Assembly (NCBI GenBank): GCA_019359445.1
Contig: JAHHHJ010000015.1
Span: 1 to 64,000, forward strand
Direction of reading: 5' to 3'
DNA length: 64,000 nt
Source: Kastovskya adunca ATA6-11-RM4
GTDB lineage: Bacteria; Cyanobacteriota; Cyanobacteriia; Cyanobacteriales; Coleofasciculaceae
The position numbers and the translations under genes were made by a program. Numbering within the stretch: the stretch's first letter is position 1; each line of letters starts with the position of its first letter. The notes under the pieces were generated by a model. The model saw nothing but the letters and a program-made list of their open reading frames with translations. It searched no databases and was not told where the DNA came from. Positions 1 to 64,000 of this stretch are shown here, piece after piece.

Positions 1-2
1 AC

Positions 3-161
3 TCTCAAGGTCGGGCAATTGGCACCTGGGCGGATGTGTTGAACCGCGCCAACTTGGGTATGGAAGTGATGCACGAGCGTAATGCTCACAACTTCCCTCT
101 AGACTTGGCTAGTGGTGAGGCGACTCCAGTTGCTTTAACAGCTCCCGCTATCCAGGGTTAA
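3..161 (+). CDS. psbA: Photosystem II D1 protein, C-terminal end (partial)
   Basis: This is the last 52 codons of the D1 reaction-centre protein, a thylakoid subunit that binds the Mn cluster and plastoquinone QB. The visible peptide contains [20 protein letters not shown] followed by [19 protein letters not shown], the classic D1 C terminus. It includes the residues known in the family as manganese ligands (the His in ERNAHN, and the Asp and Ala ending PLDLA) and the CtpA-cleaved tail after LDLA. The 5' part lies outside the window. The tail ends in APAIQG rather than the more common AING, a minor variation. Identity is certain. Which psbA paralogue it is cannot be told from this fragment. 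Confidence 0.97.
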
Positions 162-187
162 GATTTAGCTCTTAGCTCTTAAATAAG

Positions 188-217
188 AAAGCGCTCTCCT
201 TTGGGGGGCGCTTTTTT
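188..217 (+). terminator. Rho-independent terminator after psbA
   Basis: A stem AAAGCGCTCTCC / GGGGGGCGCTTT (with G-T pairs and a TTT loop) runs directly into a T-rich tract about 30 bases after the psbA stop. It fits intrinsic termination of the psbA transcript. Confidence 0.8.
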
Positions 218-301
218 GTGGGGGAAGATGAAATAAGGCAAGCAAGATGCCTGCCTTATCGGTAAAAAGTTGGCGATCGCCATGACGATCCAACGGTCGA
301 T

Positions 302-1306
302 CTAAAACTGCTGTAAGAAGCGTAAGTCGCTGCTGTACAAACGCCGGATATCATCAATTTGGTGTAGCACCATCGCAAAGCGTTCGATTCCTAAACCTGC
401 GGCAAACCCGGTATAGACTTCTGGGTCATACCCCACAGCTTTCATCACATTGGGGTCAACCATGCCGCACCCCATCACTTCTAACCATTTCCCTCTCCAG
501 CGCACATCCACTTCTGCCGAAGGTTCAGTGAAGGGGAAGTAACTTGCCCGGAAGCGTACTTCCAATTCTTCCCCAAACATTTCCTGGAGGAATTCTTTGA
601 GGGTGCCTTTGAGGTGAGTAAATGTTAATCCTTCATCGACTGCCAAGATTTCCAGTTGATGAAAGACGGCGGCGTGGGTGGCATCTACTGTATCTCGACG
701 ATAGCAACGTCCTGGGGAAACAATGCGAATCGGCGGCTCATTTTCTTCCATGTAACGAATTTGCACAGAAGAAGTCTGAGTCCGCATCACGTTGCCATCG
801 GGTAAGTAGAAGGTATCCTGCATGTCGCGAGCAGGATGTTCTGGCGGGGTATTGAGGGCTTCAAAGTTGTAGTAGTCCGTCTCCATTTCTGGCCCTTGGG
901 CAACGGTGTAACCCAGTCCCACGAAGATATCTACCATGCGATCGATTGTGCTATTAATCGGATGCAGCCGACCTTGAGGGCGGTAAACGGCTGGCATCGT
1001 AACGTCTAACGTTTCTGCTTCTAACTGTGCCTGAATTTGCGCGGCGTTCAGGTCTTTGATCCGATGTTCTAAGTTCTCTTGCAGCGATTCTTTAACCTCG
1101 TTGGCAAGGGAGCCGATGCGGGGTCTGTCTTCTGCTGCTAACTTGCCCATACCCCGCAAAACCTGAGAGAGCTGTCCTTTTTTGCCTAGGTAGTTGACTC
1201 GCAACTGTTCTAATTGCTCCAGAGTATCAGCAGAAGCTATCGCTGTAGCCGCTTCCTTTTTGAGGGCGACGAGTTGAGTCTCAAGGTCGTTGAGCGTAGT
1301 GGTCAT
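302..1306 (-). CDS. pheS: Phenylalanyl-tRNA synthetase alpha subunit
   Basis: Catalytic subunit of the alpha2beta2 enzyme that charges tRNA-Phe in the cytoplasm. Residues 1-90 are charged and helical, as expected for the N-terminal coiled-coil arm. The class II core follows, with the motif 2 region [20 protein letters not shown], the [11 protein letters not shown] segment and motif 3 in [18 protein letters not shown]. The length of 334 residues is normal for bacterial PheS. The start is ATG (MTTTLNDLE). pheT is not adjacent, as is usual in cyanobacteria. The gene is divergent from surE and converges with psbA. Confidence 0.97.
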
Positions 1307-1481
1307 ACTAGAATTTGTGAATGCAATGCGAACAGGCTGCCAAACAAGAAAATATCTCTCTTCAGTTTACAAAAGCCTCGGAGGATATTTTTGGGAAAAC
1401 TAAATTGATTCAGGTATAGCGGGGTACAAAAACAGGCAAGCTAGAATCAGACAACTGTTTACTCGCCGCTGCTTATATTAC

Positions 1482-2291
1482 ATGAAATTGCTAATCAGCA
1501 ACGACGATGGCATCTTCGCCTTAGGGGTTCGTACCCTTGCTAACACCCTCGCGGATGCGGGTCATGATGTCACCGTAGTTTGCCCTGACCGCGAACGTTC
1601 TGCCACGGGTCATGGTTTGACGCTACATGACCCGATTCGAGCCGAAAGAGTCGAATCGATCTTTCACCCCACTATTAGAGCTTGGTCTTGTTCCGGGACG
1701 CCTTCTGATTGCGTCAAGTTGGCATTAGGAGCCTTGCTGGAGTGTCCGCCGGATTTCGTCTTGTCTGGCATCAATCACGGCTCGAATCTCGGTACGGATG
1801 TTCTTTACTCTGGAACCGTTTCAGCGGCGATGGAAGGCGTTTTAGAAGGCATTCCTAGTGTTGCCTTTAGTCTGGCGAGTTATACCCTGCAAGAGTTTCA
1901 ACCGGCTGCTCAGTTTGCTAAAACGCTGCTGGTGCAGTTGGAGAAGCAGCCCCTACCCCAAACAACCTTGCTCAATGTCAATATCCCGCCAGTCAAGCAA
2001 GAAGATATTGCGGGTATTGCAATTACTCGCCAAGGAATTCGCCGCTATCATGAAACGTTTGAAAAGCGAGTAGATCCTAGAGGAAAAACCTATTACTGGT
2101 TAGCGGGTGAAGTGATTGAGGAATTGGAACAACCCGATCATCTGCATCTTCCCAGTCATATTCCTACGGATGTCCAAGCCATTCGCGAAAAATACATCAC
2201 GATGACGCCGTTGCAATACAACCTCACGGATACTGCTGGGGTGCATATGTTGCAGGATTGGGGTATGGGAGATTGCAATTGGCGATACTAG
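1482..2291 (+). CDS. surE: 5'/3'-nucleotidase SurE
   Basis: Metal-dependent nucleoside monophosphate phosphatase of the SurE family. The diagnostic N-terminal Asp pair is in [13 protein letters not shown], followed by [25 protein letters not shown] and [20 protein letters not shown], which together form the metal and phosphate site. The length of 269 residues is typical. It starts at an ATG ([10 protein letters not shown]) with no competing upstream start. It is transcribed away from pheS and appears monocistronic. The physiological substrate is not evident from the sequence. Confidence 0.95.
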
Positions 2292-2503
2292 CGCATAGTC
2301 TCAATTCATCGTGGAGCGATCGCGTTTTCCCTCAGAAGCACTTAGCAATCTTTTGTGATCAGAGACTGGTGCTATCCTAGAACACTATTTTCAACGGATA
2401 TTCACGGCTTTTGAATGACTTTTATGCTGGCAATGTTTTTGCAACAAAGGGTTTATAATTGCTATATAGGTTGAGTTGTTAGAATAGATAGAATAAAAAG
2501 AGA

Positions 2504-3046
2504 ATGAAGCTATTCACGTATTCTGTCACCTCTCTATGTATTCTATTCATTGCTGCTCAAATAGTACCAAGATTGCTAATCCAAAATAATCTTGAAAAGA
2601 TAGTAGGGGAAGATTCTAGAGCTGTCGAGTATGCTGAAGAGTTGCTTTGGCTCGTTGGACATGGAAAATGTTCACAACTAGCAGCTTTAACTTGTACTGG
2701 TGTAAAAATCACAGAATTTAAGCCGATAGTGACCACTAGTAGCTACAGGGACAACTCTTCCCAAACCTGCCCCTATCCTTACGAAGGTAGAATAGTAGTA
2801 TATGGACTGTTTGGGATTCCATCGCAAGAAGTCAAGTTTGGCTGCGATTTAGTTGAGATAGATTTTGTCCCGACAGTTAGTAAAGCTGATACGTACTTAT
2901 AGGTAGACAACACTGACAATAAGCGGTTTATTCCTACCAGTATCGCGGTCTTATTTTTTGCAATCATTATTCAAACTTATGCGCGTAAATGTTGTTTGCA
3001 AAAACACGAACAGGTGAATGCTTCTAGTGTTATTTCAAGAACTTGA
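2504..3046 (+). pseudogene. Small membrane-anchored protein interrupted by an in-frame TAG
   Basis: An open frame of 132 codons starts with a hydrophobic signal/anchor (TYSVTSLCILFIAAQIVPRLL) and continues as a short exported-type domain with several Cys. It hits TAG at 2900-2902. The same frame then stays open for 47 more codons to TGA at 3044-3046, and this tail encodes a convincing transmembrane helix (PTSIAVLFFAIIIQTYAR). The simplest reading is one gene of about 180 residues, with a membrane helix at each end and a periplasmic middle, now carrying a nonsense mutation. A short 132-residue product is the alternative. I do not recognise the family. The base composition is more AT-rich than its neighbours. 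Confidence 0.55.
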
Positions 3047-3123
3047 TGATCGGCAAGTTTCTGAACTGTGATCGCGGCATAACAACTTGTCAGGCTGGGT
3101 AAAAACCTCATACAACCATCCCT

Positions 3124-6099
3124 TTACCCAATTTCCAAAATCTCCACAATTCCGCTTTGACCGTTAATTCTGACTCGTTGCCCATCCTTTAATAACCGTG
3201 TGGCGTCGTGGATATCCAAAACAGCGGGAATGCCGTACTCCCGCGCCACGATCGCGCCGTGGGAAAGACGCCCTCCCACTTCGGTAATTAATCCTCCGGC
3301 TCGTGCTAAAAGCGGTGCCCAACCAGAATCGGTGTAGGGTACAACGAGAATCGTTTGCTTATCAATTCCAGATGCCGCTTGCAGGTGGCGAAGGACTCTT
3401 ACTGACCCTTCGATTTGTCCGGGACTGGCACCAATCCCTTGCAGTCGTTGCTGAGGGGTAAGGGAGGCAGTCTCAGGAAGCGGGAGAGGGGGAGCATTGC
3501 CGTAAACGAGCCGTGCTGCTGTTTCTAATTCTTTGTCTTGTGCGAGTTGCGATCGCCTCTGTTGTACCAATAAAGATAAGCGTCTCAACTCCTGGTCAGC
3601 ACCACTGACTAGGCGACGAACTTCGGAAAACTCTAAAAAGAAGATATCTCCAGGTGCTTGCAACAAACCCGACTCTAACCACATCGCTTCCAACGCCAAA
3701 AACTGAGCGCGGAGTTCTGCCAGCAGTTGCGAGTAAACCTCTGTGACTCGACCTTTTATATTCAGGCGTTTTTGGACAATTTGCGCTCTGAGGCGTTGGT
3801 TGTTGGGTGGGGAAGAAGGCGGCGGCGGATTTAAGAGAAACTCGGTAAATAGTTGCCGCACGGGGCGGGGGTCTTCTTTCCATGTGGGAACAGCAATATC
3901 AGTTGCGACATCGCTGAGGTAGCCATAGCGATCGAGCCAGCGATTGAAGGGTTCTAAGATACAATCCCCATCTGGCATCTCTGCTAGGGTGGCAAACAGG
4001 GATGGCCCACTGGGAATATCAGAAAGCTTTAATTTGGGAATGACGTGACGGGCATCGGCGGCTAATTGCGCTAGCGATCGCGACGAGGCAACTTCTGGCA
4101 TCTGGCTGTTGTCCAGTTCGTCATCCTTCGCGCCTAGGATGGACTGTCGCAGAGAGAAACTCAAGGGAGCGAGAATGCTGTAGTAGGTTGCCCGCTTCAG
4201 TACCTCCAAAATCCTGTCGATGCGTTCTAGCAAGACGGAGGCGGATAATTCACTAGTGGGGCGTTCTGCCAATTGCCTTAAGGTGGGAGCAATGTGTTGC
4301 TCGTAATCTGCCTCAAAGTCAGATGCCAAACGCCATTCCCGACCGAGTAGCCGCAGCAATCCCGGTACATTCCGGAGGGTGGAACGTAGAGGAGGTTTGG
4401 AAAACTTTGCCCCTCTAGTGAGAAACTCCAAACTTTCTGGGGGTAAACCCATGCGACGGAAAATTTCTCCTAGGAGGGTGGCGTTGAAGTAAGCACGGGA
4501 GTAGTGCAGCGTTGCCGTTTCGTTAAAATCTAATCCTTGGGAGCGATCGCCTAAAACGATTGTGAAAATCTCTCCCCAAACCCCACAAGTTAAAGGACGA
4601 TTGATCGACCAAGTCAGCGGTCGAATCAAGCCAGGAATCACCTCGGCGGCAATTTTGCGCGTCCAGATCGGTTGTAGGGTGGTGATAGGACGGGCTTGCA
4701 ATATCCATAGCTGCTGACCGTCATAACTCCACTCAATATCCTGAGGGATGCCGTGGTAGCGGTCTTCCAGTTCCCTTGCCAAGATAGCGACTTGCTGAAT
4801 CAATGTCGTTGGTACATCCCCAGCACCTTCAATCTGGTACGAAATGGAGGCATCTTCCTCTGGGCTTCCGACTGTGGAGTCTCTGTTTAACGGTTTTGAC
4901 GCTTCTGACATCCGCACCGACACTTTACTCGCTGCCCCTGACTCGCGAATATACACGCGGTACTGTTCTGGTGTGATTTGCCCGGATACTACTTCTGTGG
5001 CGTCTCCCGGTAAGGCTTCAATGACGACGGCATCCCCTTGTTGGTAAATGGGGTCGCGGCTAAAGGCAACGCCAGAAAAAACCCCTTTAACTTGTTTTTG
5101 AATCAGTACTGCCATTGACGTTTCGCTCAGATGGCGATCGCGGCGATACTGAGTCGCACCAGGGGCATCATAGGACGCCAAAACCAAAGCGATCGCGGCT
5201 TGCAACGCCGATCGAGTGGTCACATTCAACAGACTTTCATACTGTCCCGCTGCGGATGACTGTTCGGAATCTTCCCCAATCGCCGAAGAACGCACCGCTA
5301 AGGGTTCTTGCACAGATATAGGGAGATGATTAATCACTGGTTCCGGGTCATCTCCAGGGGGGAGCACCCAGCCGGAGGGTACAGAATAGCCCCATCGCCT
5401 GAGTTGGGACAAGGTTGCCGCTTTTTGACCGACCTTTTGGCTGTCTAGGGGAGTATCGAGAGAAACAATTGCGCGATCGCCGCTAAAAAAACGAAACACT
5501 TTTTGAGATTCTACCTGACCTTCTTTGGTGGGTAAGTCTAAGTCGTCGGGGATTTTTTGATAAATCCACCCTAACAATAGCCCCAGTAACACCGCCGCCA
5601 CAATGCGTTCCCCATCCTGGGGGTGCAATAGTGCCAGAATCAGGGGAAACAAAATTAGTGATGCAATGCGTCCGGAAGTGCGATCGCGGAAAATCGTAAA
5701 GCCAATGATAGTAACGAAAAAAACAGACGCGGCTGTCACCCAGTCGTGGACAATAAAGCCCCAAACAACGTTGGTTGTTCCCGCCCCTTTGCCAAACCAG
5801 TAACGCCCCATCACCAGTGCTATCAGGGCGATCAATTCCCACTCTGGGGCAGTTGGGAAGAACGCCCGCGCCAGTAAAACAGCAGCAATTCCCTTCAACG
5901 CCTCCGTCAGCACGGCGAGGATTCCTACCCAGCGTCCCCCGTGGTAAAAGGCGGCGGAGACAGAGATATTACCTGTACCCAGTTGTGACAACTGACGCCC
6001 TGTAAACGCTGCCATGATCCAGGCAATTAGCGGCAGCCCTCCTAGCAGCGGACAAACAATGAAGATCAGTAGTGCGCCCCAAACCTGCATTAGCGTCAT
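3124..6099 (-). CDS. PlsY-like membrane domain fused to PEP-synthase/rifampin-phosphotransferase-type dikinase
   Basis: A 991-residue two-part protein. Residues 1 to about 200 form several membrane helices with PlsY-like signatures (LGTGNISVSAAFYHGG, TEALKGIAAVLLA, FGKGAGTTNVVWG). The usual PlsY motif GSGNIGATN is degenerate here, so acyl-phosphate:glycerol-3-phosphate acyltransferase activity is doubtful. From about 220 there is a PPDK/PEP-synthase ATP-grasp domain (VGQKAATLSQLRRWGYSVPSG, LAVRSSAIGEDSEQSSAAGQ, QDIEWSYDGQQLWILQARPI), then a long middle region. The C terminus is the swivelling phosphohistidine domain GGRLSHGAIVAREYGIPAVLD, with the catalytic His near residue 947. The C-terminal PEP/pyruvate-binding TIM barrel of true PEP synthases is absent. 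The order ATP-grasp/middle/His resembles rifampin phosphotransferase, so the phosphoryl acceptor is unknown. Confidence 0.85.
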   Translation of the reverse strand: MTLMQVWGALLIFIVCPLLGGLPLIAWIMAAFTGRQLSQLGTGNISVSAAFYHGGRWVGILAVLTEALKGIAAVLLARAFFPTAPEWELIALIALVMGRYWFGKGAGTTNVVWGFIVHDWVTAASVFFVTIIGFTIFRDRTSGRIASLILFPLILALLHPQDGERIVAAVLLGLLLGWIYQKIPDDLDLPTKEGQVESQKVFRFFSGDRAIVSLDTPLDSQKVGQKAATLSQLRRWGYSVPSGWVLPPGDDPEPVINHLPISVQEPLAVRSSAIGEDSEQSSAAGQYESLLNVTTRSALQAAIALVLASYDAPGATQYRRDRHLSETSMAVLIQKQVKGVFSGVAFSRDPIYQQGDAVVIEALPGDATEVVSGQITPEQYRVYIRESGAASKVSVRMSEASKPLNRDSTVGSPEEDASISYQIEGAGDVPTTLIQQVAILARELEDRYHGIPQDIEWSYDGQQLWILQARPITTLQPIWTRKIAAEVIPGLIRPLTWSINRPLTCGVWGEIFTIVLGDRSQGLDFNETATLHYSRAYFNATLLGEIFRRMGLPPESLEFLTRGAKFSKPPLRSTLRNVPGLLRLLGREWRLASDFEADYEQHIAPTLRQLAERPTSELSASVLLERIDRILEVLKRATYYSILAPLSFSLRQSILGAKDDELDNSQMPEVASSRSLAQLAADARHVIPKLKLSDIPSGPSLFATLAEMPDGDCILEPFNRWLDRYGYLSDVATDIAVPTWKEDPRPVRQLFTEFLLNPPPPSSPPNNQRLRAQIVQKRLNIKGRVTEVYSQLLAELRAQFLALEAMWLESGLLQAPGDIFFLEFSEVRRLVSGADQELRRLSLLVQQRRSQLAQDKELETAARLVYGNAPPLPLPETASLTPQQRLQGIGASPGQIEGSVRVLRHLQAASGIDKQTILVVPYTDSGWAPLLARAGGLITEVGGRLSHGAIVAREYGIPAVLDIHDATRLLKDGQRVRINGQSGIVEILEIG

Positions 6100-6185
6100 G
6101 GTATTAAGAGCGATCGCTAAAGTTTTTTTTCATCGTAAACGTTTTGTTTGAGTCTTGCTTTCACCACGATGCTCCTTAATAGTCA

Positions 6186-6215
6186 ATGGCTGCGAGGACA
6201 AACCTCCACAGCCAT
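6186..6215. other. Hairpin between the lipoprotein gene and the PlsY-fusion gene
   Basis: Inverted repeat ATGGCTG...CAGCCAT (6186-6192 and 6209-6215) with an inner GAGG/CCTC pairing. It lies downstream of the minus-strand lipoprotein gene and may end its transcript or protect its 3' end. There is no clear T-run, so a terminator role is only inferred. Confidence 0.35.
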
Positions 6216-6266
6216 GACAGGAACTCTGTTTAATATAGGTTACGCCTATGCCTAACCCCTCAAAAA

Positions 6267-7145
6267 CTAACGTCGTCTCCGGCCACCAGAAGAACGTCTA
6301 GCTGGACGTGAAGAGCGACTGCTGCCAAAGCCACTACCACTAGGACGATTGAGTCGGCTAGGGCTTGATCTCTGAGAGCGACGCAAGTTGCTACTGCCAT
6401 AACCGGAACCCGTCGAACGGCTGTTGTTATTGCTAGGCGTGCGTCTAGTTGTTGTTGTTGGTCTTGTCGTAGGTGACCTTCTCAAACCCCCTGTCGTCCG
6501 CAAGGTTTGACGGTTTCTCACGGCTGGCGGGGGAGCTTGGTAGCGAGTCTGGTATCGATTAACGGCTTGACTGTAGGTATTGCCATAACCGCCGTAACCC
6601 CTCAGCACGCCACCGGGTTGATAGACGGGTGGTACATAGTAACGGGGGGCAAATAATAAACTGCCGATCGCCTGCCCTGCCAAAGCCCCAGCAAAGGGAG
6701 TCCAGAAGCCAGTTTCTCTACGAACAACTACAGTTTCCTGTTGTCCGGTTTGAGAATTAGTTTGCGTTTCTGTGACGTTGTGGACGTATTCAATCTTGAA
6801 GTCTTCCGCCAGGTGCATCACCGCCTGACCATTTTTGATTTCTACATAACTCTTCTGTCCGGAGTTAATTTGCTCCTCTGTCAGAGCTGCCATCTGTAAA
6901 TCTGTTGTGCGGAATGTTGCGGGAGTTCCCGGCGGGGTGTTGAGCAAAAATAAGCTGTACTCCCCAGTGGCATCATCGTAAGTTGCCTGTTGGACAGGAT
7001 ATTCCCCGTCGCTCAGTCGTGTGGGAGTAGAAGATGTTGTTGTCAAATTGGGATTGCGAGGGCTTGACACCTGAGGAGAACCACAGGCAACTGTAGTCCA
7101 AGATAATGTCAAAGCCATGAAAAGAATAGTTAGCTTACGGAACAT
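6267..7145 (-). CDS. Putative lipoprotein with Arg/Ser/Gly-rich C terminus
   Basis: 292 residues. The N terminus is a lipoprotein signal peptide (MFRKLTILFMALTLSWTTVA followed by Cys21). Residues 40 to 140 form a polar domain with alternating beta-type sequence. A hydrophobic stretch (FWTPFAGALAGQAIGSLLFA) follows, and the last 110 residues are low complexity, rich in Arg, Ser, Thr, Gly and Asn (RRTPSNNNSRSTGSGYGSSN). The strongly basic tail suggests binding to an anionic partner such as cell-wall or outer polymers, which is inference only. I do not recognise a named family. It is the second minus-strand gene after the DUF1517-like gene, about 90 bases downstream. Confidence 0.75.
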   Translation of the reverse strand: MFRKLTILFMALTLSWTTVACGSPQVSSPRNPNLTTTSSTPTRLSDGEYPVQQATYDDATGEYSLFLLNTPPGTPATFRTTDLQMAALTEEQINSGQKSYVEIKNGQAVMHLAEDFKIEYVHNVTETQTNSQTGQQETVVVRRETGFWTPFAGALAGQAIGSLLFAPRYYVPPVYQPGGVLRGYGGYGNTYSQAVNRYQTRYQAPPPAVRNRQTLRTTGGLRRSPTTRPTTTTRRTPSNNNSRSTGSGYGSSNLRRSQRSSPSRLNRPSGSGFGSSRSSRPARRSSGGRRRR

Positions 7146-7233
7146 AAAACAAGGTAGGGTTTATAACGATTACTAAACGGGTTTATTGAGCGGTAAATAG
7201 CCGAAAAACTCAGACATTTGGCTGAAAAATTCC

Positions 7234-7839
7234 TTATAGAGGAATTAGTTCCGGAAAGTTAGCAATGACTTGATCGTCAGTTAGTTGATCTCCGAATTGT
7301 GCGGGGGAAAAGTGTACCTGAATTGCCCGCAGTCGTTCCTGATAGTGGAGATTAACCAAGGCTTTCAACCCGGCGTTTAAAGCAGTGATATCCGCTAGAT
7401 CCGTTTCTAGTTCAGGAACTTCACCCTCCGCCGCCACGGTAATCATGACGACTAAATGGCGCGTAACAGGTAACGATAACAAGTCTGCTGCCTCAGAACT
7501 CGATTCAGCAAAGTTGGGTTCGCTCAGGTAGCGTTCAGCCGAGTCTGTGAAGAGTTCGCTCACATAATCTCCGGCTTCCCCTTCATCCCAAAATACATCG
7601 CCTTCATTGCCAGCCGCTTGCCAGTAGGTATCGACCTGTAAAAGGTTTTGGCAAATATCTACTAACCCTTCCCCTAAAACCTGAAGGTCGCCATCAGATT
7701 CCACTGCCTCTCGTGCGGCACGATTGAGAACCCCTAACAGAGGGGCAACTTCTTCGCCAGCCAAATGCAAAAATATTCGACAGACGACAAAGCGAGTTTG
7801 ATTAGTAAGCCGATTGAAGCGATCGCGCCAGGAACTCAT
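7234..7839 (-). CDS. DUF1517-like protein
   Basis: 201 residues, soluble, acidic. The C-terminal half (HLVVMITVAAEGEVPELETD, then LVNLHYQERLRAIQVHFSP and ending VIANFPELIPL) follows the pattern of DUF1517: a VTLLVAA-type beta strand, an AL..L-type helix, a V.WTPQ-type strand and a terminal YP.L..L. The N-terminal half is helical and rich in acidic residues. DUF1517 proteins are known from cyanobacteria and plastids without an assigned biochemical role. There is no signal peptide or membrane helix. It starts at ATG (MSSWRDRFN). The family call rests on pattern recall, so confidence is moderate. Confidence 0.65.
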   Translation of the reverse strand: MSSWRDRFNRLTNQTRFVVCRIFLHLAGEEVAPLLGVLNRAAREAVESDGDLQVLGEGLVDICQNLLQVDTYWQAAGNEGDVFWDEGEAGDYVSELFTDSAERYLSEPNFAESSSEAADLLSLPVTRHLVVMITVAAEGEVPELETDLADITALNAGLKALVNLHYQERLRAIQVHFSPAQFGDQLTDDQVIANFPELIPL

Positions 7840-8059
7840 GTTTGCTTTACTACTAAGGGCGAGAAATAGACGTTAATTTAGCTACTTTTTCTACTTTAGT
7901 AGGCATAGCAGTTGAGATCCAGCCGACGAAAATACGGTTTACCCCCCTCAAAGCTTTCTTCCCGTGAACGGTTTGGAAGTGAAGGAGTGTGGTGGGCATG
8001 ATTTGATCGCGTCTCGAGACGATGCCTATCTTGACGGGCAATATCCACCTTCTAGATAT

Positions 8060-8896
8060 CTAAGCGGCAACTTTTCGCTCTGTCACCAACGTCAAACTTA
8101 CCCATTCCCCCTGCTCGCTGTAGCGGCGAACCATCCGTTGACGCAAATCCGGTTCCAAGAGCCAACCGACCTCCAGAACTAAGGAGTGACGGGGTTTGAG
8201 TTGCAAAGGGCAGTTGGAAGAGGCTCCGTCGGGAAGTAGTAACACTTGCACCGGGAGAGAACCTTGCTCAAAGTGCAGGATGGAGCCATCAATGCGACCG
8301 CTAGAGGTGATGGTACGGGCGGAGTCTCCCGTGCCAAAGGTGAGTTTTTGTGTCAATGTATCGCTATCTTGGCGCTGTAACTGAAGCTGTGTGGGATAAG
8401 TATCAGGCGATCGCAAATCTGGATACAGCGTCACTGCCTCTCCCTGCCATTCTCCCAGCAACTGCTCTACAGTTAGGGGCGGACGTTCTGGTGTATCTGT
8501 CCCCGCGAGTTTTTCTCGAATTAGTGTGATTCTCTCCAGCTTGGCTTCTTTGTCAAAGAGCTGCACCAGACGCAAGCGGCGATCGCCTGCAATTAAGCCG
8601 AGTTCTGCGCCAAACTCTGAAAATGGCCCCCATTGCACAGAACCTTGGGAAAATGCGCCATTGTCAAAAATTTTTATGCCCTTGCCCAAGGAACTGTATT
8701 CCAGCACCTTCTCATTGACAGGTGCATCGGTTGGTAGGCGGCGCACAATTTGGCGCATCGTTTGATTGTCGTTGATCCCCTCAAAGGAAACGACAGTCGG
8801 CGTATCTTCCAGCAGTTGCCCTTGGGGGGATAAGCGGGTAAATGAGCCGTGCCATTCTCCCAAATTTTTCAGCAAACATTCCCATTGAGAAGACAT
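8060..8896 (-). CDS. DUF3598 family protein
   Basis: A 278-residue protein beginning MSSQWECLLKNLGEWHGSF. The frame extends 5 codons upstream to a TTG, but the ATG at 8896 is the natural start. DUF3598 proteins are lipocalin/CpcS-like beta-barrel proteins of cyanobacteria. Here two similar modules are visible, one starting with LGEWHGSF and the second with LLGEWQGEAVTLYPD near residue 150, each followed by beta-rich sequence. That suggests an internal duplication. No enzymatic motif is visible. A link to pigment or tetrapyrrole handling is only suggested by the fold and is not shown here. Confidence 0.75.
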   Translation of the reverse strand: MSSQWECLLKNLGEWHGSFTRLSPQGQLLEDTPTVVSFEGINDNQTMRQIVRRLPTDAPVNEKVLEYSSLGKGIKIFDNGAFSQGSVQWGPFSEFGAELGLIAGDRRLRLVQLFDKEAKLERITLIREKLAGTDTPERPPLTVEQLLGEWQGEAVTLYPDLRSPDTYPTQLQLQRQDSDTLTQKLTFGTGDSARTITSSGRIDGSILHFEQGSLPVQVLLLPDGASSNCPLQLKPRHSLVLEVGWLLEPDLRQRMVRRYSEQGEWVSLTLVTERKVAA

Positions 8897-9046
8897 GTTT
8901 TTTTTTCTCAACTCGCCTCTTTGATGCTAGGGGAAATTGAGGCGCTTAGGCTAGAAGCCCTGTTTATAGCAAACTGCTGAGTCGGTGAGTCGGTGAGTCC
9001 TAACTAATAAATCAAGTGCAGTGTAAAGGGCGATCGCTAAAAACGC

Positions 9047-9949
9047 CTAACGCACAGCAAACCGACGCACGGCAAATACGCTGCCCACGAAACCCACAGC
9101 ACCACCCAAACAGACAAGAATTACAGGCAGCAAAATCAGATGTAAGTAATTAGGTTGCAGCCCCTCAGCGAGGAATTGAATAAAATCCGGTTGAGTGGCG
9201 AGTAAGTTACGGAGAAACTGCTGAATACTAGTAATCAGAACCCAAGCGATCGCCGCACCGACAACGCCAAATACGATTCCCTGCAAAATAAATGGTAGGT
9301 AAATCCAAACGGTTGTTGCCCCTACCAATTGCATAATCTCAATCTCCCGCCGTCGTGCCATCACAATTAACCGAATCGTTGTTGTAATCACGGCAACGGC
9401 TGTCAGGCTGAGGATGGCAGTAACAGTGAAACTCACCCAGCCCAAGCCTTGATGCAGTTGATTCAGGCGTTCTAGGGCTTCATTGACGTATTGCACGTTA
9501 TCAACACCAGGGATTACTGCTAATTGCTGCGCCAGCACTGGGACATCTTCGGGGGTTTGCGCCTTCACTTTTAGCTCATCCACCAAAGGATTACCCGCTA
9601 GTTGCTGTGCCGCCCCGTTAATATCAGAAAGCCCCAACTCCTCCACGAGAGTTGCCCAAGCAAGTTCTTTATCTACCGTTTTCACAGCACTGATGTGAGG
9701 CAGTTTCTCCACCATGGGGATAACAACGTCTAGCTGCGCCCCAGGATCGAGATAAACCGCCACTTCCAGTTGGCTACCAAACTGATTTAACAGTCCTTCC
9801 AGTTGCCACGATGCCTGTAAACTCGTGCCAAAGAGAAACAATAAGACAGTGACGGTGCTGACGGCTGCCCAGTTCATCCAGCCCCCACGCTGCAATCCAA
9901 CTAGGGTTTCACGCAAGAGGTAATCAAGTTTGGTGAGAGATTGAAGCAT
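9047..9949 (-). CDS. ftsX: Cell division protein FtsX (permease-like)
   Basis: 300 residues from ATG at 9949 (MLQSLTKLDYLLRETLVGLQ). The topology is that of FtsX: an N-terminal cytoplasmic stretch, TM1 (AAVSTVTVLLFLFGTSLQ), an extracytoplasmic domain of about 110 residues (LEVAVYLDPGAQLDVVIP and following), then three C-terminal helices (VSFTVTAILSLTAVAVITTT, GIVFGVVGAAIAWVLI, LPVILVCLGGAVGFVGSVFA). In the family it pairs with the ATPase FtsE and controls peptidoglycan hydrolases at the septum. ftsE is not adjacent. The frame stays open for 81 more codons upstream only because it runs through the GC-rich repeat at 10015-10175, giving a Pro/Arg/Leu-rich artefact that should not be annotated as protein. 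Confidence 0.93.
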   Translation of the reverse strand: MLQSLTKLDYLLRETLVGLQRGGWMNWAAVSTVTVLLFLFGTSLQASWQLEGLLNQFGSQLEVAVYLDPGAQLDVVIPMVEKLPHISAVKTVDKELAWATLVEELGLSDINGAAQQLAGNPLVDELKVKAQTPEDVPVLAQQLAVIPGVDNVQYVNEALERLNQLHQGLGWVSFTVTAILSLTAVAVITTTIRLIVMARRREIEIMQLVGATTVWIYLPFILQGIVFGVVGAAIAWVLITSIQQFLRNLLATQPDFIQFLAEGLQPNYLHLILLPVILVCLGGAVGFVGSVFAVRRFAVR

Positions 9950-10014
9950 CCAATACCTGCCAACGCGATCGCGTAGATGAGCAAAAACCAAGATAACTGA
10001 AATCGGGAGAATGT

Positions 10015-10175
10015 GGCGAGCCGGGGAGCCGGGGAGCCGGGGTGCAGGGGCGCAGGGAAGCCGGGGAGCCGGGGAGCCGGGGAGCCGGGGAGCCGGGGTG
10101 CAGGGGCGCAGGGAAGCCGGGGAGCCGGGGAGCCGGGGAGCCGGGGCGCAGGGAAGCCGGGGAGCCGGGGAGCGC
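10015..10175. repeat. GC-rich tandem repeat, 9-bp unit GCCGGGGAG
   Basis: Tandem array of GCCGGGGAG units alternating with a longer block containing GGTGCAGGGGCGCAGGGAA. The higher-order pattern repeats about three times. It lies between the divergently transcribed ftsX and def genes, keeps all frames open on both strands, and so produces several spurious ORFs. Confidence 0.95.
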
Positions 10176-10196
10176 GGAGAAGCAATAACCAACCCT

Positions 10197-10230
10197 ATTC
10201 ATACTTCATACTTCACCCTTCATACTTTAT
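10197..10230. repeat. Heptamer STRR, TTCATAC type
   Basis: Short run of about four to five imperfect ATTCATA/CTTCATA heptamers next to the GC-rich array. It is the same motif as the longer arrays at 24201, 27083 and 62475. Confidence 0.85.
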
Positions 10231-10350
10231 TCCCGATGACGGTTATTTACCCACATCCCCGGAAAATTTATACTCTTGCTACTATTGGGAACTGTTAACA
10301 TTGAAGAAAATTACACCGTAAAATAGTAGTCTTTAGTGAGTTCACGTCCA

Positions 10351-10914
10351 ATGACTTCTCAAGTAGTCATCGAAAAGAAAAAATTAGAAAATCCGCCCTT
10401 AGAAATTCATTACTTAGGCGATCGCGTGCTGCGTCAGCCTGCCAAGCGAGTTGCGAAGGTAGACGACAGCATCCGGCAGTTGGTACGGGAGATGTTGCAA
10501 ACGATGTACAGTGCCGATGGCATTGGTCTAGCCGCCACACAAGTCGGAGTCAACAAGCAAGTAATTGTTATTGACTGCGAGCCGGATAACCCCACCAACC
10601 CGCCGCTAGTTTTAATCAACCCTGCCATCAAGAAATTTGGTCGCGCTTTGTGTGATGCTCAAGAAGGTTGCCTGAGCATTCCTGGCGTCTATCTAGATGT
10701 CCAACGCCCAGAGGAAGTAGAAGTCGCCTACAAGGATGAGAACGGACGTCCCCGCACCCTGAAAGCCGATGGATTGCTAGCGCGTGCTATCCAGCACGAA
10801 ATGGATCACCTGAATGGTGTAATGTTTGTGGATCGGGTGAATAATGGTTTGGCGTTAACTGAAGAACTCAAAAAGCATGGCTTTTCTGCTAACGCCGTTC
10901 AACCCATGCAATAA
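10351..10914 (+). CDS. def: Peptide deformylase
   Basis: Removes the N-formyl group from nascent proteins. All three PDF motifs are intact: GIGLAATQVG (motif 1), EGCLSIPG (motif 2, with the metal-binding Cys) and QHEMDHLNG (HExxH motif 3). I use the ATG at 10351 (MTSQVVIEKKKL), giving 187 residues. A GTG five codons upstream (10336) is also in frame, but the ATG start gives the N terminus usual for cyanobacterial PDFs. A small membrane protein gene follows 18 bases downstream and may be cotranscribed. Confidence 0.96.
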   Translation: MTSQVVIEKKKLENPPLEIHYLGDRVLRQPAKRVAKVDDSIRQLVREMLQTMYSADGIGLAATQVGVNKQVIVIDCEPDNPTNPPLVLINPAIKKFGRALCDAQEGCLSIPGVYLDVQRPEEVEVAYKDENGRPRTLKADGLLARAIQHEMDHLNGVMFVDRVNNGLALTEELKKHGFSANAVQPMQ

Positions 10915-10932
10915 GGATTGAACTAAAACATT

Positions 10933-11130
10933 ATGATGACACCAAAAAGCGGTCTATTCTTGACAGGTTCTTGCGTGGCAGCGATCGCTGCTGTTGGCTC
11001 AATCTTTGAACTTTCCTCAGGTAATCCCGCCTGGGGCACTTTGGGAACAGCGATTACCTTAGCGGCTAGCGTTCCCTTGACAGGATTCTTTTTTTATGCT
11101 GCGGTTCGTGACGCCAGAGCGAATCTATAG
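10933..11130 (+). CDS. Small two-helix membrane protein
   Basis: 65 residues with two hydrophobic segments: GLFLTGSCVAAIAAVGSIFEL near residues 7-27, and TAITLAASVPLTGFFFYAAV near 38-57. They are joined by a short polar turn, and the tail RDARANL is charged. It lies 18 bases after def on the same strand, so cotranscription is likely. The family is not recognised. Its coding status rests on the clean hydrophobic pattern and the short spacing to def. Confidence 0.65.
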   Translation: MMTPKSGLFLTGSCVAAIAAVGSIFELSSGNPAWGTLGTAITLAASVPLTGFFFYAAVRDARANL

Positions 11131-11257
11131 AACTTAGTCTAGCGATGCTCGTAATCGTAGATAGGGAAATGCAATCCGTCTTGGTTGATCTTGAACCTGG
11201 GCGGTTTTTTTTGTAAGGTGGGCTTTGCTCAAAAACGACTTTTTATAATGAGGTGCT

Positions 11258-11851
11258 TCACATCTCCCTCGCTAACGCCGCATCTACTTGTTGAAGCAGG
11301 TGTTCCGGGGTAGAGGCGTTATCTAGAACCACATCCGCCGCCGCCACTTTGTCAGCAAGGGGGAATTGGCTAGAAATCCGAGCGTGGGCATGTTCTGGAG
11401 TGAGGCGATCGCGTTTTATAATCCGCTCTAGCTGTTGGGTAGGTTCGCAATAAACCACCCAAATTTCTGTCACTAAGTGGGTTAACTTGGCTTCAAATAG
11501 TAACGGAATCGCTAACACAACTGTAGAGGCGGCGATGTTGTCCATTTCTGCTTGAAAACGCGATCGCACCACAGGATGAATCTGCTGCTCCAGCCATTGT
11601 CGTTCGGCGGGATTGGCAAAAACAACCTCCCCTAAGCGACGCCGATTGAGAGTGCGATCGCCCCCAAGAATATCATTGCCGTAGCGTTCCACAATTCTGT
11701 CTAACACCAAAGAACCGGGTTGCACCGTTTCTCTGGCGTAAACATCCGCATCTAATACCGTTAACTGATACGCTTCGGCAAGGTAATCAGAAACAGTAGT
11801 TTTCCCTGTAGCAATGCCACCTGTCAACCCAATGATGCGCTTTTGTGTCAT
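11258..11851 (-). CDS. coaE: Dephospho-CoA kinase
   Basis: Last step of coenzyme A synthesis, phosphorylating the 3'-OH of dephospho-CoA. The P-loop is GLTGGIATGKTTV. The substrate-binding stretch TVLDADVYARETVQPG and the lid region IKRDRLTPEHAHARI are characteristic. I choose ATG at 11851 (MTQKRIIGL, 197 residues), preceded by a strong ribosome site AGGGGG. The longer frame from a TTG at 11881 would overlap the upstream gene. The gene begins 7 bases after the stop of the upstream GGDEF/EAL gene, so the two are probably cotranscribed although functionally unrelated. Confidence 0.95.
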   Translation of the reverse strand: MTQKRIIGLTGGIATGKTTVSDYLAEAYQLTVLDADVYARETVQPGSLVLDRIVERYGNDILGGDRTLNRRRLGEVVFANPAERQWLEQQIHPVVRSRFQAEMDNIAASTVVLAIPLLFEAKLTHLVTEIWVVYCEPTQQLERIIKRDRLTPEHAHARISSQFPLADKVAAADVVLDNASTPEHLLQQVDAALAREM

Positions 11852-11858
11852 TTTCCCC

Positions 11859-14800
11859 CTAAAACTGCACCTCGGCAGCAAGTAAGGCTTCCGCCCCTTG
11901 ACTCGTTAGGGGTTTGGCAAACAGATACCCTTGCCCATATTCGCAATTGAGCGATCGCAACTGTTCCCACTGCTCTTGTGTTTCGACCCCCTCTGCCGTC
12001 ACATCCATCTCTAAAATGTGAGCTAACGTTGTCACCGTTCGCACAATCTCTAGGGCTTCTTTGTCAGCTCCCAAGCGACTGACAAAAGAGCGGTCAATTT
12101 TCAACGTATCAATGGGTAATTGATGCAAACGCCCCAAAGACGAGTAGCCCGTGCCAAAGTCATCAATGGAAAACTGAATCCCCAAGGTTTTAAGTTGTTC
12201 TAATATCACTAGTTCCACGGCGGTGTTTTCCATCATGGCGCTTTCGGTAATCTCTAGCTTTAAACTGCGCCCCTGGATTCCCGCTTCCCGCAGCAAGTTG
12301 TCTAGTTGTTCTAATAACCCTAATTGGGCTAGCTGCTTGCTGGAAACATTAACGCTCATTGTCAACGCGGCTTGACGGGGAAATTTGTCGTGCCAAGCTC
12401 GTAGTTGACGGCAAGCCTCCCGCCACACCCAACGATCGATCTGACCAATCAGCCCCGTTTCCTCTGCTAAGGGAATAAATTTGTCTGGTGAAACCATACC
12501 GCGTTCTGGATGCTGCCAGCGGATTAACGCCTCAAACCCCACGATTTTTCCCGTATTTAAGGAAATAATCGGCTGATAGTAAACCTGAAACTGAGATTGG
12601 GCGATCGCCCGCCGCAAGTCTGCCTGTAACTGCAAACGTTCCCTCGCCTCTGCTTGCATCAGCGGGTCGAAGACAGCATAACTCGCTTGGCGATGGACTC
12701 TAGCGTAATGCATGGCGGTATCAGCCGCCCGCAGCAGGTCTTCAGGATTACTAGCTTCCGACTCCTGACCACTCAAGACAATACCGATACTGGCAGCCGC
12801 AAACACTTCATGCTCACCAAGGTTAATAGCAGACAGTAGTTGTTGGTGAATCTGTTCTGCCATATTGGTGGCGACGCTGGCATCTTTGATATTTGGTAAG
12901 AGAATGGCAAACTTGTCCGAGCCTAGCCGTGCCAAGGTATCGCTAGGACGCAAACAGCGTTTTAACTTGTCTGTTGCCGTCACAATTAGCTGATCGGCAA
13001 ACCCATGTCCCAGGCTGTACTTAACAATCTCAAAGCCATCTAAATCTAAAAAAAGAAGGGCAAATAAACCGCTGTTATCTTGAAGTTGTTTTACCGTCAA
13101 CAGTTCTAAACGGTCTAAAAATAAGGCGCGATTGGGTAAATTTGTCAGCGAGTCATAAAAAGCGTAGCGTCGTAGTTGCACCTCAGATAGCTTGCGCTCA
13201 GTGATGTCCTGCGCCACAACCATGCCAGCAAAAATGTCTCCCTGATCGTTTTTGACGGGCAACGTCTGCACGGCATAAATGCGATTGACATAGGGGATTT
13301 CAAAGCAGGTCTTTGTTCCTGCTAGCGTGGCACGATAATTGGGTTCCAATACCTCGCAGGTTTCTAAGGGGCCAATTTCCCAAATGGTTTTGCCTTCTAG
13401 TAACTCTCTAGAAAGATTAATCCTCACTAACCCCGCGCCGTCTGCCAGGGTATAGCGCAGCTCTTGGTCAAATAGAAAGATTGCCCCGTCTGGATAGTTG
13501 CGAGCAATAGTGCGGTAGAGCTGTTCTCGCCTGCACAATTCCTCTTCGGCTTTCTTTTTCTCCGTCACGTCAATCACCATTGAAAGAAAGCCCATGACGC
13601 TGCCATCTGCTTCCTTCAATGCCAAGTTATACCACTCACAGAGGATGATACGTCCGTCTTTGGTGCGGTTTTCATTGATGTTGTGGGCGATCGCCATTGG
13701 CTCCAAGGCAAGCTGCTCAAAGATCGCTTCAACGTCCGCCCAAACCTCCGGAGTGATAAACAATTCCCAAGGATGCTTGCCCAATACATCAGCTTTGGTA
13801 AAGCCAAAGATTTGTTCTGCCGCCGGATTCCAATCGGTTATTTGCAAGTCTTTATTGCCGAGGATACAGCCAATCGGCATCCGGTCAAATTGAAGCTGAA
13901 GCCGCTCTTTTAGCTGTTTTGTTTGTTCAAAAAGCTGGGCATTGAGAATTGCCATTGCACAGCGTTCGGCTGTAATCTCTAGCAGATGAATTTCCTGCTC
14001 TTGACGGGGATGGAGGTTTAACCAATCGACATGAAGGACACCGATTACCTGACGGCGACGATGCAAGGGAACGCCTAGCATTGTCCGAATCCCCTGTTCT
14101 TTCAGGCGGGGGTTGAGGACGCGTGGATCGGACTGGGCATCTTCAAGATAAAGCGGCTGCATGGTTGAGGCGATCGTCCCCGCAAAGCCCTGTCCCATCG
14201 GAACGCTGTAGCGATGTTTGAGATTAGGATTGTCTTCACTCCAGACGTCCTCGTTCACGCCCAGGCTAGCGCGGACGAACAGATGGTCTTCTTCTTTGAG
14301 GAGAATCACCGCTGCATCCGCCTTCATCACTTCGACAATGCGACGGAGCAAGACATCGAGCAATTCGTCCAGATCTAAGGTGCTGATGCTATTGCTGGTG
14401 ATGGTTGTTAAGGCAAGCAAATCTTCTCGTTCTCGGCGCAGTTCCTCTTGCAGTTGCTTACGCTCTGTAATATCTCGCGCAACGCCAATGATACCCAGAA
14501 TGTTTCCTTGGGCGTCGCGGTAGGTATCTTTGGTAGACAGAAAGATCCTCGTGATGCCGTTGAGGGTGAGGACTTCCTCTAGGCTCTCCGTCTGACCCGT
14601 TGTCATGATCTTGCGGTCAGTCTCCATGATTTGACGAGCCGTTTCTGGAGACAGAAAAGCCGTGTCATCTTGCCCGAGGATTTCTTCTTCTAGCTTTCCA
14701 AAAATATCGGCAGTTGTGGAGTTAGCCATCAGGTAGCAACCCTGATGATTTTTCACAAAGATGGCGTCTGTTGTCCCTTCAACGACCGCCCTTAAAAGGT

Positions 14801-15035
14801 TGTAGCTTTCTTGCTGTAAGCGCCAAGCACGGGACACTAAAGCATAGAGAAACGCGCTGGTAACGAAGACAAACGCCCAGCCTTTAATAATTTGCAATTG
14901 TGTTAGGAGCGTGCCATCGTCAATGAATTGTGCCAGTAACCAGTCCGAAACAAGAATCCACAGGCTGCTAAAAAATGTATAAATGAATACAATATTTCGG
15001 ACTTGATGTCGTGCAGATAAACCCTTGCCGATCAT
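11859..15035 (-). CDS. Membrane PAS/GAF/GGDEF/EAL cyclic-di-GMP sensor protein
   Basis: 1058 residues from ATG at 15035. Two N-terminal membrane helices (about 14-36 and 48-68) are followed by PAS1 (ATTDAIFVKNHQGCYLMANS), a GAF domain (DLDELLDVLLRRIVEVMKAD to about 390), PAS2 (FDRMPIGCILGNKDLQITDW), PAS3 (NYPDGAIFLFDQELRY), a GGDEF domain (YDSLTNLPNRALFLDRL) and an EAL domain. The cyclase signature reads GSDKF instead of GG(D/E)EF, so cyclase activity is doubtful. The phosphodiesterase motifs look intact: GFEALIRWQHPERG, KLEITESAMM, IDDFGTGYSSL, TLKIDRSFV and TAEGVETQEQ. It is most likely a sensor-regulated c-di-GMP phosphodiesterase at the inner membrane. Confidence 0.92.
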   Translation of the reverse strand: MIGKGLSARHQVRNIVFIYTFFSSLWILVSDWLLAQFIDDGTLLTQLQIIKGWAFVFVTSAFLYALVSRAWRLQQESYNLLRAVVEGTTDAIFVKNHQGCYLMANSTTADIFGKLEEEILGQDDTAFLSPETARQIMETDRKIMTTGQTESLEEVLTLNGITRIFLSTKDTYRDAQGNILGIIGVARDITERKQLQEELRREREDLLALTTITSNSISTLDLDELLDVLLRRIVEVMKADAAVILLKEEDHLFVRASLGVNEDVWSEDNPNLKHRYSVPMGQGFAGTIASTMQPLYLEDAQSDPRVLNPRLKEQGIRTMLGVPLHRRRQVIGVLHVDWLNLHPRQEQEIHLLEITAERCAMAILNAQLFEQTKQLKERLQLQFDRMPIGCILGNKDLQITDWNPAAEQIFGFTKADVLGKHPWELFITPEVWADVEAIFEQLALEPMAIAHNINENRTKDGRIILCEWYNLALKEADGSVMGFLSMVIDVTEKKKAEEELCRREQLYRTIARNYPDGAIFLFDQELRYTLADGAGLVRINLSRELLEGKTIWEIGPLETCEVLEPNYRATLAGTKTCFEIPYVNRIYAVQTLPVKNDQGDIFAGMVVAQDITERKLSEVQLRRYAFYDSLTNLPNRALFLDRLELLTVKQLQDNSGLFALLFLDLDGFEIVKYSLGHGFADQLIVTATDKLKRCLRPSDTLARLGSDKFAILLPNIKDASVATNMAEQIHQQLLSAINLGEHEVFAAASIGIVLSGQESEASNPEDLLRAADTAMHYARVHRQASYAVFDPLMQAEARERLQLQADLRRAIAQSQFQVYYQPIISLNTGKIVGFEALIRWQHPERGMVSPDKFIPLAEETGLIGQIDRWVWREACRQLRAWHDKFPRQAALTMSVNVSSKQLAQLGLLEQLDNLLREAGIQGRSLKLEITESAMMENTAVELVILEQLKTLGIQFSIDDFGTGYSSLGRLHQLPIDTLKIDRSFVSRLGADKEALEIVRTVTTLAHILEMDVTAEGVETQEQWEQLRSLNCEYGQGYLFAKPLTSQGAEALLAAEVQF

Positions 15036-15670
15036 AAGCAATTTTTACAAGCCTCTGGGGGCATTGATTGCGAAATATAAGTCTAGTTGTAGACAGACAG
15101 GATTGCCAAAGATTTAAATAGATTGGATGCTAAGGATTTCTCAGTTAATATCCCCACATCGTGATGATTTCCCAAGTTTTTCTCCTCTGCTCAATTAGTC
15201 TTTATTTACACAAATTTAGCGCTCTTCATATTATAGGGGCGCGAATTTTGACTAAAAATTAGCAGTTGCACTGAAAGAAGAAAAAAATCTTCCTATAAGT
15301 AGGACAGATTATTTGTTTAACCAATCCTTATATCGAGGTTTGAGAAACTGTTAATTTTTAATTCTCTTTGCAAAGAGTTTTAATTTAAATGTCAACATCG
15401 TTTAGCCAAGAAATTAATTTCCACAACCAGTAGCCAAACTCAGTTTTAATTCATATCTTGCACATTGTCATTAAGCGTAAGGTAGACAGAGCCTACCCCC
15501 GGTATTTCTTGTCTAACGTCGTCAGAAGCACTGCCCACCCTACATAAACTGAATTCTTGGTTAACTAACAAATCTTTTCGGGTAGGTGGGGGTGAACAGA
15601 GTGAAACCCAACGCAGACAACACTTTGGGTAATATGTTAGTTTCGCGTATTTCAAAACGCCTACCTACAA
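15036..15670. other. Gene-free region with repeat-derived segments
   Basis: No credible coding region. The first 400 bases are AT-rich and include a small inverted repeat CTCTTTGCAAAGAG near 15364. From about 15475 the sequence consists of segments that look like dispersed extragenic cyanobacterial repeats (GTAGGGTGGGCAGTGCTTCT read on the minus strand, and GTGGGGGTGAACAGAGTGAA). A 69-codon minus-strand frame (15446-15655) lies in this repeat sequence and is rejected as a gene. The promoter of the 15035 gene must lie near the left end, but I cannot pick a site with confidence. Confidence 0.6.
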
Positions 15671-17203
15671 TCAATCAAAATATTTCCTAATTGCTTGGAT
15701 TAGTCCTTCTAGGGTATATTCCGCCGCTTCTACATCCACTCGCCTCAAGAGCTGACGGCAAGTTTCAGAGGTTTGAGGACCAATCGAAGCAATGGAGACC
15801 TTTTCTAACACAGAGGTAATAGAGACAGGATGGGATAGGGTATCGCCTTGCTGCAAAGCCTTTTCTAGAAGTTGATGAAAATGCCTAACGGTTTTAGAAC
15901 TGGCAAAGGTAATGACATCCACCGCACCCGCCAAAAGAGCATCAAGTGCCGCCGGAGCGATAGTTGCCGGACATCCTGACTGATAGGCTGCTACCTCCAC
16001 CATCTCTGCTCCTTGTGCCGTTAGTTCCTGCACTAACGCTTCTCTACCGCCCGTTTCTACTCTGGGAAACAGAATTTTTAACCCAGATAAGGATTCGGGA
16101 AAGTGTTCCACTAACGAATCAGCAATAAAGTCTGGCGGGATGAAGTCGGGTTGGAGGTTGCGAGATTTTAGGCTGGCGGCGGTTTTCTTCCCAACGACGG
16201 CAATTTTGACCCCCGCTAAGGCACGGGTATCTTTTCCTTGAGCCAGCAGCCGTTCAAAAAAGTAATCGACGCCGTTGCTGGAGGTAAGAATGAGCCAATT
16301 GAAGTCAGAAAGATGAGCGATCGCATTATCCAATGCTTCCCAACTCGAAGGCGGCGTAATCTCCAACGCTGGCATCTCAATGACACTTGCACCCTCTCGC
16401 TCAAGCAGTTTGCGAAATTGGCTAGATTGTCCAGCAGAACGGGTGACTAAAACGGTTTTACCTGATAAAGGAGGTTGAGACATAGGAGATTGAGATTGAA
16501 GAAACTCGCGTAACTTAACAACTTCGCCGATCGCAATTACAACTGGAGAGAGGGAAATGCCCTCCGTTTGCTTGAGGATATTGCCTAAGGTACCCGTCCA
16601 AATTTGTTGTTGAGGACATCCTGCCCAACGGATAATCGCAATGGGAGTGGAATGCGATCGCCCATAGCGTTGTAACTGGCGAGTAATTTCGCTCAAATGA
16701 CGCCCACCCATCAAAATCACCAGCGTATCAATCCGCGCCAAGGCTTCCCAATCTAACTCCCTTGGTTCATGGGCACTGAGTACGGCAAAACAACGACTCA
16801 GTACTGCATCGGTAAGAGGAATACTAGCAAGCAAGGGAGCAGCCAAGGCAGAAGAAATTCCAGGGACAACTTCAAATGCACACCCCGCCTCAATTAACGC
16901 CTGGATTTCGGCACTAGTACGCCCAAAAATAAAAGGATCGCCACTTTTTAGCCGCACCACTTGCTTCCCCTGTTGGCATTGTTCCACAAGTAACTGATTA
17001 ATCTCAGCTTGCGGCGTGCTGGGGCGTCCTCCCCGCTTACCAACGTCAAATTTTAAGCAATCGGGAGGTACTAATTGCAATAGCTGGCGATCGACTAAGG
17101 CATCATAGATTAACACCTCGGCTTGAGCTAATAGTTTTTGTGCCTTCACCGTCAGGTAAGACACATCCCCTAATCCGGCTCCAACGAGGTAAACTTTTCC
17201 CAT
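15671..17203 (-). CDS. cobA-hemD: Uroporphyrinogen-III C-methyltransferase / uroporphyrinogen-III synthase fusion
   Basis: A two-domain tetrapyrrole enzyme. Residues 1 to about 245 are a CobA/SUMT methyltransferase (VYLVGAGLGDVSYLTVKA, LKSGDPFIFGRTSAEI, VVPGISSALAAPLLASIPLT), which makes precorrin-2 for sirohaem and cobalamin. From about 260 there is a HemD domain (TVLVTRSAGQSSQFRKLLER, WLILTSSNGVDYFFERL, ITFASSKTVRHFHQLL), which makes uroporphyrinogen III. The fusion places consecutive steps at the branch point to siroheme/B12. I use ATG at 17203. A TTG four codons upstream is possible. This is a known arrangement in several bacteria including cyanobacteria. Confidence 0.95.
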   Translation of the reverse strand: MGKVYLVGAGLGDVSYLTVKAQKLLAQAEVLIYDALVDRQLLQLVPPDCLKFDVGKRGGRPSTPQAEINQLLVEQCQQGKQVVRLKSGDPFIFGRTSAEIQALIEAGCAFEVVPGISSALAAPLLASIPLTDAVLSRCFAVLSAHEPRELDWEALARIDTLVILMGGRHLSEITRQLQRYGRSHSTPIAIIRWAGCPQQQIWTGTLGNILKQTEGISLSPVVIAIGEVVKLREFLQSQSPMSQPPLSGKTVLVTRSAGQSSQFRKLLEREGASVIEMPALEITPPSSWEALDNAIAHLSDFNWLILTSSNGVDYFFERLLAQGKDTRALAGVKIAVVGKKTAASLKSRNLQPDFIPPDFIADSLVEHFPESLSGLKILFPRVETGGREALVQELTAQGAEMVEVAAYQSGCPATIAPAALDALLAGAVDVITFASSKTVRHFHQLLEKALQQGDTLSHPVSITSVLEKVSIASIGPQTSETCRQLLRRVDVEAAEYTLEGLIQAIRKYFD

Positions 17204-17292
17204 TTGATCGCTCAATTTTTTTCCTCAGTATGTTCATATTTTGGAGGATATAGGGCATTGAGGAAACCTCTGAATCGATGAGAATATAGACT

Positions 17293-17862
17293 TTGAAGAA
17301 ATTAGTACTTGTAGCGATCGCGGTAGCAGCGATCGCGTTAGGGCTTCCTCAACTCGCTCTGGCTGAGACAACCCAACTCACGCAACTTGATTATGCGGGT
17401 TTTGTCACGGTTGAGGGGGCGTATCCTCTCCCCTTCCGTTACAGGTTTAATGTGCCCCACAAAAGCTTCGCCGTCGAAAATCTTAGCGGAAGGCTGCAAG
17501 ATGAAGGGGATTCGGAACTGACTATTGAGTTGCTGCGATCGCTGAAAAAGTTAGCTTCAACACTCACAGGACTGACTCTGAGTTCCTTAAGGGGTTCGGG
17601 TGCTATTTTTAGCGATGCCGAGAAGACTATTCAGCTTTCTCCCTTTGAGTTTTCCTATAATCCGGTTGATGATATTTTGACTGTCGATGGCTACGACTTT
17701 GCCAAGATTCAATCTTGTTTAAGTCGTACTTGCTATCTCGCGGGAACAGCTTTTGCCGTGGGTTCCTTGGGGAGTTTACCGATTACTACGACTGTGGAGT
17801 TTGATGTAGCGCAAACTGCAACGCCGATTGGCGATCGCGATTCCCTTCCTATATTGGGTTGA
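17293..17862 (+). CDS. Exported protein of unknown function
   Basis: 189 residues with a textbook signal peptide (KKLVLVAIAVAAIALGLPQLALA, cleavage after ALA near residue 24). The mature part is beta-rich and mildly acidic (DYAGFVTVEGAYPLPFRYRF). It has two Cys near the C terminus (IQSCLSRTCYLAG) that could form a disulfide. The only usable start is TTG at 17293; an ATG 17 bases upstream runs into a stop. The family is not recognised. It is followed by a long palindrome. Confidence 0.7.
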   Translation: MKKLVLVAIAVAAIALGLPQLALAETTQLTQLDYAGFVTVEGAYPLPFRYRFNVPHKSFAVENLSGRLQDEGDSELTIELLRSLKKLASTLTGLTLSSLRGSGAIFSDAEKTIQLSPFEFSYNPVDDILTVDGYDFAKIQSCLSRTCYLAGTAFAVGSLGSLPITTTVEFDVAQTATPIGDRDSLPILG

Positions 17863-17867
17863 ATGCG

Positions 17868-17900
17868 AGATCCCCGACTTCTTCAAGAAGTCGGGGATCT
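17868..17900. repeat. 33-bp near-perfect palindrome
   Basis: Arms of 16 bases (AGATCCCCGACTTCTT and its complement) around one central base, starting 6 bases after the stop of the preceding gene. It looks like one of the dispersed extragenic palindromes of filamentous cyanobacteria and could also form a transcript-end hairpin. It has no T-run. Confidence 0.85.
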
Positions 17901-17984
17901 GAACAAAGAAACTTACTTAAAATTACGGTTGACAAAGTCGTCAATACTTTAATGAAAACGAGCAATTCTGTTCTTTTATAAGTG

Positions 17985-18028
17985 TCTGTATTTTCACTGA
18001 TAGTGAATAGAAGATACAGATTTTTTTT
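17985..18028 (+). terminator. Possible imperfect terminator
   Basis: CTGTAT...ATACAG and TTCACT...AGTGAA can pair with a 6-base bulge on one side, ending in eight T residues (18021-18028). This would end transcription from the exported-protein gene before the PEP-CTERM gene. The bulge lowers confidence. The rest of 17901-18218 shows no gene. Confidence 0.4.
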
Positions 18029-18218
18029 GTGCCTAATTATTTACCAAACCTTCACGCTAACTCCTGATGAACTTTACCTACTAAAGCCGTTTAAGGGATA
18101 GATTAAATAGGAACTAGCAAGTCGTAAGTCCGATATAGAACTAATCACGCTAAGTCCGACTGTGCGCGGATTAAGCAAAACTTCTACCCAACAAAAACTT
18201 TTGGAGATAGAGAAGAAT

Positions 18219-19109
18219 ATGCCAGGTATTATCAAGAAATTTTTGCTCGGCGCTTCAGTAGTGGCAAGTGTAAGCGCGATCGCCACTTCCCCAGCGATGG
18301 CAGGGAACTTTAGCTTATCAGGGAGTGATTACTTACTTTATGATGTTTCAGGCTCTAATACTGTCCTCAACCCCAGTGCGGATCTAGATAAAGTCCTGAG
18401 CGGCAATAGCAGCGCTCCTGGTGGAAACGTTGAGCTATTTGCCAGCAGTGAAAAATTGACCAATAGTGCATTTTTGGCTTCTAATGCTCGTACCAGCGTC
18501 ACCGGAACAGTTGCGGGCAAAACCCTTACTCTCAGTAGCTTGACAGCAACTGACTGGTTTGGAACGAGTTTGAATAAAACCTACGGTGCTGCCACCTTTG
18601 CCACCACCTGGTTTAATGGCTTTTTAACTAATGCTGGTATGGGAGGGTTCGTTGGAAACGGACTTGGCACAGCTGCCTTTAATCAATTTTTCGGCATGGG
18701 TGGATTTCAACGCGCCAGCGACCCTAACATCTCCTATGTCACAACCAGCGGTACTGACCTGCTGATTGGTTTGGCGGGTCACTACAATGTCAAAGAAGTT
18801 TATGCACCAATGTTAGGGCAATTGGGCGGTCTTATTAGAGATGGATTCCAGGCAAGTGAAGTCGTCAAAGCTAGCTACAACGGCGTTGAGGAACTACTCT
18901 ACAGCTTCAGCGCTACGCAGTCTGGCTTAGTGAACGGCTCAGGCGTAGGTGCTGATGGCCGCTCTCACAGCGGTAACTACGAAGTTGCCCTCAGAGGCGT
19001 CGTTACTCCCCCACCCCCCGTAGAATCAGTCCCCGAACCCTCCACAATGCTGGGTCTGATGGCTGTCGGTGGTCTATTTGCCGCCAAGCGGAAGCTGCAA
19101 AAAGCTTAA
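18219..19109 (+). CDS. PEP-CTERM sorting domain protein
   Basis: 296 residues from ATG at 18219 (MPGIIKKFLLGASVV), with GGAG 12 bases upstream. The longer frame from 18162 adds a non-signal N terminus and is rejected. A Sec signal peptide (residues 1-29, ending SPAMAG) leads into a Gly/Ser/Asn-rich beta domain of about 230 residues. The C terminus is the sorting tripartite signal: VPEPST, then the helix MLGLMAVGGLFAA, then basic KRKLQKA. Such proteins are cut and anchored by an exosortase (not in this window) at the cell surface. The body resembles a cyanobacterial PEP-CTERM subfamily (possibly NF038130), which should be checked. Confidence 0.92.
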   Translation: MPGIIKKFLLGASVVASVSAIATSPAMAGNFSLSGSDYLLYDVSGSNTVLNPSADLDKVLSGNSSAPGGNVELFASSEKLTNSAFLASNARTSVTGTVAGKTLTLSSLTATDWFGTSLNKTYGAATFATTWFNGFLTNAGMGGFVGNGLGTAAFNQFFGMGGFQRASDPNISYVTTSGTDLLIGLAGHYNVKEVYAPMLGQLGGLIRDGFQASEVVKASYNGVEELLYSFSATQSGLVNGSGVGADGRSHSGNYEVALRGVVTPPPPVESVPEPSTMLGLMAVGGLFAAKRKLQKA

Positions 19110-19142
19110 AGCTTTAACTTTTCCACTGTCACAACCGAATCG

Positions 19143-19166
19143 GGGAGCCAATTGGCTCCCTTTTTT
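19143..19166 (+). terminator. Rho-independent terminator after the PEP-CTERM gene
   Basis: Perfect palindrome GGGAGCCAATTGGCTCCC followed at once by six T residues, 33 bases after the stop codon. The following 247 bases up to uvrC show no gene. Confidence 0.93.
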
Positions 19167-19413
19167 GTATAGGCGGGTCTTGTACAAAAGTCATTGATAA
19201 GAGTCAAAAGCGATCGCTAAACCCGCCCCTTGTTTCTTAGTCTATAAAACAACTCTCTTAACTCTCTCTCTGTGCCCTGGTGTGCCTAGTACGGTTTAAT
19301 CATCCAACCCTTGACGGTTTGCCCCACCTTTAGAGATCAGCAAACTTACTGAGGAATCAAGCAAGCCTTTCTATCATAGGAGTAGTGCTTTAAAAAAAGT
19401 TGACTAACCTCCT

Positions 19414-21294
19414 GTGACGACATCGGCAAAGACATTACCTCTGGTTAAAGATCCAGAACGGCTAGAAAAGCGCCTTAAAGAAATTCCCCCAGAACCGGGG
19501 GTTTATTTGATGCGCGACTCAGTTGATCGCATCTTATATATTGGAAAATCAAAGAAACTGCGATCGCGCGTCCGTTCCTATTTCCGCGAATCGCAAAAAT
19601 TAAGCGATCGCATCATGATGATGGTGCGACAAGTCGTTGAGATTGAGTTCATCGTCACCGACACCGAAGCCGAAGCTCTCGCCTTAGAAGCCAACCTAGT
19701 CAAGCAGCATCAACCCTACTTCAACGTTCTTCTTAAAGACGATAAAAAATATCCCTACGTCCTAGTCACTTGGTCAGAAGAATATCCCCGCATCTTCATC
19801 ACCCGCAACCGACGTTTAGGCAAAGAAAAGGATAAATACTACGGCCCCTTCGTTGATACAGGACTGTTGCGAACCACCCTACGAGTGGCAAAGCGCCTCT
19901 TTCCCTTACGCCAGCGTCCCCAACCGTTGCACAAAGACCGCCCTTGTTTGAACTATGACTTAGGGCGCTGTCCTGGTGTTTGTCAAAAGTTAGTTACCCC
20001 GGAAGAGTATCACAAAACGATTCAAAAGATTGCGATGGTCTTTCAGGGACGGACAGAGGAACTGATACAGGTTCTCACTGCCAACATGCAGCAGGCGGCC
20101 CAATCGATGAATTTTGAAGCGGCTGCCCGGATTCGCGACCAAATTGCTGGAATTCGCTCCCTCAGTGCCGATCAGAAAGTCTCTTTACCTAACGATACTA
20201 TTTCGCGGGATGCGATCGCCCTTGCTGCCGACGAACACCACGCCTGCATTCAACTGTTCCAAATTCGTGCGGGTCGCTTAGTCGGACGCTTGGGATTCTT
20301 CGCTGATGCTCAATCGGGGACACCAGGCGCGATTTTACAACGAGTATTAGAAGACCATTACCAAACCGCTGACTCGGTGGAAATTCCCACAGATATTTTG
20401 GTGCAGCATGAATTACCGGAAGCGGAGATGTTGGCGGAATACTTGAGCCAGAAAAAAGGTAGAAAAGTCACCATTGTTGCCCCTCAACGGCAAGCCAAAG
20501 CCGAACTGATTGAGATGGTCGAGCGCAACGCCCATTACGAACTAGAGCGGACTCAGCGCTTTGCAGACCGCAACAATCAGGCATTGCAAGACTTAGCAGA
20601 CATCCTCGACTTGCCCGACTTGCCACACCGGATTGAAGGTTACGATATTTCCCACATCCAGGGTTCCAATGCGGTTGGTTCGCAAGTGGTATTTGTGGAT
20701 GGCGAACCCGCCAAGCAACACTATCGCCACTACAAAATCAAAAACCCTGCCGTTACTGCTGGTCACTCCGATGACTTTGCTAGCCTCGCAGAGGTGATTC
20801 GCCGCCGCTTCCGCAAGTACGCGGAAGACCCGCAACTACTGCGAGTTGGCAATTCTGATTGGCCAGATTTAGTAATGATTGATGGCGGAAAAGGTCAACT
20901 CTCTGCGGTTGTCGCTGTCTTGCAAGAGATGAACTTGATTGAAGACTTGCGCGTTGTCAGTCTTGCCAAGCAGCGAGAAGAAATCTTCCTTCCTGGCGAA
21001 TCGCAACCCCTACCAACAGAAGCGGAACAACCAGGCGTTCAGCTACTCCGGCGTCTGCGAGATGAAGCCCACCGCTTTGCTGTCAGTTTCCACCGCCAGC
21101 AGCGGAGTGAAAAGTTGCGGCGATCGCGTTTAGATGATATCCCTGGCTTAGGCTTCAATCGCCAAAAGCAACTGCTAGCGCACTTTCGCTCTATCGATTA
21201 CATCCGCGAAGCCTCTCCCCAACAGTTGGCAAAGGCTCCCGGTATCGGTTCGCGTTTAGCCCAGGAAATTTATGACTACTTCCATCCAGCTTAA
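19414..21294 (+). CDS. uvrC: Excinuclease ABC subunit C
   Basis: Nucleotide-excision repair nuclease that makes the 3' and 5' incisions with UvrA/UvrB. Domains in order: GIY-YIG nuclease ([20 protein letters not shown]), Cys-containing region ([18 protein letters not shown]), UVR helix pair binding UvrB ([17 protein letters not shown]), RNase-H-like C nuclease ([33 protein letters not shown]) and a helix-hairpin-helix pair ([33 protein letters not shown]). The length is 626 residues, as expected. The start is GTG at 19414 ([10 protein letters not shown]). No upstream ATG fits. Confidence 0.97.
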
Positions 21295-21304
21295 ATAAGT
21301 AACC

Positions 21305-21331
21305 GTAGGGTGCGTTAGTAACGCACTCTAC
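21305..21331. repeat. 27-bp palindrome, GTAGGGTGCGTT type
   Basis: GTAGGGTGCGTT and AACGCACTCTAC pair around AGT, with one G-T pair. This looks like a dispersed cyanobacterial palindrome. It abuts the broken end of the PIN remnant and supplies its premature stop. Confidence 0.8.
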
Positions 21332-21522
21332 AAAAGTGGCGATCGCACTGCTCGTAATAGCTCGCGCCGAACCTCGTAGTCTGCAATCTCTGGAATAATA
21401 ACGCGGCTCCCTGATGTAATGTGAGAGTGGAGCCACTGGGCACAGGCAACACTCTCAGCAGAAAGCTTTGGATTCGTAACTAGACCAAGCGGTTCTGTAT
21501 CTAACACGATGACTCGACTTAC
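21328..21522 (-). pseudogene. Truncated PIN-domain toxin (VapC-like), N-terminal remnant
   Basis: On the minus strand, directly after and slightly overlapping the antitoxin gene, a frame reads VSRVIVLDTEPLGLVTNPK, later HITSGSRVIIPEIADYEVR and ends RRELLRAVRSPLL-stop. This is the N-terminal third of a common cyanobacterial PIN toxin: the first catalytic Asp is in VLDT and the conserved EIADYEVRRELLR follows. The rest of the domain, with the other acidic residues, is gone. The sequence breaks exactly at the palindrome 21305-21331. The usual ATG is also missing (GTA or GTG only). Non-functional. Confidence 0.75.
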
Positions 21523-21803
21523 TAAGTTATACCCTTCAGCTCAGACGGAAATAACTTGCGATCGGACAAGCGATCGTCATCTAAAGCATGAATCAAATAC
21601 TTACCTGTTTCCTGCTGTTCCTCCCCATCCTCATCATCGATCCAGGACTGGAGTAAGCTGACTGCTTCAGCTTGTTTTTGCTTTAACAAAATAGAGTTTG
21701 TCAAAAGCTGCAATGCTATTGCTTCTACGGAAAGCCCGTGCCGATCGGCTTCCTGCAAAAGATACTGCTCTAAATCTGATGGCAGGTTAAGGGTTAGTGT
21801 CAT
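21522..21803 (-). CDS. Antitoxin-like protein paired with a broken PIN toxin
   Basis: 93 residues starting MTLTLNLPSDLEQYLLQEAD, a pattern common in small cyanobacterial proteins encoded just before PIN toxins: a short beta strand, then helices (HGLSVEAIALQLLTNSILLK), suggesting a ribbon-helix-helix DNA-binding N terminus, then an acidic tail (DDEDGEEQQETGKY) that would wrap the toxin. Its stop overlaps the start region of the truncated PIN remnant, so it now seems an orphan. Assignment by context and pattern. Confidence 0.7.
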   Translation of the reverse strand: MTLTLNLPSDLEQYLLQEADRHGLSVEAIALQLLTNSILLKQKQAEAVSLLQSWIDDEDGEEQQETGKYLIHALDDDRLSDRKLFPSELKGIT

Positions 21804-21883
21804 CGTTTTGCTAAGAATACACCCTATATTTTAGCCCTGAAAACTTAGAGATTAGACTGTTGCCCTTACTCCTAACTGAAGCT

Positions 21884-21970
21884 ACATAACGACCGCGTTC
21901 AGCGGATGTAAGTGGCATCAAACTCTACACCAAAGAATTGCTTCATTCCGATACAACGCGCTTGTTAGGC
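21884..21970 (-). repeat. 87-bp attC-like element A
   Basis: Read on the minus strand it begins GCCTAAC (a perfect RYYYAAC core) and ends GTTATGT (GTTRRRY with one mismatch). Inside, CGCGTT (after a 3-base spacer AAG) is complementary to AACGCG (before the 3-base spacer GTC). This is the R''-L''...L'-R' layout of an integron attC site. The stop codon of the upstream 71-residue gene lies inside the first core, as in gene cassettes. It aligns without gaps, over its whole length, with the element at 46918-47004. No integrase is visible in the window. Confidence 0.6.
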
Positions 21971-22180
21971 TTCGCGTTTTGATGCCTGAAAGTCTACTAT
22001 CTTAGAGTACAAGCTGCCTACTGATTCTGGGGCAAAAAGCTGGTCTTTGAGTTTCAAGTAGTCTCCCTTGCCAATATTGCACGCTGCCCAAAACCGAGCA
22101 ACAGCAGACGGTTCCATATTGGATAGCAAAATCTGAAATCCTTCCTGTAAAACTTGTTGCTCGCTTTTAACCTGGATCAT
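21965..22180 (-). CDS. Small partner protein of the PIN toxin (probable antitoxin)
   Basis: 71 residues, helical and acidic/basic mixed (MIQVKSEQQVLQEGFQILL...). It overlaps the end of the PIN gene by 14 bases, so the two are translationally coupled, toxin first. Small proteins of this type with a QVLQEGFQ-like start accompany PIN proteins in other cyanobacteria, and an antitoxin role is inferred from that. No recognised DNA-binding motif. Its last codons and stop fall in the attC-like element A. Confidence 0.65.
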   Translation of the reverse strand: MIQVKSEQQVLQEGFQILLSNMEPSAVARFWAACNIGKGDYLKLKDQLFAPESVGSLYSKIVDFQASKREA

Positions 22181-22613
22181 CGCTGCTCATCTCCAAAACA
22201 AAATCAGCTGGATTCATGACTTTCATAGTTAACCCCGAACACCGATTGATTAGCCGCTTATCACAAGTAATGAAATAATCGCTGTTAATCGCTTCTGCAC
22301 ACGCAACATGCAATGCATCAATCGCTTTTAATCCATTTTGTTCTAAGTCTTCGGCTTTCTGGCGGATTGCTTCATCAACTTCTTGCCTTAATTCGGCTAA
22401 TTGAAGATATCGGCTCATCGCCTCCTGATTGATGGGGTGCGGATTGCGATCATTCTCATATTCCAAAACTGAGGAGCTAATTAACTCAACTGCCTTGGCT
22501 TCAACCATCTGCAAAATAATGACTACAGCTTGGGTTTCCAGGAAAATTTTGGGCTGAGTTTGATCGTCAAACGGACGGTTGTAAGCACTGGTATCTAAAT
22601 ATACACTTGTCAC
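22167..22613 (-). CDS. PIN-domain nuclease (VapC-like toxin)
   Basis: 148 residues from GTG at 22613 (reads VTSVYLDTSAYNRPFDDQTQ). An upstream extension to 22670 lacks support and would run into the divergent amidase. PIN-domain acidic residues are visible: Asp in VYLDTSAYNRPFD, Glu in SSSVLEYENDRN, Asp in KAIDALHVACAEA and Asp in YFITCDKRLINRC. They form the Mg-dependent RNase site of the VapC superfamily. It is followed by an overlapping small gene, the likely antitoxin. It appears intact, unlike the PIN remnant 650 bases away. Confidence 0.85.
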   Translation of the reverse strand: MTSVYLDTSAYNRPFDDQTQPKIFLETQAVVIILQMVEAKAVELISSSVLEYENDRNPHPINQEAMSRYLQLAELRQEVDEAIRQKAEDLEQNGLKAIDALHVACAEAINSDYFITCDKRLINRCSGLTMKVMNPADFVLEMSSDDPG

Positions 22614-22681
22614 GCGATCGCTCGAAGCAAGACTATTCCACTTTATCCTGCTGCTTGGACAAGCACCCAACCCAAAACATC

Positions 22682-24079
22682 ATGAATTCAACTGACTTAG
22701 CCTTCACTCCGGCTTTAGAGCAAGCACGACTCATCCGCAGCAAGGAAGTATCGCCTTTGGAGTTGGTACAACTTTATTTAGAGCGGATTGAACAACTTAA
22801 CTCTAAGCTGGGAAGCTACTTTACGGTAACGGCTGAACAGGCGATCGCTGATGCTACAGCCAAAACGGAACAACTGGCTGGCAACTCCGAAGACTTACCC
22901 CCATTCTTTGGCGTCCCCATCTCCATCAAAGACCTGAATGCAGTTGCAGGCGTCCGATACACTGCGGGTACACCTGTACTAATGAAAAACATTGCCGACT
23001 ACGACGATGGAGTAGTGACGCGGATTAAGCAGGCAGGCTTTACGATTCTCGGCAAAACGGCAACATCAGAACTGGGGTCTTTTCCTTATACTGAACCTCT
23101 AGGATTTCCCCCAGCTCGCAATCCTTGGAACTTGGACTATACCCCTGGCGGTTCTAGTGGTGGTGCATCAGCAGCCGTAGCAGCAGGATTATGCGCGATC
23201 GCTCAAGGTTCAGATGGTGGTGGTTCGCTGCGGGGGCCAGCTTTTTGTTGCGGATTAGTCGGTATTAAACCCTCGCGGGGACGAGTTTCTCATGCCCCTG
23301 TGGGCGATCGCCAAAGCGGAATTTCTAGTAATGGCCCTTTAGCTCGAACTGTAGCTGATGCCGCCGCATTACTAGATGTAATGTCAGGTTATATTACTGG
23401 CGACCCCTACTGGTTACCTGCTCCAGAGAAGCCGTTTCTTGATGCCACACAGCAACAGTTAGGTCAATTACGCATTGCCTTTACAACATCAGTTCTCCCC
23501 GTCGGAGAAGCAAACAGCGAGTGTCAGCAGGCGGTGCAAGAAACTGTGCAACTGCTAGAACAAATGGGTCATATTGTCGAAGCGGGTTGTCCTGATTTTA
23601 ATGGTTTGACGGAACCCTTTATCAAAGTTTGGCAAGCTGGAGCCACAGCCGCAGGAATTCCTAAAGAGGTACTGAGTCCTATGAATCGCTGGTGTGCCGA
23701 GCAATCGACTTCTGCGGGGGAATATTTGCAAGCGGTTATTCAAATGCAGCTCGTTTCTCGGCGAATCGTGGCATTTTTTGATCACTTCGATGTACTAGTG
23801 CTGCCAACCTACCTGCATTCAACCATCCGCGTTGGCGAGTGGGCGAATTTGAATCCCGAAGAAACGCTGCAAAAAATTATTAACTGGATTGCCCCTTGTC
23901 CGCCGTTTAATGCATCAGGCTTACCCGCGATCGCTCTTCCAACGGGTTTTGATGCCAAGGGCTTACCACTAGGTATCCAACTCGTCGGACGCCCTGCTGC
24001 CGAAGCAACATTAATCGCTCTAGCATCCCATCTAGAAGCCGCTAAACCCTGGATTCAGCATCGCCCTGCTTTAAGTTGA
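22682..24079 (+). CDS. Amidase signature family hydrolase
   Basis: 466 residues from ATG at 22682. The amidase-signature catalytic triad is clear: Lys in FFGVPISIKDL, the cis-Ser in TPGGSSGGASAAVAAGL and the Ser nucleophile in QGSDGGGSLRGPA. It resembles GatA and plain amidases. The absence of gatB/gatC neighbours and the divergent C-terminal half argue for a stand-alone amidase of unknown substrate. The last codons end at the start of a 100-base tandem repeat (24081). It is divergent from the PIN toxin. Confidence 0.9.
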   Translation: MNSTDLAFTPALEQARLIRSKEVSPLELVQLYLERIEQLNSKLGSYFTVTAEQAIADATAKTEQLAGNSEDLPPFFGVPISIKDLNAVAGVRYTAGTPVLMKNIADYDDGVVTRIKQAGFTILGKTATSELGSFPYTEPLGFPPARNPWNLDYTPGGSSGGASAAVAAGLCAIAQGSDGGGSLRGPAFCCGLVGIKPSRGRVSHAPVGDRQSGISSNGPLARTVADAAALLDVMSGYITGDPYWLPAPEKPFLDATQQQLGQLRIAFTTSVLPVGEANSECQQAVQETVQLLEQMGHIVEAGCPDFNGLTEPFIKVWQAGATAAGIPKEVLSPMNRWCAEQSTSAGEYLQAVIQMQLVSRRIVAFFDHFDVLVLPTYLHSTIRVGEWANLNPEETLQKIINWIAPCPPFNASGLPAIALPTGFDAKGLPLGIQLVGRPAAEATLIALASHLEAAKPWIQHRPALS

Positions 24080-24080
24080 T

Positions 24081-24180
24081 GGGGTGCAGGGGTGCAGGGG
24101 TGCAGGGGTGCAGGGGTGCAGGGGTGCAGGGGTGCAGGGGTGCAGGGGTGCAGGGGTGCAGGGGTGCAGGGGTGCAGGGG
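24081..24180. repeat. 8-bp tandem repeat GGGGTGCA, 12.5 copies
   Basis: Perfect uninterrupted copies of GGGGTGCA that begin at the first base after the amidase stop codon. Such perfection implies recent expansion or strong homogenisation. Confidence 0.98.
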
Positions 24181-24200
24181 AGAATCTCTTACCTCTTACC

Positions 24201-24288
24201 CTTCATACTTCATACTTCATACTTCATACTTCATACTTCATACTTCATACTTCATACTTCATACTTCATACTTCATACTTCATACTTT
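24201..24288. repeat. Heptamer STRR CTTCATA, about 12.5 copies
   Basis: Perfect tandem CTTCATA units 20 bases after the 8-bp array. This is the heptanucleotide STRR type known from filamentous cyanobacteria. Confidence 0.98.
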
Positions 24289-24300
24289 CTTGCCCACCAC

Positions 24301-26970
24301 TCATTTATGATTTCCCTCCGACGCCCCGCGCACCAAAATTACGGTACTGTTCACTCCACGGGCGATCGCTGTAGGAATATTGCCATGCACCGCCCGTTGC
24401 AATAAACCTTCCCGCGTAGCGCCCAAGACAACAACATCGTAGGGTTCGGCATGAGCCAGATGAATCACTGCCTCAGAGACAGACTGAGAATGCACAGGCA
24501 GCGTCATGACCTTAGTTTTGATTTGGTTGCTTAAGTTGTAAGCCGCCTTTTCCAGCAGCGTCGTATCCGGATATAAAACCAACGGTGAGAAAATTTGCGT
24601 CACGGTGATTGAGGGTTCATGAGCAATGTTTGTGAAAGCCGGAAGCAGTTCTAGGGCGTGTTGAGAGTTCGGGCCTCCTGCAATGGGCACTAACCAATGA
24701 TTCCAAGCGTCCGGTAACGGACAGGCAGCAACGGCTGTGCCATCTTGAGAAACCTCATCTCGATGACCTAATTTCACTAAAACAACATCACAAGGAGCCT
24801 GCCGAATCAAAGTATCTACAACTGTGCCCAAGATGCGACCAGAAGCGGATGGTTCGGCGTTCCATCCCATCAAGAGGGAAGAAATATGACGATCTTTAAT
24901 TACCTCTAAGATGGCAGAGGCGGTATCGTGGGCAACGCGAATCTGAGTATGGACACTCAGGTGAAACTTCCGCCCCAGTTGCTCCGCCTGATGTAGCAAG
25001 CGGCGACTCTTGGTCGTCTGCACGAGGGTTTCTGCTGGGCTGCTGTGGCGGGGAACGATGATGACTTGTAGGCACTCTAGTTCATAATTGTGGTCTTTGG
25101 CGATCGCGGCGGCGAGTTGCAGCAGTATCGGCGCAGTTTGCGGATTTGCCAGGGGAATCAGCAGCCGTCCTGTTCCCGTTGCTGGGGCGCGGGTTTGGTA
25201 AACCACATAGGAAGGTTCTGGCACCGGGCCGAGTTGAGCCATTTCGCCGGAAAGTTGGTCAGCTTCAGCGCGAATAATATCGGCGCGAGTAATAATTCCC
25301 ACCAACTTTCGCCCCTCAGTTACCGGAAGGCGGCTGAGTTTGTAGCGGTTAAGCAGATATAGCACCTGACTTAAAGAGTCCACAGGTTTAACGAAGATTG
25401 GCTTAGGCGTCATGAACTCAGACAGGAGCGTTTCTTCATTCCGCTGACTTTGAGTTGCCTCAGCCAAGTCAGTCTGGGTAACAATTCCTACCAACTTGCC
25501 GTCATCAACCACAGGAAATCCACGATGATGGGAGCGAGAAAATGCCTGCATCGCCTCATCTAAGTGCATCTGGCTGGATAAGGTTTCTACCCGCCGTTGC
25601 ATTATGTCTGATGCTTTTAGTCTTGATAGAGGGTCATTGGTGCTTGCTTCTTGAGGGAGAGTGTAGCCATTGCGTTCTAAAAGCCGTTGATAAAGCGACC
25701 CTTTGGCAATCCGGTCTGCTACTAAGTAAGACGTGACACAAGTCATCATCAACGGCAGCACCAGATTAAAGTCAGTTGTCATCTCAAACACAATAACGAT
25801 CGCTGTCACCGGCACTTTCGACACGGCACTGAAAAATCCTCCCATGCCGACTAGGGCGTAAGTAATCGGCTCTCCCAGTCCGAGAACCTGGTACTGTAAA
25901 GCCCCTACCAGATAACCCAACGCCGAACCCAAAACCAGAGATGGCTGAAACAGACCACCCGGTGCGCCAGAGCCATAGGCAACCAAAGTCAGAGCAAACT
26001 GTACGATAAATGCGATCGCGTGAATCTGCCAACCTGCCCCACCCCCACCCGTAATCAGAATTTCTCGTAAGCCAGCATTGTCTCGAAAGATATCGGGGAG
26101 CAAAGCGACAAGGCAGCCAGAAATCAATCCTGCCAAGCCGATCTTTAGGGGCAAGCTAAGGGGTAAGCGATGATAAAAGCTAAGACTGGCAAAAATACCC
26201 CGATTAAACAAGCCACCTAGCAACCCAGCGAGGCTACCGAGTAAAAGATAAAAGGGGATTTCTGGGGCAGAAAAGCTAGTAGAAATTGCCTGTAATTGTA
26301 AATTGAGGTCGAGACTGCCACCCCCCAAAATCCGTGAGACCGCTGCACCAATAAAGGCGGCAACGATCGCTACACCAAGAGTCAGGCTAGAGAGGTCGCG
26401 GAGTAGTTCTTCAACGACAAAGAGAAGCCCAGCCAGCGGAGTGTTGAAGCCTGCGGCTAACCCTGCCCCGGCTCCTGCCGCAATCATTTGACGCCGATGG
26501 TCGGGAGAGGTGGGCACCCAGTGACTAAGTTGCGCGGCGACTGCTGCACCAATTTGTAATGTCGGCCCTTGTCTTCCTAACGTCAGCCCCGCCGCGAGAG
26601 CAAAAATAGTGCTTACTAGCTTCACCAGCCCTATCCGTAAATCTAAGGGCATGGGAAATCGGGCAAGGACGGCTTTAATTTGCGGTACGCCACTCCCTGT
26701 GGATTCCGGGGCGAGATACTCAATCAGTAAACCAGAAAGTAAACCGAAAGAAAGTCCAATAACTGGTAAAACGAAGAACGCAGGCAGTGCTTGCGCTGAT
26801 TGAATGCGCCACGAACCTAAAACGCCAATACTGTATTTCAGTAAAACAGCAGAAAGAGCAGATACTAGACCAATCAGACAAGCTTCCGCGATCGCCAATC
26901 GTTGTCGCGGTCGGAACCAAGTTTGTAATTGTGGCGAGAGTTTGGCGAAGAGTTTTTTGTCCTGTGGCAT
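24301..26970 (-). CDS. ClC-family chloride channel/antiporter with CBS and USP domains
   Basis: 889 residues from ATG at 26970; the frame to TTG 26994 is less likely. The N-terminal half (to about 440) is a ClC membrane domain: ESTGSGVPQIKAV, LTLGRQGPTLQIGAA, FNTPLAGLLFVVEELL and GSGAPGGLFQPSLVLG, the anion-filter motifs. The gating glutamate of GREGP is Gln here (codon at 26569-26571), while the inner proton-path Glu in VVEE is retained. Two CBS domains follow (about 460-570: DIMQRRVETL, LVGIVTQTDLAE, LVGIITRADIIR), then two universal-stress-like domains (LLIPLANPQTAPILLQLA, LVPIAGGPNSQHALELLP). It probably moves chloride or another anion and is gated by nucleotides through CBS/USP. Confidence 0.93.
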   Translation of the reverse strand: MPQDKKLFAKLSPQLQTWFRPRQRLAIAEACLIGLVSALSAVLLKYSIGVLGSWRIQSAQALPAFFVLPVIGLSFGLLSGLLIEYLAPESTGSGVPQIKAVLARFPMPLDLRIGLVKLVSTIFALAAGLTLGRQGPTLQIGAAVAAQLSHWVPTSPDHRRQMIAAGAGAGLAAGFNTPLAGLLFVVEELLRDLSSLTLGVAIVAAFIGAAVSRILGGGSLDLNLQLQAISTSFSAPEIPFYLLLGSLAGLLGGLFNRGIFASLSFYHRLPLSLPLKIGLAGLISGCLVALLPDIFRDNAGLREILITGGGGAGWQIHAIAFIVQFALTLVAYGSGAPGGLFQPSLVLGSALGYLVGALQYQVLGLGEPITYALVGMGGFFSAVSKVPVTAIVIVFEMTTDFNLVLPLMMTCVTSYLVADRIAKGSLYQRLLERNGYTLPQEASTNDPLSRLKASDIMQRRVETLSSQMHLDEAMQAFSRSHHRGFPVVDDGKLVGIVTQTDLAEATQSQRNEETLLSEFMTPKPIFVKPVDSLSQVLYLLNRYKLSRLPVTEGRKLVGIITRADIIRAEADQLSGEMAQLGPVPEPSYVVYQTRAPATGTGRLLIPLANPQTAPILLQLAAAIAKDHNYELECLQVIIVPRHSSPAETLVQTTKSRRLLHQAEQLGRKFHLSVHTQIRVAHDTASAILEVIKDRHISSLLMGWNAEPSASGRILGTVVDTLIRQAPCDVVLVKLGHRDEVSQDGTAVAACPLPDAWNHWLVPIAGGPNSQHALELLPAFTNIAHEPSITVTQIFSPLVLYPDTTLLEKAAYNLSNQIKTKVMTLPVHSQSVSEAVIHLAHAEPYDVVVLGATREGLLQRAVHGNIPTAIARGVNSTVILVRGASEGNHK

Positions 26971-27082
26971 TTGCTCTCTACCAGTAACCAACAACTGGAT
27001 TAGTCACTAGTTTATGAGTCTTGACTCGGTGAGTGTTGAGGTTGGGGAGATGAGGAGATGGGGAGCAGGGGAGCAGTGATAA

Positions 27083-27155
27083 CTTCATACCTCATACCTC
27101 ATACCTCATACCTCATACCTCATACTTCATACCTCATACTTCATACTTCATACTT
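27083..27155. repeat. Heptamer STRR CTCATAC/TTCATAC
   Basis: About ten tandem heptamers, mostly CTCATAC, with TTCATAC variants at both ends. They are flanked by GGGGAGA-type purine-rich sequence and several copies of CGACTCAC(C), forming an intergenic repeat patch between the ClC and tldE-like genes. Confidence 0.96.
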
Positions 27156-27203
27156 TCTTGCCCACTCAGGACTCAGGACTCACCGACTCACCGACTCACC
27201 GAC

Positions 27204-28514
27204 TCACCTCCCCGCCGTCACTGATAGCCCTTCCACAATCAACGATGGCGTGTAACACGGGCCGTTCCAATCGGCGTCACTGCCTATAGCAAGGCAGCGT
27301 TTGAGGGCAGAGTAAACGTTACCCGCAACCATTGTGTCTTTCACGCGACCAATAATTTGCCCCTGCTGCACGCGGTAGCCTAGCTCCACGTTAATCGAAA
27401 AATCTCCTTCGATTCCTGCGCCGCCGCCTAATATTTGGTCGATAATCAGTCCCTCATCCAGTTGAGCGATCAAGTCGGAAAGAGATTGCTGTCCGGGATG
27501 GACGAGCAAATTCACCAGTCCGGGGGTAGGATAGCTGCCTAAACTGGGACGAAAACCACTTCCTGTCGAGTCTGTACCGAGCTGACGTCCGGTTGTGCGA
27601 TCGCTATAAAATTGCTGCAATCGTCCTTCGAGAATAAACAAGAGTCGCTTTGTGGGAGTCCCTTCATCATCAAAGGGACAGCTAAATGGGCCCCAATCCG
27701 GTTGCTGAGACAAGGTAATGTTTTCTGAGACGACGGTTTGTCCTAAGCGATCGCTCCAGGGTGAGACCCCCTCCACAACTCGCTTACCATCCAATGCCGC
27801 TTGTACCGTATCCCAGAGCAAATCTGCTGCTTTTGCCGTCAACAAAATCGGCACCCGACCGCTCGGCGGGGCAACATTTTCCTTTGCCCAAGCTAAACGC
27901 TGTAAGATTTGCTGGGCAACTTGTTCCGAGTCCAGCTGATTGCGCTGGGTTTGCCCATCGGAAACACTCAAAAAGTCATCGCCCCGCACCCACTCAGCGG
28001 CAAGAAAGCAGCTCAAGGTTGTATCGGTGTAGTAGCAATCTAGTCCTTGAGAATTGATCAGGCGCGTTGTCTCTTCTTCACATTCCCATTGCCCCGTGCA
28101 TAGTACATCAGGATAAACCTCTCGCACTCTGGCGATCGCCTCTTTCCCCATTTTCACTAGTTCCTCGACAGGCACCACCTCCCCCAGATCGGGATAGTTG
28201 GACGTTCGCCCGTCCGCCAGCTCGACGGTTTCCGGTTCATTGAGCTTTGATAAGGCGATCGCCCGCTCTACCAAATCCTGGGGTTCCACAGGGCCATAAG
28301 CAACTGCTAGTCCTGGACGCCCCTCTCGCCAAACCCGCAACGCTATCCCTTCGGATTGAGTACTTTCTAGCTGTTTGAGTCGGTTAGCTTCAAAAAAAAC
28401 AGGCCGCGATTGCGATCGCGACTGATAGACTTCTGCACTCGTTGCCCCTGACGAAGCCGCCAACTCTAATAGCTGCTGAATCGGTACTGTTTGTGGTAAG
28501 TCGTTAGTACTCAT
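27204..28514 (-). CDS. TldD/PmbA family protein (TldE-like)
   Basis: 436 residues. The sequence follows the PmbA/TldE pattern: an N-terminal AEVYQSRSQSRPVFFEANRL, EGIALRVWREGRPGLAVAYG, and a C-terminal barrel region with LLVHPGQQSLSDLIAQLDEG and GGGAGIEGDFSINVELGYRV. TldD/TldE complexes process peptides such as microcin precursors and CcdA in other bacteria. This member lacks the HExxxH metal site of TldD, so it should be the non-catalytic partner. No tldD is adjacent. It lies 13 bases after the Tab2/Atab2-type gene, probably one transcript. Confidence 0.9.
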   Translation of the reverse strand: MSTNDLPQTVPIQQLLELAASSGATSAEVYQSRSQSRPVFFEANRLKQLESTQSEGIALRVWREGRPGLAVAYGPVEPQDLVERAIALSKLNEPETVELADGRTSNYPDLGEVVPVEELVKMGKEAIARVREVYPDVLCTGQWECEEETTRLINSQGLDCYYTDTTLSCFLAAEWVRGDDFLSVSDGQTQRNQLDSEQVAQQILQRLAWAKENVAPPSGRVPILLTAKAADLLWDTVQAALDGKRVVEGVSPWSDRLGQTVVSENITLSQQPDWGPFSCPFDDEGTPTKRLLFILEGRLQQFYSDRTTGRQLGTDSTGSGFRPSLGSYPTPGLVNLLVHPGQQSLSDLIAQLDEGLIIDQILGGGAGIEGDFSINVELGYRVQQGQIIGRVKDTMVAGNVYSALKRCLAIGSDADWNGPCYTPSLIVEGLSVTAGR

Positions 28515-28527
28515 TAATCCCCAATTC

Positions 28528-29391
28528 CTAGCTCAACTCTTGCAACAGCCAAAATCCGGCAAAGGATTCTGTATTTGGGTTCTCCTGAACAGCGAGAAAA
28601 TGGACATTCTGGGCTTTTTGCTTGGCTTCCTCAAATCCTGTAGCTTCCTTGATGATTTGAGGGTCTTTAATGGGTGCCAGAATCCAGCTATCACTATCCC
28701 CCGTCTCCAGAAGCAATCGGGCTGGAGAACCACTATCAAACTTCACAAACGCCAGCTCTAAACCAGACATCCAGCCTGCCAGAGGAGTCGCTCTCGGAGA
28801 AAAAATCACCACACCAGGAATCCGGGCATCAGGAGCGAGGTCAAACATAGAAATCGGGAAGGCTTCACCAAAATTAATTTCCCACTCGTCCATCTCCTCA
28901 AAAGCAGCGGCTTCTAAGGTGACAAATGCCCACTGCTGACCGATCAAGGCATCCGGTAAACGTTGTGGCGTCTGTGGTTGATAACGAACAAAGGAGGAAG
29001 CCGCCGCCGAGGCTACATACCCTGGCTGCTGGGGATAAAAGTCTTGGATGCGTTGTTCTGTCCACCGATTCAGGGCGTAGGTACGGCGGCTAGCGTAGGC
29101 AGCAATACCCAACTCGTCACAGGCTTTGGTAATCATGTTGCTCATTTGCCGCCGGAAAAAGCGAATTTTTTGGGGCGGCTGGGGGGCTTTAGCGATCGCC
29201 TCCTCCAATACCTCCCGCAACCAAAGTGAATTGACCTGCTGGTTCGGACAAAACCGAGCATACTGAAACAACGAGTCAGTGGACTGCCGCGTGTCCAGAG
29301 GACTTTCACAAATTAAAACTTCCCAAACTTTTTTTTGATTTTCGTCCAAAATCGGACGCGAATAAAAATCTAATTCCCAAACAGTACTCAT
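28528..29391 (-). CDS. Tab2/Atab2-family RNA-binding protein
   Basis: 287 residues with the characteristic start VWELDFYSRPILDENQKKVW and conserved IRFFRRQMSNMITKACDELG and RRTYALNRWTEQR. In chloroplasts the homologues (Tab2, ATAB2) bind RNA and are needed for translation of photosystem mRNAs. Cyanobacterial members are thought to act likewise, which is family knowledge and not shown here. No signal peptide. It starts at ATG 29391 and is followed closely by the tldE-like gene. Confidence 0.92.
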   Translation of the reverse strand: MSTVWELDFYSRPILDENQKKVWEVLICESPLDTRQSTDSLFQYARFCPNQQVNSLWLREVLEEAIAKAPQPPQKIRFFRRQMSNMITKACDELGIAAYASRRTYALNRWTEQRIQDFYPQQPGYVASAAASSFVRYQPQTPQRLPDALIGQQWAFVTLEAAAFEEMDEWEINFGEAFPISMFDLAPDARIPGVVIFSPRATPLAGWMSGLELAFVKFDSGSPARLLLETGDSDSWILAPIKDPQIIKEATGFEEAKQKAQNVHFLAVQENPNTESFAGFWLLQELS

Positions 29392-29586
29392 GCCGCACAG
29401 TTACTTATCTGACCCATCTCTTCACTTTAGAGGTTTTTCGGACTCGAAAGCGATTGAGAAATGAGACTGACGATGGGAAACGGGGATGAGCAGGTGCTCA
29501 GGAGATGGGGAGATGGGGAGCCGGAGGGACTTAGGATCAATCCCAACTGACGAGAAACCCCGACTCACCGAATCTCTTTCCCATCT

Positions 29587-31833
29587 TTAGGGAACTTGAA
29601 TCGGAATCAAGGCATTTTCGGGTATGTAGCTGCGGAAAATACCGTTATCTGCCAAGACGACAACTAGGTGCAAGGGAAAGTCTGGCTCAATGTGTAAATC
29701 TGCCCAGGGGACTGCCACTTCCAGACACTCCTCAAAGGCGACTTGAGCGCGGCTAACACGGGCAGACCATTGGTGATGTTCTGCTGCCTCTTTAAGCCAA
29801 CAGCTTTGAGTCAGCAGGTTAATACCAAGGTGGTGGTGGAACATGTAATTTAAGGGGGATTCGTCGGGTACCTCAGCCAAGGGTGCGGGGCTATTGTGCA
29901 TTGTTCGCTCAGGATAAAACCAGAGTAAATGCAGTTCTCCAGGGATATCTTTGCCCGGTTGCACGCCCGCTTTGAAGTCCAAGCGCAAAAAGAAGTTGAG
30001 GTGATTTACCCCATACCAGAGCCGCTGAACGGCGCTGCTGCGGTGCATTGTCCCCCGTGCGCCGCCGATTTCAATGCGACCTGCCTGATCCCAGTCTTGC
30101 TCATCACCCCAGCCGTTGATGATCGGATGAATGAAGCTTTCCGGTCGATGATCGCCGCGAAGGGCATGAATTTCCACCGCTTGCTTGACGTTGGGAGGAA
30201 CTGGCTCGTTGAGGGCTTGGTAGATTGCAGCGAGGTGTTCCCGGAACAATTGGTCAAACATCGCATCCTGGTTTGAAGAATGACCTTCGCCAAACCACCA
30301 GAACCAGTCTGAGCCTTCCGCCGCATAAAGAGCTTCCCAAACTTCTGGGTTATTTTCTTCCGTTGCTTCTGGGTGATTGGCTAAGGTCTGCCGTGCGGTA
30401 GTTAGCAAATCCCAGGCGCGATTTTTGGCAGGGTCGCCAATCCAAGTGGTGAAGCTGCCATCTACCCAGGAACCGCTGTGCAGTTGCTGGGCGGGGAGGA
30501 TTTCTGTGGGGGGAAACTGTTCGATGAACTCGGAAACGGTGACTAGCTTGATGTTGCTCTCATTGCTGAGAGTCTGATAGAGAGACTTCAGGAAGGGAAT
30601 GCCGTCTTTTTCGTAGTATTCCCAGCAATTTTCCCCATCTAGGGCAATGGTGACTAACCACGGCTGTTCTAGGGAGGAGCCACCGCCGGGTTGACGGTGT
30701 TTCAAGGAACGGGCGATCGCATCTAAGTGTCCCACCAAATCCGTTGCTGCCTGTTTTGGCTCCATCGACCCGTAGGTAAAGCCGATTAAGTCGGACAAGC
30801 GGTGGTCGCGAAAGACAATCGATAACGGCCCATCGGGTGTTTCTAGACGATAGGGACGGTAAATTAATTCCGGTTCTGAGACATTGCCCGCTTCATTGCG
30901 GTGGAAGAAGTGGTTAATGGAATTGCCCAAGACGGCTTCATCTGAGCAAATCCACTCAAATCCCTGTTGGGCAATGTAGGGTAAAATCTCCGGGCTTACA
31001 GATTGCTCGGAAGGCCATAAGCCACGAGGAGCGCAACCAAATCGCTCTTTGTACATCTCTCTCGCTTTGCTCAGGTGCCGGGGAATATCTTCTGACCACT
31101 GGAAGCGTTGCTGGGGTAATGCCATATTGGGCACTGCCCGCTGTCCCGCATTTGTATCTGCTAGCAGGGGCAAAATCGGATGGGTGTAGGGCGAGGTAAT
31201 GACTTCTAGCTGCCCTGCCTCCTGCATTTTTTTGTGCTGCGGGATGATGCGACTGAGGATTTCTTTTTGCTTGGAGAAAATACGTTGGCGATCGCTTAAG
31301 CTGAAATTCTGTCCCTGCTTCAACCACTGCTCAATCTCTGGGTCATCCCAAAACAACGGGTCAATCCATGCCAGATTGTGCCACGCCAGCAAATCGCCGT
31401 AATCTTGGTCTGTCCAATTCTCCAGACACCACACTGCCCCTTTCTCCTGCCGCATGTGGTACAGCTGTGAATAGCGAGGATGGGGGTCGATTAAGGTGTG
31501 ATGATTGGCGTCAAAGAAATGTTCAATAATGAATTCTTGTTGCTGACGAGAGAGCTGATCGCTAGACGTCAAAGCCGCCGCCAAATAGGGGTCTATGGCA
31601 GTGCCAGCAATATAATCTTCCAGTTGCAAAATCAGTGAGGGAACTAAATTCACCGTTTGATGCAACTTAGGATAATCCTCTAGAAGCAATACCAAATCTA
31701 AATAATCTTTCGTACCATGCAGTCGCACCCAAGGCAGACGATACTGACCCGGAGCATCGGTGGTACCCGTGCGGCTTTTGTACAGCGGCTGGTGCTGGTG
31801 CCAGATAAACGCGACGTATAAAGGATAAGACAT
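29587..31833 (-). CDS. Glycoside hydrolase family 57 protein
   Basis: 748 residues from ATG at 31833 (MSYPLYVAFIWHQHQPLYKS); the extension to a TTG at 31860 is less likely. GH57 motifs: HQHQP (motif 1), GLWPSEQSVSPEIL (motif 3, nucleophile Glu) and IALDGENCWEYY (motif 4 region with the acid/base Asp). GH57 enzymes are alpha-amylases, 4-alpha-glucanotransferases, amylopullulanases or branching enzymes. The C-terminal 250 residues contain a beta-rich region (LRLDFKAGVQPGKDIPGELH). A role in glycogen metabolism is inferred. The exact specificity is not decidable. No signal peptide, so cytoplasmic. Confidence 0.9.
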   Translation of the reverse strand: MSYPLYVAFIWHQHQPLYKSRTGTTDAPGQYRLPWVRLHGTKDYLDLVLLLEDYPKLHQTVNLVPSLILQLEDYIAGTAIDPYLAAALTSSDQLSRQQQEFIIEHFFDANHHTLIDPHPRYSQLYHMRQEKGAVWCLENWTDQDYGDLLAWHNLAWIDPLFWDDPEIEQWLKQGQNFSLSDRQRIFSKQKEILSRIIPQHKKMQEAGQLEVITSPYTHPILPLLADTNAGQRAVPNMALPQQRFQWSEDIPRHLSKAREMYKERFGCAPRGLWPSEQSVSPEILPYIAQQGFEWICSDEAVLGNSINHFFHRNEAGNVSEPELIYRPYRLETPDGPLSIVFRDHRLSDLIGFTYGSMEPKQAATDLVGHLDAIARSLKHRQPGGGSSLEQPWLVTIALDGENCWEYYEKDGIPFLKSLYQTLSNESNIKLVTVSEFIEQFPPTEILPAQQLHSGSWVDGSFTTWIGDPAKNRAWDLLTTARQTLANHPEATEENNPEVWEALYAAEGSDWFWWFGEGHSSNQDAMFDQLFREHLAAIYQALNEPVPPNVKQAVEIHALRGDHRPESFIHPIINGWGDEQDWDQAGRIEIGGARGTMHRSSAVQRLWYGVNHLNFFLRLDFKAGVQPGKDIPGELHLLWFYPERTMHNSPAPLAEVPDESPLNYMFHHHLGINLLTQSCWLKEAAEHHQWSARVSRAQVAFEECLEVAVPWADLHIEPDFPLHLVVVLADNGIFRSYIPENALIPIQVP

Positions 31834-32011
31834 AGAAGTGTTTAGGCCAGAGGTGGGCAATTAGGGACTAGGGATGGGGTAGAGCGTGCTGGGTTTTGAG
31901 TAGTCAGGATTTAGTTGAAGGTTGAAAGTAAACAAGTTGAAAGCTACCAACGTGAATATATCCAGCATTTCATCCTTCATACTTGTCTGCCTACCCCACC
32001 GTCCCTAATTT

Positions 32012-32254
32012 CTACATCACTTGCTCGACTTCAACGATTTCTGGGATAAATTCGCGCAAGCGACGCTCAATGCCCATTCTCAGGGTCATGGCTGAACTAG
32101 GGCAAGACCCGCAAGCACCTTGTAAGCGGAGTTTGACCACTGGGCCATCTAAGCCAACGAGTTCAACGTTACCGCCATCAGCCATCAGGTAAGGACGCAA
32201 TTCATCCAAAACCGTTTCGACGTTTTCAGGAGTGAGTGCCAATGTTTGAGACAT
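32012..32254 (-). CDS. nfu: Nfu-type iron-sulfur scaffold/carrier (NifU C-terminal domain)
   Basis: 80 residues: a single NifU C-terminal domain with [20 protein letters not shown] and the cluster-binding CGSCP motif (CxxC), then [18 protein letters not shown]. Stand-alone Nfu proteins of cyanobacteria carry 4Fe-4S clusters to photosystem I and other targets. Dimerisation through the CxxC is expected. It starts at ATG 32254. It stands alone between the GH57 and DUF3386 genes on the same strand. Confidence 0.96.
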
Positions 32255-32440
32255 AATCTACCTTTTGTGATTGTTTACTTGCAATTTTCGCTCTGTGTTT
32301 ATCCTAACTTTCCTCAACAGAGCTACAGAAATCGGCTACTCGCCATCAATGAGGATCGATATCCGAACGGCACTAGTTACTTGGTTTAGCGATCGCACTA
32401 TTATTGATGGCTGAGTGACCGAGCCTTGAGGATAAAAACG

Positions 32441-33094
32441 CTAGACTGTAGCGGGTTCTAAGAGCTTGATGTTGGAGAAATTGAACTCCGTGCTGGTTTT
32501 GTCGTCGCCTTTGATGGAGTGAACGACTTGACGCGTCATCACGTAGTAGTTGCCGACTTTTTCAAATGTCTCCTCGAAGTCTTGTTTGCCAGTGACATCG
32601 CCTGTCTTGGCGTTGCGGAAAACAGCGTTGTAGGCTGATGAAACATAGCCTTCTCCAGTGTCGAGACTTTCTTTTGTGTTGATGGTGAATGCCATCGGTC
32701 CCATGACACGGCTGACTTGACTAATTTCTTTGCCTCGGACTTTGTAGTTAGATCCCATGGAATCGCCTTTTACCAGAATCTCCACCGCACCTGTGGGGTC
32801 TTCTTCCCCCAGGCTAAAGGCGCTTTTGCCATGAGCCTTTTCAAAGGATGAGCGCTTGCGGTGAGTGACAATATCACGCATCTGGTTGTAGACGCTTTCT
32901 TGTACCTTTTCGTCTTCGATTCCGGTGACCTCTACAGTGAGATCGCGATTGATTTGAACTTTACCGCTGTAAACTTCGTCATTTTGCTTGACTTCAACAT
33001 CAGCACTGTAGCCAGGGAAGTTTTCGTTCCATGTGTAGCGGTTTTCGTAGGCAGCCTGAAACATTTCCCGCGCTTTGGTTTGCTCTGTCGTCAT
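32441..33094 (-). CDS. DUF3386 family protein
   Basis: 217 residues (MTTEQTKAREMFQAAYENRY...). The beta-rich pattern with FPGYSADVEVKQNDEVYSGK, RDIVTHRKRSSFEKAHGK and the C-terminal NYYVMTRQVVHSIKGDDKTS is that of DUF3386, found in cyanobacteria and plants. Function unknown. No signal peptide or membrane segment. The upstream region carries two HIP1 octamers but no identifiable operator. Confidence 0.85.
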   Translation of the reverse strand: MTTEQTKAREMFQAAYENRYTWNENFPGYSADVEVKQNDEVYSGKVQINRDLTVEVTGIEDEKVQESVYNQMRDIVTHRKRSSFEKAHGKSAFSLGEEDPTGAVEILVKGDSMGSNYKVRGKEISQVSRVMGPMAFTINTKESLDTGEGYVSSAYNAVFRNAKTGDVTGKQDFEETFEKVGNYYVMTRQVVHSIKGDDKTSTEFNFSNIKLLEPATV

Positions 33095-33325
33095 AGAACT
33101 TTACTTGAATTAACTTTTTATATTGTAGAAATTGTTACTGACTGCGTTGAGTCAGCGCGATCGCATTTTTGTAATCAATCTCGACTGAGCCTTCGGGTAA
33201 AGGCGTCTCGCGTTCCCATGCAAAAGTATACTGGCTTGGAAACGCGATCGCTCAAGCCAAAGAAAAAGTTAATTTTTGCTTTCATCCCCGCAAAGGGCTT
33301 CCTCAGCGCCACACCTCGTTAGAAG

Positions 33326-35077
33326 CTATTCCATCCCTAAATTAAGCAGCTCAATGCCTTCTGATTCTGATGTTTGCGAAGAAATCATCACGGGTTCTTG
33401 ATACAACGGAATGGTGAAGGTGACTGTTGAACCTAGTCCTTCCCCCATGCTGTAAAAATTGACCACGCCTCCCATGCTTTCAACGAGTTTCTGGGAAATC
33501 GTCAGTCCTAAGCCTGTTCCTCCGTACTGGCGAGTGCGTTCCCCATCAACTTGACTAAAAGATTGGAAAAGCTTGTCTTGCTTGTCGAGAGAGACCCCAA
33601 TTCCTGTATCAGCAACGCGCACTTTCACCACGCCAGGAAGTTTGTGGTTTTTCAGCGTCACCTTTTTCTTCACAATTTCCGTGCTGACTGTCACGCCGCC
33701 TTCGTGGGTAAATTTGATCGCATTGCCTACCAAATTCAGTAGCACTTGCAACAATCGTTGGTAGTTGCCAAATAAAATCACATTATCGTGGGTGGGAGGT
33801 AGCTCGATATTAAGGCTCAGTTTCTTTTCCTGTGCCTGATTATTTGTAAACTTCTCAACAGCATGCATCAGTTCGTTGAGCTGGACAGGGCTTAAATCCA
33901 GCTCCATTTTCCCGGCTTCGATTTTGGCAATGTCGAGGATATCGTTGATGATATCGAGGAGGTGGAGAGCCGAGCGGTGAGCGTCATCAATGAACTCACT
34001 TTGTTCCTCTGGGCTGTCTACCAATCCATCGATGATTAACTTCAGGCTACAAATAATGCCATTGAGGGGCGTCCGGAGTTCGTGAGTTGTATTAGCGAGA
34101 AATTGACTTTTCAGCCGAGAGGCTTCTTCTGCTTGCGCCCTAGCTGCTTCTAGCTCTTTATAGAGGGTGCCGTGAGCGATCGCCGTACCCACTTGATCGG
34201 CTAATTCCCGCACGAGTTCAATTTCTGCAACAGTCCAGTGACGGCGGCGATCGCATTGTTGCAAGCTAATCAAACCATTGGGTTTGTCTTTATAGGAAGT
34301 TGAAACCACTAAGACTGATTGTTCTTCAAATGTCGTCGGAGTGATTTGCTCGACAACTACGGGTTCTTCGCTATCGATTGCCTGTCTTAGGTGCGGCTCT
34401 AGGGCGAGTTTCAGCCGTTGACCTAACATTGAGCTAAAGGGTTTCTGGCAGTACTCTGCTTCTACATTAATCGTCTGCTGCTCTGGTTTGTAGGAGCAAA
34501 TAATACAGCGACTAACCGCGAGAGCTTCGCCTAAACTCGTGACGGTACGTTGCCAAATTGTGTCGAGATCAAGGGTACGACGAATGCTGCGGGAAATTTG
34601 GGTTTGGAGGTTTTTGTAGGGATCAGCAAGCGGTGGCAAAATTGGCTCCATCACCGTTGAAGCTAGCGCCTGGGGCAATAGATACCCCATCACGAGTACG
34701 GTAGTGGCGTTACCCTCCCTTGGCAAAATGGGGCTAATGACTAACTCCACTGGAAAATGTTGGTCAGCATAGCAAAAGGAGTAGACGCCACGTTCTGGAG
34801 TTCGTCGTTCTAAAACTCTTTGGATTTGTGCCTGATAGCAGTCTAGAGCCACGGGGTGAAAGGTCTCCTTTAAGGGTACTTTTACCACCTTCTCTAGACT
34901 CAAGTCATAGCGTTCAGCATTTTGCCAGTAAAACGAGAGATACTGACCTGACGCATCTTGAGTAAATACCAGTTCTGAACCTAGATCCTGCAAAAAGCTA
35001 ACGTTGCCTTGTGCAGTTGCAGATTCCATAGGGTTATACCAATATTGAGGACTTTGAGAGTTAGCAGAAGCAATCAT
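33326..35077 (-). CDS. Sensor histidine kinase with PAS-like and GAF domains
   Basis: 583 residues, soluble. The N-terminal PAS-like region (LVFTQDASGQYLSFYWQNAE) leads to a GAF domain (about 165-305; DLDTIWQRTVTSLGEALAVS), a short coiled coil, HisKA with the phospho-acceptor His in TTHELRTPLNG (about residue 340), and HATPase_c (LVNLVGNAIKFTHEGG, VADTGIGVS, YGGTGLGLTISQKLVESMGG). There is no receiver domain and no response regulator adjacent, so the partner is elsewhere. The GAF lacks an obvious chromophore Cys motif, so a bilin ligand is unlikely but not excluded. Confidence 0.93.
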   Translation of the reverse strand: MIASANSQSPQYWYNPMESATAQGNVSFLQDLGSELVFTQDASGQYLSFYWQNAERYDLSLEKVVKVPLKETFHPVALDCYQAQIQRVLERRTPERGVYSFCYADQHFPVELVISPILPREGNATTVLVMGYLLPQALASTVMEPILPPLADPYKNLQTQISRSIRRTLDLDTIWQRTVTSLGEALAVSRCIICSYKPEQQTINVEAEYCQKPFSSMLGQRLKLALEPHLRQAIDSEEPVVVEQITPTTFEEQSVLVVSTSYKDKPNGLISLQQCDRRRHWTVAEIELVRELADQVGTAIAHGTLYKELEAARAQAEEASRLKSQFLANTTHELRTPLNGIICSLKLIIDGLVDSPEEQSEFIDDAHRSALHLLDIINDILDIAKIEAGKMELDLSPVQLNELMHAVEKFTNNQAQEKKLSLNIELPPTHDNVILFGNYQRLLQVLLNLVGNAIKFTHEGGVTVSTEIVKKKVTLKNHKLPGVVKVRVADTGIGVSLDKQDKLFQSFSQVDGERTRQYGGTGLGLTISQKLVESMGGVVNFYSMGEGLGSTVTFTIPLYQEPVMISSQTSESEGIELLNLGME

Positions 35078-35195
35078 TAGCAGGAACTTGGGAACTGCAA
35101 GTTACGAAATTAAGATGTAGCGAACCCCTGTAGATGCAATCAACTGTGGCTCAAAGCCTCAGTACCGATTTTTTGGCAAAATGCCTGAGCCTGAT

Positions 35196-35426
35196 TTAAT
35201 CATTCCATTCCCCACGGGGCGGCACCGGAGGATTGCGCTCTAAGGTACGAGCTAGCTCGTCATCTCGTTGACGTTCCCCTCTCAGCCACTGCCGAATTGC
35301 TGTTTCAATGACCTTACTAGGGTCGTTCGTCAGGTGCTTAATTTGGTCTACAAGTTCGACGTCTATATGAATGGAAATTTCTTCTTTATCAGGGGAATGT
35401 TCGCGGTGTAAGGCATGCTCATTCAT
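35196..35426 (-). CDS. Small RHH-type antitoxin-like protein (orphan)
   Basis: 76 residues. The core EISIHIDVELVDQIKHLTND then VIETAIRQWLRGE fits a ribbon-helix-helix (CopG/CcdA-like) fold: a beta strand followed by two helices. The C-terminal tail NPPVPPRGEWND is Pro-rich. No toxin-like frame sits next to it (35078-35195 shows none), so it is either an orphan antitoxin or a small transcriptional regulator. Confidence 0.7.
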   Translation of the reverse strand: MNEHALHREHSPDKEEISIHIDVELVDQIKHLTNDPSKVIETAIRQWLRGERQRDDELARTLERNPPVPPRGEWND

Positions 35427-35756
35427 GTTTACTCAGGGGAGTTTCTTTTAAATGCATTTTACGATAACTATTTAAGTTACTCAGTCAATAGCACTTGTCT
35501 CCACTAAAGAGCCACTTTATTTAAGCTTCTCTGGCTTAAGATAGCAAAAGCAATCTTGTCTGTTGGCGCGGTCTCGGCTGGCTAAGACTGTCTAGAAGCG
35601 GGAGACTGGGAAACCAAGGCTTCACTTGAGAGTGGCAAAGGCACTGAATCCTGTCGAGCTTGTTATAACATCCACAGGAATTGCGGAAACATTAAAATAC
35701 ATTAAGTGCTACTGACTCTTTGGTTGCTGGTTCTTTTTTGTGACCTGTGAATAACT
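35427..35756. other. Gene-free leader region upstream of lepA
   Basis: 330 bases between two oppositely facing genes. I see no coding frame, repeat array or clear hairpin. The promoters of the antitoxin-like gene and lepA must lie here. The GC-richer block near 35570-35680 could belong to a small RNA or long lepA leader, but no known family is recognised. Confidence 0.5.
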
Positions 35757-37568
35757 ATGACTGACGTTCCCGTCTCGCGCATCCGCAATTTCTCGATCAT
35801 TGCTCATATCGATCATGGAAAATCCACTCTAGCAGACCGCTTGCTACAGACCACGGGCACGGTGGACGATCGGCAGATGAAAGAACAGTTCCTGGACAAC
35901 ATGGATTTAGAGCGGGAGCGAGGTATTACCATCAAGTTGCAAGCGGCACGGATGAACTATACTGCCCGTGACGGTGAGCAGTACGTCCTCAATCTGATTG
36001 ATACACCGGGGCATGTGGACTTTTCCTATGAGGTGTCGCGATCGCTAGTGGCTTGTGAGGGGGCATTATTAGTTGTCGATGCCTCTCAGGGAGTGGAAGC
36101 CCAGACATTAGCAAATGTTTACTTAGCCCTAGAAAATAACCTAGAAATTATCCCCGTCCTCAATAAAATTGACTTGCCAGGAGCCGAACCGGAACGGGTA
36201 ATCAACGAAATTGAGGAAATTATCGGGCTTGACTGTAGCGGGGCGATTAGGGCATCGGCAAAAGAAGGAATTGGGATTCCCGAAATTTTAGAGTCTATTG
36301 TACATTTGGTGCCCCCGCCAAAAGACACAGTAGATCAGCGGTTGCGGGCGTTGATTTTTGACAGTTACTATGACCCCTATCGGGGAGTGATTGTCTATTT
36401 TCGAGTCATGGATGGTACGGTCAAAAAAGGCGATCGCGTCCGCTTGATGGCATCGAAGAAAGAGTACGAAATTGACGAGTTGGGCATCCTTTCCCCTACA
36501 CAAGTTCAGGTTGAAGAACTTCACGCTGGGGAAGTCGGTTACTTTGCGGCTGCCATTAAAGCTGTCGAAGACGCCCGTGTTGGTGACACGATTACCCTCG
36601 CCGCCACTCCGGCTGAAACCGCTCTACCGGGTTACACCGAAGCCAAACCGATGGTGTTCTGTGGCTTGTTCCCGATAGATGCCGCTCAGTACGAAGACTT
36701 GCGGGATGCCCTAGAAAAGCTCAAACTCAATGACGCTTCCTTGAACTACGAACCGGAAACCTCTAGTGCGATGGGCTTCGGCTTTCGCTGCGGCTTCTTG
36801 GGATTGCTGCACATGGAGATCGTCCAAGAACGCTTAGAACGAGAGTACAACCTGGACTTGATCACTACCGCCCCTTCTGTGGTGTACCGCGTCACTACGA
36901 ACAAGGGTGAAGTCTTGAATATTGATAATCCCAGCACCTTACCTTCACCGCAGGAACGGGAGAAAATTGAAGAACCCTACGTCAAAGTAGAGATGATTAC
37001 ACCGGAAGATTACGTTGGCACGTTGATGGAACTGTGTCAATCTCGGCGGGGCGTTTTCAAGGATATGAAATATCTCACTCTAGGGCGAACAACTTTAGTT
37101 TATGAGTTGCCCTTAGCGGAAATCGTGACCGACTTTTTCGATCAACTTAAGTCTCGTTCTCGCGGCTACGCCAGTATGGAGTATCAGATCATCGGCTACC
37201 AGGAGAACTTTTTGGTGAGGCTGGATATTTTGATTAATGGCGATGCGGTTGATTCTTTGGCAATGATTGTCCACCGCGACAAGGCGTACAATGTCGGTCG
37301 GGCGATGGTGGAAAAACTTAAGGAACTGATTCCTCGCCACCAATTTAAAATTCCTCTCCAAGCTTCTATCGGTAGTCGCGTTGTCGCTAGTGAACAGATT
37401 CCTGCCCTACGCAAGGATGTGCTGGCGAAGTGCTACGGCGGTGATATTTCCCGGAAGAAAAAGCTGCTCCAAAAGCAAGCCAAGGGTAAAAAGCGCATGA
37501 AAGCCGTGGGTACGGTGGATGTCCCCCAAGAAGCGTTTATGGCAGTGCTGCGCTTGGAATCGCCATAA
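35757..37568 (+). CDS. lepA: Elongation factor 4 (LepA)
   Basis: Ribosomal back-translocase GTPase. 603 residues, the usual length. G motifs: [17 protein letters not shown] (G1), [11 protein letters not shown] (G2), [12 protein letters not shown] (G3), NKIDLPGA (G4). EF-G-like domains follow, then the LepA-specific C-terminal domain ending [18 protein letters not shown], after the basic KRMKAVG segment. It starts at ATG 35757. Monocistronic in this window. Confidence 0.98.
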
Positions 37569-37602
37569 AATAAAGGGGGCTGCCAAAAATCCATTTTTTT
37601 CT

Positions 37603-37632
37603 CTAGGGGTACGGCAGGTTGGTACCCCCTAG
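37603..37632 (+). other. Hairpin downstream of lepA
   Basis: CTAGGGGTAC and GTACCCCCTAG pair (one bulged C) 35 bases after the lepA stop. The following TGCTTTATTTA is only weakly T-rich, so this is a possible terminator. The remainder of 37633-37919 shows no gene or repeat that I can support. Confidence 0.45.
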
Positions 37633-37919
37633 TGCTTTATTTACCTACAGATTTGGTGGGGCGGGTTGTTGCTAAGTTCTCTTGATTGCCCGCCAGTAGG
37701 AAGCTTGGGGCGACGCTGACTCTAGCAAGAGTGTTGTTTGAATCCTTGATTGGGATGAGAGCGATCGCCTTTTCTCGTACACCCTTTTTCAAGGTTCAAA
37801 GAGTCTTTACCATAAGATGTACAATTCTTCACTATAACTTGATAAAACCCTACAGATCTGGACACCTTTGTGTTCCAAGGTTAGTTTAAGATTGATTTCA
37901 ACCCATAAGAGTCAGTTGC

Positions 37920-38876
37920 ATGAGAATTCTGGTTACGGGTGGTGCTGGTTTTATCGGTTCCCATCTCATCGATCGATTGATGGTGGATGGTCATGAAGTC
38001 ATTTGTTTAGATAACTTCTATACCGGAAGTAAGCGCAATATTCTCAAATGGCTAGATCACCCCTATTTTGAATGTATAAGGCACGATATTACTGAGCCAA
38101 TTCGCTTAGAAGTCGATCAAATCTATCACCTAGCTTGTCCAGCTTCGCCAATACACTACCAGTTCAATCCTGTCAAAACCATAAAAACAAACGTTTTGGG
38201 AACCCTGAATATGTTGGGGTTAGCCAAGCGGATAAAGGCAAGATTCCTACTGGCTTCAACCTCGGAAGTGTACGGCGACCCAGAAGTTCATCCGCAATCA
38301 GAAGACTACAGAGGTAACGTCAATCCCATTGGGATACGTAGCTGTTATGACGAAGGCAAGCGTGTTGCAGAAACCCTGGCTTTTGACTACCACAGACAAG
38401 GTGGTTTGGAAATTCGCGTTGCCCGGATTTTCAACACCTACGGCAGTCGCATGTTAGAAAACGACGGTCGCGTGGTGAGCAACTTTGTCGTGCAAGCCCT
38501 CAGAAATAATGCCCTTACCGTGTATGGTGACGGGTCACAAACGCGTAGTTTCTGCTACGTATATGACCTGGTAGAAGGGCTGATGCGACTGATGAATGGC
38601 GAACATACAGGTCCCATCAACTTAGGGAATCCTGATGAATACACCATTTTAGAACTGGCTGAGGCGGTTCAAAAGATGGTCAATCCCGACGCAAAACTTA
38701 GCTTCAAACCCTTGCCAGAAGACGATCCGCGCCGCCGTCGTCCAGATATTACGCGGGCGAAGAATCTGCTAGATTGGCAACCCACCATTCCCTTAGAAGA
38801 GGGATTAAAAATGACCATTGAGGATTTTCGCGATCGCTTAAATTCCACTCCAGAAAATCACATGGCATCGTTGTGA
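37920..38876 (+). CDS. UDP-glucuronate decarboxylase (UDP-xylose synthase), SDR family
   Basis: 318 residues. The NAD-binding Rossmann motif [10 protein letters not shown] is at the N terminus. [11 protein letters not shown] and the YxxxK pair in [11 protein letters not shown] are the SDR catalytic elements. [33 protein letters not shown] and [15 protein letters not shown] are typical of UXS enzymes, which convert UDP-glucuronate to UDP-xylose. UDP-glucose dehydrogenase, which makes the substrate, is encoded 104 bases downstream on the same strand, which supports the assignment. The product should feed exopolysaccharide or LPS sugars. Confidence 0.92.
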
Positions 38877-38980
38877 AAAACCAATCAACTATAAGTTGAG
38901 CTGTGTGTTTTAACTGAATCTGTTTTCGAGCAAGATACTGCCCAAAAAACTTTCCAAATTCTATTCTTGAGGACTTCCCC

Positions 38981-40369
38981 ATGCGCGTTTGTGTCATCGG
39001 TACTGGATATGTTGGTTTGGTTACTGGCGTTTGCCTGGCTCATATCGGACATCATGTTATCTGCGTTGATAACAACGAAGAGAAAGTCAAATTGATGAAG
39101 TCTGGACAGTCGCCCATCTACGAGCCGGGACTATCAGAGCTGATGCAGGCTTCTACCCAAGCAGGGCGTCTGGAATTTACCGCTGATTTGGCAGCCGGTG
39201 TTGAGCATGGCGAAATTCTCTTCATTGCTGTAGGGACACCACCTATGCCGACAGGCGAAAGTGACACCCGTTACGTCGAAGCTGTCGCCCGTGGCATTGG
39301 TAACCATCTCAACGGCGGCTTCAAAGTGATTGTCAACAAATCCACCGTACCTATTGGTTCTGGTGACTGGGTACGGATGATTGTCTTAGATGGCGTTGCC
39401 GAACGTCAGAAGGCGTTAGTCGGTGCGGGAGGCGTTAGCGACGATGTCATCACCCAAGTCGCCGCTGATTTTGAAGTAGTCAGTAACCCAGAGTTCTTAC
39501 GGGAAGGTTCCGCTGTATACGATACCTTCAATCCTGACCGCATCGTTTTGGGGAGCAACAGCCCGAAAGCGATCGCGATGATGAAAGAACTCTATACCCC
39601 GATTGTCGAACGCCAACATGCCGAAGACAAAGCCGCCGCACCCGTTCCTGTAGTCGTCACTGACATCAGCTCAGCCGAGATGGTGAAATACGCTGCCAAT
39701 GCCTTCCTCGCCACCAAAATTAGCTTTATTAACGAAGTCGCTAACATTTGCGATCGCGTTGGTGCTGATGTTACCCAGGTTGCCAAAGGTATTGGTCTAG
39801 ATTCCAGAATTGGTAGTAAATTTCTGCAAGCCGGGATTGGCTGGGGCGGCTCCTGCTTCCCTAAAGATGTCTCTGCCTTGGTTCACACCGCCGATGACTA
39901 CGGCTACGACGCCACCCTCCTCAAAGCGGCGGTCAGCGTCAACCATCGTCAGCGCTTAATGGCCGTTGAAAAACTCCAGCAAGAACTGAAAATCCTCAAA
40001 GGCAAAACCGTCGGCTTACTCGGCTTAACCTTCAAGCCTGACACCGATGATATGCGTGACGCCCCCGCCCTCAACTTGATCGAACAGTTGAACCGCTTGG
40101 GTGCAAAAGTCAAAGCGTACGACCCCATTGTTTCCCAAACCGGAATGCGTCATGGCTTAACGGGCGTGCTGGTAGAAACCGATCCAGAACGCTTGGCAGA
40201 TTGCTGCGACGCTTTGGTAGTCGTAACCGACTGGCAGCAATTCCTGAAGCTAGATTTCCCCAAGATGGCATCGCTGATGAACAACCCTGTGATCATCGAC
40301 GGTCGTAACTTCCTCGATCGCGAAATCGTAGAACGGGCAGGATTCCGCTACGTTGGGATTGGACGTTAA
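38981..40369 (+). CDS. UDP-glucose 6-dehydrogenase
   Basis: 462 residues. NAD-binding GTGYVGLVTGVCLA at the N terminus, VNKSTVPIGSGD, the central domain LATKISFINEVANICDRVGA, the catalytic Cys in GWGGSCFPKDVSAL, and a C-terminal UDP-binding domain beginning GKTVGLLGLTFKPDTDDMRD. It oxidises UDP-glucose to UDP-glucuronate in two NAD steps. It is paired with the upstream decarboxylase, and together they give UDP-xylose. A strong terminator follows at 40431. Confidence 0.96.
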   Translation: MRVCVIGTGYVGLVTGVCLAHIGHHVICVDNNEEKVKLMKSGQSPIYEPGLSELMQASTQAGRLEFTADLAAGVEHGEILFIAVGTPPMPTGESDTRYVEAVARGIGNHLNGGFKVIVNKSTVPIGSGDWVRMIVLDGVAERQKALVGAGGVSDDVITQVAADFEVVSNPEFLREGSAVYDTFNPDRIVLGSNSPKAIAMMKELYTPIVERQHAEDKAAAPVPVVVTDISSAEMVKYAANAFLATKISFINEVANICDRVGADVTQVAKGIGLDSRIGSKFLQAGIGWGGSCFPKDVSALVHTADDYGYDATLLKAAVSVNHRQRLMAVEKLQQELKILKGKTVGLLGLTFKPDTDDMRDAPALNLIEQLNRLGAKVKAYDPIVSQTGMRHGLTGVLVETDPERLADCCDALVVVTDWQQFLKLDFPKMASLMNNPVIIDGRNFLDREIVERAGFRYVGIGR

Positions 40370-40430
40370 GGTTGCGGCTATTAGTCCTTAATCCTTAGCC
40401 ATCAGTCATTAAAACAGGAGATCCCCCCAA

Positions 40431-40458
40431 CCCCCCTTTTTAAGGGGGGCTTTTTTTT
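40431..40458 (+). terminator. Rho-independent terminator after UDP-glucose dehydrogenase
   Basis: Stem CCCCCCTT / AAGGGGGG with TTT loop, then eight T residues within CTTTTTTTT. Located 61 bases after the stop codon. Confidence 0.9.
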
Positions 40459-40583
40459 ATGAGTAGGCTGGCAAATCTCTCCATACTCCTCTTCTCTCCT
40501 CCGCGTCCTCTGTGCCTCTGCGGTTTATTAAAGCTAAACCAATTTAGGTTGATGCGATGTCGGAACCCCACCCCTAACCCATA

Positions 40584-40599
40584 GTGGTGTGCACACCAC
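40584..40599. repeat. 16-bp perfect palindrome GTGGTGTGCACACCAC
   Basis: Isolated perfect dyad in the 346-base gene-free region between ugd and the cobW-type gene. It could be an operator or a dispersed repeat. The neighbouring 40489-40531 (TCCGCGTCCTCTGTGCCTCT) also recurs, inverted, near 62372-62395. No gene is supported in 40459-40716. Confidence 0.7.
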
Positions 40600-40716
40600 C
40601 AAGAGAATTAAGCGCAATGTATTTGGTGAGAATTGGTATAACGACTGAAATCTCGCCTCAACCAGGCTTATTCCGCCTGCGCGGACTCAACAAAGAATGG
40701 ACTAGCCGCAAGCGAC

Positions 40717-41769
40717 TCAGCCAACCAGAACTTCGCCCCGGATTGCTTGCTCGATTTGCACCCGATCCAAAGCGCGACCAATGACCACCAACTTTGTCTG
40801 ACGGGGTTCCGTCCCTTGCCAGGGGCGATCGTAGAAGGAATCAAACCGCTTCCCAACGCCTTGCAGCACCAAACGCATCGACTTGTTCGGCACGGCAACA
40901 AAACCCTTAATCCGGTAAATTTCCTGCTGTTCCACTAAAGCCGAAAGTCGCTTCACTAGTGCTTGTGGTTCAAAGGCTTGATCGAGGGTTACATGAATCG
41001 AGTTCACCTGATCATCATGCTCGTGGTCTTCTTCCGTGTCGTGGTGGCTAGGACGGCTATCTAGGTTATCCTCTACCGCTGCATTGAAGCCTAGCAGTAA
41101 CTCTGGGCTAACTTCACCGCTACGGCAAGGCACCACCTTTACTCCCGAAGGAAGTTGTTGCTGTAACCACTGCTGTACCTTATGGCGGGTTTCTTCATCC
41201 ACCAAATCAACCTTAGTCAGCAGCACCAAATCCGCACAAGCCAATTGGTCTTCAAACAACTCCTCAATCGGCGTTTCATGCTCTAAGTTGGGGTCAGCTT
41301 GCCGTTGGGTGTTGAGAGCATCTAAATCAGAGGCTAGAGTCCCGGCTGCGACTGCCTCACAATCAACTACCGTAATCACACCATCCACCGTTGCGCCTGT
41401 ACGAACCTCTGGCCAACGGAAGGCTTGTACCAACGGTTTTGGTAAGGCTAGACCGGAAGTTTCGATCACGATACAATCGAGGCGAGTGCGCCGCTTGAGT
41501 AATTCTTGCATCGTCGGCAAAAACTCTTCCTGTACGGTGCAGCACAGGCAACCATTCGTCAATTCCACAATATTGCTGATGGAGTCTTCGTCGTCGTCAC
41601 AAACCTGGCAAGAACGCAGCAGTTCGCCATCAATGCCAACTTCGCCAAACTCATTCACCAGCACGGCAATACGTCGCCCTTGATTGTTTTGCAGCAACTG
41701 GCGCACCAGCGTTGTTTTACCTGCTCCCAAAAAGCCAGTAACAACCGTAACGGGAATCTTTGTACCCAC
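40717..41769 (-). CDS. cobW: CobW-type G3E GTPase (COG0523 metallochaperone)
   Basis: 350 residues. Walker A GFLGAGKTTLVRQLL, the metal-binding CxCC in LTNGCLCCTVQEE, Walker-B/G3-like ETSGLA and the G4-like LLTKVDL define a G3E GTPase. A His/Asp-rich linker (HHDTEEDHEHDD) follows, then a CobW C-terminal domain. Start GTG at 41769 with AAGGAG seven bases upstream. It is the second gene of an operon with a DUF1636 gene, under a cobalamin riboswitch, so it most likely delivers cobalt or another metal for B12 synthesis, hence cobW. Confidence 0.9.
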   Translation of the reverse strand: MGTKIPVTVVTGFLGAGKTTLVRQLLQNNQGRRIAVLVNEFGEVGIDGELLRSCQVCDDDEDSISNIVELTNGCLCCTVQEEFLPTMQELLKRRTRLDCIVIETSGLALPKPLVQAFRWPEVRTGATVDGVITVVDCEAVAAGTLASDLDALNTQRQADPNLEHETPIEELFEDQLACADLVLLTKVDLVDEETRHKVQQWLQQQLPSGVKVVPCRSGEVSPELLLGFNAAVEDNLDSRPSHHDTEEDHEHDDQVNSIHVTLDQAFEPQALVKRLSALVEQQEIYRIKGFVAVPNKSMRLVLQGVGKRFDSFYDRPWQGTEPRQTKLVVIGRALDRVQIEQAIRGEVLVG

Positions 41770-41805
41770 AATTCACTCCTTAATTGAAAGCTTTTTAGTC
41801 TTTGC

Positions 41806-42183
41806 TCAAGTAAGCGGCGGAACCTTCGCTAAAAGGCTACGTTTCAGCGGTTCTGGTCGTTCTGACCAAGGCAACAATCCATCTGACTTGGCAGAGTACT
41901 GACTAGCACATTGCAGCACGGCGGCTGAGGTGACAGGTAATGCTTCGTCATTAACGGGTAAGTCGCCAAACACATAAGTGTACTTTCCAGGGGCAGCGAA
42001 GGAAACCACACAGGCATGGCTGCAAGCACTCATGCACTCGACAGGGCGAATCGAGAAGTTGTCACCTTGCTGGAGGTGCTGAAGTTGTTCTAAAAGTTTT
42101 TGCCCGCCGCTAACACCGATAGGTTTGCCGTCCTTCCAGGTGCTAGCACAGGTGGTGCAGACAAATAAAGTTGTTTGGGTCAT
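41806..42183 (-). CDS. DUF1636 family metal-binding protein
   Basis: 125 residues. Cys-containing thioredoxin-like 2Fe-2S ferredoxin pattern: LFVCTTCASTWK near the N terminus and VECMSACSHACVVSFAAPG in the middle (five Cys in total), typical of DUF1636. Starts at ATG 42183. It is the first gene after the cobalamin riboswitch and lies 36 bases upstream of cobW. Family role unproven; frequent linkage to cobalamin genes suggests metal or cofactor handling. Confidence 0.85.
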   Translation of the reverse strand: MTQTTLFVCTTCASTWKDGKPIGVSGGQKLLEQLQHLQQGDNFSIRPVECMSACSHACVVSFAAPGKYTYVFGDLPVNDEALPVTSAAVLQCASQYSAKSDGLLPWSERPEPLKRSLLAKVPPLT

Positions 42184-42227
42184 AACGATTCTTCATCTGT
42201 ACCTCGCAGATGGATATCAAAGTAACT

Positions 42228-42361
42228 CTTAACGTCGGCGGGCATTCTGACTAAGAAACCTTAGTGGTTTCATTACAGTTGCGGGACAGCGTCGGATTTG
42301 CACCGAACTTTCCCCATTACTTCTAACGGCTGCTCTCCATCAGAACCGACTAGTTTCCTCA
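42228..42361 (-). promoter_or_regulatory. Cobalamin (B12) riboswitch
   Basis: On the minus strand the leader contains GGGGAAAGTTCGGTGCAAAT, GACGCTGTCCCGCAACTGTA and the B12 box AGTCAGAATGCCCGCC. These are the conserved core blocks of the adenosylcobalamin-type aptamer in the correct order. It sits 45 bases upstream of the DUF1636-cobW operon, which is therefore expected to be switched off when B12 is abundant. Confidence 0.93.
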
Positions 42362-42580
42362 ATGTATCACGGTTATTGCGATCGCATCTATTATCCAACC
42401 TTATCTCTACTCACGACCTAGTTAACTGAAAAAAGTCTTTCCCCCTCACCCTAAATCCCTCTCAAGAGAACCCGAAAGGGACGCATGAGAAACCTTGAAT
42501 GGCTCTAGCTCCCTTTCTCCGGTTAAAGGGTTAAAGCTCTGTCAGTCAAGCAGACTCACGACACAACCGTAACGACATCG
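42362..42580. other. Gene-free repeat-like region between riboswitch and GNAT gene
   Basis: About 220 bases with pyrimidine-rich segments (TTCCCCCTCACCCTAAATCC, TAGCTCCCTTTCTCCGGTTA) typical of extragenic repeats in these genomes. No coding frame. The promoter of the riboswitch transcript should lie within it. Confidence 0.45.
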
Positions 42581-43102
42581 CTACTGGAATCCTGAGGGCT
42601 TTTCTTTTTCTATCCGATAAACATCCATGCTTACTCCCTGAAATACGGTCTTTTTTTCGTACTTCATTCCGATTTTCTTCAAAACTTTAACTGAAGCTAT
42701 ATTCTCCCGCTCCACAACTCCTAAAATATAGGCAATTTCAAGTTTATTTAATCCATATTCTAAAGCCGCTGAAGCCGCTTCCGTTGCCAAACCTCTTCCC
42801 CAGTATTTTTCATCTAATCGATATCCAAGTTCTTTTTCCTCTTGGTCATCAATAATTTCTACTGCTATGCCGCAGTAGCCTATCAAATCCTTACTTTCTT
42901 TAAGAACAACAGCCCATTTTCCGAAACCGTACCTGGAATAGGAACTAATAAAACTCTCGACTTTTGCTTGCGTTTGCGAGACTGAGAGCCTACCGATTGT
43001 AGAGAATTTCATCACTTGTGGATTAGCAAGTAGTGGAGCTAGCTGCTGAAAATCCTCTCGTATAAATTCTCTAAGAATAAGTCGCGATGTCTTTATTTGC
43101 AT
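42581..43102 (-). CDS. GNAT acetyltransferase, RimJ/RimL type
   Basis: 173 residues. Starts MQIKTSRLILREFIREDFQQ, the usual RimJ/RimL opening. KELGYRLDEKYWGRGLATEA carries the acetyl-CoA pyrophosphate loop (GRGLA), then LGVVERENIASVKVLKKIGM, also conserved. The substrate cannot be assigned (ribosomal protein or small amine). It is more AT-rich than the flanking genes, which may indicate separate acquisition. No operon partners. Confidence 0.92.
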   Translation of the reverse strand: MQIKTSRLILREFIREDFQQLAPLLANPQVMKFSTIGRLSVSQTQAKVESFISSYSRYGFGKWAVVLKESKDLIGYCGIAVEIIDDQEEKELGYRLDEKYWGRGLATEAASAALEYGLNKLEIAYILGVVERENIASVKVLKKIGMKYEKKTVFQGVSMDVYRIEKEKPSGFQ

Positions 43103-43372
43103 TTTATAGTTCTATCATTGAATAATTAGTTAGCTAGATCCATATTTGATTGTCAAAATAAAATTGTAATCGTCATAAAAACTTAAATATTTAAAAAAAT
43201 CTCTACATTTTTCTTTCCTTTGCGCTCTAGCCTTCGGCAAGCCGCTGTCGCGTTTATGCGTCTTTATGGTTCATTAAAAACATCAAAATCAATCGTAATA
43301 AATTGATCAACTTGATATTAGCCAAGGTAGCTTTATAAGCGCAATCTGACTCATTCCTCATCCCCTAACCCC

Positions 43373-43392
43373 TTCTCCCAAGCTTGGGAGAA
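43373..43392. repeat. 20-bp perfect palindrome
   Basis: TTCTCCCAAGCTTGGGAGAA, flanked by CCCC and (A)GGGG that extend the dyad. It resembles a dispersed extragenic palindrome, placed 44 bases downstream of the mntC-like stop (minus strand), so it may also act as its 3' hairpin. The remaining 43103-43372 is AT-rich with no gene. Confidence 0.8.
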
Positions 43393-43435
43393 AGGGGACA
43401 ACAGCCTTTTTTCCCCTTTCCCACATAAACAGCAC

Positions 43436-44425
43436 TTAACGCACTAGCAAAGAAGCTTCCTGCTGCTCAAAAGCCGTGTAGTTGCCTCCCAAGGCTTCTA
43501 CTATCGTGCGGGTATTAGCAACTATCATCTTGATGTAGCTATCTCCCTCGCCCCCTGGTGCGCCAATCGAGTCTGAGTAGAGTTCTTGTGATGCTAACTG
43601 CACCCCCGCTTCCTCTGCGACAGTTCGAATTAATGCCGGGTTGATCGTTGTTTCCGCAAAAATCGCTGGAACTTTGGCCGCTTTGACAGCATCCGACAAT
43701 CTACTCACCGTTCGGGCGCTGGGTTGCTCCTCGGTGCTGATACCAATCAGAGTTCCCGTTACATCTAAACCGTAGGCGCGGGCGTAGTATTGAAAAGCAT
43801 CGTGGGTAGTGACAAGTCTTCGCTGATTGGCGGGAATGGTTTGAATCTGCTGAGTAACCCACTGATCTACTCGCTGCAATTCCTCAGTAAGCTGGGCAGC
43901 ATTTTCTGTGAATGTCTCTTTGTCTTCTGGGGAAAGCTCGATTAAGCGATCGCGAATTGCATTCACCATGGCGATCGCGTTTTCAGCACTTCCCCAAACA
44001 TGGGGGTCGGGTTCTCTTCTGCCTTCGTAGTCAAAATCTAGCGGTTGCACCACTTCCCCCACGGCGAATTTCTTGGCATTAACTCCAGAAGAATCAATCA
44101 GCCTAATCAACCCTGGCTCTAGGTTATAACCGTTGTAGAGAATCAAATCAGCTTCTTCTAGTACCTGACTATCAATAGGCACTGGTTCGTAGGTGTGAGG
44201 GTCTGCTCCTGGTTCCAGGATGCCTGTTAGCGCAATTTCGTTTCCGCCCACTTGCTCAGTTAAGTCGGTAATTATAGTGCTGGTGGATACAACACGGGGC
44301 TTCTGCTCCCCTGTTGAGTTGGTGGGAGTGTTGCAGCCGCCCAGCCCCAGTCCTAAGCCAACAAGCGTTGATATTAATATCAGCCATTGCTGTTTTATAC
44401 CGCACGACTGAGTCCTTACTTTCAT
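43436..44425 (-). CDS. mntC: Metal ABC transporter substrate-binding lipoprotein (Mn/Zn type)
   Basis: 329 residues, cluster A-I binding protein family. The lipoprotein signal ends LGLGLGGC (Cys31). Metal ligands: His in GADPHTYEPVP, His in EPDPHVWGS, Glu in IFAETTINP and Asp in YSDSIGAPG. There is no His-rich loop as in most ZnuA, which favours manganese. It lacks other Cys, unlike the disulfide-bearing Synechocystis MntC. The ABC ATPase and permease are divergent, 177 bases away, and probably share the control region. Zinc specificity is the alternative. Confidence 0.85.
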   Translation of the reverse strand: MKVRTQSCGIKQQWLILISTLVGLGLGLGGCNTPTNSTGEQKPRVVSTSTIITDLTEQVGGNEIALTGILEPGADPHTYEPVPIDSQVLEEADLILYNGYNLEPGLIRLIDSSGVNAKKFAVGEVVQPLDFDYEGRREPDPHVWGSAENAIAMVNAIRDRLIELSPEDKETFTENAAQLTEELQRVDQWVTQQIQTIPANQRRLVTTHDAFQYYARAYGLDVTGTLIGISTEEQPSARTVSRLSDAVKAAKVPAIFAETTINPALIRTVAEEAGVQLASQELYSDSIGAPGGEGDSYIKMIVANTRTIVEALGGNYTAFEQQEASLLVR

Positions 44426-44440
44426 ACAATTGATATATTA

Positions 44441-44537
44441 ATTTTCATAGTTGTCTCATTTTTATCCTATACTATTACTATTTTCATATTTGTTTCATTT
44501 TTTGATTAAATCGATATTCATATTTATCTCATTTTTT
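44441..44537. promoter_or_regulatory. Three direct repeats in the mntC/mntAB control region
   Basis: ATTTTCATAGTTGTCTCATT (44441), ATTTTCATATTTGTTTCATT (44480) and ATATTCATATTTATCTCATT (44514) are close copies in direct orientation, with starts 39 and 34 bases apart. A weaker copy lies near 44419. The AT-rich block sits between two divergent transporter units and is a good candidate for the binding site of a metal- or Mn-responsive regulator (ManR in Synechocystis is an analogy). Regulator identity is inferred. Confidence 0.6.
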
Positions 44538-44601
44538 GCCCAGGGAATGTTTCACAACAGAAGTAAACTCGCAACAGAACATTACTAAGGAAGACTATTG
44601 C

Positions 44602-45357
44602 ATGGACTGCATGAGCAACGGTAAGAGAGTTTTGAGCGTTAAGCACCTGGGGGTGCAGTACCGCTTGGTAGAGGCATTGAACAATATCAACTGTGAGATT
44701 CAACCCGGACGACTTACAGGAATCATCGGGCCTAATGGTGCTGGCAAAAGTACCTTAATGAAAGCCATGTTGGGATTAGTATCCCCAACGAGCGGTACGG
44801 CAATATATAAAGATAAGCCCCTGATGGAGCAGTTGGAAGACGTGGCTTACGTACCGCAGCGATCGCAAATTGACTGGACTTACCCAGCAACCGTGTGGGA
44901 TGTCGTCCTGATCGGACGAGTGCGGAAAACAGGGTGGTTTCGCCGCTTTTCGACGGTATCCCGGCGTTTAGCAGCCGAGGCGCTGGAGCGGGTGGGGATG
45001 AGCGAATTTCGAGACCGCCCCATCGGACAGCTTTCCGGCGGACAGCAGCAGCGCGTCTTTTTGGCACGAGCATTGTCGGAAGATGCAGAGATTTTCTTTT
45101 TTGATGAACCGCTAGCAGGAATTGACAAGAAAACTGAGGGTGTTATTTTCAATATCCTCCACGAACTTGCCGATGCGTGCAAAACCGTACTCGTCGTTCA
45201 CCACGACTTGGGACAAGCGATTACTAACTTTGACGACTTGATTTTGCTGAATCGGGAGCTAATTGCCACAGGGGGGCGCGAACAGGTACTAAAGGCTGAT
45301 AACATACAACGTGCCTACGGTGGTCAAGTTGTGTTTTTTAACGAGCAGGCAGCGTAG
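44602..45357 (+). CDS. mntA: Metal ABC transporter ATP-binding protein
   Basis: 251 residues from ATG 44602, with AAGGA 10 bases before it; a TTG at 44536 is less likely. Walker A GIIGPNGAGKSTLMKA, signature LSGGQQQRVFLARAL, Walker B IFFFDEPLAGID, H-loop VVHHDLG. It energises import by the permease encoded 51 bases downstream, with the divergent binding protein. The name follows the Synechocystis Mn system; zinc remains possible. Confidence 0.88.
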   Translation: MDCMSNGKRVLSVKHLGVQYRLVEALNNINCEIQPGRLTGIIGPNGAGKSTLMKAMLGLVSPTSGTAIYKDKPLMEQLEDVAYVPQRSQIDWTYPATVWDVVLIGRVRKTGWFRRFSTVSRRLAAEALERVGMSEFRDRPIGQLSGGQQQRVFLARALSEDAEIFFFDEPLAGIDKKTEGVIFNILHELADACKTVLVVHHDLGQAITNFDDLILLNRELIATGGREQVLKADNIQRAYGGQVVFFNEQAA

Positions 45358-45408
45358 AAGGGTGGAAGTGGTCACTAACCGTCAACCCTGCAATTTGAAG
45401 GACACACT

Positions 45409-46317
45409 ATGTTAGAAGCGTTAGTAGAACCGCTGCAATATAGCTTTATGCAGCGATCGCTGCTCACCGCCGTTTTAGTCGGTATCGTTTGCGCCTCCGT
45501 TGGCAGCTACTTAATGGTGCAACGGCTGGCATTGTTGGGAGATGCGATCAGTCACTCAGTTTTACCTGGATTAGCTCTGGCATACATTGTAGGAGCCGAC
45601 ATCTTTTTGGGGGCGTTTATTGCCGGAGTCATTAGTACGATCGTCATTACCTGGATTCGGACGCGATCGCAAATTAAAGAAGACGCGGCGATGGGGATCG
45701 TCTTTTCCGCCTTCTTTGCCCTCGGCATCACCTTAATTACCGTCGTTCAGAAAGACAACAAAATTGACCTCAATCACTTTCTCTTCGGCAATATCCTTGC
45801 TGTCACTAGTGGTGATGTGATTAATACAGCAGTAATTACAGCGATCGTTCTTGCCATTGTCGTGCTGCTGTACAAGGAATTAATGTTCTACACCTTCGAT
45901 CCCGTTGGGGCGCAAGCCGCAGGATTACCGACGAATCTCCTTGACTTTGGCTTGATGATTTTGATAGCCCTGACGATTGTCGCCAGCCTCAAAGCCGTTG
46001 GTGTTATTTTGGTGCTGGCGATGCTGATTACTCCCGGAGCCACCGCCTACTTATTAGTCAGTCGTTTGCACCAGATGATGATTTTAGGTTCGGTAATTGG
46101 CGTAGTTGCTAGCATCAGCGGTATGTATCTGAGCTACTTCTTCAATCTCCCTTCTGGCCCCGCGATTGTTTTAGTTACCTTTAGCTTTTTCATGCTGGCG
46201 TTTCTCTTCAGTCCCAGCCAGGGAATTTTGACTCATCCGCGTTCTCAAGCGTCAAGTCAGTCCAAGATTTGGCGAGAGATTAAAAGCCTGATTCCATTGT
46301 TCAAGCAAACGCGATAA
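45409..46317 (+). CDS. mntB: Metal ABC transporter permease
   Basis: 302 residues of the ABC-3/ZnuB/MntB family, with about eight hydrophobic helices. Typical features are SLLTAVLVGIVCASVGSYLM, LALLGDAISHSVLPGLALAY and VGVILVLAMLITPGATAYLL. It is cotranscribed with the ATPase gene. The C-terminal tail is basic and cytoplasmic. The stop is followed by 700 bases of decayed genes. Confidence 0.93.
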   Translation: MLEALVEPLQYSFMQRSLLTAVLVGIVCASVGSYLMVQRLALLGDAISHSVLPGLALAYIVGADIFLGAFIAGVISTIVITWIRTRSQIKEDAAMGIVFSAFFALGITLITVVQKDNKIDLNHFLFGNILAVTSGDVINTAVITAIVLAIVVLLYKELMFYTFDPVGAQAAGLPTNLLDFGLMILIALTIVASLKAVGVILVLAMLITPGATAYLLVSRLHQMMILGSVIGVVASISGMYLSYFFNLPSGPAIVLVTFSFFMLAFLFSPSQGILTHPRSQASSQSKIWREIKSLIPLFKQTR

Positions 46318-46334
46318 CGTTGGCGATCGCCGTT

Positions 46335-46568
46335 CGGTTTATTGAGGTCAAGGAACGGTCTGCTGTAGGTGAGGTGGCGTTAACGACTAATGAGTAGAAG
46401 ACGGCGGAGCGGTTGAAGCAGGACGACTAGTTGTATGTAGTGTTCAACCGTGCTTCTACGCCAGAAGTGCATCCGATTCAAGACTCAGTAAAGTTAGGAT
46501 GGAAGCCATTAGTGAAGATCGAGCCTGATCACGTTTCGGCTCAGAAAATATTAGAAGTAGAGCAATAG
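46335..46568 (+). pseudogene. Remnant of a DUF3883-type C-terminal domain with two in-frame TAG codons
   Basis: A 77-codon frame reads RFIEVKERSAVGEVALTTNE, stop, KTAERLKQDD, stop, LYVVFNRASTPEVHPIQDSV and ends KPLVKIEPDHVSAQKILEVEQ. It matches the C-terminal domain found in large helicase/DUF3883 proteins (EVKGRA..GEVALT.NE.K.AERL...WLYVV). Both TAG codons fall where Trp/Tyr is usual, consistent with TGG or TAT/TAC mutating. No start and no N-terminal part. Dead gene. Confidence 0.6.
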
Positions 46569-46580
46569 CGGGTATCTTAT

Positions 46581-46757
46581 ATGCAATTATAGACACAAAA
46601 ACGCTACTACACGCCAGAAGAATATTTAGCTGAAGGTAAATGGTTACTGAGTGAGCAGGAATCTGAAGAAGCGGTTCTTGAACTAAGTTCTGTCGAGTTT
46701 CAAATTCCTTTAAAAGACATTTACGAGAAAGTCAATTTTGCGGATAGTGAGGAGTAG
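46581..46757 (+). pseudogene. Remnant of a Uma2-family (DUF820) gene with internal deletion
   Basis: ATG at 46581, an in-frame TAG after three codons, then TQKRYYTPEEYLA, the usual start of Uma2-type restriction-fold proteins. This is joined directly to their usual C terminus EGKWLLSEQESEEAVLELSS, then VEFQIPLKDIYEKVNFADSEE-stop. The central 100 or so residues, including the catalytic core, are missing. Dead gene. Confidence 0.65.
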
Positions 46758-46917
46758 ACCAATATTTGGCGAGAAATAAAAGTCTGAGCAGGCGTGCAAA
46801 GTTGTTGAGGACTCTCAAACTATTTTAGTGATGGAGATATTTGCCTCACTAAGTTTGAACTAAATGCGATCGCTCTTCAAACAACCTAGCGGCTACGTCC
46901 CCAAAGATAACTTAGCA

Positions 46918-47004
46918 AGCTAACGGTTGCGTTCAGCGGCGGTAAGTAGTCTTGAACTCAGCACCAAGACATCTACTCCATTCACTGCAACGCACTGGTT
47001 AGGC
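46918..47004 (-). repeat. 87-bp attC-like element B
   Basis: On the minus strand it starts GCCTAAC (perfect RYYYAAC) and ends GTTAGCT (one mismatch to GTTRRRY). TGCGTT after spacer CAG pairs with AACGCA before spacer ACC. Further in, AGTA and GTCTTG pair with TACT and CAAGAC with a 3-base extrahelical GAT, a typical folded attC feature. It has exactly the same length as element A and aligns without gaps (shared CGCTGAACGC, TTGGTG, GAGTT). It begins 14 bases after the RelE stop codon. Confidence 0.62.
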
Positions 47005-47018
47005 TGCTGGCGCTACAA

Positions 47019-47282
47019 CTAAGAGAGTAACCTGTCATATTCTGCATGGGAACCGACCCAAAACCAGATGACTGTATCTCCCTCTAGCTGTCCAACTGCT
47101 CGATAACTTCTGCTGATACGAGCAGAGTAAATTGGCAATTCTGGATGTACTTTTTTGAAGCGCAGACTAGGATGATTAGGGTTTTGCTTGAACTGACGAT
47201 ATGCTTTGCGTGTTTGCTCTTGAACTTGCTCAGGTAGTTCCGCAAATGCCTTACGGAACTGAGCAGTTGTGCGTGACTTCAC
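47019..47282 (-). CDS. RelE/HigB-type toxin
   Basis: 87 residues, basic and compact: RTTAQFRKAFAELPEQVQEQ, HPSLRFKKVHPELPIYSARI, SRSYRAVGQLEGDTVIWFWV and GSHAEYDRLLS, a RelE-superfamily mRNA interferase pattern. It starts with GTG overlapping the stop of the preceding antitoxin gene (GTGA), so translation is coupled. The attC-like element B follows the stop at once. Confidence 0.88.
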   Translation of the reverse strand: MKSRTTAQFRKAFAELPEQVQEQTRKAYRQFKQNPNHPSLRFKKVHPELPIYSARISRSYRAVGQLEGDTVIWFWVGSHAEYDRLLS

Positions 47283-47497
47283 AAGGTCTCTGGATTTAAT
47301 TCTTGGGTTTTACCTGCACGATATTCAGCCATTGCTTCGGCTGCAAGCTTAGCAAGAACATCTTGCGATTTCGCAAAGGTTGCATCCCATCGAGCTTCAT
47401 CTTCAAGTTCTTCCAAAATCATTGCCGCGATCGCATCTTGTTCGCTAGCAGGTAAGGTCTTGAGCTTCGCAATTGCTCTTTCTAGTAAATCAGTCAT
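47279..47497 (-). CDS. Antitoxin of the RelE-type toxin
   Basis: 72 residues from ATG at 47497 (MTDLLERAIAKLKTLPASEQ); the frame to 47548 is not needed. It is helical and acidic (AAMILEELEDEARWDATFAK), matching the small proteins that precede RelE/ParE toxins in cyanobacteria. It overlaps the toxin start by 4 bases. No clear DNA-binding motif, so autoregulation is not evident. Confidence 0.82.
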   Translation of the reverse strand: MTDLLERAIAKLKTLPASEQDAIAAMILEELEDEARWDATFAKSQDVLAKLAAEAMAEYRAGKTQELNPETL

Positions 47498-47784
47498 CGT
47501 TCTGTACTCACAGAAGAAAGATAACATCTCCTCAAGAATCGCAATCATCTTGAATTAACCGCCCCTGAAATGACGGAAAGTACGGTTGAGATATTCCCAG
47601 TTTATCTAAGTGTCTTCATAATGAAGTAACTGCTGAGTGCCATCTTGTCCGATGCCTTAGAACGATTCCGGCAAGGCGGAGCTACGGCAAAGTTCCGCCT
47701 ATCTGCCCAAGCCAACTCAGTAAAACGCTCGTATTATGCGAAACCAAATTTGAGTGCTAAGTTCTGAGCGTTGAGACACAGCAA

Positions 47785-47811
47785 ACGCGGAGAATTTTTT
47801 ACTCTCCGCGT
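47785..47811. other. Hairpin between the TA pair and the exported-protein gene
   Basis: ACGCGGAGA and TCTCCGCGT form a 9-bp perfect stem around ATTTTTTAC. It lies downstream of the minus-strand gene at 47855. The arm sequence resembles the CTCCGCG repeats seen near 40498 and 62386. The surrounding 47498-47854 shows another loose inverted repeat (GGCGGA...TCCGCC near 47675-47700) and no gene. Confidence 0.5.
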
Positions 47812-47854
47812 CTTCAAAAATGTCCCTGCCTCTTCGCAAAATAGGGATTAAAAA

Positions 47855-48430
47855 TTACCGCCGGAAGGGGCCAGGATTGAGTAGTTGTACTTCGCTAAGG
47901 CGAATGACGTAGGGATGGTACTGGTTCTTTTCATAAGACCCAATCCAGATCCCGTAGGTGCCTGCAAGCCATTGACCTGCAGCACCAGGGTTTTTGCCCT
48001 GTAAGTCGTCGTTACACCAACTTCCTCCTGGCCCTTTAATCAAAATGGTGGTGTCTTCTGGGCTTTCTACTTGCAGGCTGAGAAAGTTGAAAAAAGAGGT
48101 CAGCACTAAGGTATGGTCAGGCTGTTCATCGACAAAACCGACACAAGGGCCTGTGGGAGTTTCGGCGCGACCAGCAATGGATCTTACTGGAACAGAACCG
48201 CCACTAATTCCGCGAATGACTAAGGGGTCTGGGGAAAACCTTGGCCCGATCCTGACGTTTTCAAAGATGGGTGGGGATTGAACGGGCTGGGCTTGAGCGG
48301 CAGATCCGACTGCTAACGCCCCAGCAACCAGTGCCGAGGCGTGAGCGGTGCATAGGGTCAAGCTAAGTACGCTTGCCCGCTTGGATCTCCCACCAAATTT
48401 TGTTCCTTGCTTCGCCACTGGCTTATGCAT
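47855..48430 (-). CDS. Exported protein of unknown function
   Basis: 191 residues. A long basic N terminus (KQGTKFGGRSKRASVLSLTL) is followed by a hydrophobic core (ALVAGALAVGSAAQAQ), a Sec- or possibly Tat-independent signal peptide with cleavage after AQA. The mature domain is beta-rich with two Cys (TGPCVGFVDEQPDHTLVLTS; GSWCNDDLQ) and GTYGIWIGSY, reminiscent of beta-sandwich PPC-type domains, but I cannot name a family. Periplasmic or extracellular. Confidence 0.72.
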   Translation of the reverse strand: MHKPVAKQGTKFGGRSKRASVLSLTLCTAHASALVAGALAVGSAAQAQPVQSPPIFENVRIGPRFSPDPLVIRGISGGSVPVRSIAGRAETPTGPCVGFVDEQPDHTLVLTSFFNFLSLQVESPEDTTILIKGPGGSWCNDDLQGKNPGAAGQWLAGTYGIWIGSYEKNQYHPYVIRLSEVQLLNPGPFRR

Positions 48431-48548
48431 TTAACGGCTATTATCGGCGCGTAGATTATGGAATATTATGCGCTGTCGCTACCATTTTTGACGATAAAGC
48501 CGTAAAGTTTGTTCCTGAATGGTGAATTTAGGACGCAGCAGCTTTGTT

Positions 48549-49997
48549 TTATTTGATTTGGTTTAGTGCTTGCTGTAAGCGCAGGCGATCGCGTCCTTGG
48601 AGATGGAGGATGACCCAGGACTGAATCAAATCAGGCCCGTTGACATCACCCGTTAAAGCGGCTCGGAGCGATCGCATTATTAAACCTTTTTTCACATTCT
48701 GCGCTTTTGTTACCTGCTTGACGAGCTGCTGCGCGTCATCAGCACTCAGTTGTTCGTAATCGCCCAACTGATCATAAAACGCTTGCAATACCGCTGGCGC
48801 TCCTTCCACTGCGATGCGTTCCCTTGCTTCGTCGGTAAAGTCCACCAAGTCGGTAAAGAACATTTTGCTCATATCGACCGCATCGGGCAGGCGCGTCAGG
48901 CTCTCTCGCAGCACGTCTGTCAATAGTTCTAACCAAACGCGATCGCTCGCTGGGTCAAATTCATATCCCGCTTCCTGCCACAAGGGAATCAGTTGTTCTA
49001 GCAGTTCCGGTACGGGTTTGGCGTGGAGATATTGACCGTTGAGCCAATCGAGCTTCGCCCAGTCAAACTTTGCCCCCGCCTTATTCACGCGCTCAAAACC
49101 AAATTGTTTTGCGGCTTCATCTAGGGTAAAGATTTCCTGCGTCGAATCCGGTGGCGACCATCCCAGCAAGGTCATGTAGTTGACCATCGCCTCCGAGGTA
49201 TAGCCCAACTGCTGAAACTCAGAAATAGAAGTCACCCCATCACGTTTGGAGAGCTTGCGCCCTTCTGTGTTGAGAATCAACGGGGTGTGGGCAAATTCTG
49301 GCACTGTTGCGCCCATTGCTTCGTAGAGCAAAATTTGTTTAGCCGTATTCGCAATGTGGTCTTCGCCCCGGATGACATGGCTAATCTGCATATCAATGTC
49401 ATCAACCACCACTGCTAGGTTATACAACGGTTGACCGATGGCATTATCCTCTGAAGCTCTGGCGATGACCATATCGCCACCCAGATCACTTCCTTTCCAG
49501 GTCATTTTGCCCCGTACTAAATCATTCCAGACAATTTCCCGATCGTCGTCAATTTTGAAGCGAATCACAGGTCTGCGCCCTTCGGCTTCAAAGGCGGCGC
49601 GTTGTTCTGGGGTGAGGTTGCGGTGGCGGTTGTCATAGCGCGGAGCCTGTTTCCGGGCTTTTTGAGCAGCCCGCATTTCGTCAAGTTCCGCTTCTGTGGA
49701 GTAGCAGAGGTAAGCCAAACCGTTATCTAAGAGAGTTTGAGTCGCTCTTTCATAAAGCTCTAAGCGCTTGGACTGGAAGATTGGCCCTTCGTCCCAATCC
49801 AAACCTAACCAACTGAGTCCGTCGAGGATGTTCTGGGTATATTCCGGACGCGATCGCGTCAAGTCGGTATCTTCAATTCTGAGGATAAATTTGCCGCCGT
49901 GGTGACGGGCAAATAGCCAGTTAAAGACAGCAGTTCTTGCCGTACCAATATGTAAATTGCCCGTGGGACTAGGGGCAATGCGGACTCTCACAGTCAC
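48549..49997 (-). CDS. gltX: Glutamyl-tRNA synthetase
   Basis: Charges tRNA-Glu, and in cyanobacteria also tRNA-Gln for later transamidation; charged tRNA-Glu is the precursor for tetrapyrroles too. 482 residues with [20 protein letters not shown] (HIGH motif), [36 protein letters not shown] and KLSKRDG (KMSKS motif). The C-terminal anticodon-binding domain is helical. The start is GTG at 49997. tRNA-Asp lies 92 bases upstream on the same strand, possibly cotranscribed. Confidence 0.97.
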
Positions 49998-50089
49998 AAA
50001 AGACCTCTCTATTGTCGCTTCAAAGTACAGAAGAAGGACAACAGCAGCAATTGATTATTCCTGCGTTTATCCTTCTTTCTTTAATCTTA

Positions 50090-50163
50090 CGGGACTGACG
50101 GGGCTCGAACCCGCAACTTCCGCCGTGACAGGGCGGTGCTCTAACCAATTGAACTACAGTCCC
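50090..50163 (-). tRNA. tRNA-Asp (anticodon GTC)
   Basis: Cloverleaf read on the minus strand: acceptor GGGACTG/CAGTCCC with discriminator G, D-arm AGTTCAATTGGTTAGA, anticodon loop CTGTCAC with GTC, variable loop and T-arm GCGGGTTCGAGCCCCGT. 74 nt without encoded CCA. Confidence 0.97.
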
Positions 50164-50394
50164 AATTTTTGCGCCGATTTCTATTATTCACTCATCTACT
50201 AGATTTTGTCAACTCCTTTTTTGAAAATTCTCACAATCCCCTAGGAGCGGGGTCAAGCATGAAGGGAGTCGGGAAGGAAGGATGAAATGTGAAGGATAAA
50301 GTATGAAGGGTTAGAGGTTAAGGGCTATCACTTCTCCCCTGCTCCCTAACCCCTACTCAGCAATGCCCAACTTTTTCGTGTCTGCGACACCAAC

Positions 50395-50646
50395 TTAATC
50401 TACTCTGCGGTTATTGCAGGTTTGGGGAACAGCTTCAACGGGAATGAAGCTGTGCAAACGCTTCATCCTCAAAACAGCAACTAATATTAAAACTTGAATG
50501 AACCACGGAGCCATGGTAAATGCCCAAATTGAGCAAATAATTACCGTACCAAAAGCAAGCAGACGAGAAATTTCATGAGAGGCACGTAGAAGCACTCCGA
50601 CGCCACAAAGCGCACTTGCCAGTAAAACTAGAAAAATCGGGAGCAT
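50395..50646 (-). CDS. Small membrane protein of unknown function
   Basis: 83 residues with two or three hydrophobic helices (LPIFLVLLASALCGVGVLLR; RLLAFGTVIICSIWAFTMAP; FIQVLILVAVL) and a short basic tail ending NNRRVD. Start ATG 50646. No family recognised. The region 50164-50394 before it holds only degenerate GAAGGATGAAG heptamer-like repeats. Confidence 0.6.
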   Translation of the reverse strand: MLPIFLVLLASALCGVGVLLRASHEISRLLAFGTVIICSIWAFTMAPWFIQVLILVAVLRMKRLHSFIPVEAVPQTCNNRRVD

Positions 50647-50826
50647 AACGGAATTACCTAATTACAGTTCAGCTCTCTTGCGGCAAAAGTTGTGTTGAAT
50701 AAGTAGATTAAAATCTTGATACTGTTAACGTAACACTTACTTAGTAGTGCTAGTTGTAGTCCTAATTACTAACGCTATTGACTACAAAAATCTTTACAAA
50801 ACTTTATAGTTAACGAAAAATTGTAT

Positions 50827-52359
50827 TCAGTTGCAGTTTGTAGCAGCCGCTTGTAGAAATTCGCAGAGCCAAGTTTTCAATCGATAGGTAGCGCGGCAAT
50901 CATCTTCGTTGTAGCGTAAAATCGCCTCTAGCAGAGTGCGATCGCCCGTCCTTAGCCACTGGTCATACCACCAGACGCATTGCGCCCCCGAAGCCCCCGC
51001 ATCTCGCCATTCAAAGCCCAGCCAGTGAGCCAAATGTTTCAGGGAATAGCTTTCTACAGGAAACGTCACCGTCCCCATCACGCACTGATGCACATCGACA
51101 AAGCGAGATAGCAGAGATTTCACTGACGAGCGTGGAGTCTCGTAAAGCTTAGCTAGCCGCTTTACCGTATCCACTTCGTAGTCAGAATAGTGAAATATCG
51201 GCGCATCGGGGTAACGCGCCACTAACTCTAAAAATTGCTGCCAGATGGCGGCTTCTTCAAAGGGTTGTTCTGCCAAAAAGGGATAGAACCTTTCCCGTTC
51301 AGCCTCCCGTTCGACCACCAGCACGCCCAGCAGATAATCGAGATGACGTTCCGGTTCTGCCTCAATATCAAAATAAAGCTCCACAAGCGCAGAAGGGATA
51401 GTTAGCGCACCACTAGTTGGAGAATCCGTCTTCAAAATCGCTCGATTTTGCACCACCGCCTGGGCTTGTCGAATCAGTTGAGTTGTCAGTTCCCCATCGA
51501 AGACGGTTTCTAGTTGTGCTGGACTCGCATTGGCGAGGGACTCCGGCGTCGTGAGGTTTAGCATCTGCAAATCCTGGTAACGGCTGGGGGTCACTCCCGG
51601 TAAGAGGGATAGGTGCTGCTGGGCTTGAGCTTGGGCATAACAGTCGCTGTACCAATGACAAAGACTACAGCGATGTCGAGAAATAAACACCTCTGGGGCT
51701 GGTGACGCCAGCAGGGTTTCGATGCAATTTTTCAGTACCGTTTGCATCTGCGGTACCCATCGTTCTAGCTTCACGGAATAGGAATCTTGATTCCGCAAAA
51801 TTAATTGGGCTGTTTCTGACCAAACACCCTGGGTTGCTGCTAGCAGTTGGGCTTGCAACGCCGCCACAATTTGATACTCAGGCTTGGGACGCCGACCGAG
51901 TTTGATGGTGGTGGGGACGTATATCCAATCGCCAAAGTCAGATTTTCCAGGATGTTTGGTAAGTAAATCGGGGTAGGCGACAAGTGTCACCGCAATGGGA
52001 GAACCGGAAGTGACTAGGGGCAAATCATTGCCGTGATTGTAGGAGAGGGAATTGAAGCTTGGGACTGCCAAATCGTCAGACAACGACAGCATCAGAACAC
52101 CTTTTGTGATCTGTTCAACGCCTTGCTGCATTAACTCCAGCGTCGCGTTTGCCCCAGCTTGCCAATCCCGTGAGGGGTAGTAGGGGCGTTGTACCGTCGT
52201 CAGTGCCAGGATGGATTGTCGATGAGCAAGGCTGTCTTGGCGCAACTTCAGGAGAAAATCCTGATCGCGGTCTTTACTATTCGGGTCGTTGTAGATATCT
52301 AAAAACGCTCGACGCGGACAGCGTTTGTAATGCAGCAACAAGTCTTCAGTAATTAGCAT
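50827..52359 (-). CDS. TM0106-family RecB-like nuclease with RNase H-like exonuclease domain
   Basis: 510 residues. The N-terminal RecB/Cas4-type module has Cys14 in HYKRCPRRAFL, conserved acidic/Lys positions, and three Cys in HRCSLCHWYSDCYAQ (about residues 224-236). This four-Cys layout holds a 4Fe-4S cluster in Cas4 and AddB nucleases. The C-terminal part is DEDD-exonuclease-like: YFDIEAEPERHLDYLLG (motif I), IFHYSDYEVDTVKRL (motif II) and RYNEDDCRATYRLKTWL (motif III). It thus looks like two nuclease modules in one chain. Cellular role unknown; DNA repair or processing is inferred. Not near any cas genes. Confidence 0.85.
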   Translation of the reverse strand: MLITEDLLLHYKRCPRRAFLDIYNDPNSKDRDQDFLLKLRQDSLAHRQSILALTTVQRPYYPSRDWQAGANATLELMQQGVEQITKGVLMLSLSDDLAVPSFNSLSYNHGNDLPLVTSGSPIAVTLVAYPDLLTKHPGKSDFGDWIYVPTTIKLGRRPKPEYQIVAALQAQLLAATQGVWSETAQLILRNQDSYSVKLERWVPQMQTVLKNCIETLLASPAPEVFISRHRCSLCHWYSDCYAQAQAQQHLSLLPGVTPSRYQDLQMLNLTTPESLANASPAQLETVFDGELTTQLIRQAQAVVQNRAILKTDSPTSGALTIPSALVELYFDIEAEPERHLDYLLGVLVVEREAERERFYPFLAEQPFEEAAIWQQFLELVARYPDAPIFHYSDYEVDTVKRLAKLYETPRSSVKSLLSRFVDVHQCVMGTVTFPVESYSLKHLAHWLGFEWRDAGASGAQCVWWYDQWLRTGDRTLLEAILRYNEDDCRATYRLKTWLCEFLQAAATNCN

Positions 52360-52482
52360 ATTTTAACGCTAGCGGATTTTCTGGGTTTTAAGGGTAGGGG
52401 AAAACCAACGTTTTTTACCGTAAGGCTGCGGATGACAGAGCTATTGCCTTAAAAGTAGACTTTCACGATATGTAGTTAATGG

Positions 52483-54978
52483 TTGCAAAAACTTTTACAA
52501 ATTACGGCGCGCCTTCAAAGAAAGTTAAGCAAATTTTTCACCCTTATTGTTGTGCGTATGGGCACCGACAGCATTTCCCAATCTCAAACTCGTTGTCTAA
52601 CTAGGCTGTCTCTGATTGCCCTTGGTGCCCTGGCATTTTTATCCGTTGCCAGTTACATTTGGTGGCAATGGACACTCGCTCTCCGACCGTTCTCCATCCC
52701 CCCTAACCCCGCCGAGTGGGGGGAACAAGAAACAGCGATCGCTACTTCATCCTCCACACTTCATACTTCATCCTTCCCACTTCATCCTTCATCCTCCACA
52801 CTTCATACTTCATCCTTCCCACTTCATCCTTCATCCTGGGGATTCATCTTACTTTTTCTCACCTTACTCTTGCTTTTGTGCTTAGGGCTTTTTGTTGTTT
52901 TGCTGGGGCAAAGTAAGATTGGCGCTGATGCAGAAATGCAGCGCGTTACAACAGAACTGCGGCAGAAGAATGCTCAACTGGATCTTGCCTTTCAGGAAGT
53001 ACAGTCAGCAACGAGCCTCAAGTCGGAATTCTTGGCAAACATGAGCCATGAAATTCGCACTCCAATGAATGCGGTGATTGGGATGACTGGGTTGTTGCTG
53101 GATACCTCCCTGACTGAGGAACAACGGGATTTTGTCGAAACAATTCGTCGCAGTGGGGATGCCCTTTTAACAATCATTAATGACATTCTAGATTTTTCTA
53201 AAATAGAGGCGGGCAAGCTAGAGCTGGAGCGATCGCCTTTTGATTTGCGCGACTGCATTGAGGAGTCCCTCGATCTGATCGTGACAAAAGCAACTAGCAA
53301 GGGGCTAGATGTTGCTTATCTCATGGATGACGACATCCCTAATACTCTGATTGGCGATGTCACGCGCTTGCGTCAGATTCTTGTCAATCTCCTGAGTAAT
53401 GCCGTGAAGTTTACTCAAAAGGGGGAAGTGGTTATTTCTGTTACCTCTCGCCCTCTCAGTAGCGATCGCCGGGAGGCAGACTTCCACGTTATCCGGTTTG
53501 CTGTCAAAGATACAGGGATTGGCATTCCGCCAAACCGGATGGATATCATTTTTGAGTCTTTTGCTCAAGTTGATGCCACAACCACCCGACAATATGGCGG
53601 AACAGGGTTGGGGTTAGCGATCAGTATGCGTTTGAGCGAACTGATGGGAGGAAGAATTTGGGTGGAAAGTGAGGTGGGGGAAGGGTCTACCTTTTACTTT
53701 TCCATTGTGGCGGCGGCGGCTCCTAGTCAACCCCGCATCTACCTGCATGGAAGCCAACCGCAATTGCAAGGCAAACGCCTACTGATTGTGGATGACAATG
53801 CTACAAATCGCCAGATTTTGCGCTTACAAGCTCAGAAATGGGGGATGATTCCTCAGGAGGCAGCGACGGGTACGGAGGCGCTCAAGTGCCTTGTGCAGAG
53901 TACCGGGGCAGATTCTCGTCAGGACAATCGCTTTGATGTAGTGATTCTGGATATGCAAATGCTAGAAATGGAGGGTCTTACCCTGGCGGCAGAAATTCGC
54001 CAGCACCTAGACCAAAACGCCCTACCTTTGGTGATGTTGACTTCGGTGGGGGTGCGAGAGACTAGAAGCGATCGCCTGGGCTTTACTGCCAGGTTAAATA
54101 AACCGATTAAAGGCTCCCAGCTTTATGAGGTGTTGCTGAGGGTCTTTACTTCCCAATCTCAAAGAGCAAATCGGCGTTTGATTCCAGTACCCGTTAAATC
54201 CCTACAAATTAATTCCCACTTGGCAACACAACTCCCGCTCAAAATCTTACTGGTTGAAGACAATGCCGTGAACCAAAAAGTGGCACTGAGGATGCTGCAA
54301 GGAATGGGCTACCGAGGAGATGTGGCTGGCAATGGGATAGAAGCCTTGGAAGCCTTGCAGCGCCAAAACTACGATGTCATCCTAATGGATCTGCAAATGC
54401 CGGAAATGGATGGGATAGAGACAAGCCAGTGCATTCGGGCGCGTCCGGGACAGCAGCCCCGGATTATTGCGATGACGGCGGATGCGATGGAGGGGGTGCG
54501 CGAGGAATGCCTAGCGGCGGGGATGGATGACTACATTACAAAGCCTGTGAAGATAGAAGAATTGCAAGAGGCGTTGCAACGATGGGGAAGCCTGTCATTG
54601 CCAACCGCACCCGAAAGCCAAAGCCCCACTGAAGCCGTTCTGAATTGGGAGTATCTCCAGCAAATTTCTGGCGGCGATCGCATTTTTGCCAAAGAACTCC
54701 TGGATTTGTTTGTCAGCGATGCCCGATGTCATTTAGCGGCTGCCAAGATCGCGGCGACGGCTGGCAATCCGGAAGCCCTGGGAAAGGAAGCTCATCAACT
54801 GCGGGGAGCGAGTGCCAATGTCGGGGCGGTAGTGATGCATACCCTCGCTACCCAGTTGGAAGAAACAGCCCATCAGGGATGTTGGGAAAGCGCTACGGCT
54901 TTGCTAACCCAACTACAGGCGGCATTTGATGCCGTGACTCACGAGTATTACCATAACGAGAATTGCCCCTGCGGATAA
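52483..54978 (+). CDS. Membrane hybrid histidine kinase (HisKA-HATPase-REC-REC-HPt)
   Basis: 831 residues from TTG 52483; an ATG at 52558 (25 codons later) is the alternative and no ribosome site decides. TM1 is about 44-64 and TM2 about 127-147. The exposed segment between them contains a 14-residue unit repeated twice (see repeat at 52746). Then come a coiled coil, HisKA (EFLANMSHEIRTPMNAVIGM), HATPase (VNLLSNAVKFTQKGE, YGGTGLGLAISMRLSELMGG), REC1 (LLIVDDNATNRQILRL, FDVVILDMQMLEMEG), REC2 (ILLVEDNAVNQKVALRMLQG, DVILMDLQMPEMDGIE) and an HPt domain with His in EAHQLRGASANVGA. A phosphorelay probably feeding the REC-GGDEF protein encoded next. Confidence 0.95.
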   Translation: MQKLLQITARLQRKLSKFFTLIVVRMGTDSISQSQTRCLTRLSLIALGALAFLSVASYIWWQWTLALRPFSIPPNPAEWGEQETAIATSSSTLHTSSFPLHPSSSTLHTSSFPLHPSSWGFILLFLTLLLLLCLGLFVVLLGQSKIGADAEMQRVTTELRQKNAQLDLAFQEVQSATSLKSEFLANMSHEIRTPMNAVIGMTGLLLDTSLTEEQRDFVETIRRSGDALLTIINDILDFSKIEAGKLELERSPFDLRDCIEESLDLIVTKATSKGLDVAYLMDDDIPNTLIGDVTRLRQILVNLLSNAVKFTQKGEVVISVTSRPLSSDRREADFHVIRFAVKDTGIGIPPNRMDIIFESFAQVDATTTRQYGGTGLGLAISMRLSELMGGRIWVESEVGEGSTFYFSIVAAAAPSQPRIYLHGSQPQLQGKRLLIVDDNATNRQILRLQAQKWGMIPQEAATGTEALKCLVQSTGADSRQDNRFDVVILDMQMLEMEGLTLAAEIRQHLDQNALPLVMLTSVGVRETRSDRLGFTARLNKPIKGSQLYEVLLRVFTSQSQRANRRLIPVPVKSLQINSHLATQLPLKILLVEDNAVNQKVALRMLQGMGYRGDVAGNGIEALEALQRQNYDVILMDLQMPEMDGIETSQCIRARPGQQPRIIAMTADAMEGVREECLAAGMDDYITKPVKIEELQEALQRWGSLSLPTAPESQSPTEAVLNWEYLQQISGGDRIFAKELLDLFVSDARCHLAAAKIAATAGNPEALGKEAHQLRGASANVGAVVMHTLATQLEETAHQGCWESATALLTQLQAAFDAVTHEYYHNENCPCG
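52746..52829 (+). repeat. Intragenic 42-bp repeat (two copies) built from TTCATCC/TTCATAC heptamers
   Basis: Two identical 42-bp units, each six heptamers of the intergenic STRR type, lie in frame inside the sensor kinase gene. They encode SSSTLHTSSFPLHP twice, in the loop between the two membrane helices. 42 is divisible by both 7 and 3, so copy-number change keeps the frame. A partial third unit follows to 52838. Confidence 0.92.
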
Positions 54979-55080
54979 CCTCCTCCCTCAACCCTCACAT
55001 CGGCTTTTAACAATCTTTGATTTCTTGAAGAACTTTTTGCCACAAGGCTACAGATTTCTGGCTTTCATCTCTTCCTTACC

Positions 55081-56112
55081 ATGAACAACGTTAAATATGA
55101 ACAACCTACACCTGTGACCCCCTCTCAACCCTCACGAATTTTAGTTATTGATGATGACCCGTTAATTTTGAAGCTGATTTCCCACTATCTTCGGGAGGCG
55201 GCTTATCAGGTGGAAACTGTCACCTGTGGAGAAACGGGGTTGTCTGTCATTCAGGAATCGCCGCCGGATTTGATTATCTGTGATTGGTCGATGCCGGGAA
55301 TTTCGGGAATTGACTTGTGTCAGCAAATCAAGTCAGATCCGCAATTGCCATTTATTTACTTTATTTTGCTGACAGTACGCCGCGAGATTTTTGACCGAGT
55401 GACGGGGTTAGATATCGGAGCGGATGATTTTATTTGCAAGCCTGTTGCCCCAGAAGAGTTGCGGGCACGTATTCGGGTCGGTTTGCGGCTGCGAAAAGTG
55501 ACGCGATCGCTTATTGAAGTCAACCAGCAACTCCGTTATCAAAACCAACTCCTAGAATCCCTCACCCTCACCGATTCCCTCACAGGTGTTCTCAATCGCC
55601 GCGCTCTAGACACCACCTTGCCGGGACTCTTACAACAAATTGGGGCACGCTCTGAAGGCAAACGCTACCGCTACTTGAACGTTTGGCTCATCGATGTTGA
55701 CCATTTCAAAAAAGTTAACGACACCTACGGTCACTTGATTGGGGATGAAGTGCTGCGAATTGTTGCTCAACGCTTACAATCCCATTGCCTCCCCGGAAGT
55801 TCCCTGTATCGCTACGGCGGCGAAGAGTTTATCTGCGTTACTCTAGGCATCAATCCCTTACAAGCCTTGGTGTATGGAGAACAGTTGCGACTCGCCATTG
55901 AACTTGACCCCATCTGCCTCATAGCTGGAGAAAAACTCCCAATAACCGTAAGTTTAGGAGGAGTGGTGTCCAACGAAGATGAGCCGCTAAACGAGCAAGC
56001 ACTGCTAAAAAGCGCTGACGAGGCACTCTATCAAGCTAAGGAAAGAGGACGCAATCAAACGGTTTTATCCGGATTAGACCCCTATTCTAGGATGAACATC
56101 TCTCCATCCTAG
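55081..56112 (+). CDS. Response regulator diguanylate cyclase (REC-GGDEF, PleD-like)
   Basis: 343 residues. REC domain with RILVIDDDPLILKLISHYLR, phospho-Asp in PDLIICDWSMPGISGIDL and Lys in DIGADDFICKPVAPEEL. A coiled linker (QLRYQNQLLESLTLTDSL) leads to GGDEF, with the intact active site YRYGGEEFICVTLG and VWLIDVDHFKKVNDTYGHLI. It should make c-di-GMP when phosphorylated. The gene lies 102 bases after the hybrid kinase on the same strand, suggesting a cognate pair. A hydrophobic inhibitory I-site (RxxD) is not obvious. Confidence 0.94.
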   Translation: MNNVKYEQPTPVTPSQPSRILVIDDDPLILKLISHYLREAAYQVETVTCGETGLSVIQESPPDLIICDWSMPGISGIDLCQQIKSDPQLPFIYFILLTVRREIFDRVTGLDIGADDFICKPVAPEELRARIRVGLRLRKVTRSLIEVNQQLRYQNQLLESLTLTDSLTGVLNRRALDTTLPGLLQQIGARSEGKRYRYLNVWLIDVDHFKKVNDTYGHLIGDEVLRIVAQRLQSHCLPGSSLYRYGGEEFICVTLGINPLQALVYGEQLRLAIELDPICLIAGEKLPITVSLGGVVSNEDEPLNEQALLKSADEALYQAKERGRNQTVLSGLDPYSRMNISPS

Positions 56113-56258
56113 GTGTAGAATTTGCTGGACATTGCGAGACTTCTGTAAGTTCACTCACAGTCAAGCGTTTGATGCCGTATTTTTAAATGCCCAGTTTTTC
56201 TAAAAGCTGTTGAAATTTTTCAGGGTATTAAAAGTAAATAAGCTTATCGGTGTGGGTG

Positions 56259-57038
56259 TTAGGTTTCACTATAGCGATCGGCTGCTAAATCTTTCTTAGC
56301 AATAATTAAGAAATTTTGGCATATAAATGAAAACATCAAAGACAGAATCATATCGATAGAATTATAAATATCAGAAAGTAGAGGCGAATTTTTAAAACCT
56401 TCTGGGATTAATTTGGTGCCAAATATATTTCTTGGCAGTATTCCATATCGCTTAATTTCTATAATTTTAAACCTTGTGCTGACTAGCATATCAATTATAT
56501 CTTTCCTTTTGTATTTATATGGATGTACATACTGACTTGGCTTTATTTTTTTGACTACATACTCAATCCAGGAATAATAGTTTGGCAAGTGATAACAAAT
56601 AAATATTCCATTATCTTTTAGTAGTCGATTTATCTCACAGAGACTTTTAATCTCATTTCCTCCTGTTTCCCTGACATGCTCTAAAACTCCAACAGATACT
56701 ACAGCGTCAAAAGTTAATGATTCATAGGGAAGGATGATTGGATCTTTAGTAGATCCAAATGTTGCTTCATAACAATCATCATTTTGAAGTTCAGGAATAT
56801 TAGTGGATTCAAAACAATAGGCTTTTACAGTTTTCTGCATTCTTCTCAAAAATAAAGAATAATGCCCATTCCCACTTCCCCAATCCAAAATGTTTTGAGC
56901 TGTTTTGAGGTATTTCCTACTCTTTTGGAAGAGCAGAGTATATTGAGAGCCTGAAACATATGAGCTGTAGGTTGATAGCTCCTGCCTTCCGTTCTTGTAT
57001 TTATTAAATAGCTCATCAATAAACTCTTTTTCAACCAT
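56259..57038 (-). CDS. Class I SAM-dependent methyltransferase
   Basis: 259 residues. The SAM-binding motif I is NILDWGSGNGHYSLFLRR, and the acidic/hydrophobic post-I strand KAYCFESTNIPELQ, then TFDAVVSVGVLEHVRE (motif II) and LLKDNGIFICYHLPNYYSW follow. The C-terminal part ends in a hydrophobic stretch (SIDMILSLMFSFICQNFLII), so the enzyme may be membrane associated. Strongly AT-rich compared with neighbours, suggesting acquisition. The substrate is unknown; sugar or lipid methylation is common for such genes. Confidence 0.88.
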   Translation of the reverse strand: MVEKEFIDELFNKYKNGRQELSTYSSYVSGSQYTLLFQKSRKYLKTAQNILDWGSGNGHYSLFLRRMQKTVKAYCFESTNIPELQNDDCYEATFGSTKDPIILPYESLTFDAVVSVGVLEHVRETGGNEIKSLCEINRLLKDNGIFICYHLPNYYSWIEYVVKKIKPSQYVHPYKYKRKDIIDMLVSTRFKIIEIKRYGILPRNIFGTKLIPEGFKNSPLLSDIYNSIDMILSLMFSFICQNFLIIAKKDLAADRYSET

Positions 57039-57067
57039 TTTGTTAATCCTTTTTAAAGTTTACTCAA

Positions 57068-57087
57068 ACTACAGTATATGCTGTAGT
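57068..57087. promoter_or_regulatory. Inverted repeat ACTACAG-N6-CTGTAGT upstream of the methyltransferase
   Basis: Seven-base perfect arms (57068-57074 and 57081-57087) centred 40 bases before the methyltransferase start codon (minus strand). Possible operator. The rest of 57088-57274 is AT-rich without a gene. Confidence 0.4.
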
Positions 57088-57274
57088 CAAATATAGCATT
57101 CACAGGTTATTTTTGAGGGTTTAAAAAGAATTTGTATACTTAACTCAGCAGGTCAACCTAAATAAATAGATTTGAAAAAAGGCGAAAAATGCTAGCTAAA
57201 ATAAGATCTAGTACTGGACAAAAAAGAAATTACCTGAGCTACCAAGACCGCTATAAATTCCAGTAACTGAATGA

Positions 57275-57766
57275 TTAGACAATCTCAAACTGCATCTGCT
57301 GGCTTTCAAGAAAGTTGTGAGTGAAATGATCGACAACATTTGTATCACTCAATTCAAGATTATAAAAATCAATAAACTCTTCTTCAAAATAAGGCCCAGC
57401 GTGCCAAGTGCCAGCCTCTAACTTAATAAAACAATTTCCTGGAATTTTAAAGGCAGCCATTCCTGCTAGTACAGGTTGTTCAGAATCACTCTTTAGAGCT
57501 ACAGCAATGAACCACTCTTTTCCTTCTAGGGAACCTAAACATTGAGTGCAGTGAAGGTGGCGGGTGATTTTGTGAAACTTACGACCTTTTTTAGGCAGAC
57601 GCATGATATAAAACCGAGGAGTGCCATTTTGCAAGCTTAATTGAGCATCATTCGCATCGTAAGCTTTGCCATCTTCAGAGGCAAAAATTACTTGTCCATA
57701 GGGTTGAAAGTTTTCAGGTGTAATCTCCTGGGCTTTTAATTGTTTCACTATAATTGACTGACTCAT
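57275..57766 (-). CDS. Ureidoglycolate lyase family protein
   Basis: 163 residues, cupin-like AllA/ureidoglycolate lyase family. It starts with MSQSIIVKQLKAQEITPENF and has QPYGQVIFASEDGK, KITRHLHCTQCLGSLEGKEW (metal/substrate His region) and LEAGTWHAGPYFEEEFIDFY, the family's C-terminal core. The enzyme cleaves ureidoglycolate from purine breakdown to glyoxylate and urea. It is divergent from modABC. Start ATG 57766. Confidence 0.88.
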   Translation of the reverse strand: MSQSIIVKQLKAQEITPENFQPYGQVIFASEDGKAYDANDAQLSLQNGTPRFYIMRLPKKGRKFHKITRHLHCTQCLGSLEGKEWFIAVALKSDSEQPVLAGMAAFKIPGNCFIKLEAGTWHAGPYFEEEFIDFYNLELSDTNVVDHFTHNFLESQQMQFEIV

Positions 57767-57890
57767 TGCTATTCTTGCTTGCTGCTCTTTTAGTTATTAA
57801 TTTACGTCGAAATCAGGGATTTGAACCAAGGAGCGATCGCCTCTGGTATTATTCCACTCAATCCGGTTTTACTCGCCATTCAAACCAAGT

Positions 57891-58715
57891 ATGAGAAAAA
57901 GACGCATTCTTAGCTTAATGGCTGGGATACTGGTGACATTTTTGGTGGTAGTTGGCTGTAACCAGATAGAAACAAAAAATCAGCAGCAAGCCACTTTACC
58001 CGTAAAAGCTCAACCCGTGACGCTGACTGTTGCGGCGGCGGCTGACCTCAACTACGTATTTCAGGAGATTGGGGCATTATGGGAGCAAGAAACGGGAAAC
58101 AAAATTCAGTTTAACTTTGGCTCCACAGGTCAACTGACTGAACAGATTCAGCAGGGCGCACCCATCGATTTGTTCGCGGCGGCTAATCGGTCGTTTATTG
58201 AACGCCTAGAAAAAGAAGACGCGGTCATCCCCGACAGTAAAAAACTGTACGGGCGCGGGCGCATTACGATGTGGATGCCAAAGGACAGCCCCCTAGACTT
58301 GAAAGACATTCAGGACTTGACTAAACCGGAAGTCAAGCAAGTGGCGATCGCCAATCCCGCTCATGCTCCCTACGGTATCGCGGCGCGTGAAGCCTTGCAA
58401 TCAGCAGGCATCTGGGAGCAAATCCAACCGAAGCTGATTTTCGGGGAGAACGTGCGTCAAACCAATCAGTATGCTGTCACTGGCAACGTGGATGTGTCAA
58501 TTACTGCCTTGTCTTTGAGCGTTATTGGTTCGGGACGCTGGGTGCTAATCCCCGAATCACTGCACCAGCCCCTTGACCAAGTGCTAGCCGTGATCAAAAA
58601 TACTCCCCATGAGGAGCAAGCCCGACATTTTGCGGAGTTTATCAATGGTGAGCAAGGCAGACCCCTGATGCGGAAATACGGCTTTATCCTACCTGGGGAA
58701 AAAGCAACTCAATGA
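57891..58715 (+). CDS. modA: Molybdate ABC transporter substrate-binding protein
   Basis: 274 residues. Lipoprotein signal (GILVTFLVVVGC, Cys at residue 23), then the ModA core: LTVAAAADLNYVFQEIGALW, FNFGSTGQLTEQIQQGAPID, AIANPAHAPYGIAAREAL and NVDVSITALSLSV. It binds molybdate/tungstate outside the membrane. It overlaps the start of modB by 4 bases. First gene of modABC, and divergent from the ureidoglycolate lyase-like gene. Confidence 0.95.
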   Translation: MRKRRILSLMAGILVTFLVVVGCNQIETKNQQQATLPVKAQPVTLTVAAAADLNYVFQEIGALWEQETGNKIQFNFGSTGQLTEQIQQGAPIDLFAAANRSFIERLEKEDAVIPDSKKLYGRGRITMWMPKDSPLDLKDIQDLTKPEVKQVAIANPAHAPYGIAAREALQSAGIWEQIQPKLIFGENVRQTNQYAVTGNVDVSITALSLSVIGSGRWVLIPESLHQPLDQVLAVIKNTPHEEQARHFAEFINGEQGRPLMRKYGFILPGEKATQ

Positions 58716-59383
58716 TTTGGTCGCCATTTATTCTCACCCTGCAAGTGACGGTAGTTGCTTCGGTGCTGATTGGGGTGGTGGGTTTAGGGTTATCGATCCT
58801 GTTGGCGCGGAGTCGCTTCCCCGGTCAACTAGTTGTGGAAACGCTGCTGAATTTGCCTCTGGTACTGCCTCCTAGTGTCGTGGGATACTATCTATTGCTG
58901 TTTTTGGGTCGAGATGGCCCCGTGGTGCAGTGGCTGGGGATACGGCTGCTGTTTACCTGGGAAGCCGCCGCGATCGCTTCCTTCGTGGTCGGTTTACCGC
59001 TGATGGTAGAAACGGCGAGATCAGCGATCGCCCAAGTAGATCCGGAACTGGAGTCGGCAGCGCGTACCCTCGGCTCCTCAGAACTCGAAGTCTTGTGGCG
59101 AATCACCCTACCCTTGGCACAACAGGGAATTCTCGCCGGACTTTTGTTGGGGGTAGCTAGAGCGCTAGGGGAATTTGGGGCAACGTTAATGATTGCAGGC
59201 AATATACCCGGACGCACGCAAACCTTACCCCTAGCCATCTATGATGCCGTGCAAAATAGTCAGTATGGCTTGGCTAACCTGATGGTATTGGTGATGACCA
59301 TTTTGTGCTTTTTCCTCCTCTTCTGGGTGCGTCGCCTCCAGCGCCAGGATTGGCGTTCAAAGCAGTACACCAAAATCACCTAG
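58712..59383 (+). CDS. modB: Molybdate ABC transporter permease
   Basis: 223 residues. Inner-membrane permease with five or six helices. The EAA loop is AARTLGSSELEVLWRITLPL, and LGEFGATLMIAGNIPGRTQT is the ModB-typical segment. Starts at ATG overlapping the stop of modA (ATGA), and its stop lies 5 bases before modC, a tight operon. Confidence 0.95.
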   Translation: MIWSPFILTLQVTVVASVLIGVVGLGLSILLARSRFPGQLVVETLLNLPLVLPPSVVGYYLLLFLGRDGPVVQWLGIRLLFTWEAAAIASFVVGLPLMVETARSAIAQVDPELESAARTLGSSELEVLWRITLPLAQQGILAGLLLGVARALGEFGATLMIAGNIPGRTQTLPLAIYDAVQNSQYGLANLMVLVMTILCFFLLFWVRRLQRQDWRSKQYTKIT

Positions 59384-59388
59384 GTCTA

Positions 59389-60450
59389 ATGAAACTTTTA
59401 GTGGACATCCAGAAACCACTGCCAGCGCTGACCCTAGAAGTGGCATTCACTGTAGAGAAAACGCTCTCCATTTTAGGTGCTTCCGGTTCCGGCAAAAGTA
59501 TGACTCTGCGCTGCATTGCTGGACTAGAAACTCCCAAACGCGGTCGAATTGAATTAAACGGGCGGGTTTTGTTTGACTCCCAAAAAGGCATTAACCTACC
59601 GCCACGCGATCGCCGCATCGGCTTTTTGTTTCAAAATTATGCCCTGTTCCCCCATCTCACTGTCGCTCAAAATATCGCCTACGGCTTACCCAAGCTGACA
59701 TCAGCTCAAGCTCGCGCCTGTGTTGCCGAACACATTGCTTTAGTGCAGCTACAAGGTTTAGAACATCGCTATCCGCAGCAATTATCCGGCGGGCAGCAGC
59801 AGCGAGTCGCTTTGGCGAGGGCGTTAGCGAGTCAACCGGAAGTGCTACTGATGGATGAACCGTTTTCGGCACTGGATACTCATCTGCGAGATCAGCTAGA
59901 AAAGCAACTAATTTCAACCCTAGCGACTTATCAAGGAGTCACTTTATTTGTGACCCACAACCTGGAAGAGGCGTACCGAATTTGCCAAGATTTGTTGGTG
60001 ATTGAACAAGGAAAGGCGATCGCTTACGGTGCTAAACATCATATTTTCGACCGACCTACCACAAAGCGGGTTGCCCAATTGACCGGATGCAAAAACATCT
60101 CTAACGCTGTTGTTACTGTTACGTCTCAAGTAGAAGCAACAGGCTGGGGCTGCACTCTCCAGGTGATCGAATCGCTCCCCGACTCCCTCTCCCACATCGG
60201 AATTCGCGCCCATCAGCTCACTTTCACCAACAACCCAAATCAGGAGAATACTTTCCCCTGCTGGCTGGCTCAAACCAGTGAAACACCCCACCGGATGACG
60301 CTGTATTTAAAGCTGCATTCCTCTCCCACCAGCCCCCAAGACTACCATCTGCAAGCAGAAGTCTTTAAGGAAAAATGGCACATCCTCAAAGACCAACCTT
60401 TTCCGTTGTACCTGTACTTAGACCCAATGCGATTGATATTGATGAAATGA
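59389..60450 (+). CDS. modC: Molybdate ABC transporter ATP-binding protein
   Basis: 353 residues from ATG 59389 (MKLLVDIQKPLPALTLEVAF); a longer frame from 59305 overlaps modB and is rejected. Walker A LGASGSGKSMTLRC, Q-loop FLFQNYALFPHL, signature LSGGQQQRVALARALA, Walker B VLLMDEPFSALD, H-loop VTHNLEEA. The C-terminal 100 residues (CTLQVIESLPDSLSHIGIRA and on) are an OB-fold-type region in place of a clear MOP domain. Energises molybdate import. Confidence 0.95.
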   Translation: MKLLVDIQKPLPALTLEVAFTVEKTLSILGASGSGKSMTLRCIAGLETPKRGRIELNGRVLFDSQKGINLPPRDRRIGFLFQNYALFPHLTVAQNIAYGLPKLTSAQARACVAEHIALVQLQGLEHRYPQQLSGGQQQRVALARALASQPEVLLMDEPFSALDTHLRDQLEKQLISTLATYQGVTLFVTHNLEEAYRICQDLLVIEQGKAIAYGAKHHIFDRPTTKRVAQLTGCKNISNAVVTVTSQVEATGWGCTLQVIESLPDSLSHIGIRAHQLTFTNNPNQENTFPCWLAQTSETPHRMTLYLKLHSSPTSPQDYHLQAEVFKEKWHILKDQPFPLYLYLDPMRLILMK

Positions 60451-60792
60451 AATAATATTTTTTTATAGCAAAAATTTGATAGTTAAACAAAGCATTAAGC
60501 CATGATTTTTTTACGAAATTAAACTAAACCGATAGAACGTCTATTTGAGTAGTTTTAATTTAGACTCAAACCTCCATCAATTATTAAGTGTTGCGGTTCC
60601 CTCAGAGGGAAAGGGGAACCGGATTCCTGCTCCCTTTTGCGCGTCGGCGAGGGCGTTGGTGTGGAATCATGATCCATAAAGCCGCTCAGGTGGTGGGGGT
60701 CGATATTGAAGTAGCAATGGGGCGGACTTGGCATGAGAGTGCGGTTAAGCGAGAGAATTAAGATTCAAGGAGTAATTAAGCACCGTTAGGAT
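60451..60792. other. Gene-poor region with a possible short remnant ORF
   Basis: 342 bases. The left part is AT-rich. At 60669-60761 a 30-codon frame reads MIHKAAQVVGVDIEVAMGRT, then WHESAVKREN-stop. It looks like the C-terminal end of some protein (remnant) and I cannot name it. No ribosome site is convincing. GC-rich sequence at 60600-60660 is not assigned. Confidence 0.4.
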
Positions 60793-61995
60793 ATGACTGG
60801 CATTTTTCCCGCCCAGAGTAGCATTGACCTGCATCGACAACAATTTCCGGCGTTGGCGAATAAAGCCTATTTCAACTTTGGGGGGCAAGGAACGCTGCCC
60901 CAGGCGTCGCTAGATGCAATTAGTCAGACCTATCAATATATCCAGCACAATGGGCCGTTTTCCACTGGGGTGAATGCTTGGCTGATGGAGGAAGGGAATG
61001 CCACGCGAGAAGCGATCGCCTCTGAGTTGGGCGCACCGACATCCAGCATTACCCTCACGGAAAATGTCACGGTTGGCTGCAATATCGCCATGTGGGGCAT
61101 TGATTGGCAAGCCGGAGATCATCTACTTATGACGGATTGCGAACACCCCGGCGTTATCGCCACAGCCTACGAACTGCAACGCCGCTACAATATCGAAGTT
61201 TCTACTTGCCCCATCCTGGCAACCCTGAATGAGGGTAATCCGGTAGAGGTGATCGCAGAGCATTTGCGATCGCGCACAAAATTAGTCGTCCTCAGTCATC
61301 TGTTGTGGAACACGGGGCAAATCTTACCCCTGGCGGATATTGTCGCCGCTTGCCGCAACCATCCTACCGCTGACGCTCCCGTGCGAATCCTCGCTGATGC
61401 TGCCCAGTCAGCCGGTTCTCTCCCCCTCAACTTGCCAGAATTAGGCGTGGATTTTTACGCCTTCACGGGGCATAAATGGTTCTGCGGGCCGGAAGGGATT
61501 GGCGGTCTTTACGTGCGTCCTGATGCCTTAGAAAGCCTCCATCCAACCTTTATCGGTTGGCGGGGCATCACCTTCGGGGAAAAAGGCGAACCGACCGGAT
61601 GGAAGCCCGATGGACAGCGCTATGAGGTGGCGACTTCCGCTTACCCCTTGTATGCCGGATTGCGTGCAGCGATCGCTACTCATTCTGCCTGGGGAACCCC
61701 TCAAGAACGGTACGAGCAAATCTGCAAACTCAGCGAGTATCTCTGGCGCAAACTTTCCCAACTCGATCAGGTTCACTGTCTGAAAACTTCCCCACCCGAA
61801 GCCGGACTGGTTTCCTTCCAACTCACCAATGGTAAGCCCCACAAGCAATTAGTGCAGTCTCTAGAACAAAAAGGCTTTTTGCTGCGAACCCTCGTCGATC
61901 CTGACTGCATCCGCGCCTGCGTCCACTACTTCACCCTCCCCTCAGAGATTGACCAGTTGGTGGAAGCCGTAGAAAGTATGAAGGATGAAGTATGA
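60793..61995 (+). CDS. PLP-dependent aminotransferase class V; cysteine/cystine lyase (C-DES) type
   Basis: 400 residues. Fold type I PLP enzyme related to NifS. The PLP-binding Lys is in DFYAFTGHKWFCGPEGIGGL and the Asp/His environment in ILADAAQSAGSLPL and MTDCEHPGVIATAYELQ. FNFGGQGTLPQASLDAI at the N terminus and SITLTENVTVGCNIAMWGID resemble the Synechocystis L-cysteine/cystine C-S-lyase, which produces sulfide/persulfide. A simple cysteine desulfurase is the alternative. The final codons (ESMKDEV) are made of GAAGTATGAAGGATGAAGT repeat sequence. Confidence 0.85.
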   Translation: MTGIFPAQSSIDLHRQQFPALANKAYFNFGGQGTLPQASLDAISQTYQYIQHNGPFSTGVNAWLMEEGNATREAIASELGAPTSSITLTENVTVGCNIAMWGIDWQAGDHLLMTDCEHPGVIATAYELQRRYNIEVSTCPILATLNEGNPVEVIAEHLRSRTKLVVLSHLLWNTGQILPLADIVAACRNHPTADAPVRILADAAQSAGSLPLNLPELGVDFYAFTGHKWFCGPEGIGGLYVRPDALESLHPTFIGWRGITFGEKGEPTGWKPDGQRYEVATSAYPLYAGLRAAIATHSAWGTPQERYEQICKLSEYLWRKLSQLDQVHCLKTSPPEAGLVSFQLTNGKPHKQLVQSLEQKGFLLRTLVDPDCIRACVHYFTLPSEIDQLVEAVESMKDEV

Positions 61996-62020
61996 AGTAT
62001 GAAGGATGAAGTATGAAGGA
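61975..62020. repeat. GTATGAAGGATGAA heptamer STRR overlapping the end of the PLP-enzyme gene
   Basis: Alternating GTATGAA/GGATGAA heptamers, the complement of TTCATAC/TTCATCC, run from the last seven codons of the preceding gene across its stop codon into the intergenic space. Confidence 0.9.
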
Positions 62021-62099
62021 AGTTGGTGAATCGGTGAGTCGTCATCTCCCCATCACCCCTGTTCCCCTAATACATGAGATTACTGTGTTTGAAAGCAAT

Positions 62100-62309
62100 A
62101 TGCATGAGGAGCGATCGCCATTGAGTGAATTCAAAATTACGGCTTGGGCGTTTACTCATCCTCAAGTAAATCGGGTAATTGCGGAGACATTGCCAGAACT
62201 GACGCCATCAATCCGTGTTTTAGAAAAGAATCGGTTCGTTAATATTGGCGAGGGTTCGGAAAGCGGTGTGATTCGTTTTGAGCTTCCGCGTGCTGTTTTT
62301 GAAGGTTAG
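62100..62309 (+). pseudogene. C-terminal remnant of a GNAT acetyltransferase
   Basis: The frame (open from 62013) ends HPQVNRVIAETLPELTPSIR, then VLEKNRFVNIGEGSESGVIR and FELPRAVFEG-stop. This is the last third of RimJ/RimL-type acetyltransferases (the ASIRVLEKCGF pattern followed by two beta strands). The N-terminal two thirds and the CoA loop are missing. The apparent 5' extension is repeat sequence. Probably non-functional. Confidence 0.65.
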
Positions 62310-62474
62310 TTTCAAGCAGGATGAAAGATATAAATGCTGAGTCCTGATGGGGGTGGGTTTAATGAACCACACCAGGCACAGAGGACGCGGAGATAAGAGA
62401 AGGAGAGGGGGATGAGGGGATGGGAAGATGTTAGCGTAGCCCGGAGATAAGGTGATGGGGAGAATATCCCTTAC

Positions 62475-62507
62475 ACTTCATACTTCATATTTCATACTTC
62501 ATACTTT
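62475..62507. repeat. Heptamer STRR CTTCATA, short array
   Basis: About four to five imperfect CTTCATA/TTCATAT units just upstream of the glycosyltransferase start (6 bases from its ATG), so it may replace or overlap the usual ribosome-binding region. The preceding 62350-62460 contains GGAGATAAG-type repeats and a CTCCGCGTCCTCTG-like segment in inverted form. Confidence 0.85.
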
Positions 62508-62512
62508 AATCA

Positions 62513-63598
62513 ATGACTCGACCTGTTCTTTACATCGCCATTACCAGCCACGGATTCGGTCATGCGGTGCGTGCGGCTTCTGTTGCGGCGGCGATTCAGC
62601 AACTATGCCCAGATATTTTGCTGGTACTGGTGACAACAGTACCGCGATGGTTGCTGGAGTCTTACATCCCTGGTGACTTTATCCATCGCCCTCGTGCTTT
62701 TGATGTGGGGGTAATTCAGTCTGATAGTTTGACTATGGATAAAGCCGCCACCCTAGAGAAGTTACAGGAGATTCGGCGATCGCAAAATGCCATTATTAGG
62801 GGTGAGGTTAATTTTATCCGGACGAATCGGGTGGGGTTAATCTTGGCAGATATCCCGCCTTTAGCTGCCTCAATTGGCAAATCTGCGGGGATTCCTTGCT
62901 GGATGCTCAGTAATTTTGGCTGGGACTTTATTTATCGAGATTGGGGAGGAGAGTTTGGGGAAATCGCCGATGGGATAAGTGAGTGTTATAGCCAATGCGA
63001 TCGCCTCTTTCGCCTTCCTCTACACGAACCGATGTCGGCTTTCCCAGAAATTACTGATGTGGGTTTAACCGGAGGGATACCGCAGTATACGCCAGAGGAA
63101 TTGCGCGATCGCTTTTCCTTAACCGCCCCTACCGATAAAACTATCTTGCTAACCTTTGGCGGTTTGAGTTTAGAAGCAATTCCCTACGACAACCTGCACG
63201 CCTTCCCGGATTGGCAATTCATTACCTTTGACCAAAAAGCGCCGATTTTGCCTAATTTACTCAAAATTACCGGGCGGCATAACTATCGCCCTGTTGATTT
63301 TATGCCCATCTGCGGGCGAGTAGTCTCTAAACCCGGATATAGCACCTTCGCAGAAGCCTTGCGGCTGGAGGTTCCGATTGTTTCCCTTACCCGCGAAGGC
63401 TTTGCAGAAGCCCCATTATTGATCGAGGGTATCCAAAACTACGCCCATCACCAAATTCTCGCTCCCCAGGAATTTTTTAGCAGCCGTTGGGAATTTTTAC
63501 ATCAAACTCCCCAACCGCCTCGCCGTCAAGAGATGATAGAGAAACATGGCACAACAGCGATCGCCCAGGCTGTTGTCAATCATTTCCAATCCTCGTAA
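62513..63598 (+). CDS. GT-B-like glycosyltransferase (UGT/MurG-related)
   Basis: 361 residues. The N terminus LYIAITSHGFGHAVRAASVA is the Gly-rich acceptor-side loop of GT-B enzymes acting on nucleotide sugars. The C-terminal donor domain has KTILLTFGGLSLEAIPYDNL, VDFMPICGRVVSKPGYSTFA and EALRLEVPIVSLTREGFAEA (the conserved GG/PG.ST.E motif of MurG/UGT-like enzymes). Acceptor and sugar are unknown. Start ATG 62513, six bases after a heptamer repeat. Cytoplasmic or membrane-associated. Confidence 0.83.
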   Translation: MTRPVLYIAITSHGFGHAVRAASVAAAIQQLCPDILLVLVTTVPRWLLESYIPGDFIHRPRAFDVGVIQSDSLTMDKAATLEKLQEIRRSQNAIIRGEVNFIRTNRVGLILADIPPLAASIGKSAGIPCWMLSNFGWDFIYRDWGGEFGEIADGISECYSQCDRLFRLPLHEPMSAFPEITDVGLTGGIPQYTPEELRDRFSLTAPTDKTILLTFGGLSLEAIPYDNLHAFPDWQFITFDQKAPILPNLLKITGRHNYRPVDFMPICGRVVSKPGYSTFAEALRLEVPIVSLTREGFAEAPLLIEGIQNYAHHQILAPQEFFSSRWEFLHQTPQPPRRQEMIEKHGTTAIAQAVVNHFQSS

Positions 63599-63611
63599 GT
63601 GATGCCCCTCC

Positions 63612-64000
63612 ATGATCGCCGCCGTTGATTCCCTGTCAACCCCCCAAGAAGTCACAGAGACGATAGAAAGCCCCGCAAATACTACCTTTTCTCCTATCAC
63701 CCTTGATCTGGCTGCTCAAGATGTCCGTATGGTTTTGTCACAGCAAAGAGAACGCAGTCAAAGCTTAACAACCAAGTTAAATATTCTCTTTGTTACCAAC
63801 GGAGCGTTATTTACAAGCTTGATGATTTCTCGGCTAGCATTTTTTCCTAGTGTATTTAGCATTACGGAAATTCTGGGATTTTTACTAAACTTCACGCTGC
63901 TGATTAATGCATTTCTGCCGCGTCAGATGGCAATCAGCCCCAATCTTGGAGATAACAAGTTTCTGGAACGCTATCTGACGTTATCACCGGAGGAATATCA
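63612..64000 (+). CDS. Two-helix membrane protein, 5' part (partial)
   Basis: An open frame of 129 codons that runs off the window, starting ATG at 63612, 13 bases after the glycosyltransferase gene, so probably cotranscribed. It has a polar N-terminal 55 residues, then two hydrophobic helices (LNILFVTNGALFTSLMISRL and ITEILGFLLNFTLLINAF), then PNLGDNKFLERYLTLSPEEY. The two-helix hairpin with an adjacent charged helix is reminiscent of small membrane effector/SLATT-type domains, but similarity is not demonstrable by eye. Family not recognised. Confidence 0.6.
   Translation, partial: MIAAVDSLSTPQEVTETIESPANTTFSPITLDLAAQDVRMVLSQQRERSQSLTTKLNILFVTNGALFTSLMISRLAFFPSVFSITEILGFLLNFTLLINAFLPRQMAISPNLGDNKFLERYLTLSPEEY

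Follow-up and report, generated by a model that had tools for sequence, protein, structure and literature searches.

Integrons are best known from resistance plasmids. In integrons, the strand opposite the gene folds into a hairpin that exposes two extrahelical bases, the integron integrase, IntI, binds the folded attC site and cuts within the AAC/GTT of the R box, and gene and attC site move as one cassette. In attC sites of Vibrio and of class 1 integrons, the strand opposite the gene carries two extrahelical bases, a T and a G, at a spacing of six pairs.

The passages of the published literature on which we draw describe attC structure and bottom-strand choice (PMC8946536), an attC model for Cyanobacteria (PMC8352920), intI in Cyanobacteria, with a third of intI genes being pseudogenes (PMC2426708), and integrons in Cyanobacteria, with complete integrons rarer than CALINs, attC clusters that have no integrase (PMC9668308). 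For CALINs, such passages give off-target insertion, intI loss, and rearrangement as origins, and also describe toxin-antitoxin (TA) cassettes (PMC8618304), state that IntegronFinder 2.0 reports a CALIN from two sites up (PMC9024848), and describe mobilisation in trans (PMC11389934); a passage on attG cites experimental single cassettes off-array (Loot et al. 2024, via PMC12444791). PMC3108266 is a further citation in this literature.

Here we analyse an element, B, at 46918–47004 of the window (the whole stretch of 64,000 nucleotides of Kastovskya adunca DNA under study), together with a second element, A, at 21884–21970. We find that 46918–47004 is very probably an integron attC that closes a TA cassette of the relBE/parDE type and that now stands alone in the chromosome. 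The features are listed below; A1 is an alignment of 14 sites, the basis of a 20-pair covariance model, R1, and A2 comprises 56 further R1 matches, none of them in A1 and eight of them from the own genome.

46918–47004, plus strand: predicted attC site B, whole (covariance-model match)
46918–46924, plus strand: R' box of B, GTTAGCT on the gene strand (from the sequence)
46928–46933, plus strand: L' outer arm, TGCGTT, pairing with 46989–46994 (A1 columns 11–16 with 74–79)
46934–46939, plus strand: L' inner arm, CAGCGG (A1 columns 17–22)
46981, plus strand: conserved extrahelical T (52 of 56 in A2; nearly invariant in A1)
46982–46987, plus strand: L'' inner arm, TCACTG (A1 columns 67–72)
46988, plus strand: conserved extrahelical C (14 of 14 in A1, 55 of 56 in A2)
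46989–46994, plus strand: L'' outer arm, AACGCA (pairing in A1 with 46928–46933)
46998–47004, plus strand: R'' box of B, GCCTAAC on the gene strand, fitting RYYYAAC (from the sequence)
47019–47282, minus strand: toxin of cassette B, RelE/ParE superfamily (Pfam ParE_like PF24732)
47279–47497, minus strand: putative antitoxin of cassette B (no Pfam match; boundary set by homology)
21884–21970, plus strand: predicted attC site A, oriented as B (covariance-model match, 77 bits, E 4.8e-20)
21965–22180, minus strand: 71-aa gene of cassette A (ORF; no Pfam match)
22167–22614, minus strand: PIN-domain toxin gene of cassette A (Pfam PIN PF01850; start taken at GTG 22614)

The sequence at 46918–47004 is as an earlier, sequence-only reading described it. 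As that reading also held, A and B lie on the same strand and align without gaps over 87 positions. Of these positions, 58 are identical; elsewhere in the window, on either strand, the best gapless match to B reaches 40 of 87, and a covariance-model scan with the whole window among its targets gives no window match at E ≤ 1 apart from A and B. In the own-genome search, B is matched by R1 with 81.2 bits (E 2.2e-21). The gene is on the minus strand and the plus strand of B is the would-be recombining (bottom) strand, on which A and B each show the order R' (complement), spacer, L', variable part, L'', spacer, R''. The R'' box of both sites (GCCTAAC) fits RYYYAAC; the R' boxes of B (GTTAGCT) and of A (GTTATGT) are each one position off the textbook GTTRRRY, and array sites beside IntI depart from GTTRRRY likewise.

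The window holds other repeats as well. Tandem heptamers of the CTTCATA kind occur at 24190–24297, 27082–27155, 52730–52841, and 62465–62506, and also at 10186–10227; they recur across the own genome and in family members, and we take them to be short tandem repeats of a kind long known from cyanobacteria. Two arrays of an 8-base tandem repeat, at 9975–10204 and 24057–24214, lie 14 kb apart and match each other at 62–80%.

The outer arms of B pair as had been read from the letters, both in the sequence and in the predicted fold. A 3-base GAT bulge, which had been proposed as the strand-asymmetry that integrases read, does occur in the predicted fold of the plus strand of B, but belongs to the variable inner part of the site and is not a shared feature, so that the proposal falls as far as a conserved asymmetry is concerned. 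The conserved unpaired bases are C 46988 and T 46981, and the strand-asymmetry of the site resides in this extrahelical pair of C and T, which the strand opposite the gene carries at a spacing of six pairs. DNA folding energies of the single sites are unremarkable (for B, z is −1.5 on one strand and −2.1 on the other; for A, it is −1.4 and −0.8), and the case for attC therefore rests on the site family and on covariation. Energy z-scores near −1.5 are, equally, what one may cite in favour of chance palindromes, and it is the site family that bears on this explanation.

A blastn search of the own genome with the element returned four similar places, and an HMM built from five own copies returned further sites, beside intI remnants of relatives. 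With R1, which scored 150 of 1024 candidates in the own genome, this genome yields at least 19 sites at E ≤ 0.01 and at least 23 at E ≤ 1. Sites at E ≤ 0.01 are present in 42 of 56 relatives, that is, in 43 of 57 genomes counting the own genome; the remaining 14 genomes, up to about 9 Mb in size, give no match at E ≤ 0.01, and thus R1 does not fire everywhere. In a phylum sample of 386 genomes, in each of which R1 scored 11 candidates, sites at E ≤ 1e-4 are present in at least 92. Within the own genome, four sites (E ≤ 0.01) lie within 7 kb on contig C20 and two lie on contig C22; the 13 of 19 sites outside these clusters are solitary and are spread over seven contigs.

Across the site family, in A1 and in A2, the L boxes vary in sequence and their pairing is preserved. 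In A1, from which the structure tested on it had itself been drawn, 84.6% of cells pair, vs. 71.5% in shuffled versions and 26–46% in slid versions, and 12 of 20 pairs have changed on both sides. A2 was aligned by the model, a procedure that favours the structure, and one of its members repeats another, read on the reverse strand. In A2, the share of paired cells is 90.7%, both sides have changed in 15 of 20 pairs (matched by 11 of 500 shuffles), and there are 208 doubly changed cells, vs. 67.9 expected from shuffles (0 of 500 reach 208) and 30–54 in slid versions. The compensatory changes in the arms that the sequence-only reading had proposed as a check are thus present in A1 and in the 56 matches of A2. 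Matches with E-values to 1e-21, covariation of the arms in A1 and A2, and the 14 of 57 genomes that contain no match at E ≤ 0.01 all contradict an origin by chance, against which it had already been argued from the two window elements; we conclude that chance palindromes are ruled out, the probability left to them being negligible.

To place the sites relative to genes, ORFs were called mechanically at 48 loci, of which 19 are the sites of the own genome and 29 are the top-scoring sites of as many relatives. At 45 of 48 loci, the closest ORF upstream is directed into the site (sign test, p = 1.3e-10; 17 of 19 own sites and 28 of 29 sites of relatives); at 36 of 48, it lies no more than 60 bases away. 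Downstream of the site, 31 of 47 ORFs are on the same strand (p = 0.04). The sites thus respect gene ends, as had been anticipated for attC. The hairpin, which forms on either strand, and its location immediately 3' of genes would also suit an element that merely resembles attC, such as a structured RNA, a terminator, or a repeat of the REP/MITE type with a preference for gene ends. A search up to E 10 finds no Rfam family at the site, a T-run is not required, and the two conserved unpaired bases lie on one side, all of which argues against this explanation; two further lines of evidence that bear on it, from orthologous loci and from integrons, are presented below.

Cargo was scanned at the 17 own sites (E ≤ 0.01) that have a gene pointing in; 16 genes were scanned, and a 52-aa ORF was left out. 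The suggestion that copies always lie 3' of small TA genes fails, TA genes being a minority, 4 of the 16: a ParE_like gene, the 71-aa gene (counted via its PIN partner), and two BrnA genes, one above and one below the cut-off. The other own cassette genes encode NUDIX (two genes), a SacI-type restriction enzyme, CHAT, Pirin, DUF6887, and DUF4926, with weaker matches to RVT_1 (just below cut-off) and KAP_NTPase (marginal); three of the 16 have no Pfam match. A site tied to TA genes alone is rejected, 12 of the 16 scanned cargo genes being otherwise. The reverse-transcriptase-like gene (RVT_1) and the SacI-type restriction enzyme, in own cassettes on C22 (L054/L001) and C31 (L055), are typical defence cargo.

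The toxin beside B has its stop 14 bases from the site and belongs by Pfam to the RelE/ParE superfamily (52.8 bits against PF24732, ParE_like, cut-off 24.4), in agreement with the sequence-only reading; the start of the putative antitoxin was set at 47497, where similarity to most orthologues begins. The reading that each element closes a TA module is thus borne out for B; the module of A consists of a PIN-domain gene and a 71-aa partner that has no Pfam match. The stop codon of the 71-aa gene falls within the R'' box of A. In a genome of another family (G029), the unit of 71-aa gene and PIN gene is 87% identical over 696 bp, starting from the R'' edge of the site, and the G029 site next to the unit has different arms with pairing retained. 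Only 29 of 48 fourfold sites of the PIN gene are identical, and neutral drift with pairing kept therefore suffices for the differing arms of A and the G029 site; exchange of whole attC bodies between genes is not needed to explain them. Two further genomes (G002 and G013) have copies of the cassette A genes in which ACCTAAC is retained where the gene ends; these copies show no R1 match.

Scanning of 84,980 species genomes for the toxin of cassette B gave 122 relatives. Among the best 80 of these 122 loci, 10 have an R1 site at the toxin 3' end, eight full and two weak or partial. All eight full sites lie exactly 8 nt past the toxin stop, and the two weak or partial sites share the junction; the window toxin stops two codons ahead of the ancestral stop position, which is followed by the identical 8 nt. 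The gene-site junction is identical among the orthologous sites, and the arms are wholly different. At three loci (L226, L227, and L257), additional sites flank the TA pair, and the pair therefore lies in an array there. These results show that the TA pair of the window is an integron cassette in other species.

A quick tree of 79 copies, with two partial loci omitted, gives at least 7 changes of site for nine full holders, three partial holders being uncounted. The window's copy groups with four copies that lack an R1 match (SH-aLRT 95). In three of these four (L208 1400–1425, L228 2780–2800, and L233 2775–2797), similarity to the window runs through the R''-L'' half only and ends at 46985–46987, with a breakpoint that is alike in all three; these half-sites look like a decayed site. 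We infer that the TA pair was a cassette early on and that sites were lost repeatedly.

The same sites are carried by integrons. Ten loci at which intI exceeds the TIGR02249 cut-off were examined (L035, L183–L187, L191, L192, L194, and L195); eight have sites, and 29 of 29 sites lie 5' of intI with a single polarity. L183–L187 were chosen for sites detected nearby and L035 came from the intI search of the relatives; among the four loci chosen for intI alone (L191, L192, L194, and L195), two have a site, with 22.7 and 44.8 bits. The clearest integron (G222:C20, L183) has an intact 320-aa IntI at 17240–18202 on the plus strand and an array of 15 sites at 3410–16220 with its cassette genes on the minus strand; this IntI matches 2a3v with E 1.8e-93 over 311 residues, including the integron-specific stretch. 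Loci with fragments only of intI mostly show the same polarity (G023:C74, G049:C82, G035:C145, G005:C80, and G010:C320); exceptions occur at sub-cut-off intI fragments, with the site on the other strand at G035:C104 and on the 3' side at G006:C1 and for one site of G038:C13. Arrays of fixed polarity beside integron integrases, and a gene-site junction that is the same at 10 orthologous loci while the arms differ throughout, are not what a structured RNA, terminator, or REP/MITE-type repeat predicts, and we regard that explanation as highly improbable.

Against the attC reading stand the misfit of R' to GTTRRRY, the weak single-sequence fold, the failure to place a 5' cassette boundary, the polarity exceptions at sub-cut-off intI fragments, and the nesting of the window copy among four orthologues in which no site was detected. 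The attC reading, as first proposed from the letters, is nonetheless supported, and neither of the results that had been named as refuting it, copies located without regard to gene ends and arms lacking compensatory changes, was found.

The own genome contains no match to TIGR02249 (integron integrase) above cut-off. It contains intI fragments on C6 (model positions 1–84, one stop) and C26 (26–107, four stops; and 71–116); weak TIGR02249 matches on C21 and C16 are other tyrosine recombinases. Past its stop, the C6 fragment has a PDB match at E ≤ 0.01 to the integron integrase 2a3v alone. A complete integron would combine functional intI, attI, and an array; the own genome does not show one, since the intI found there is broken into fragments, of which the two larger are interrupted by stops. 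On C26 (L005 1500–2470), an attC-like site and a BrnA-type antitoxin gene lie between two overlapping intI pieces, a layout that resembles a cassette lodged between two broken integrase copies. The C20 site cluster of the own genome and an integron of another genome (G211) have a 1.7 kb block in common (L189 7861–9549, L184 8979–10676), and also one cassette; the block adjoins the intact intI in G211 and holds a LysR-type regulator (read from the ORF) and a neighbour.

An intI match at E ≤ 1e-15 is present in 16 of 56 relatives and is over cut-off in one; in the phylum sample, intI at E ≤ 1e-30 is present in 41 of 386 genomes and is over cut-off in 22. Genomes with intI carry sites in 31 of 41 cases and the remaining genomes in 61 of 345; the odds ratio is 14.4 (p = 1e-13, with relatedness ignored). 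The ten intI genomes without a detected site are G214, G235, G256, G304, G338, G403, G061, G083, G086, and G089.

Two histories may be considered for the solitary sites. According to the first, solitary sites are remnants of longer arrays, broken by rearrangement or loss after intI died; this history shares the attC identity with our main reading and makes off-target integration unnecessary. It is consistent with the clusters that persist on C20 (four sites within 7 kb) and C22 (two sites), with the remains of intI on C6 and C26, those on C26 lying next to a site and a BrnA-type antitoxin gene, and with the sister copies of the TA pair that retain only the first half of the site. It is consistent, too, with the R boxes, which were compared for 33 of 37 array sites (the weakest omitted), 13 solitary sites of the own genome, and 13 sites from relatives: A and B retain the GTT core, as do 9 of 13 own solitary sites, vs. 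31 of 33 array sites, and this lower retention indicates that decay is under way. Set against it are the 13 of 19 own sites that stand alone, on seven contigs, and mostly still close a gene. We give array decay a little less than an even chance.

According to the second history, which we put forward tentatively as the less probable of the two, off-target integration naturally seeded single cassettes, TA cassettes among them, across cyanobacterial chromosomes, and the cassettes outlive the integrase. Under off-target seeding, a junction kept across families and arms rewritten pairwise would mean that the sites have long been in use. In the 34 of 48 loci with a usable gene start, GTTRRRY lies upstream of the first gene in 12, vs. 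6 for the other strand, a count from which no 5' cassette boundary can be located, and R''-R' pairing is similar whether a site is solitary or in an array (p = 0.68). The genes that flank B and A are found in family members at separate places, which yielded no syntenic empty site.

If B is an attC, as we hold, its plus strand, opposite the gene, would fold into a hairpin and expose the extrahelical C and T, IntI would bind folded B and cleave it at the AAC/GTT in its R box, and the TA gene pair and B would then move as one cassette. On this analysis, IntI presumably moved cassette B, B may still be cleavable, and TA function may have helped to retain the cassette. Only fragments of intI were found in the own genome, and cassette B could therefore probably move only if another source provided an integrase in trans.

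For specialists, the points of interest are the breadth of site-bearing genomes without intact integrase and the junction fixed across many species. In this photosynthetic lineage, sites are far commoner than intact integrase (at least 92 vs. 22 of 386 genomes). Solitary cassettes with an orthologous junction allow the fate of cassettes to be followed once the integrase is dead, and open to study both retention by TA cargo and a natural off-target origin of single cassettes. Were off-target seeding true, today's genomes would hold many stranded cassettes, available to any incoming IntI. Our searches of open-licence papers listed none on solitary attC sites of cyanobacteria, and we do not claim that such work is absent from print.

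Compared with attC sites of Vibrio and class 1 integrons, the sites described here share the T and the six-pair spacing, and the other extrahelical base is C rather than G. They are like the attC sites of sedentary chromosomal integrons of cyanobacteria in arms, spacer, two extrahelical bases, polarity, and placement at gene ends, and R1 also finds arrays beside intact IntI in other cyanobacteria; unlike in those integrons, A and B stand alone, and no intact intI was found in the own genome. With CALINs and single attC sites they share an attC and a gene without a neighbouring integrase, but A and B are single and 25 kb apart, below the two-site reporting threshold given in the passage on IntegronFinder 2.0 (PMC9024848). 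Cassettes integrated at attG, as cited in a passage of PMC12444791 (Loot et al. 2024), are likewise single and away from an array, and insertion at attG should leave host and cassette joined cleanly at G/TT; here, with junction counts of 12 vs. 6 of 34 and p = 0.68 for pairing, no insertion junction is demonstrated. Cyanobacterial integrons are already in print, and B is a further attC of known type, stranded with a TA cassette.
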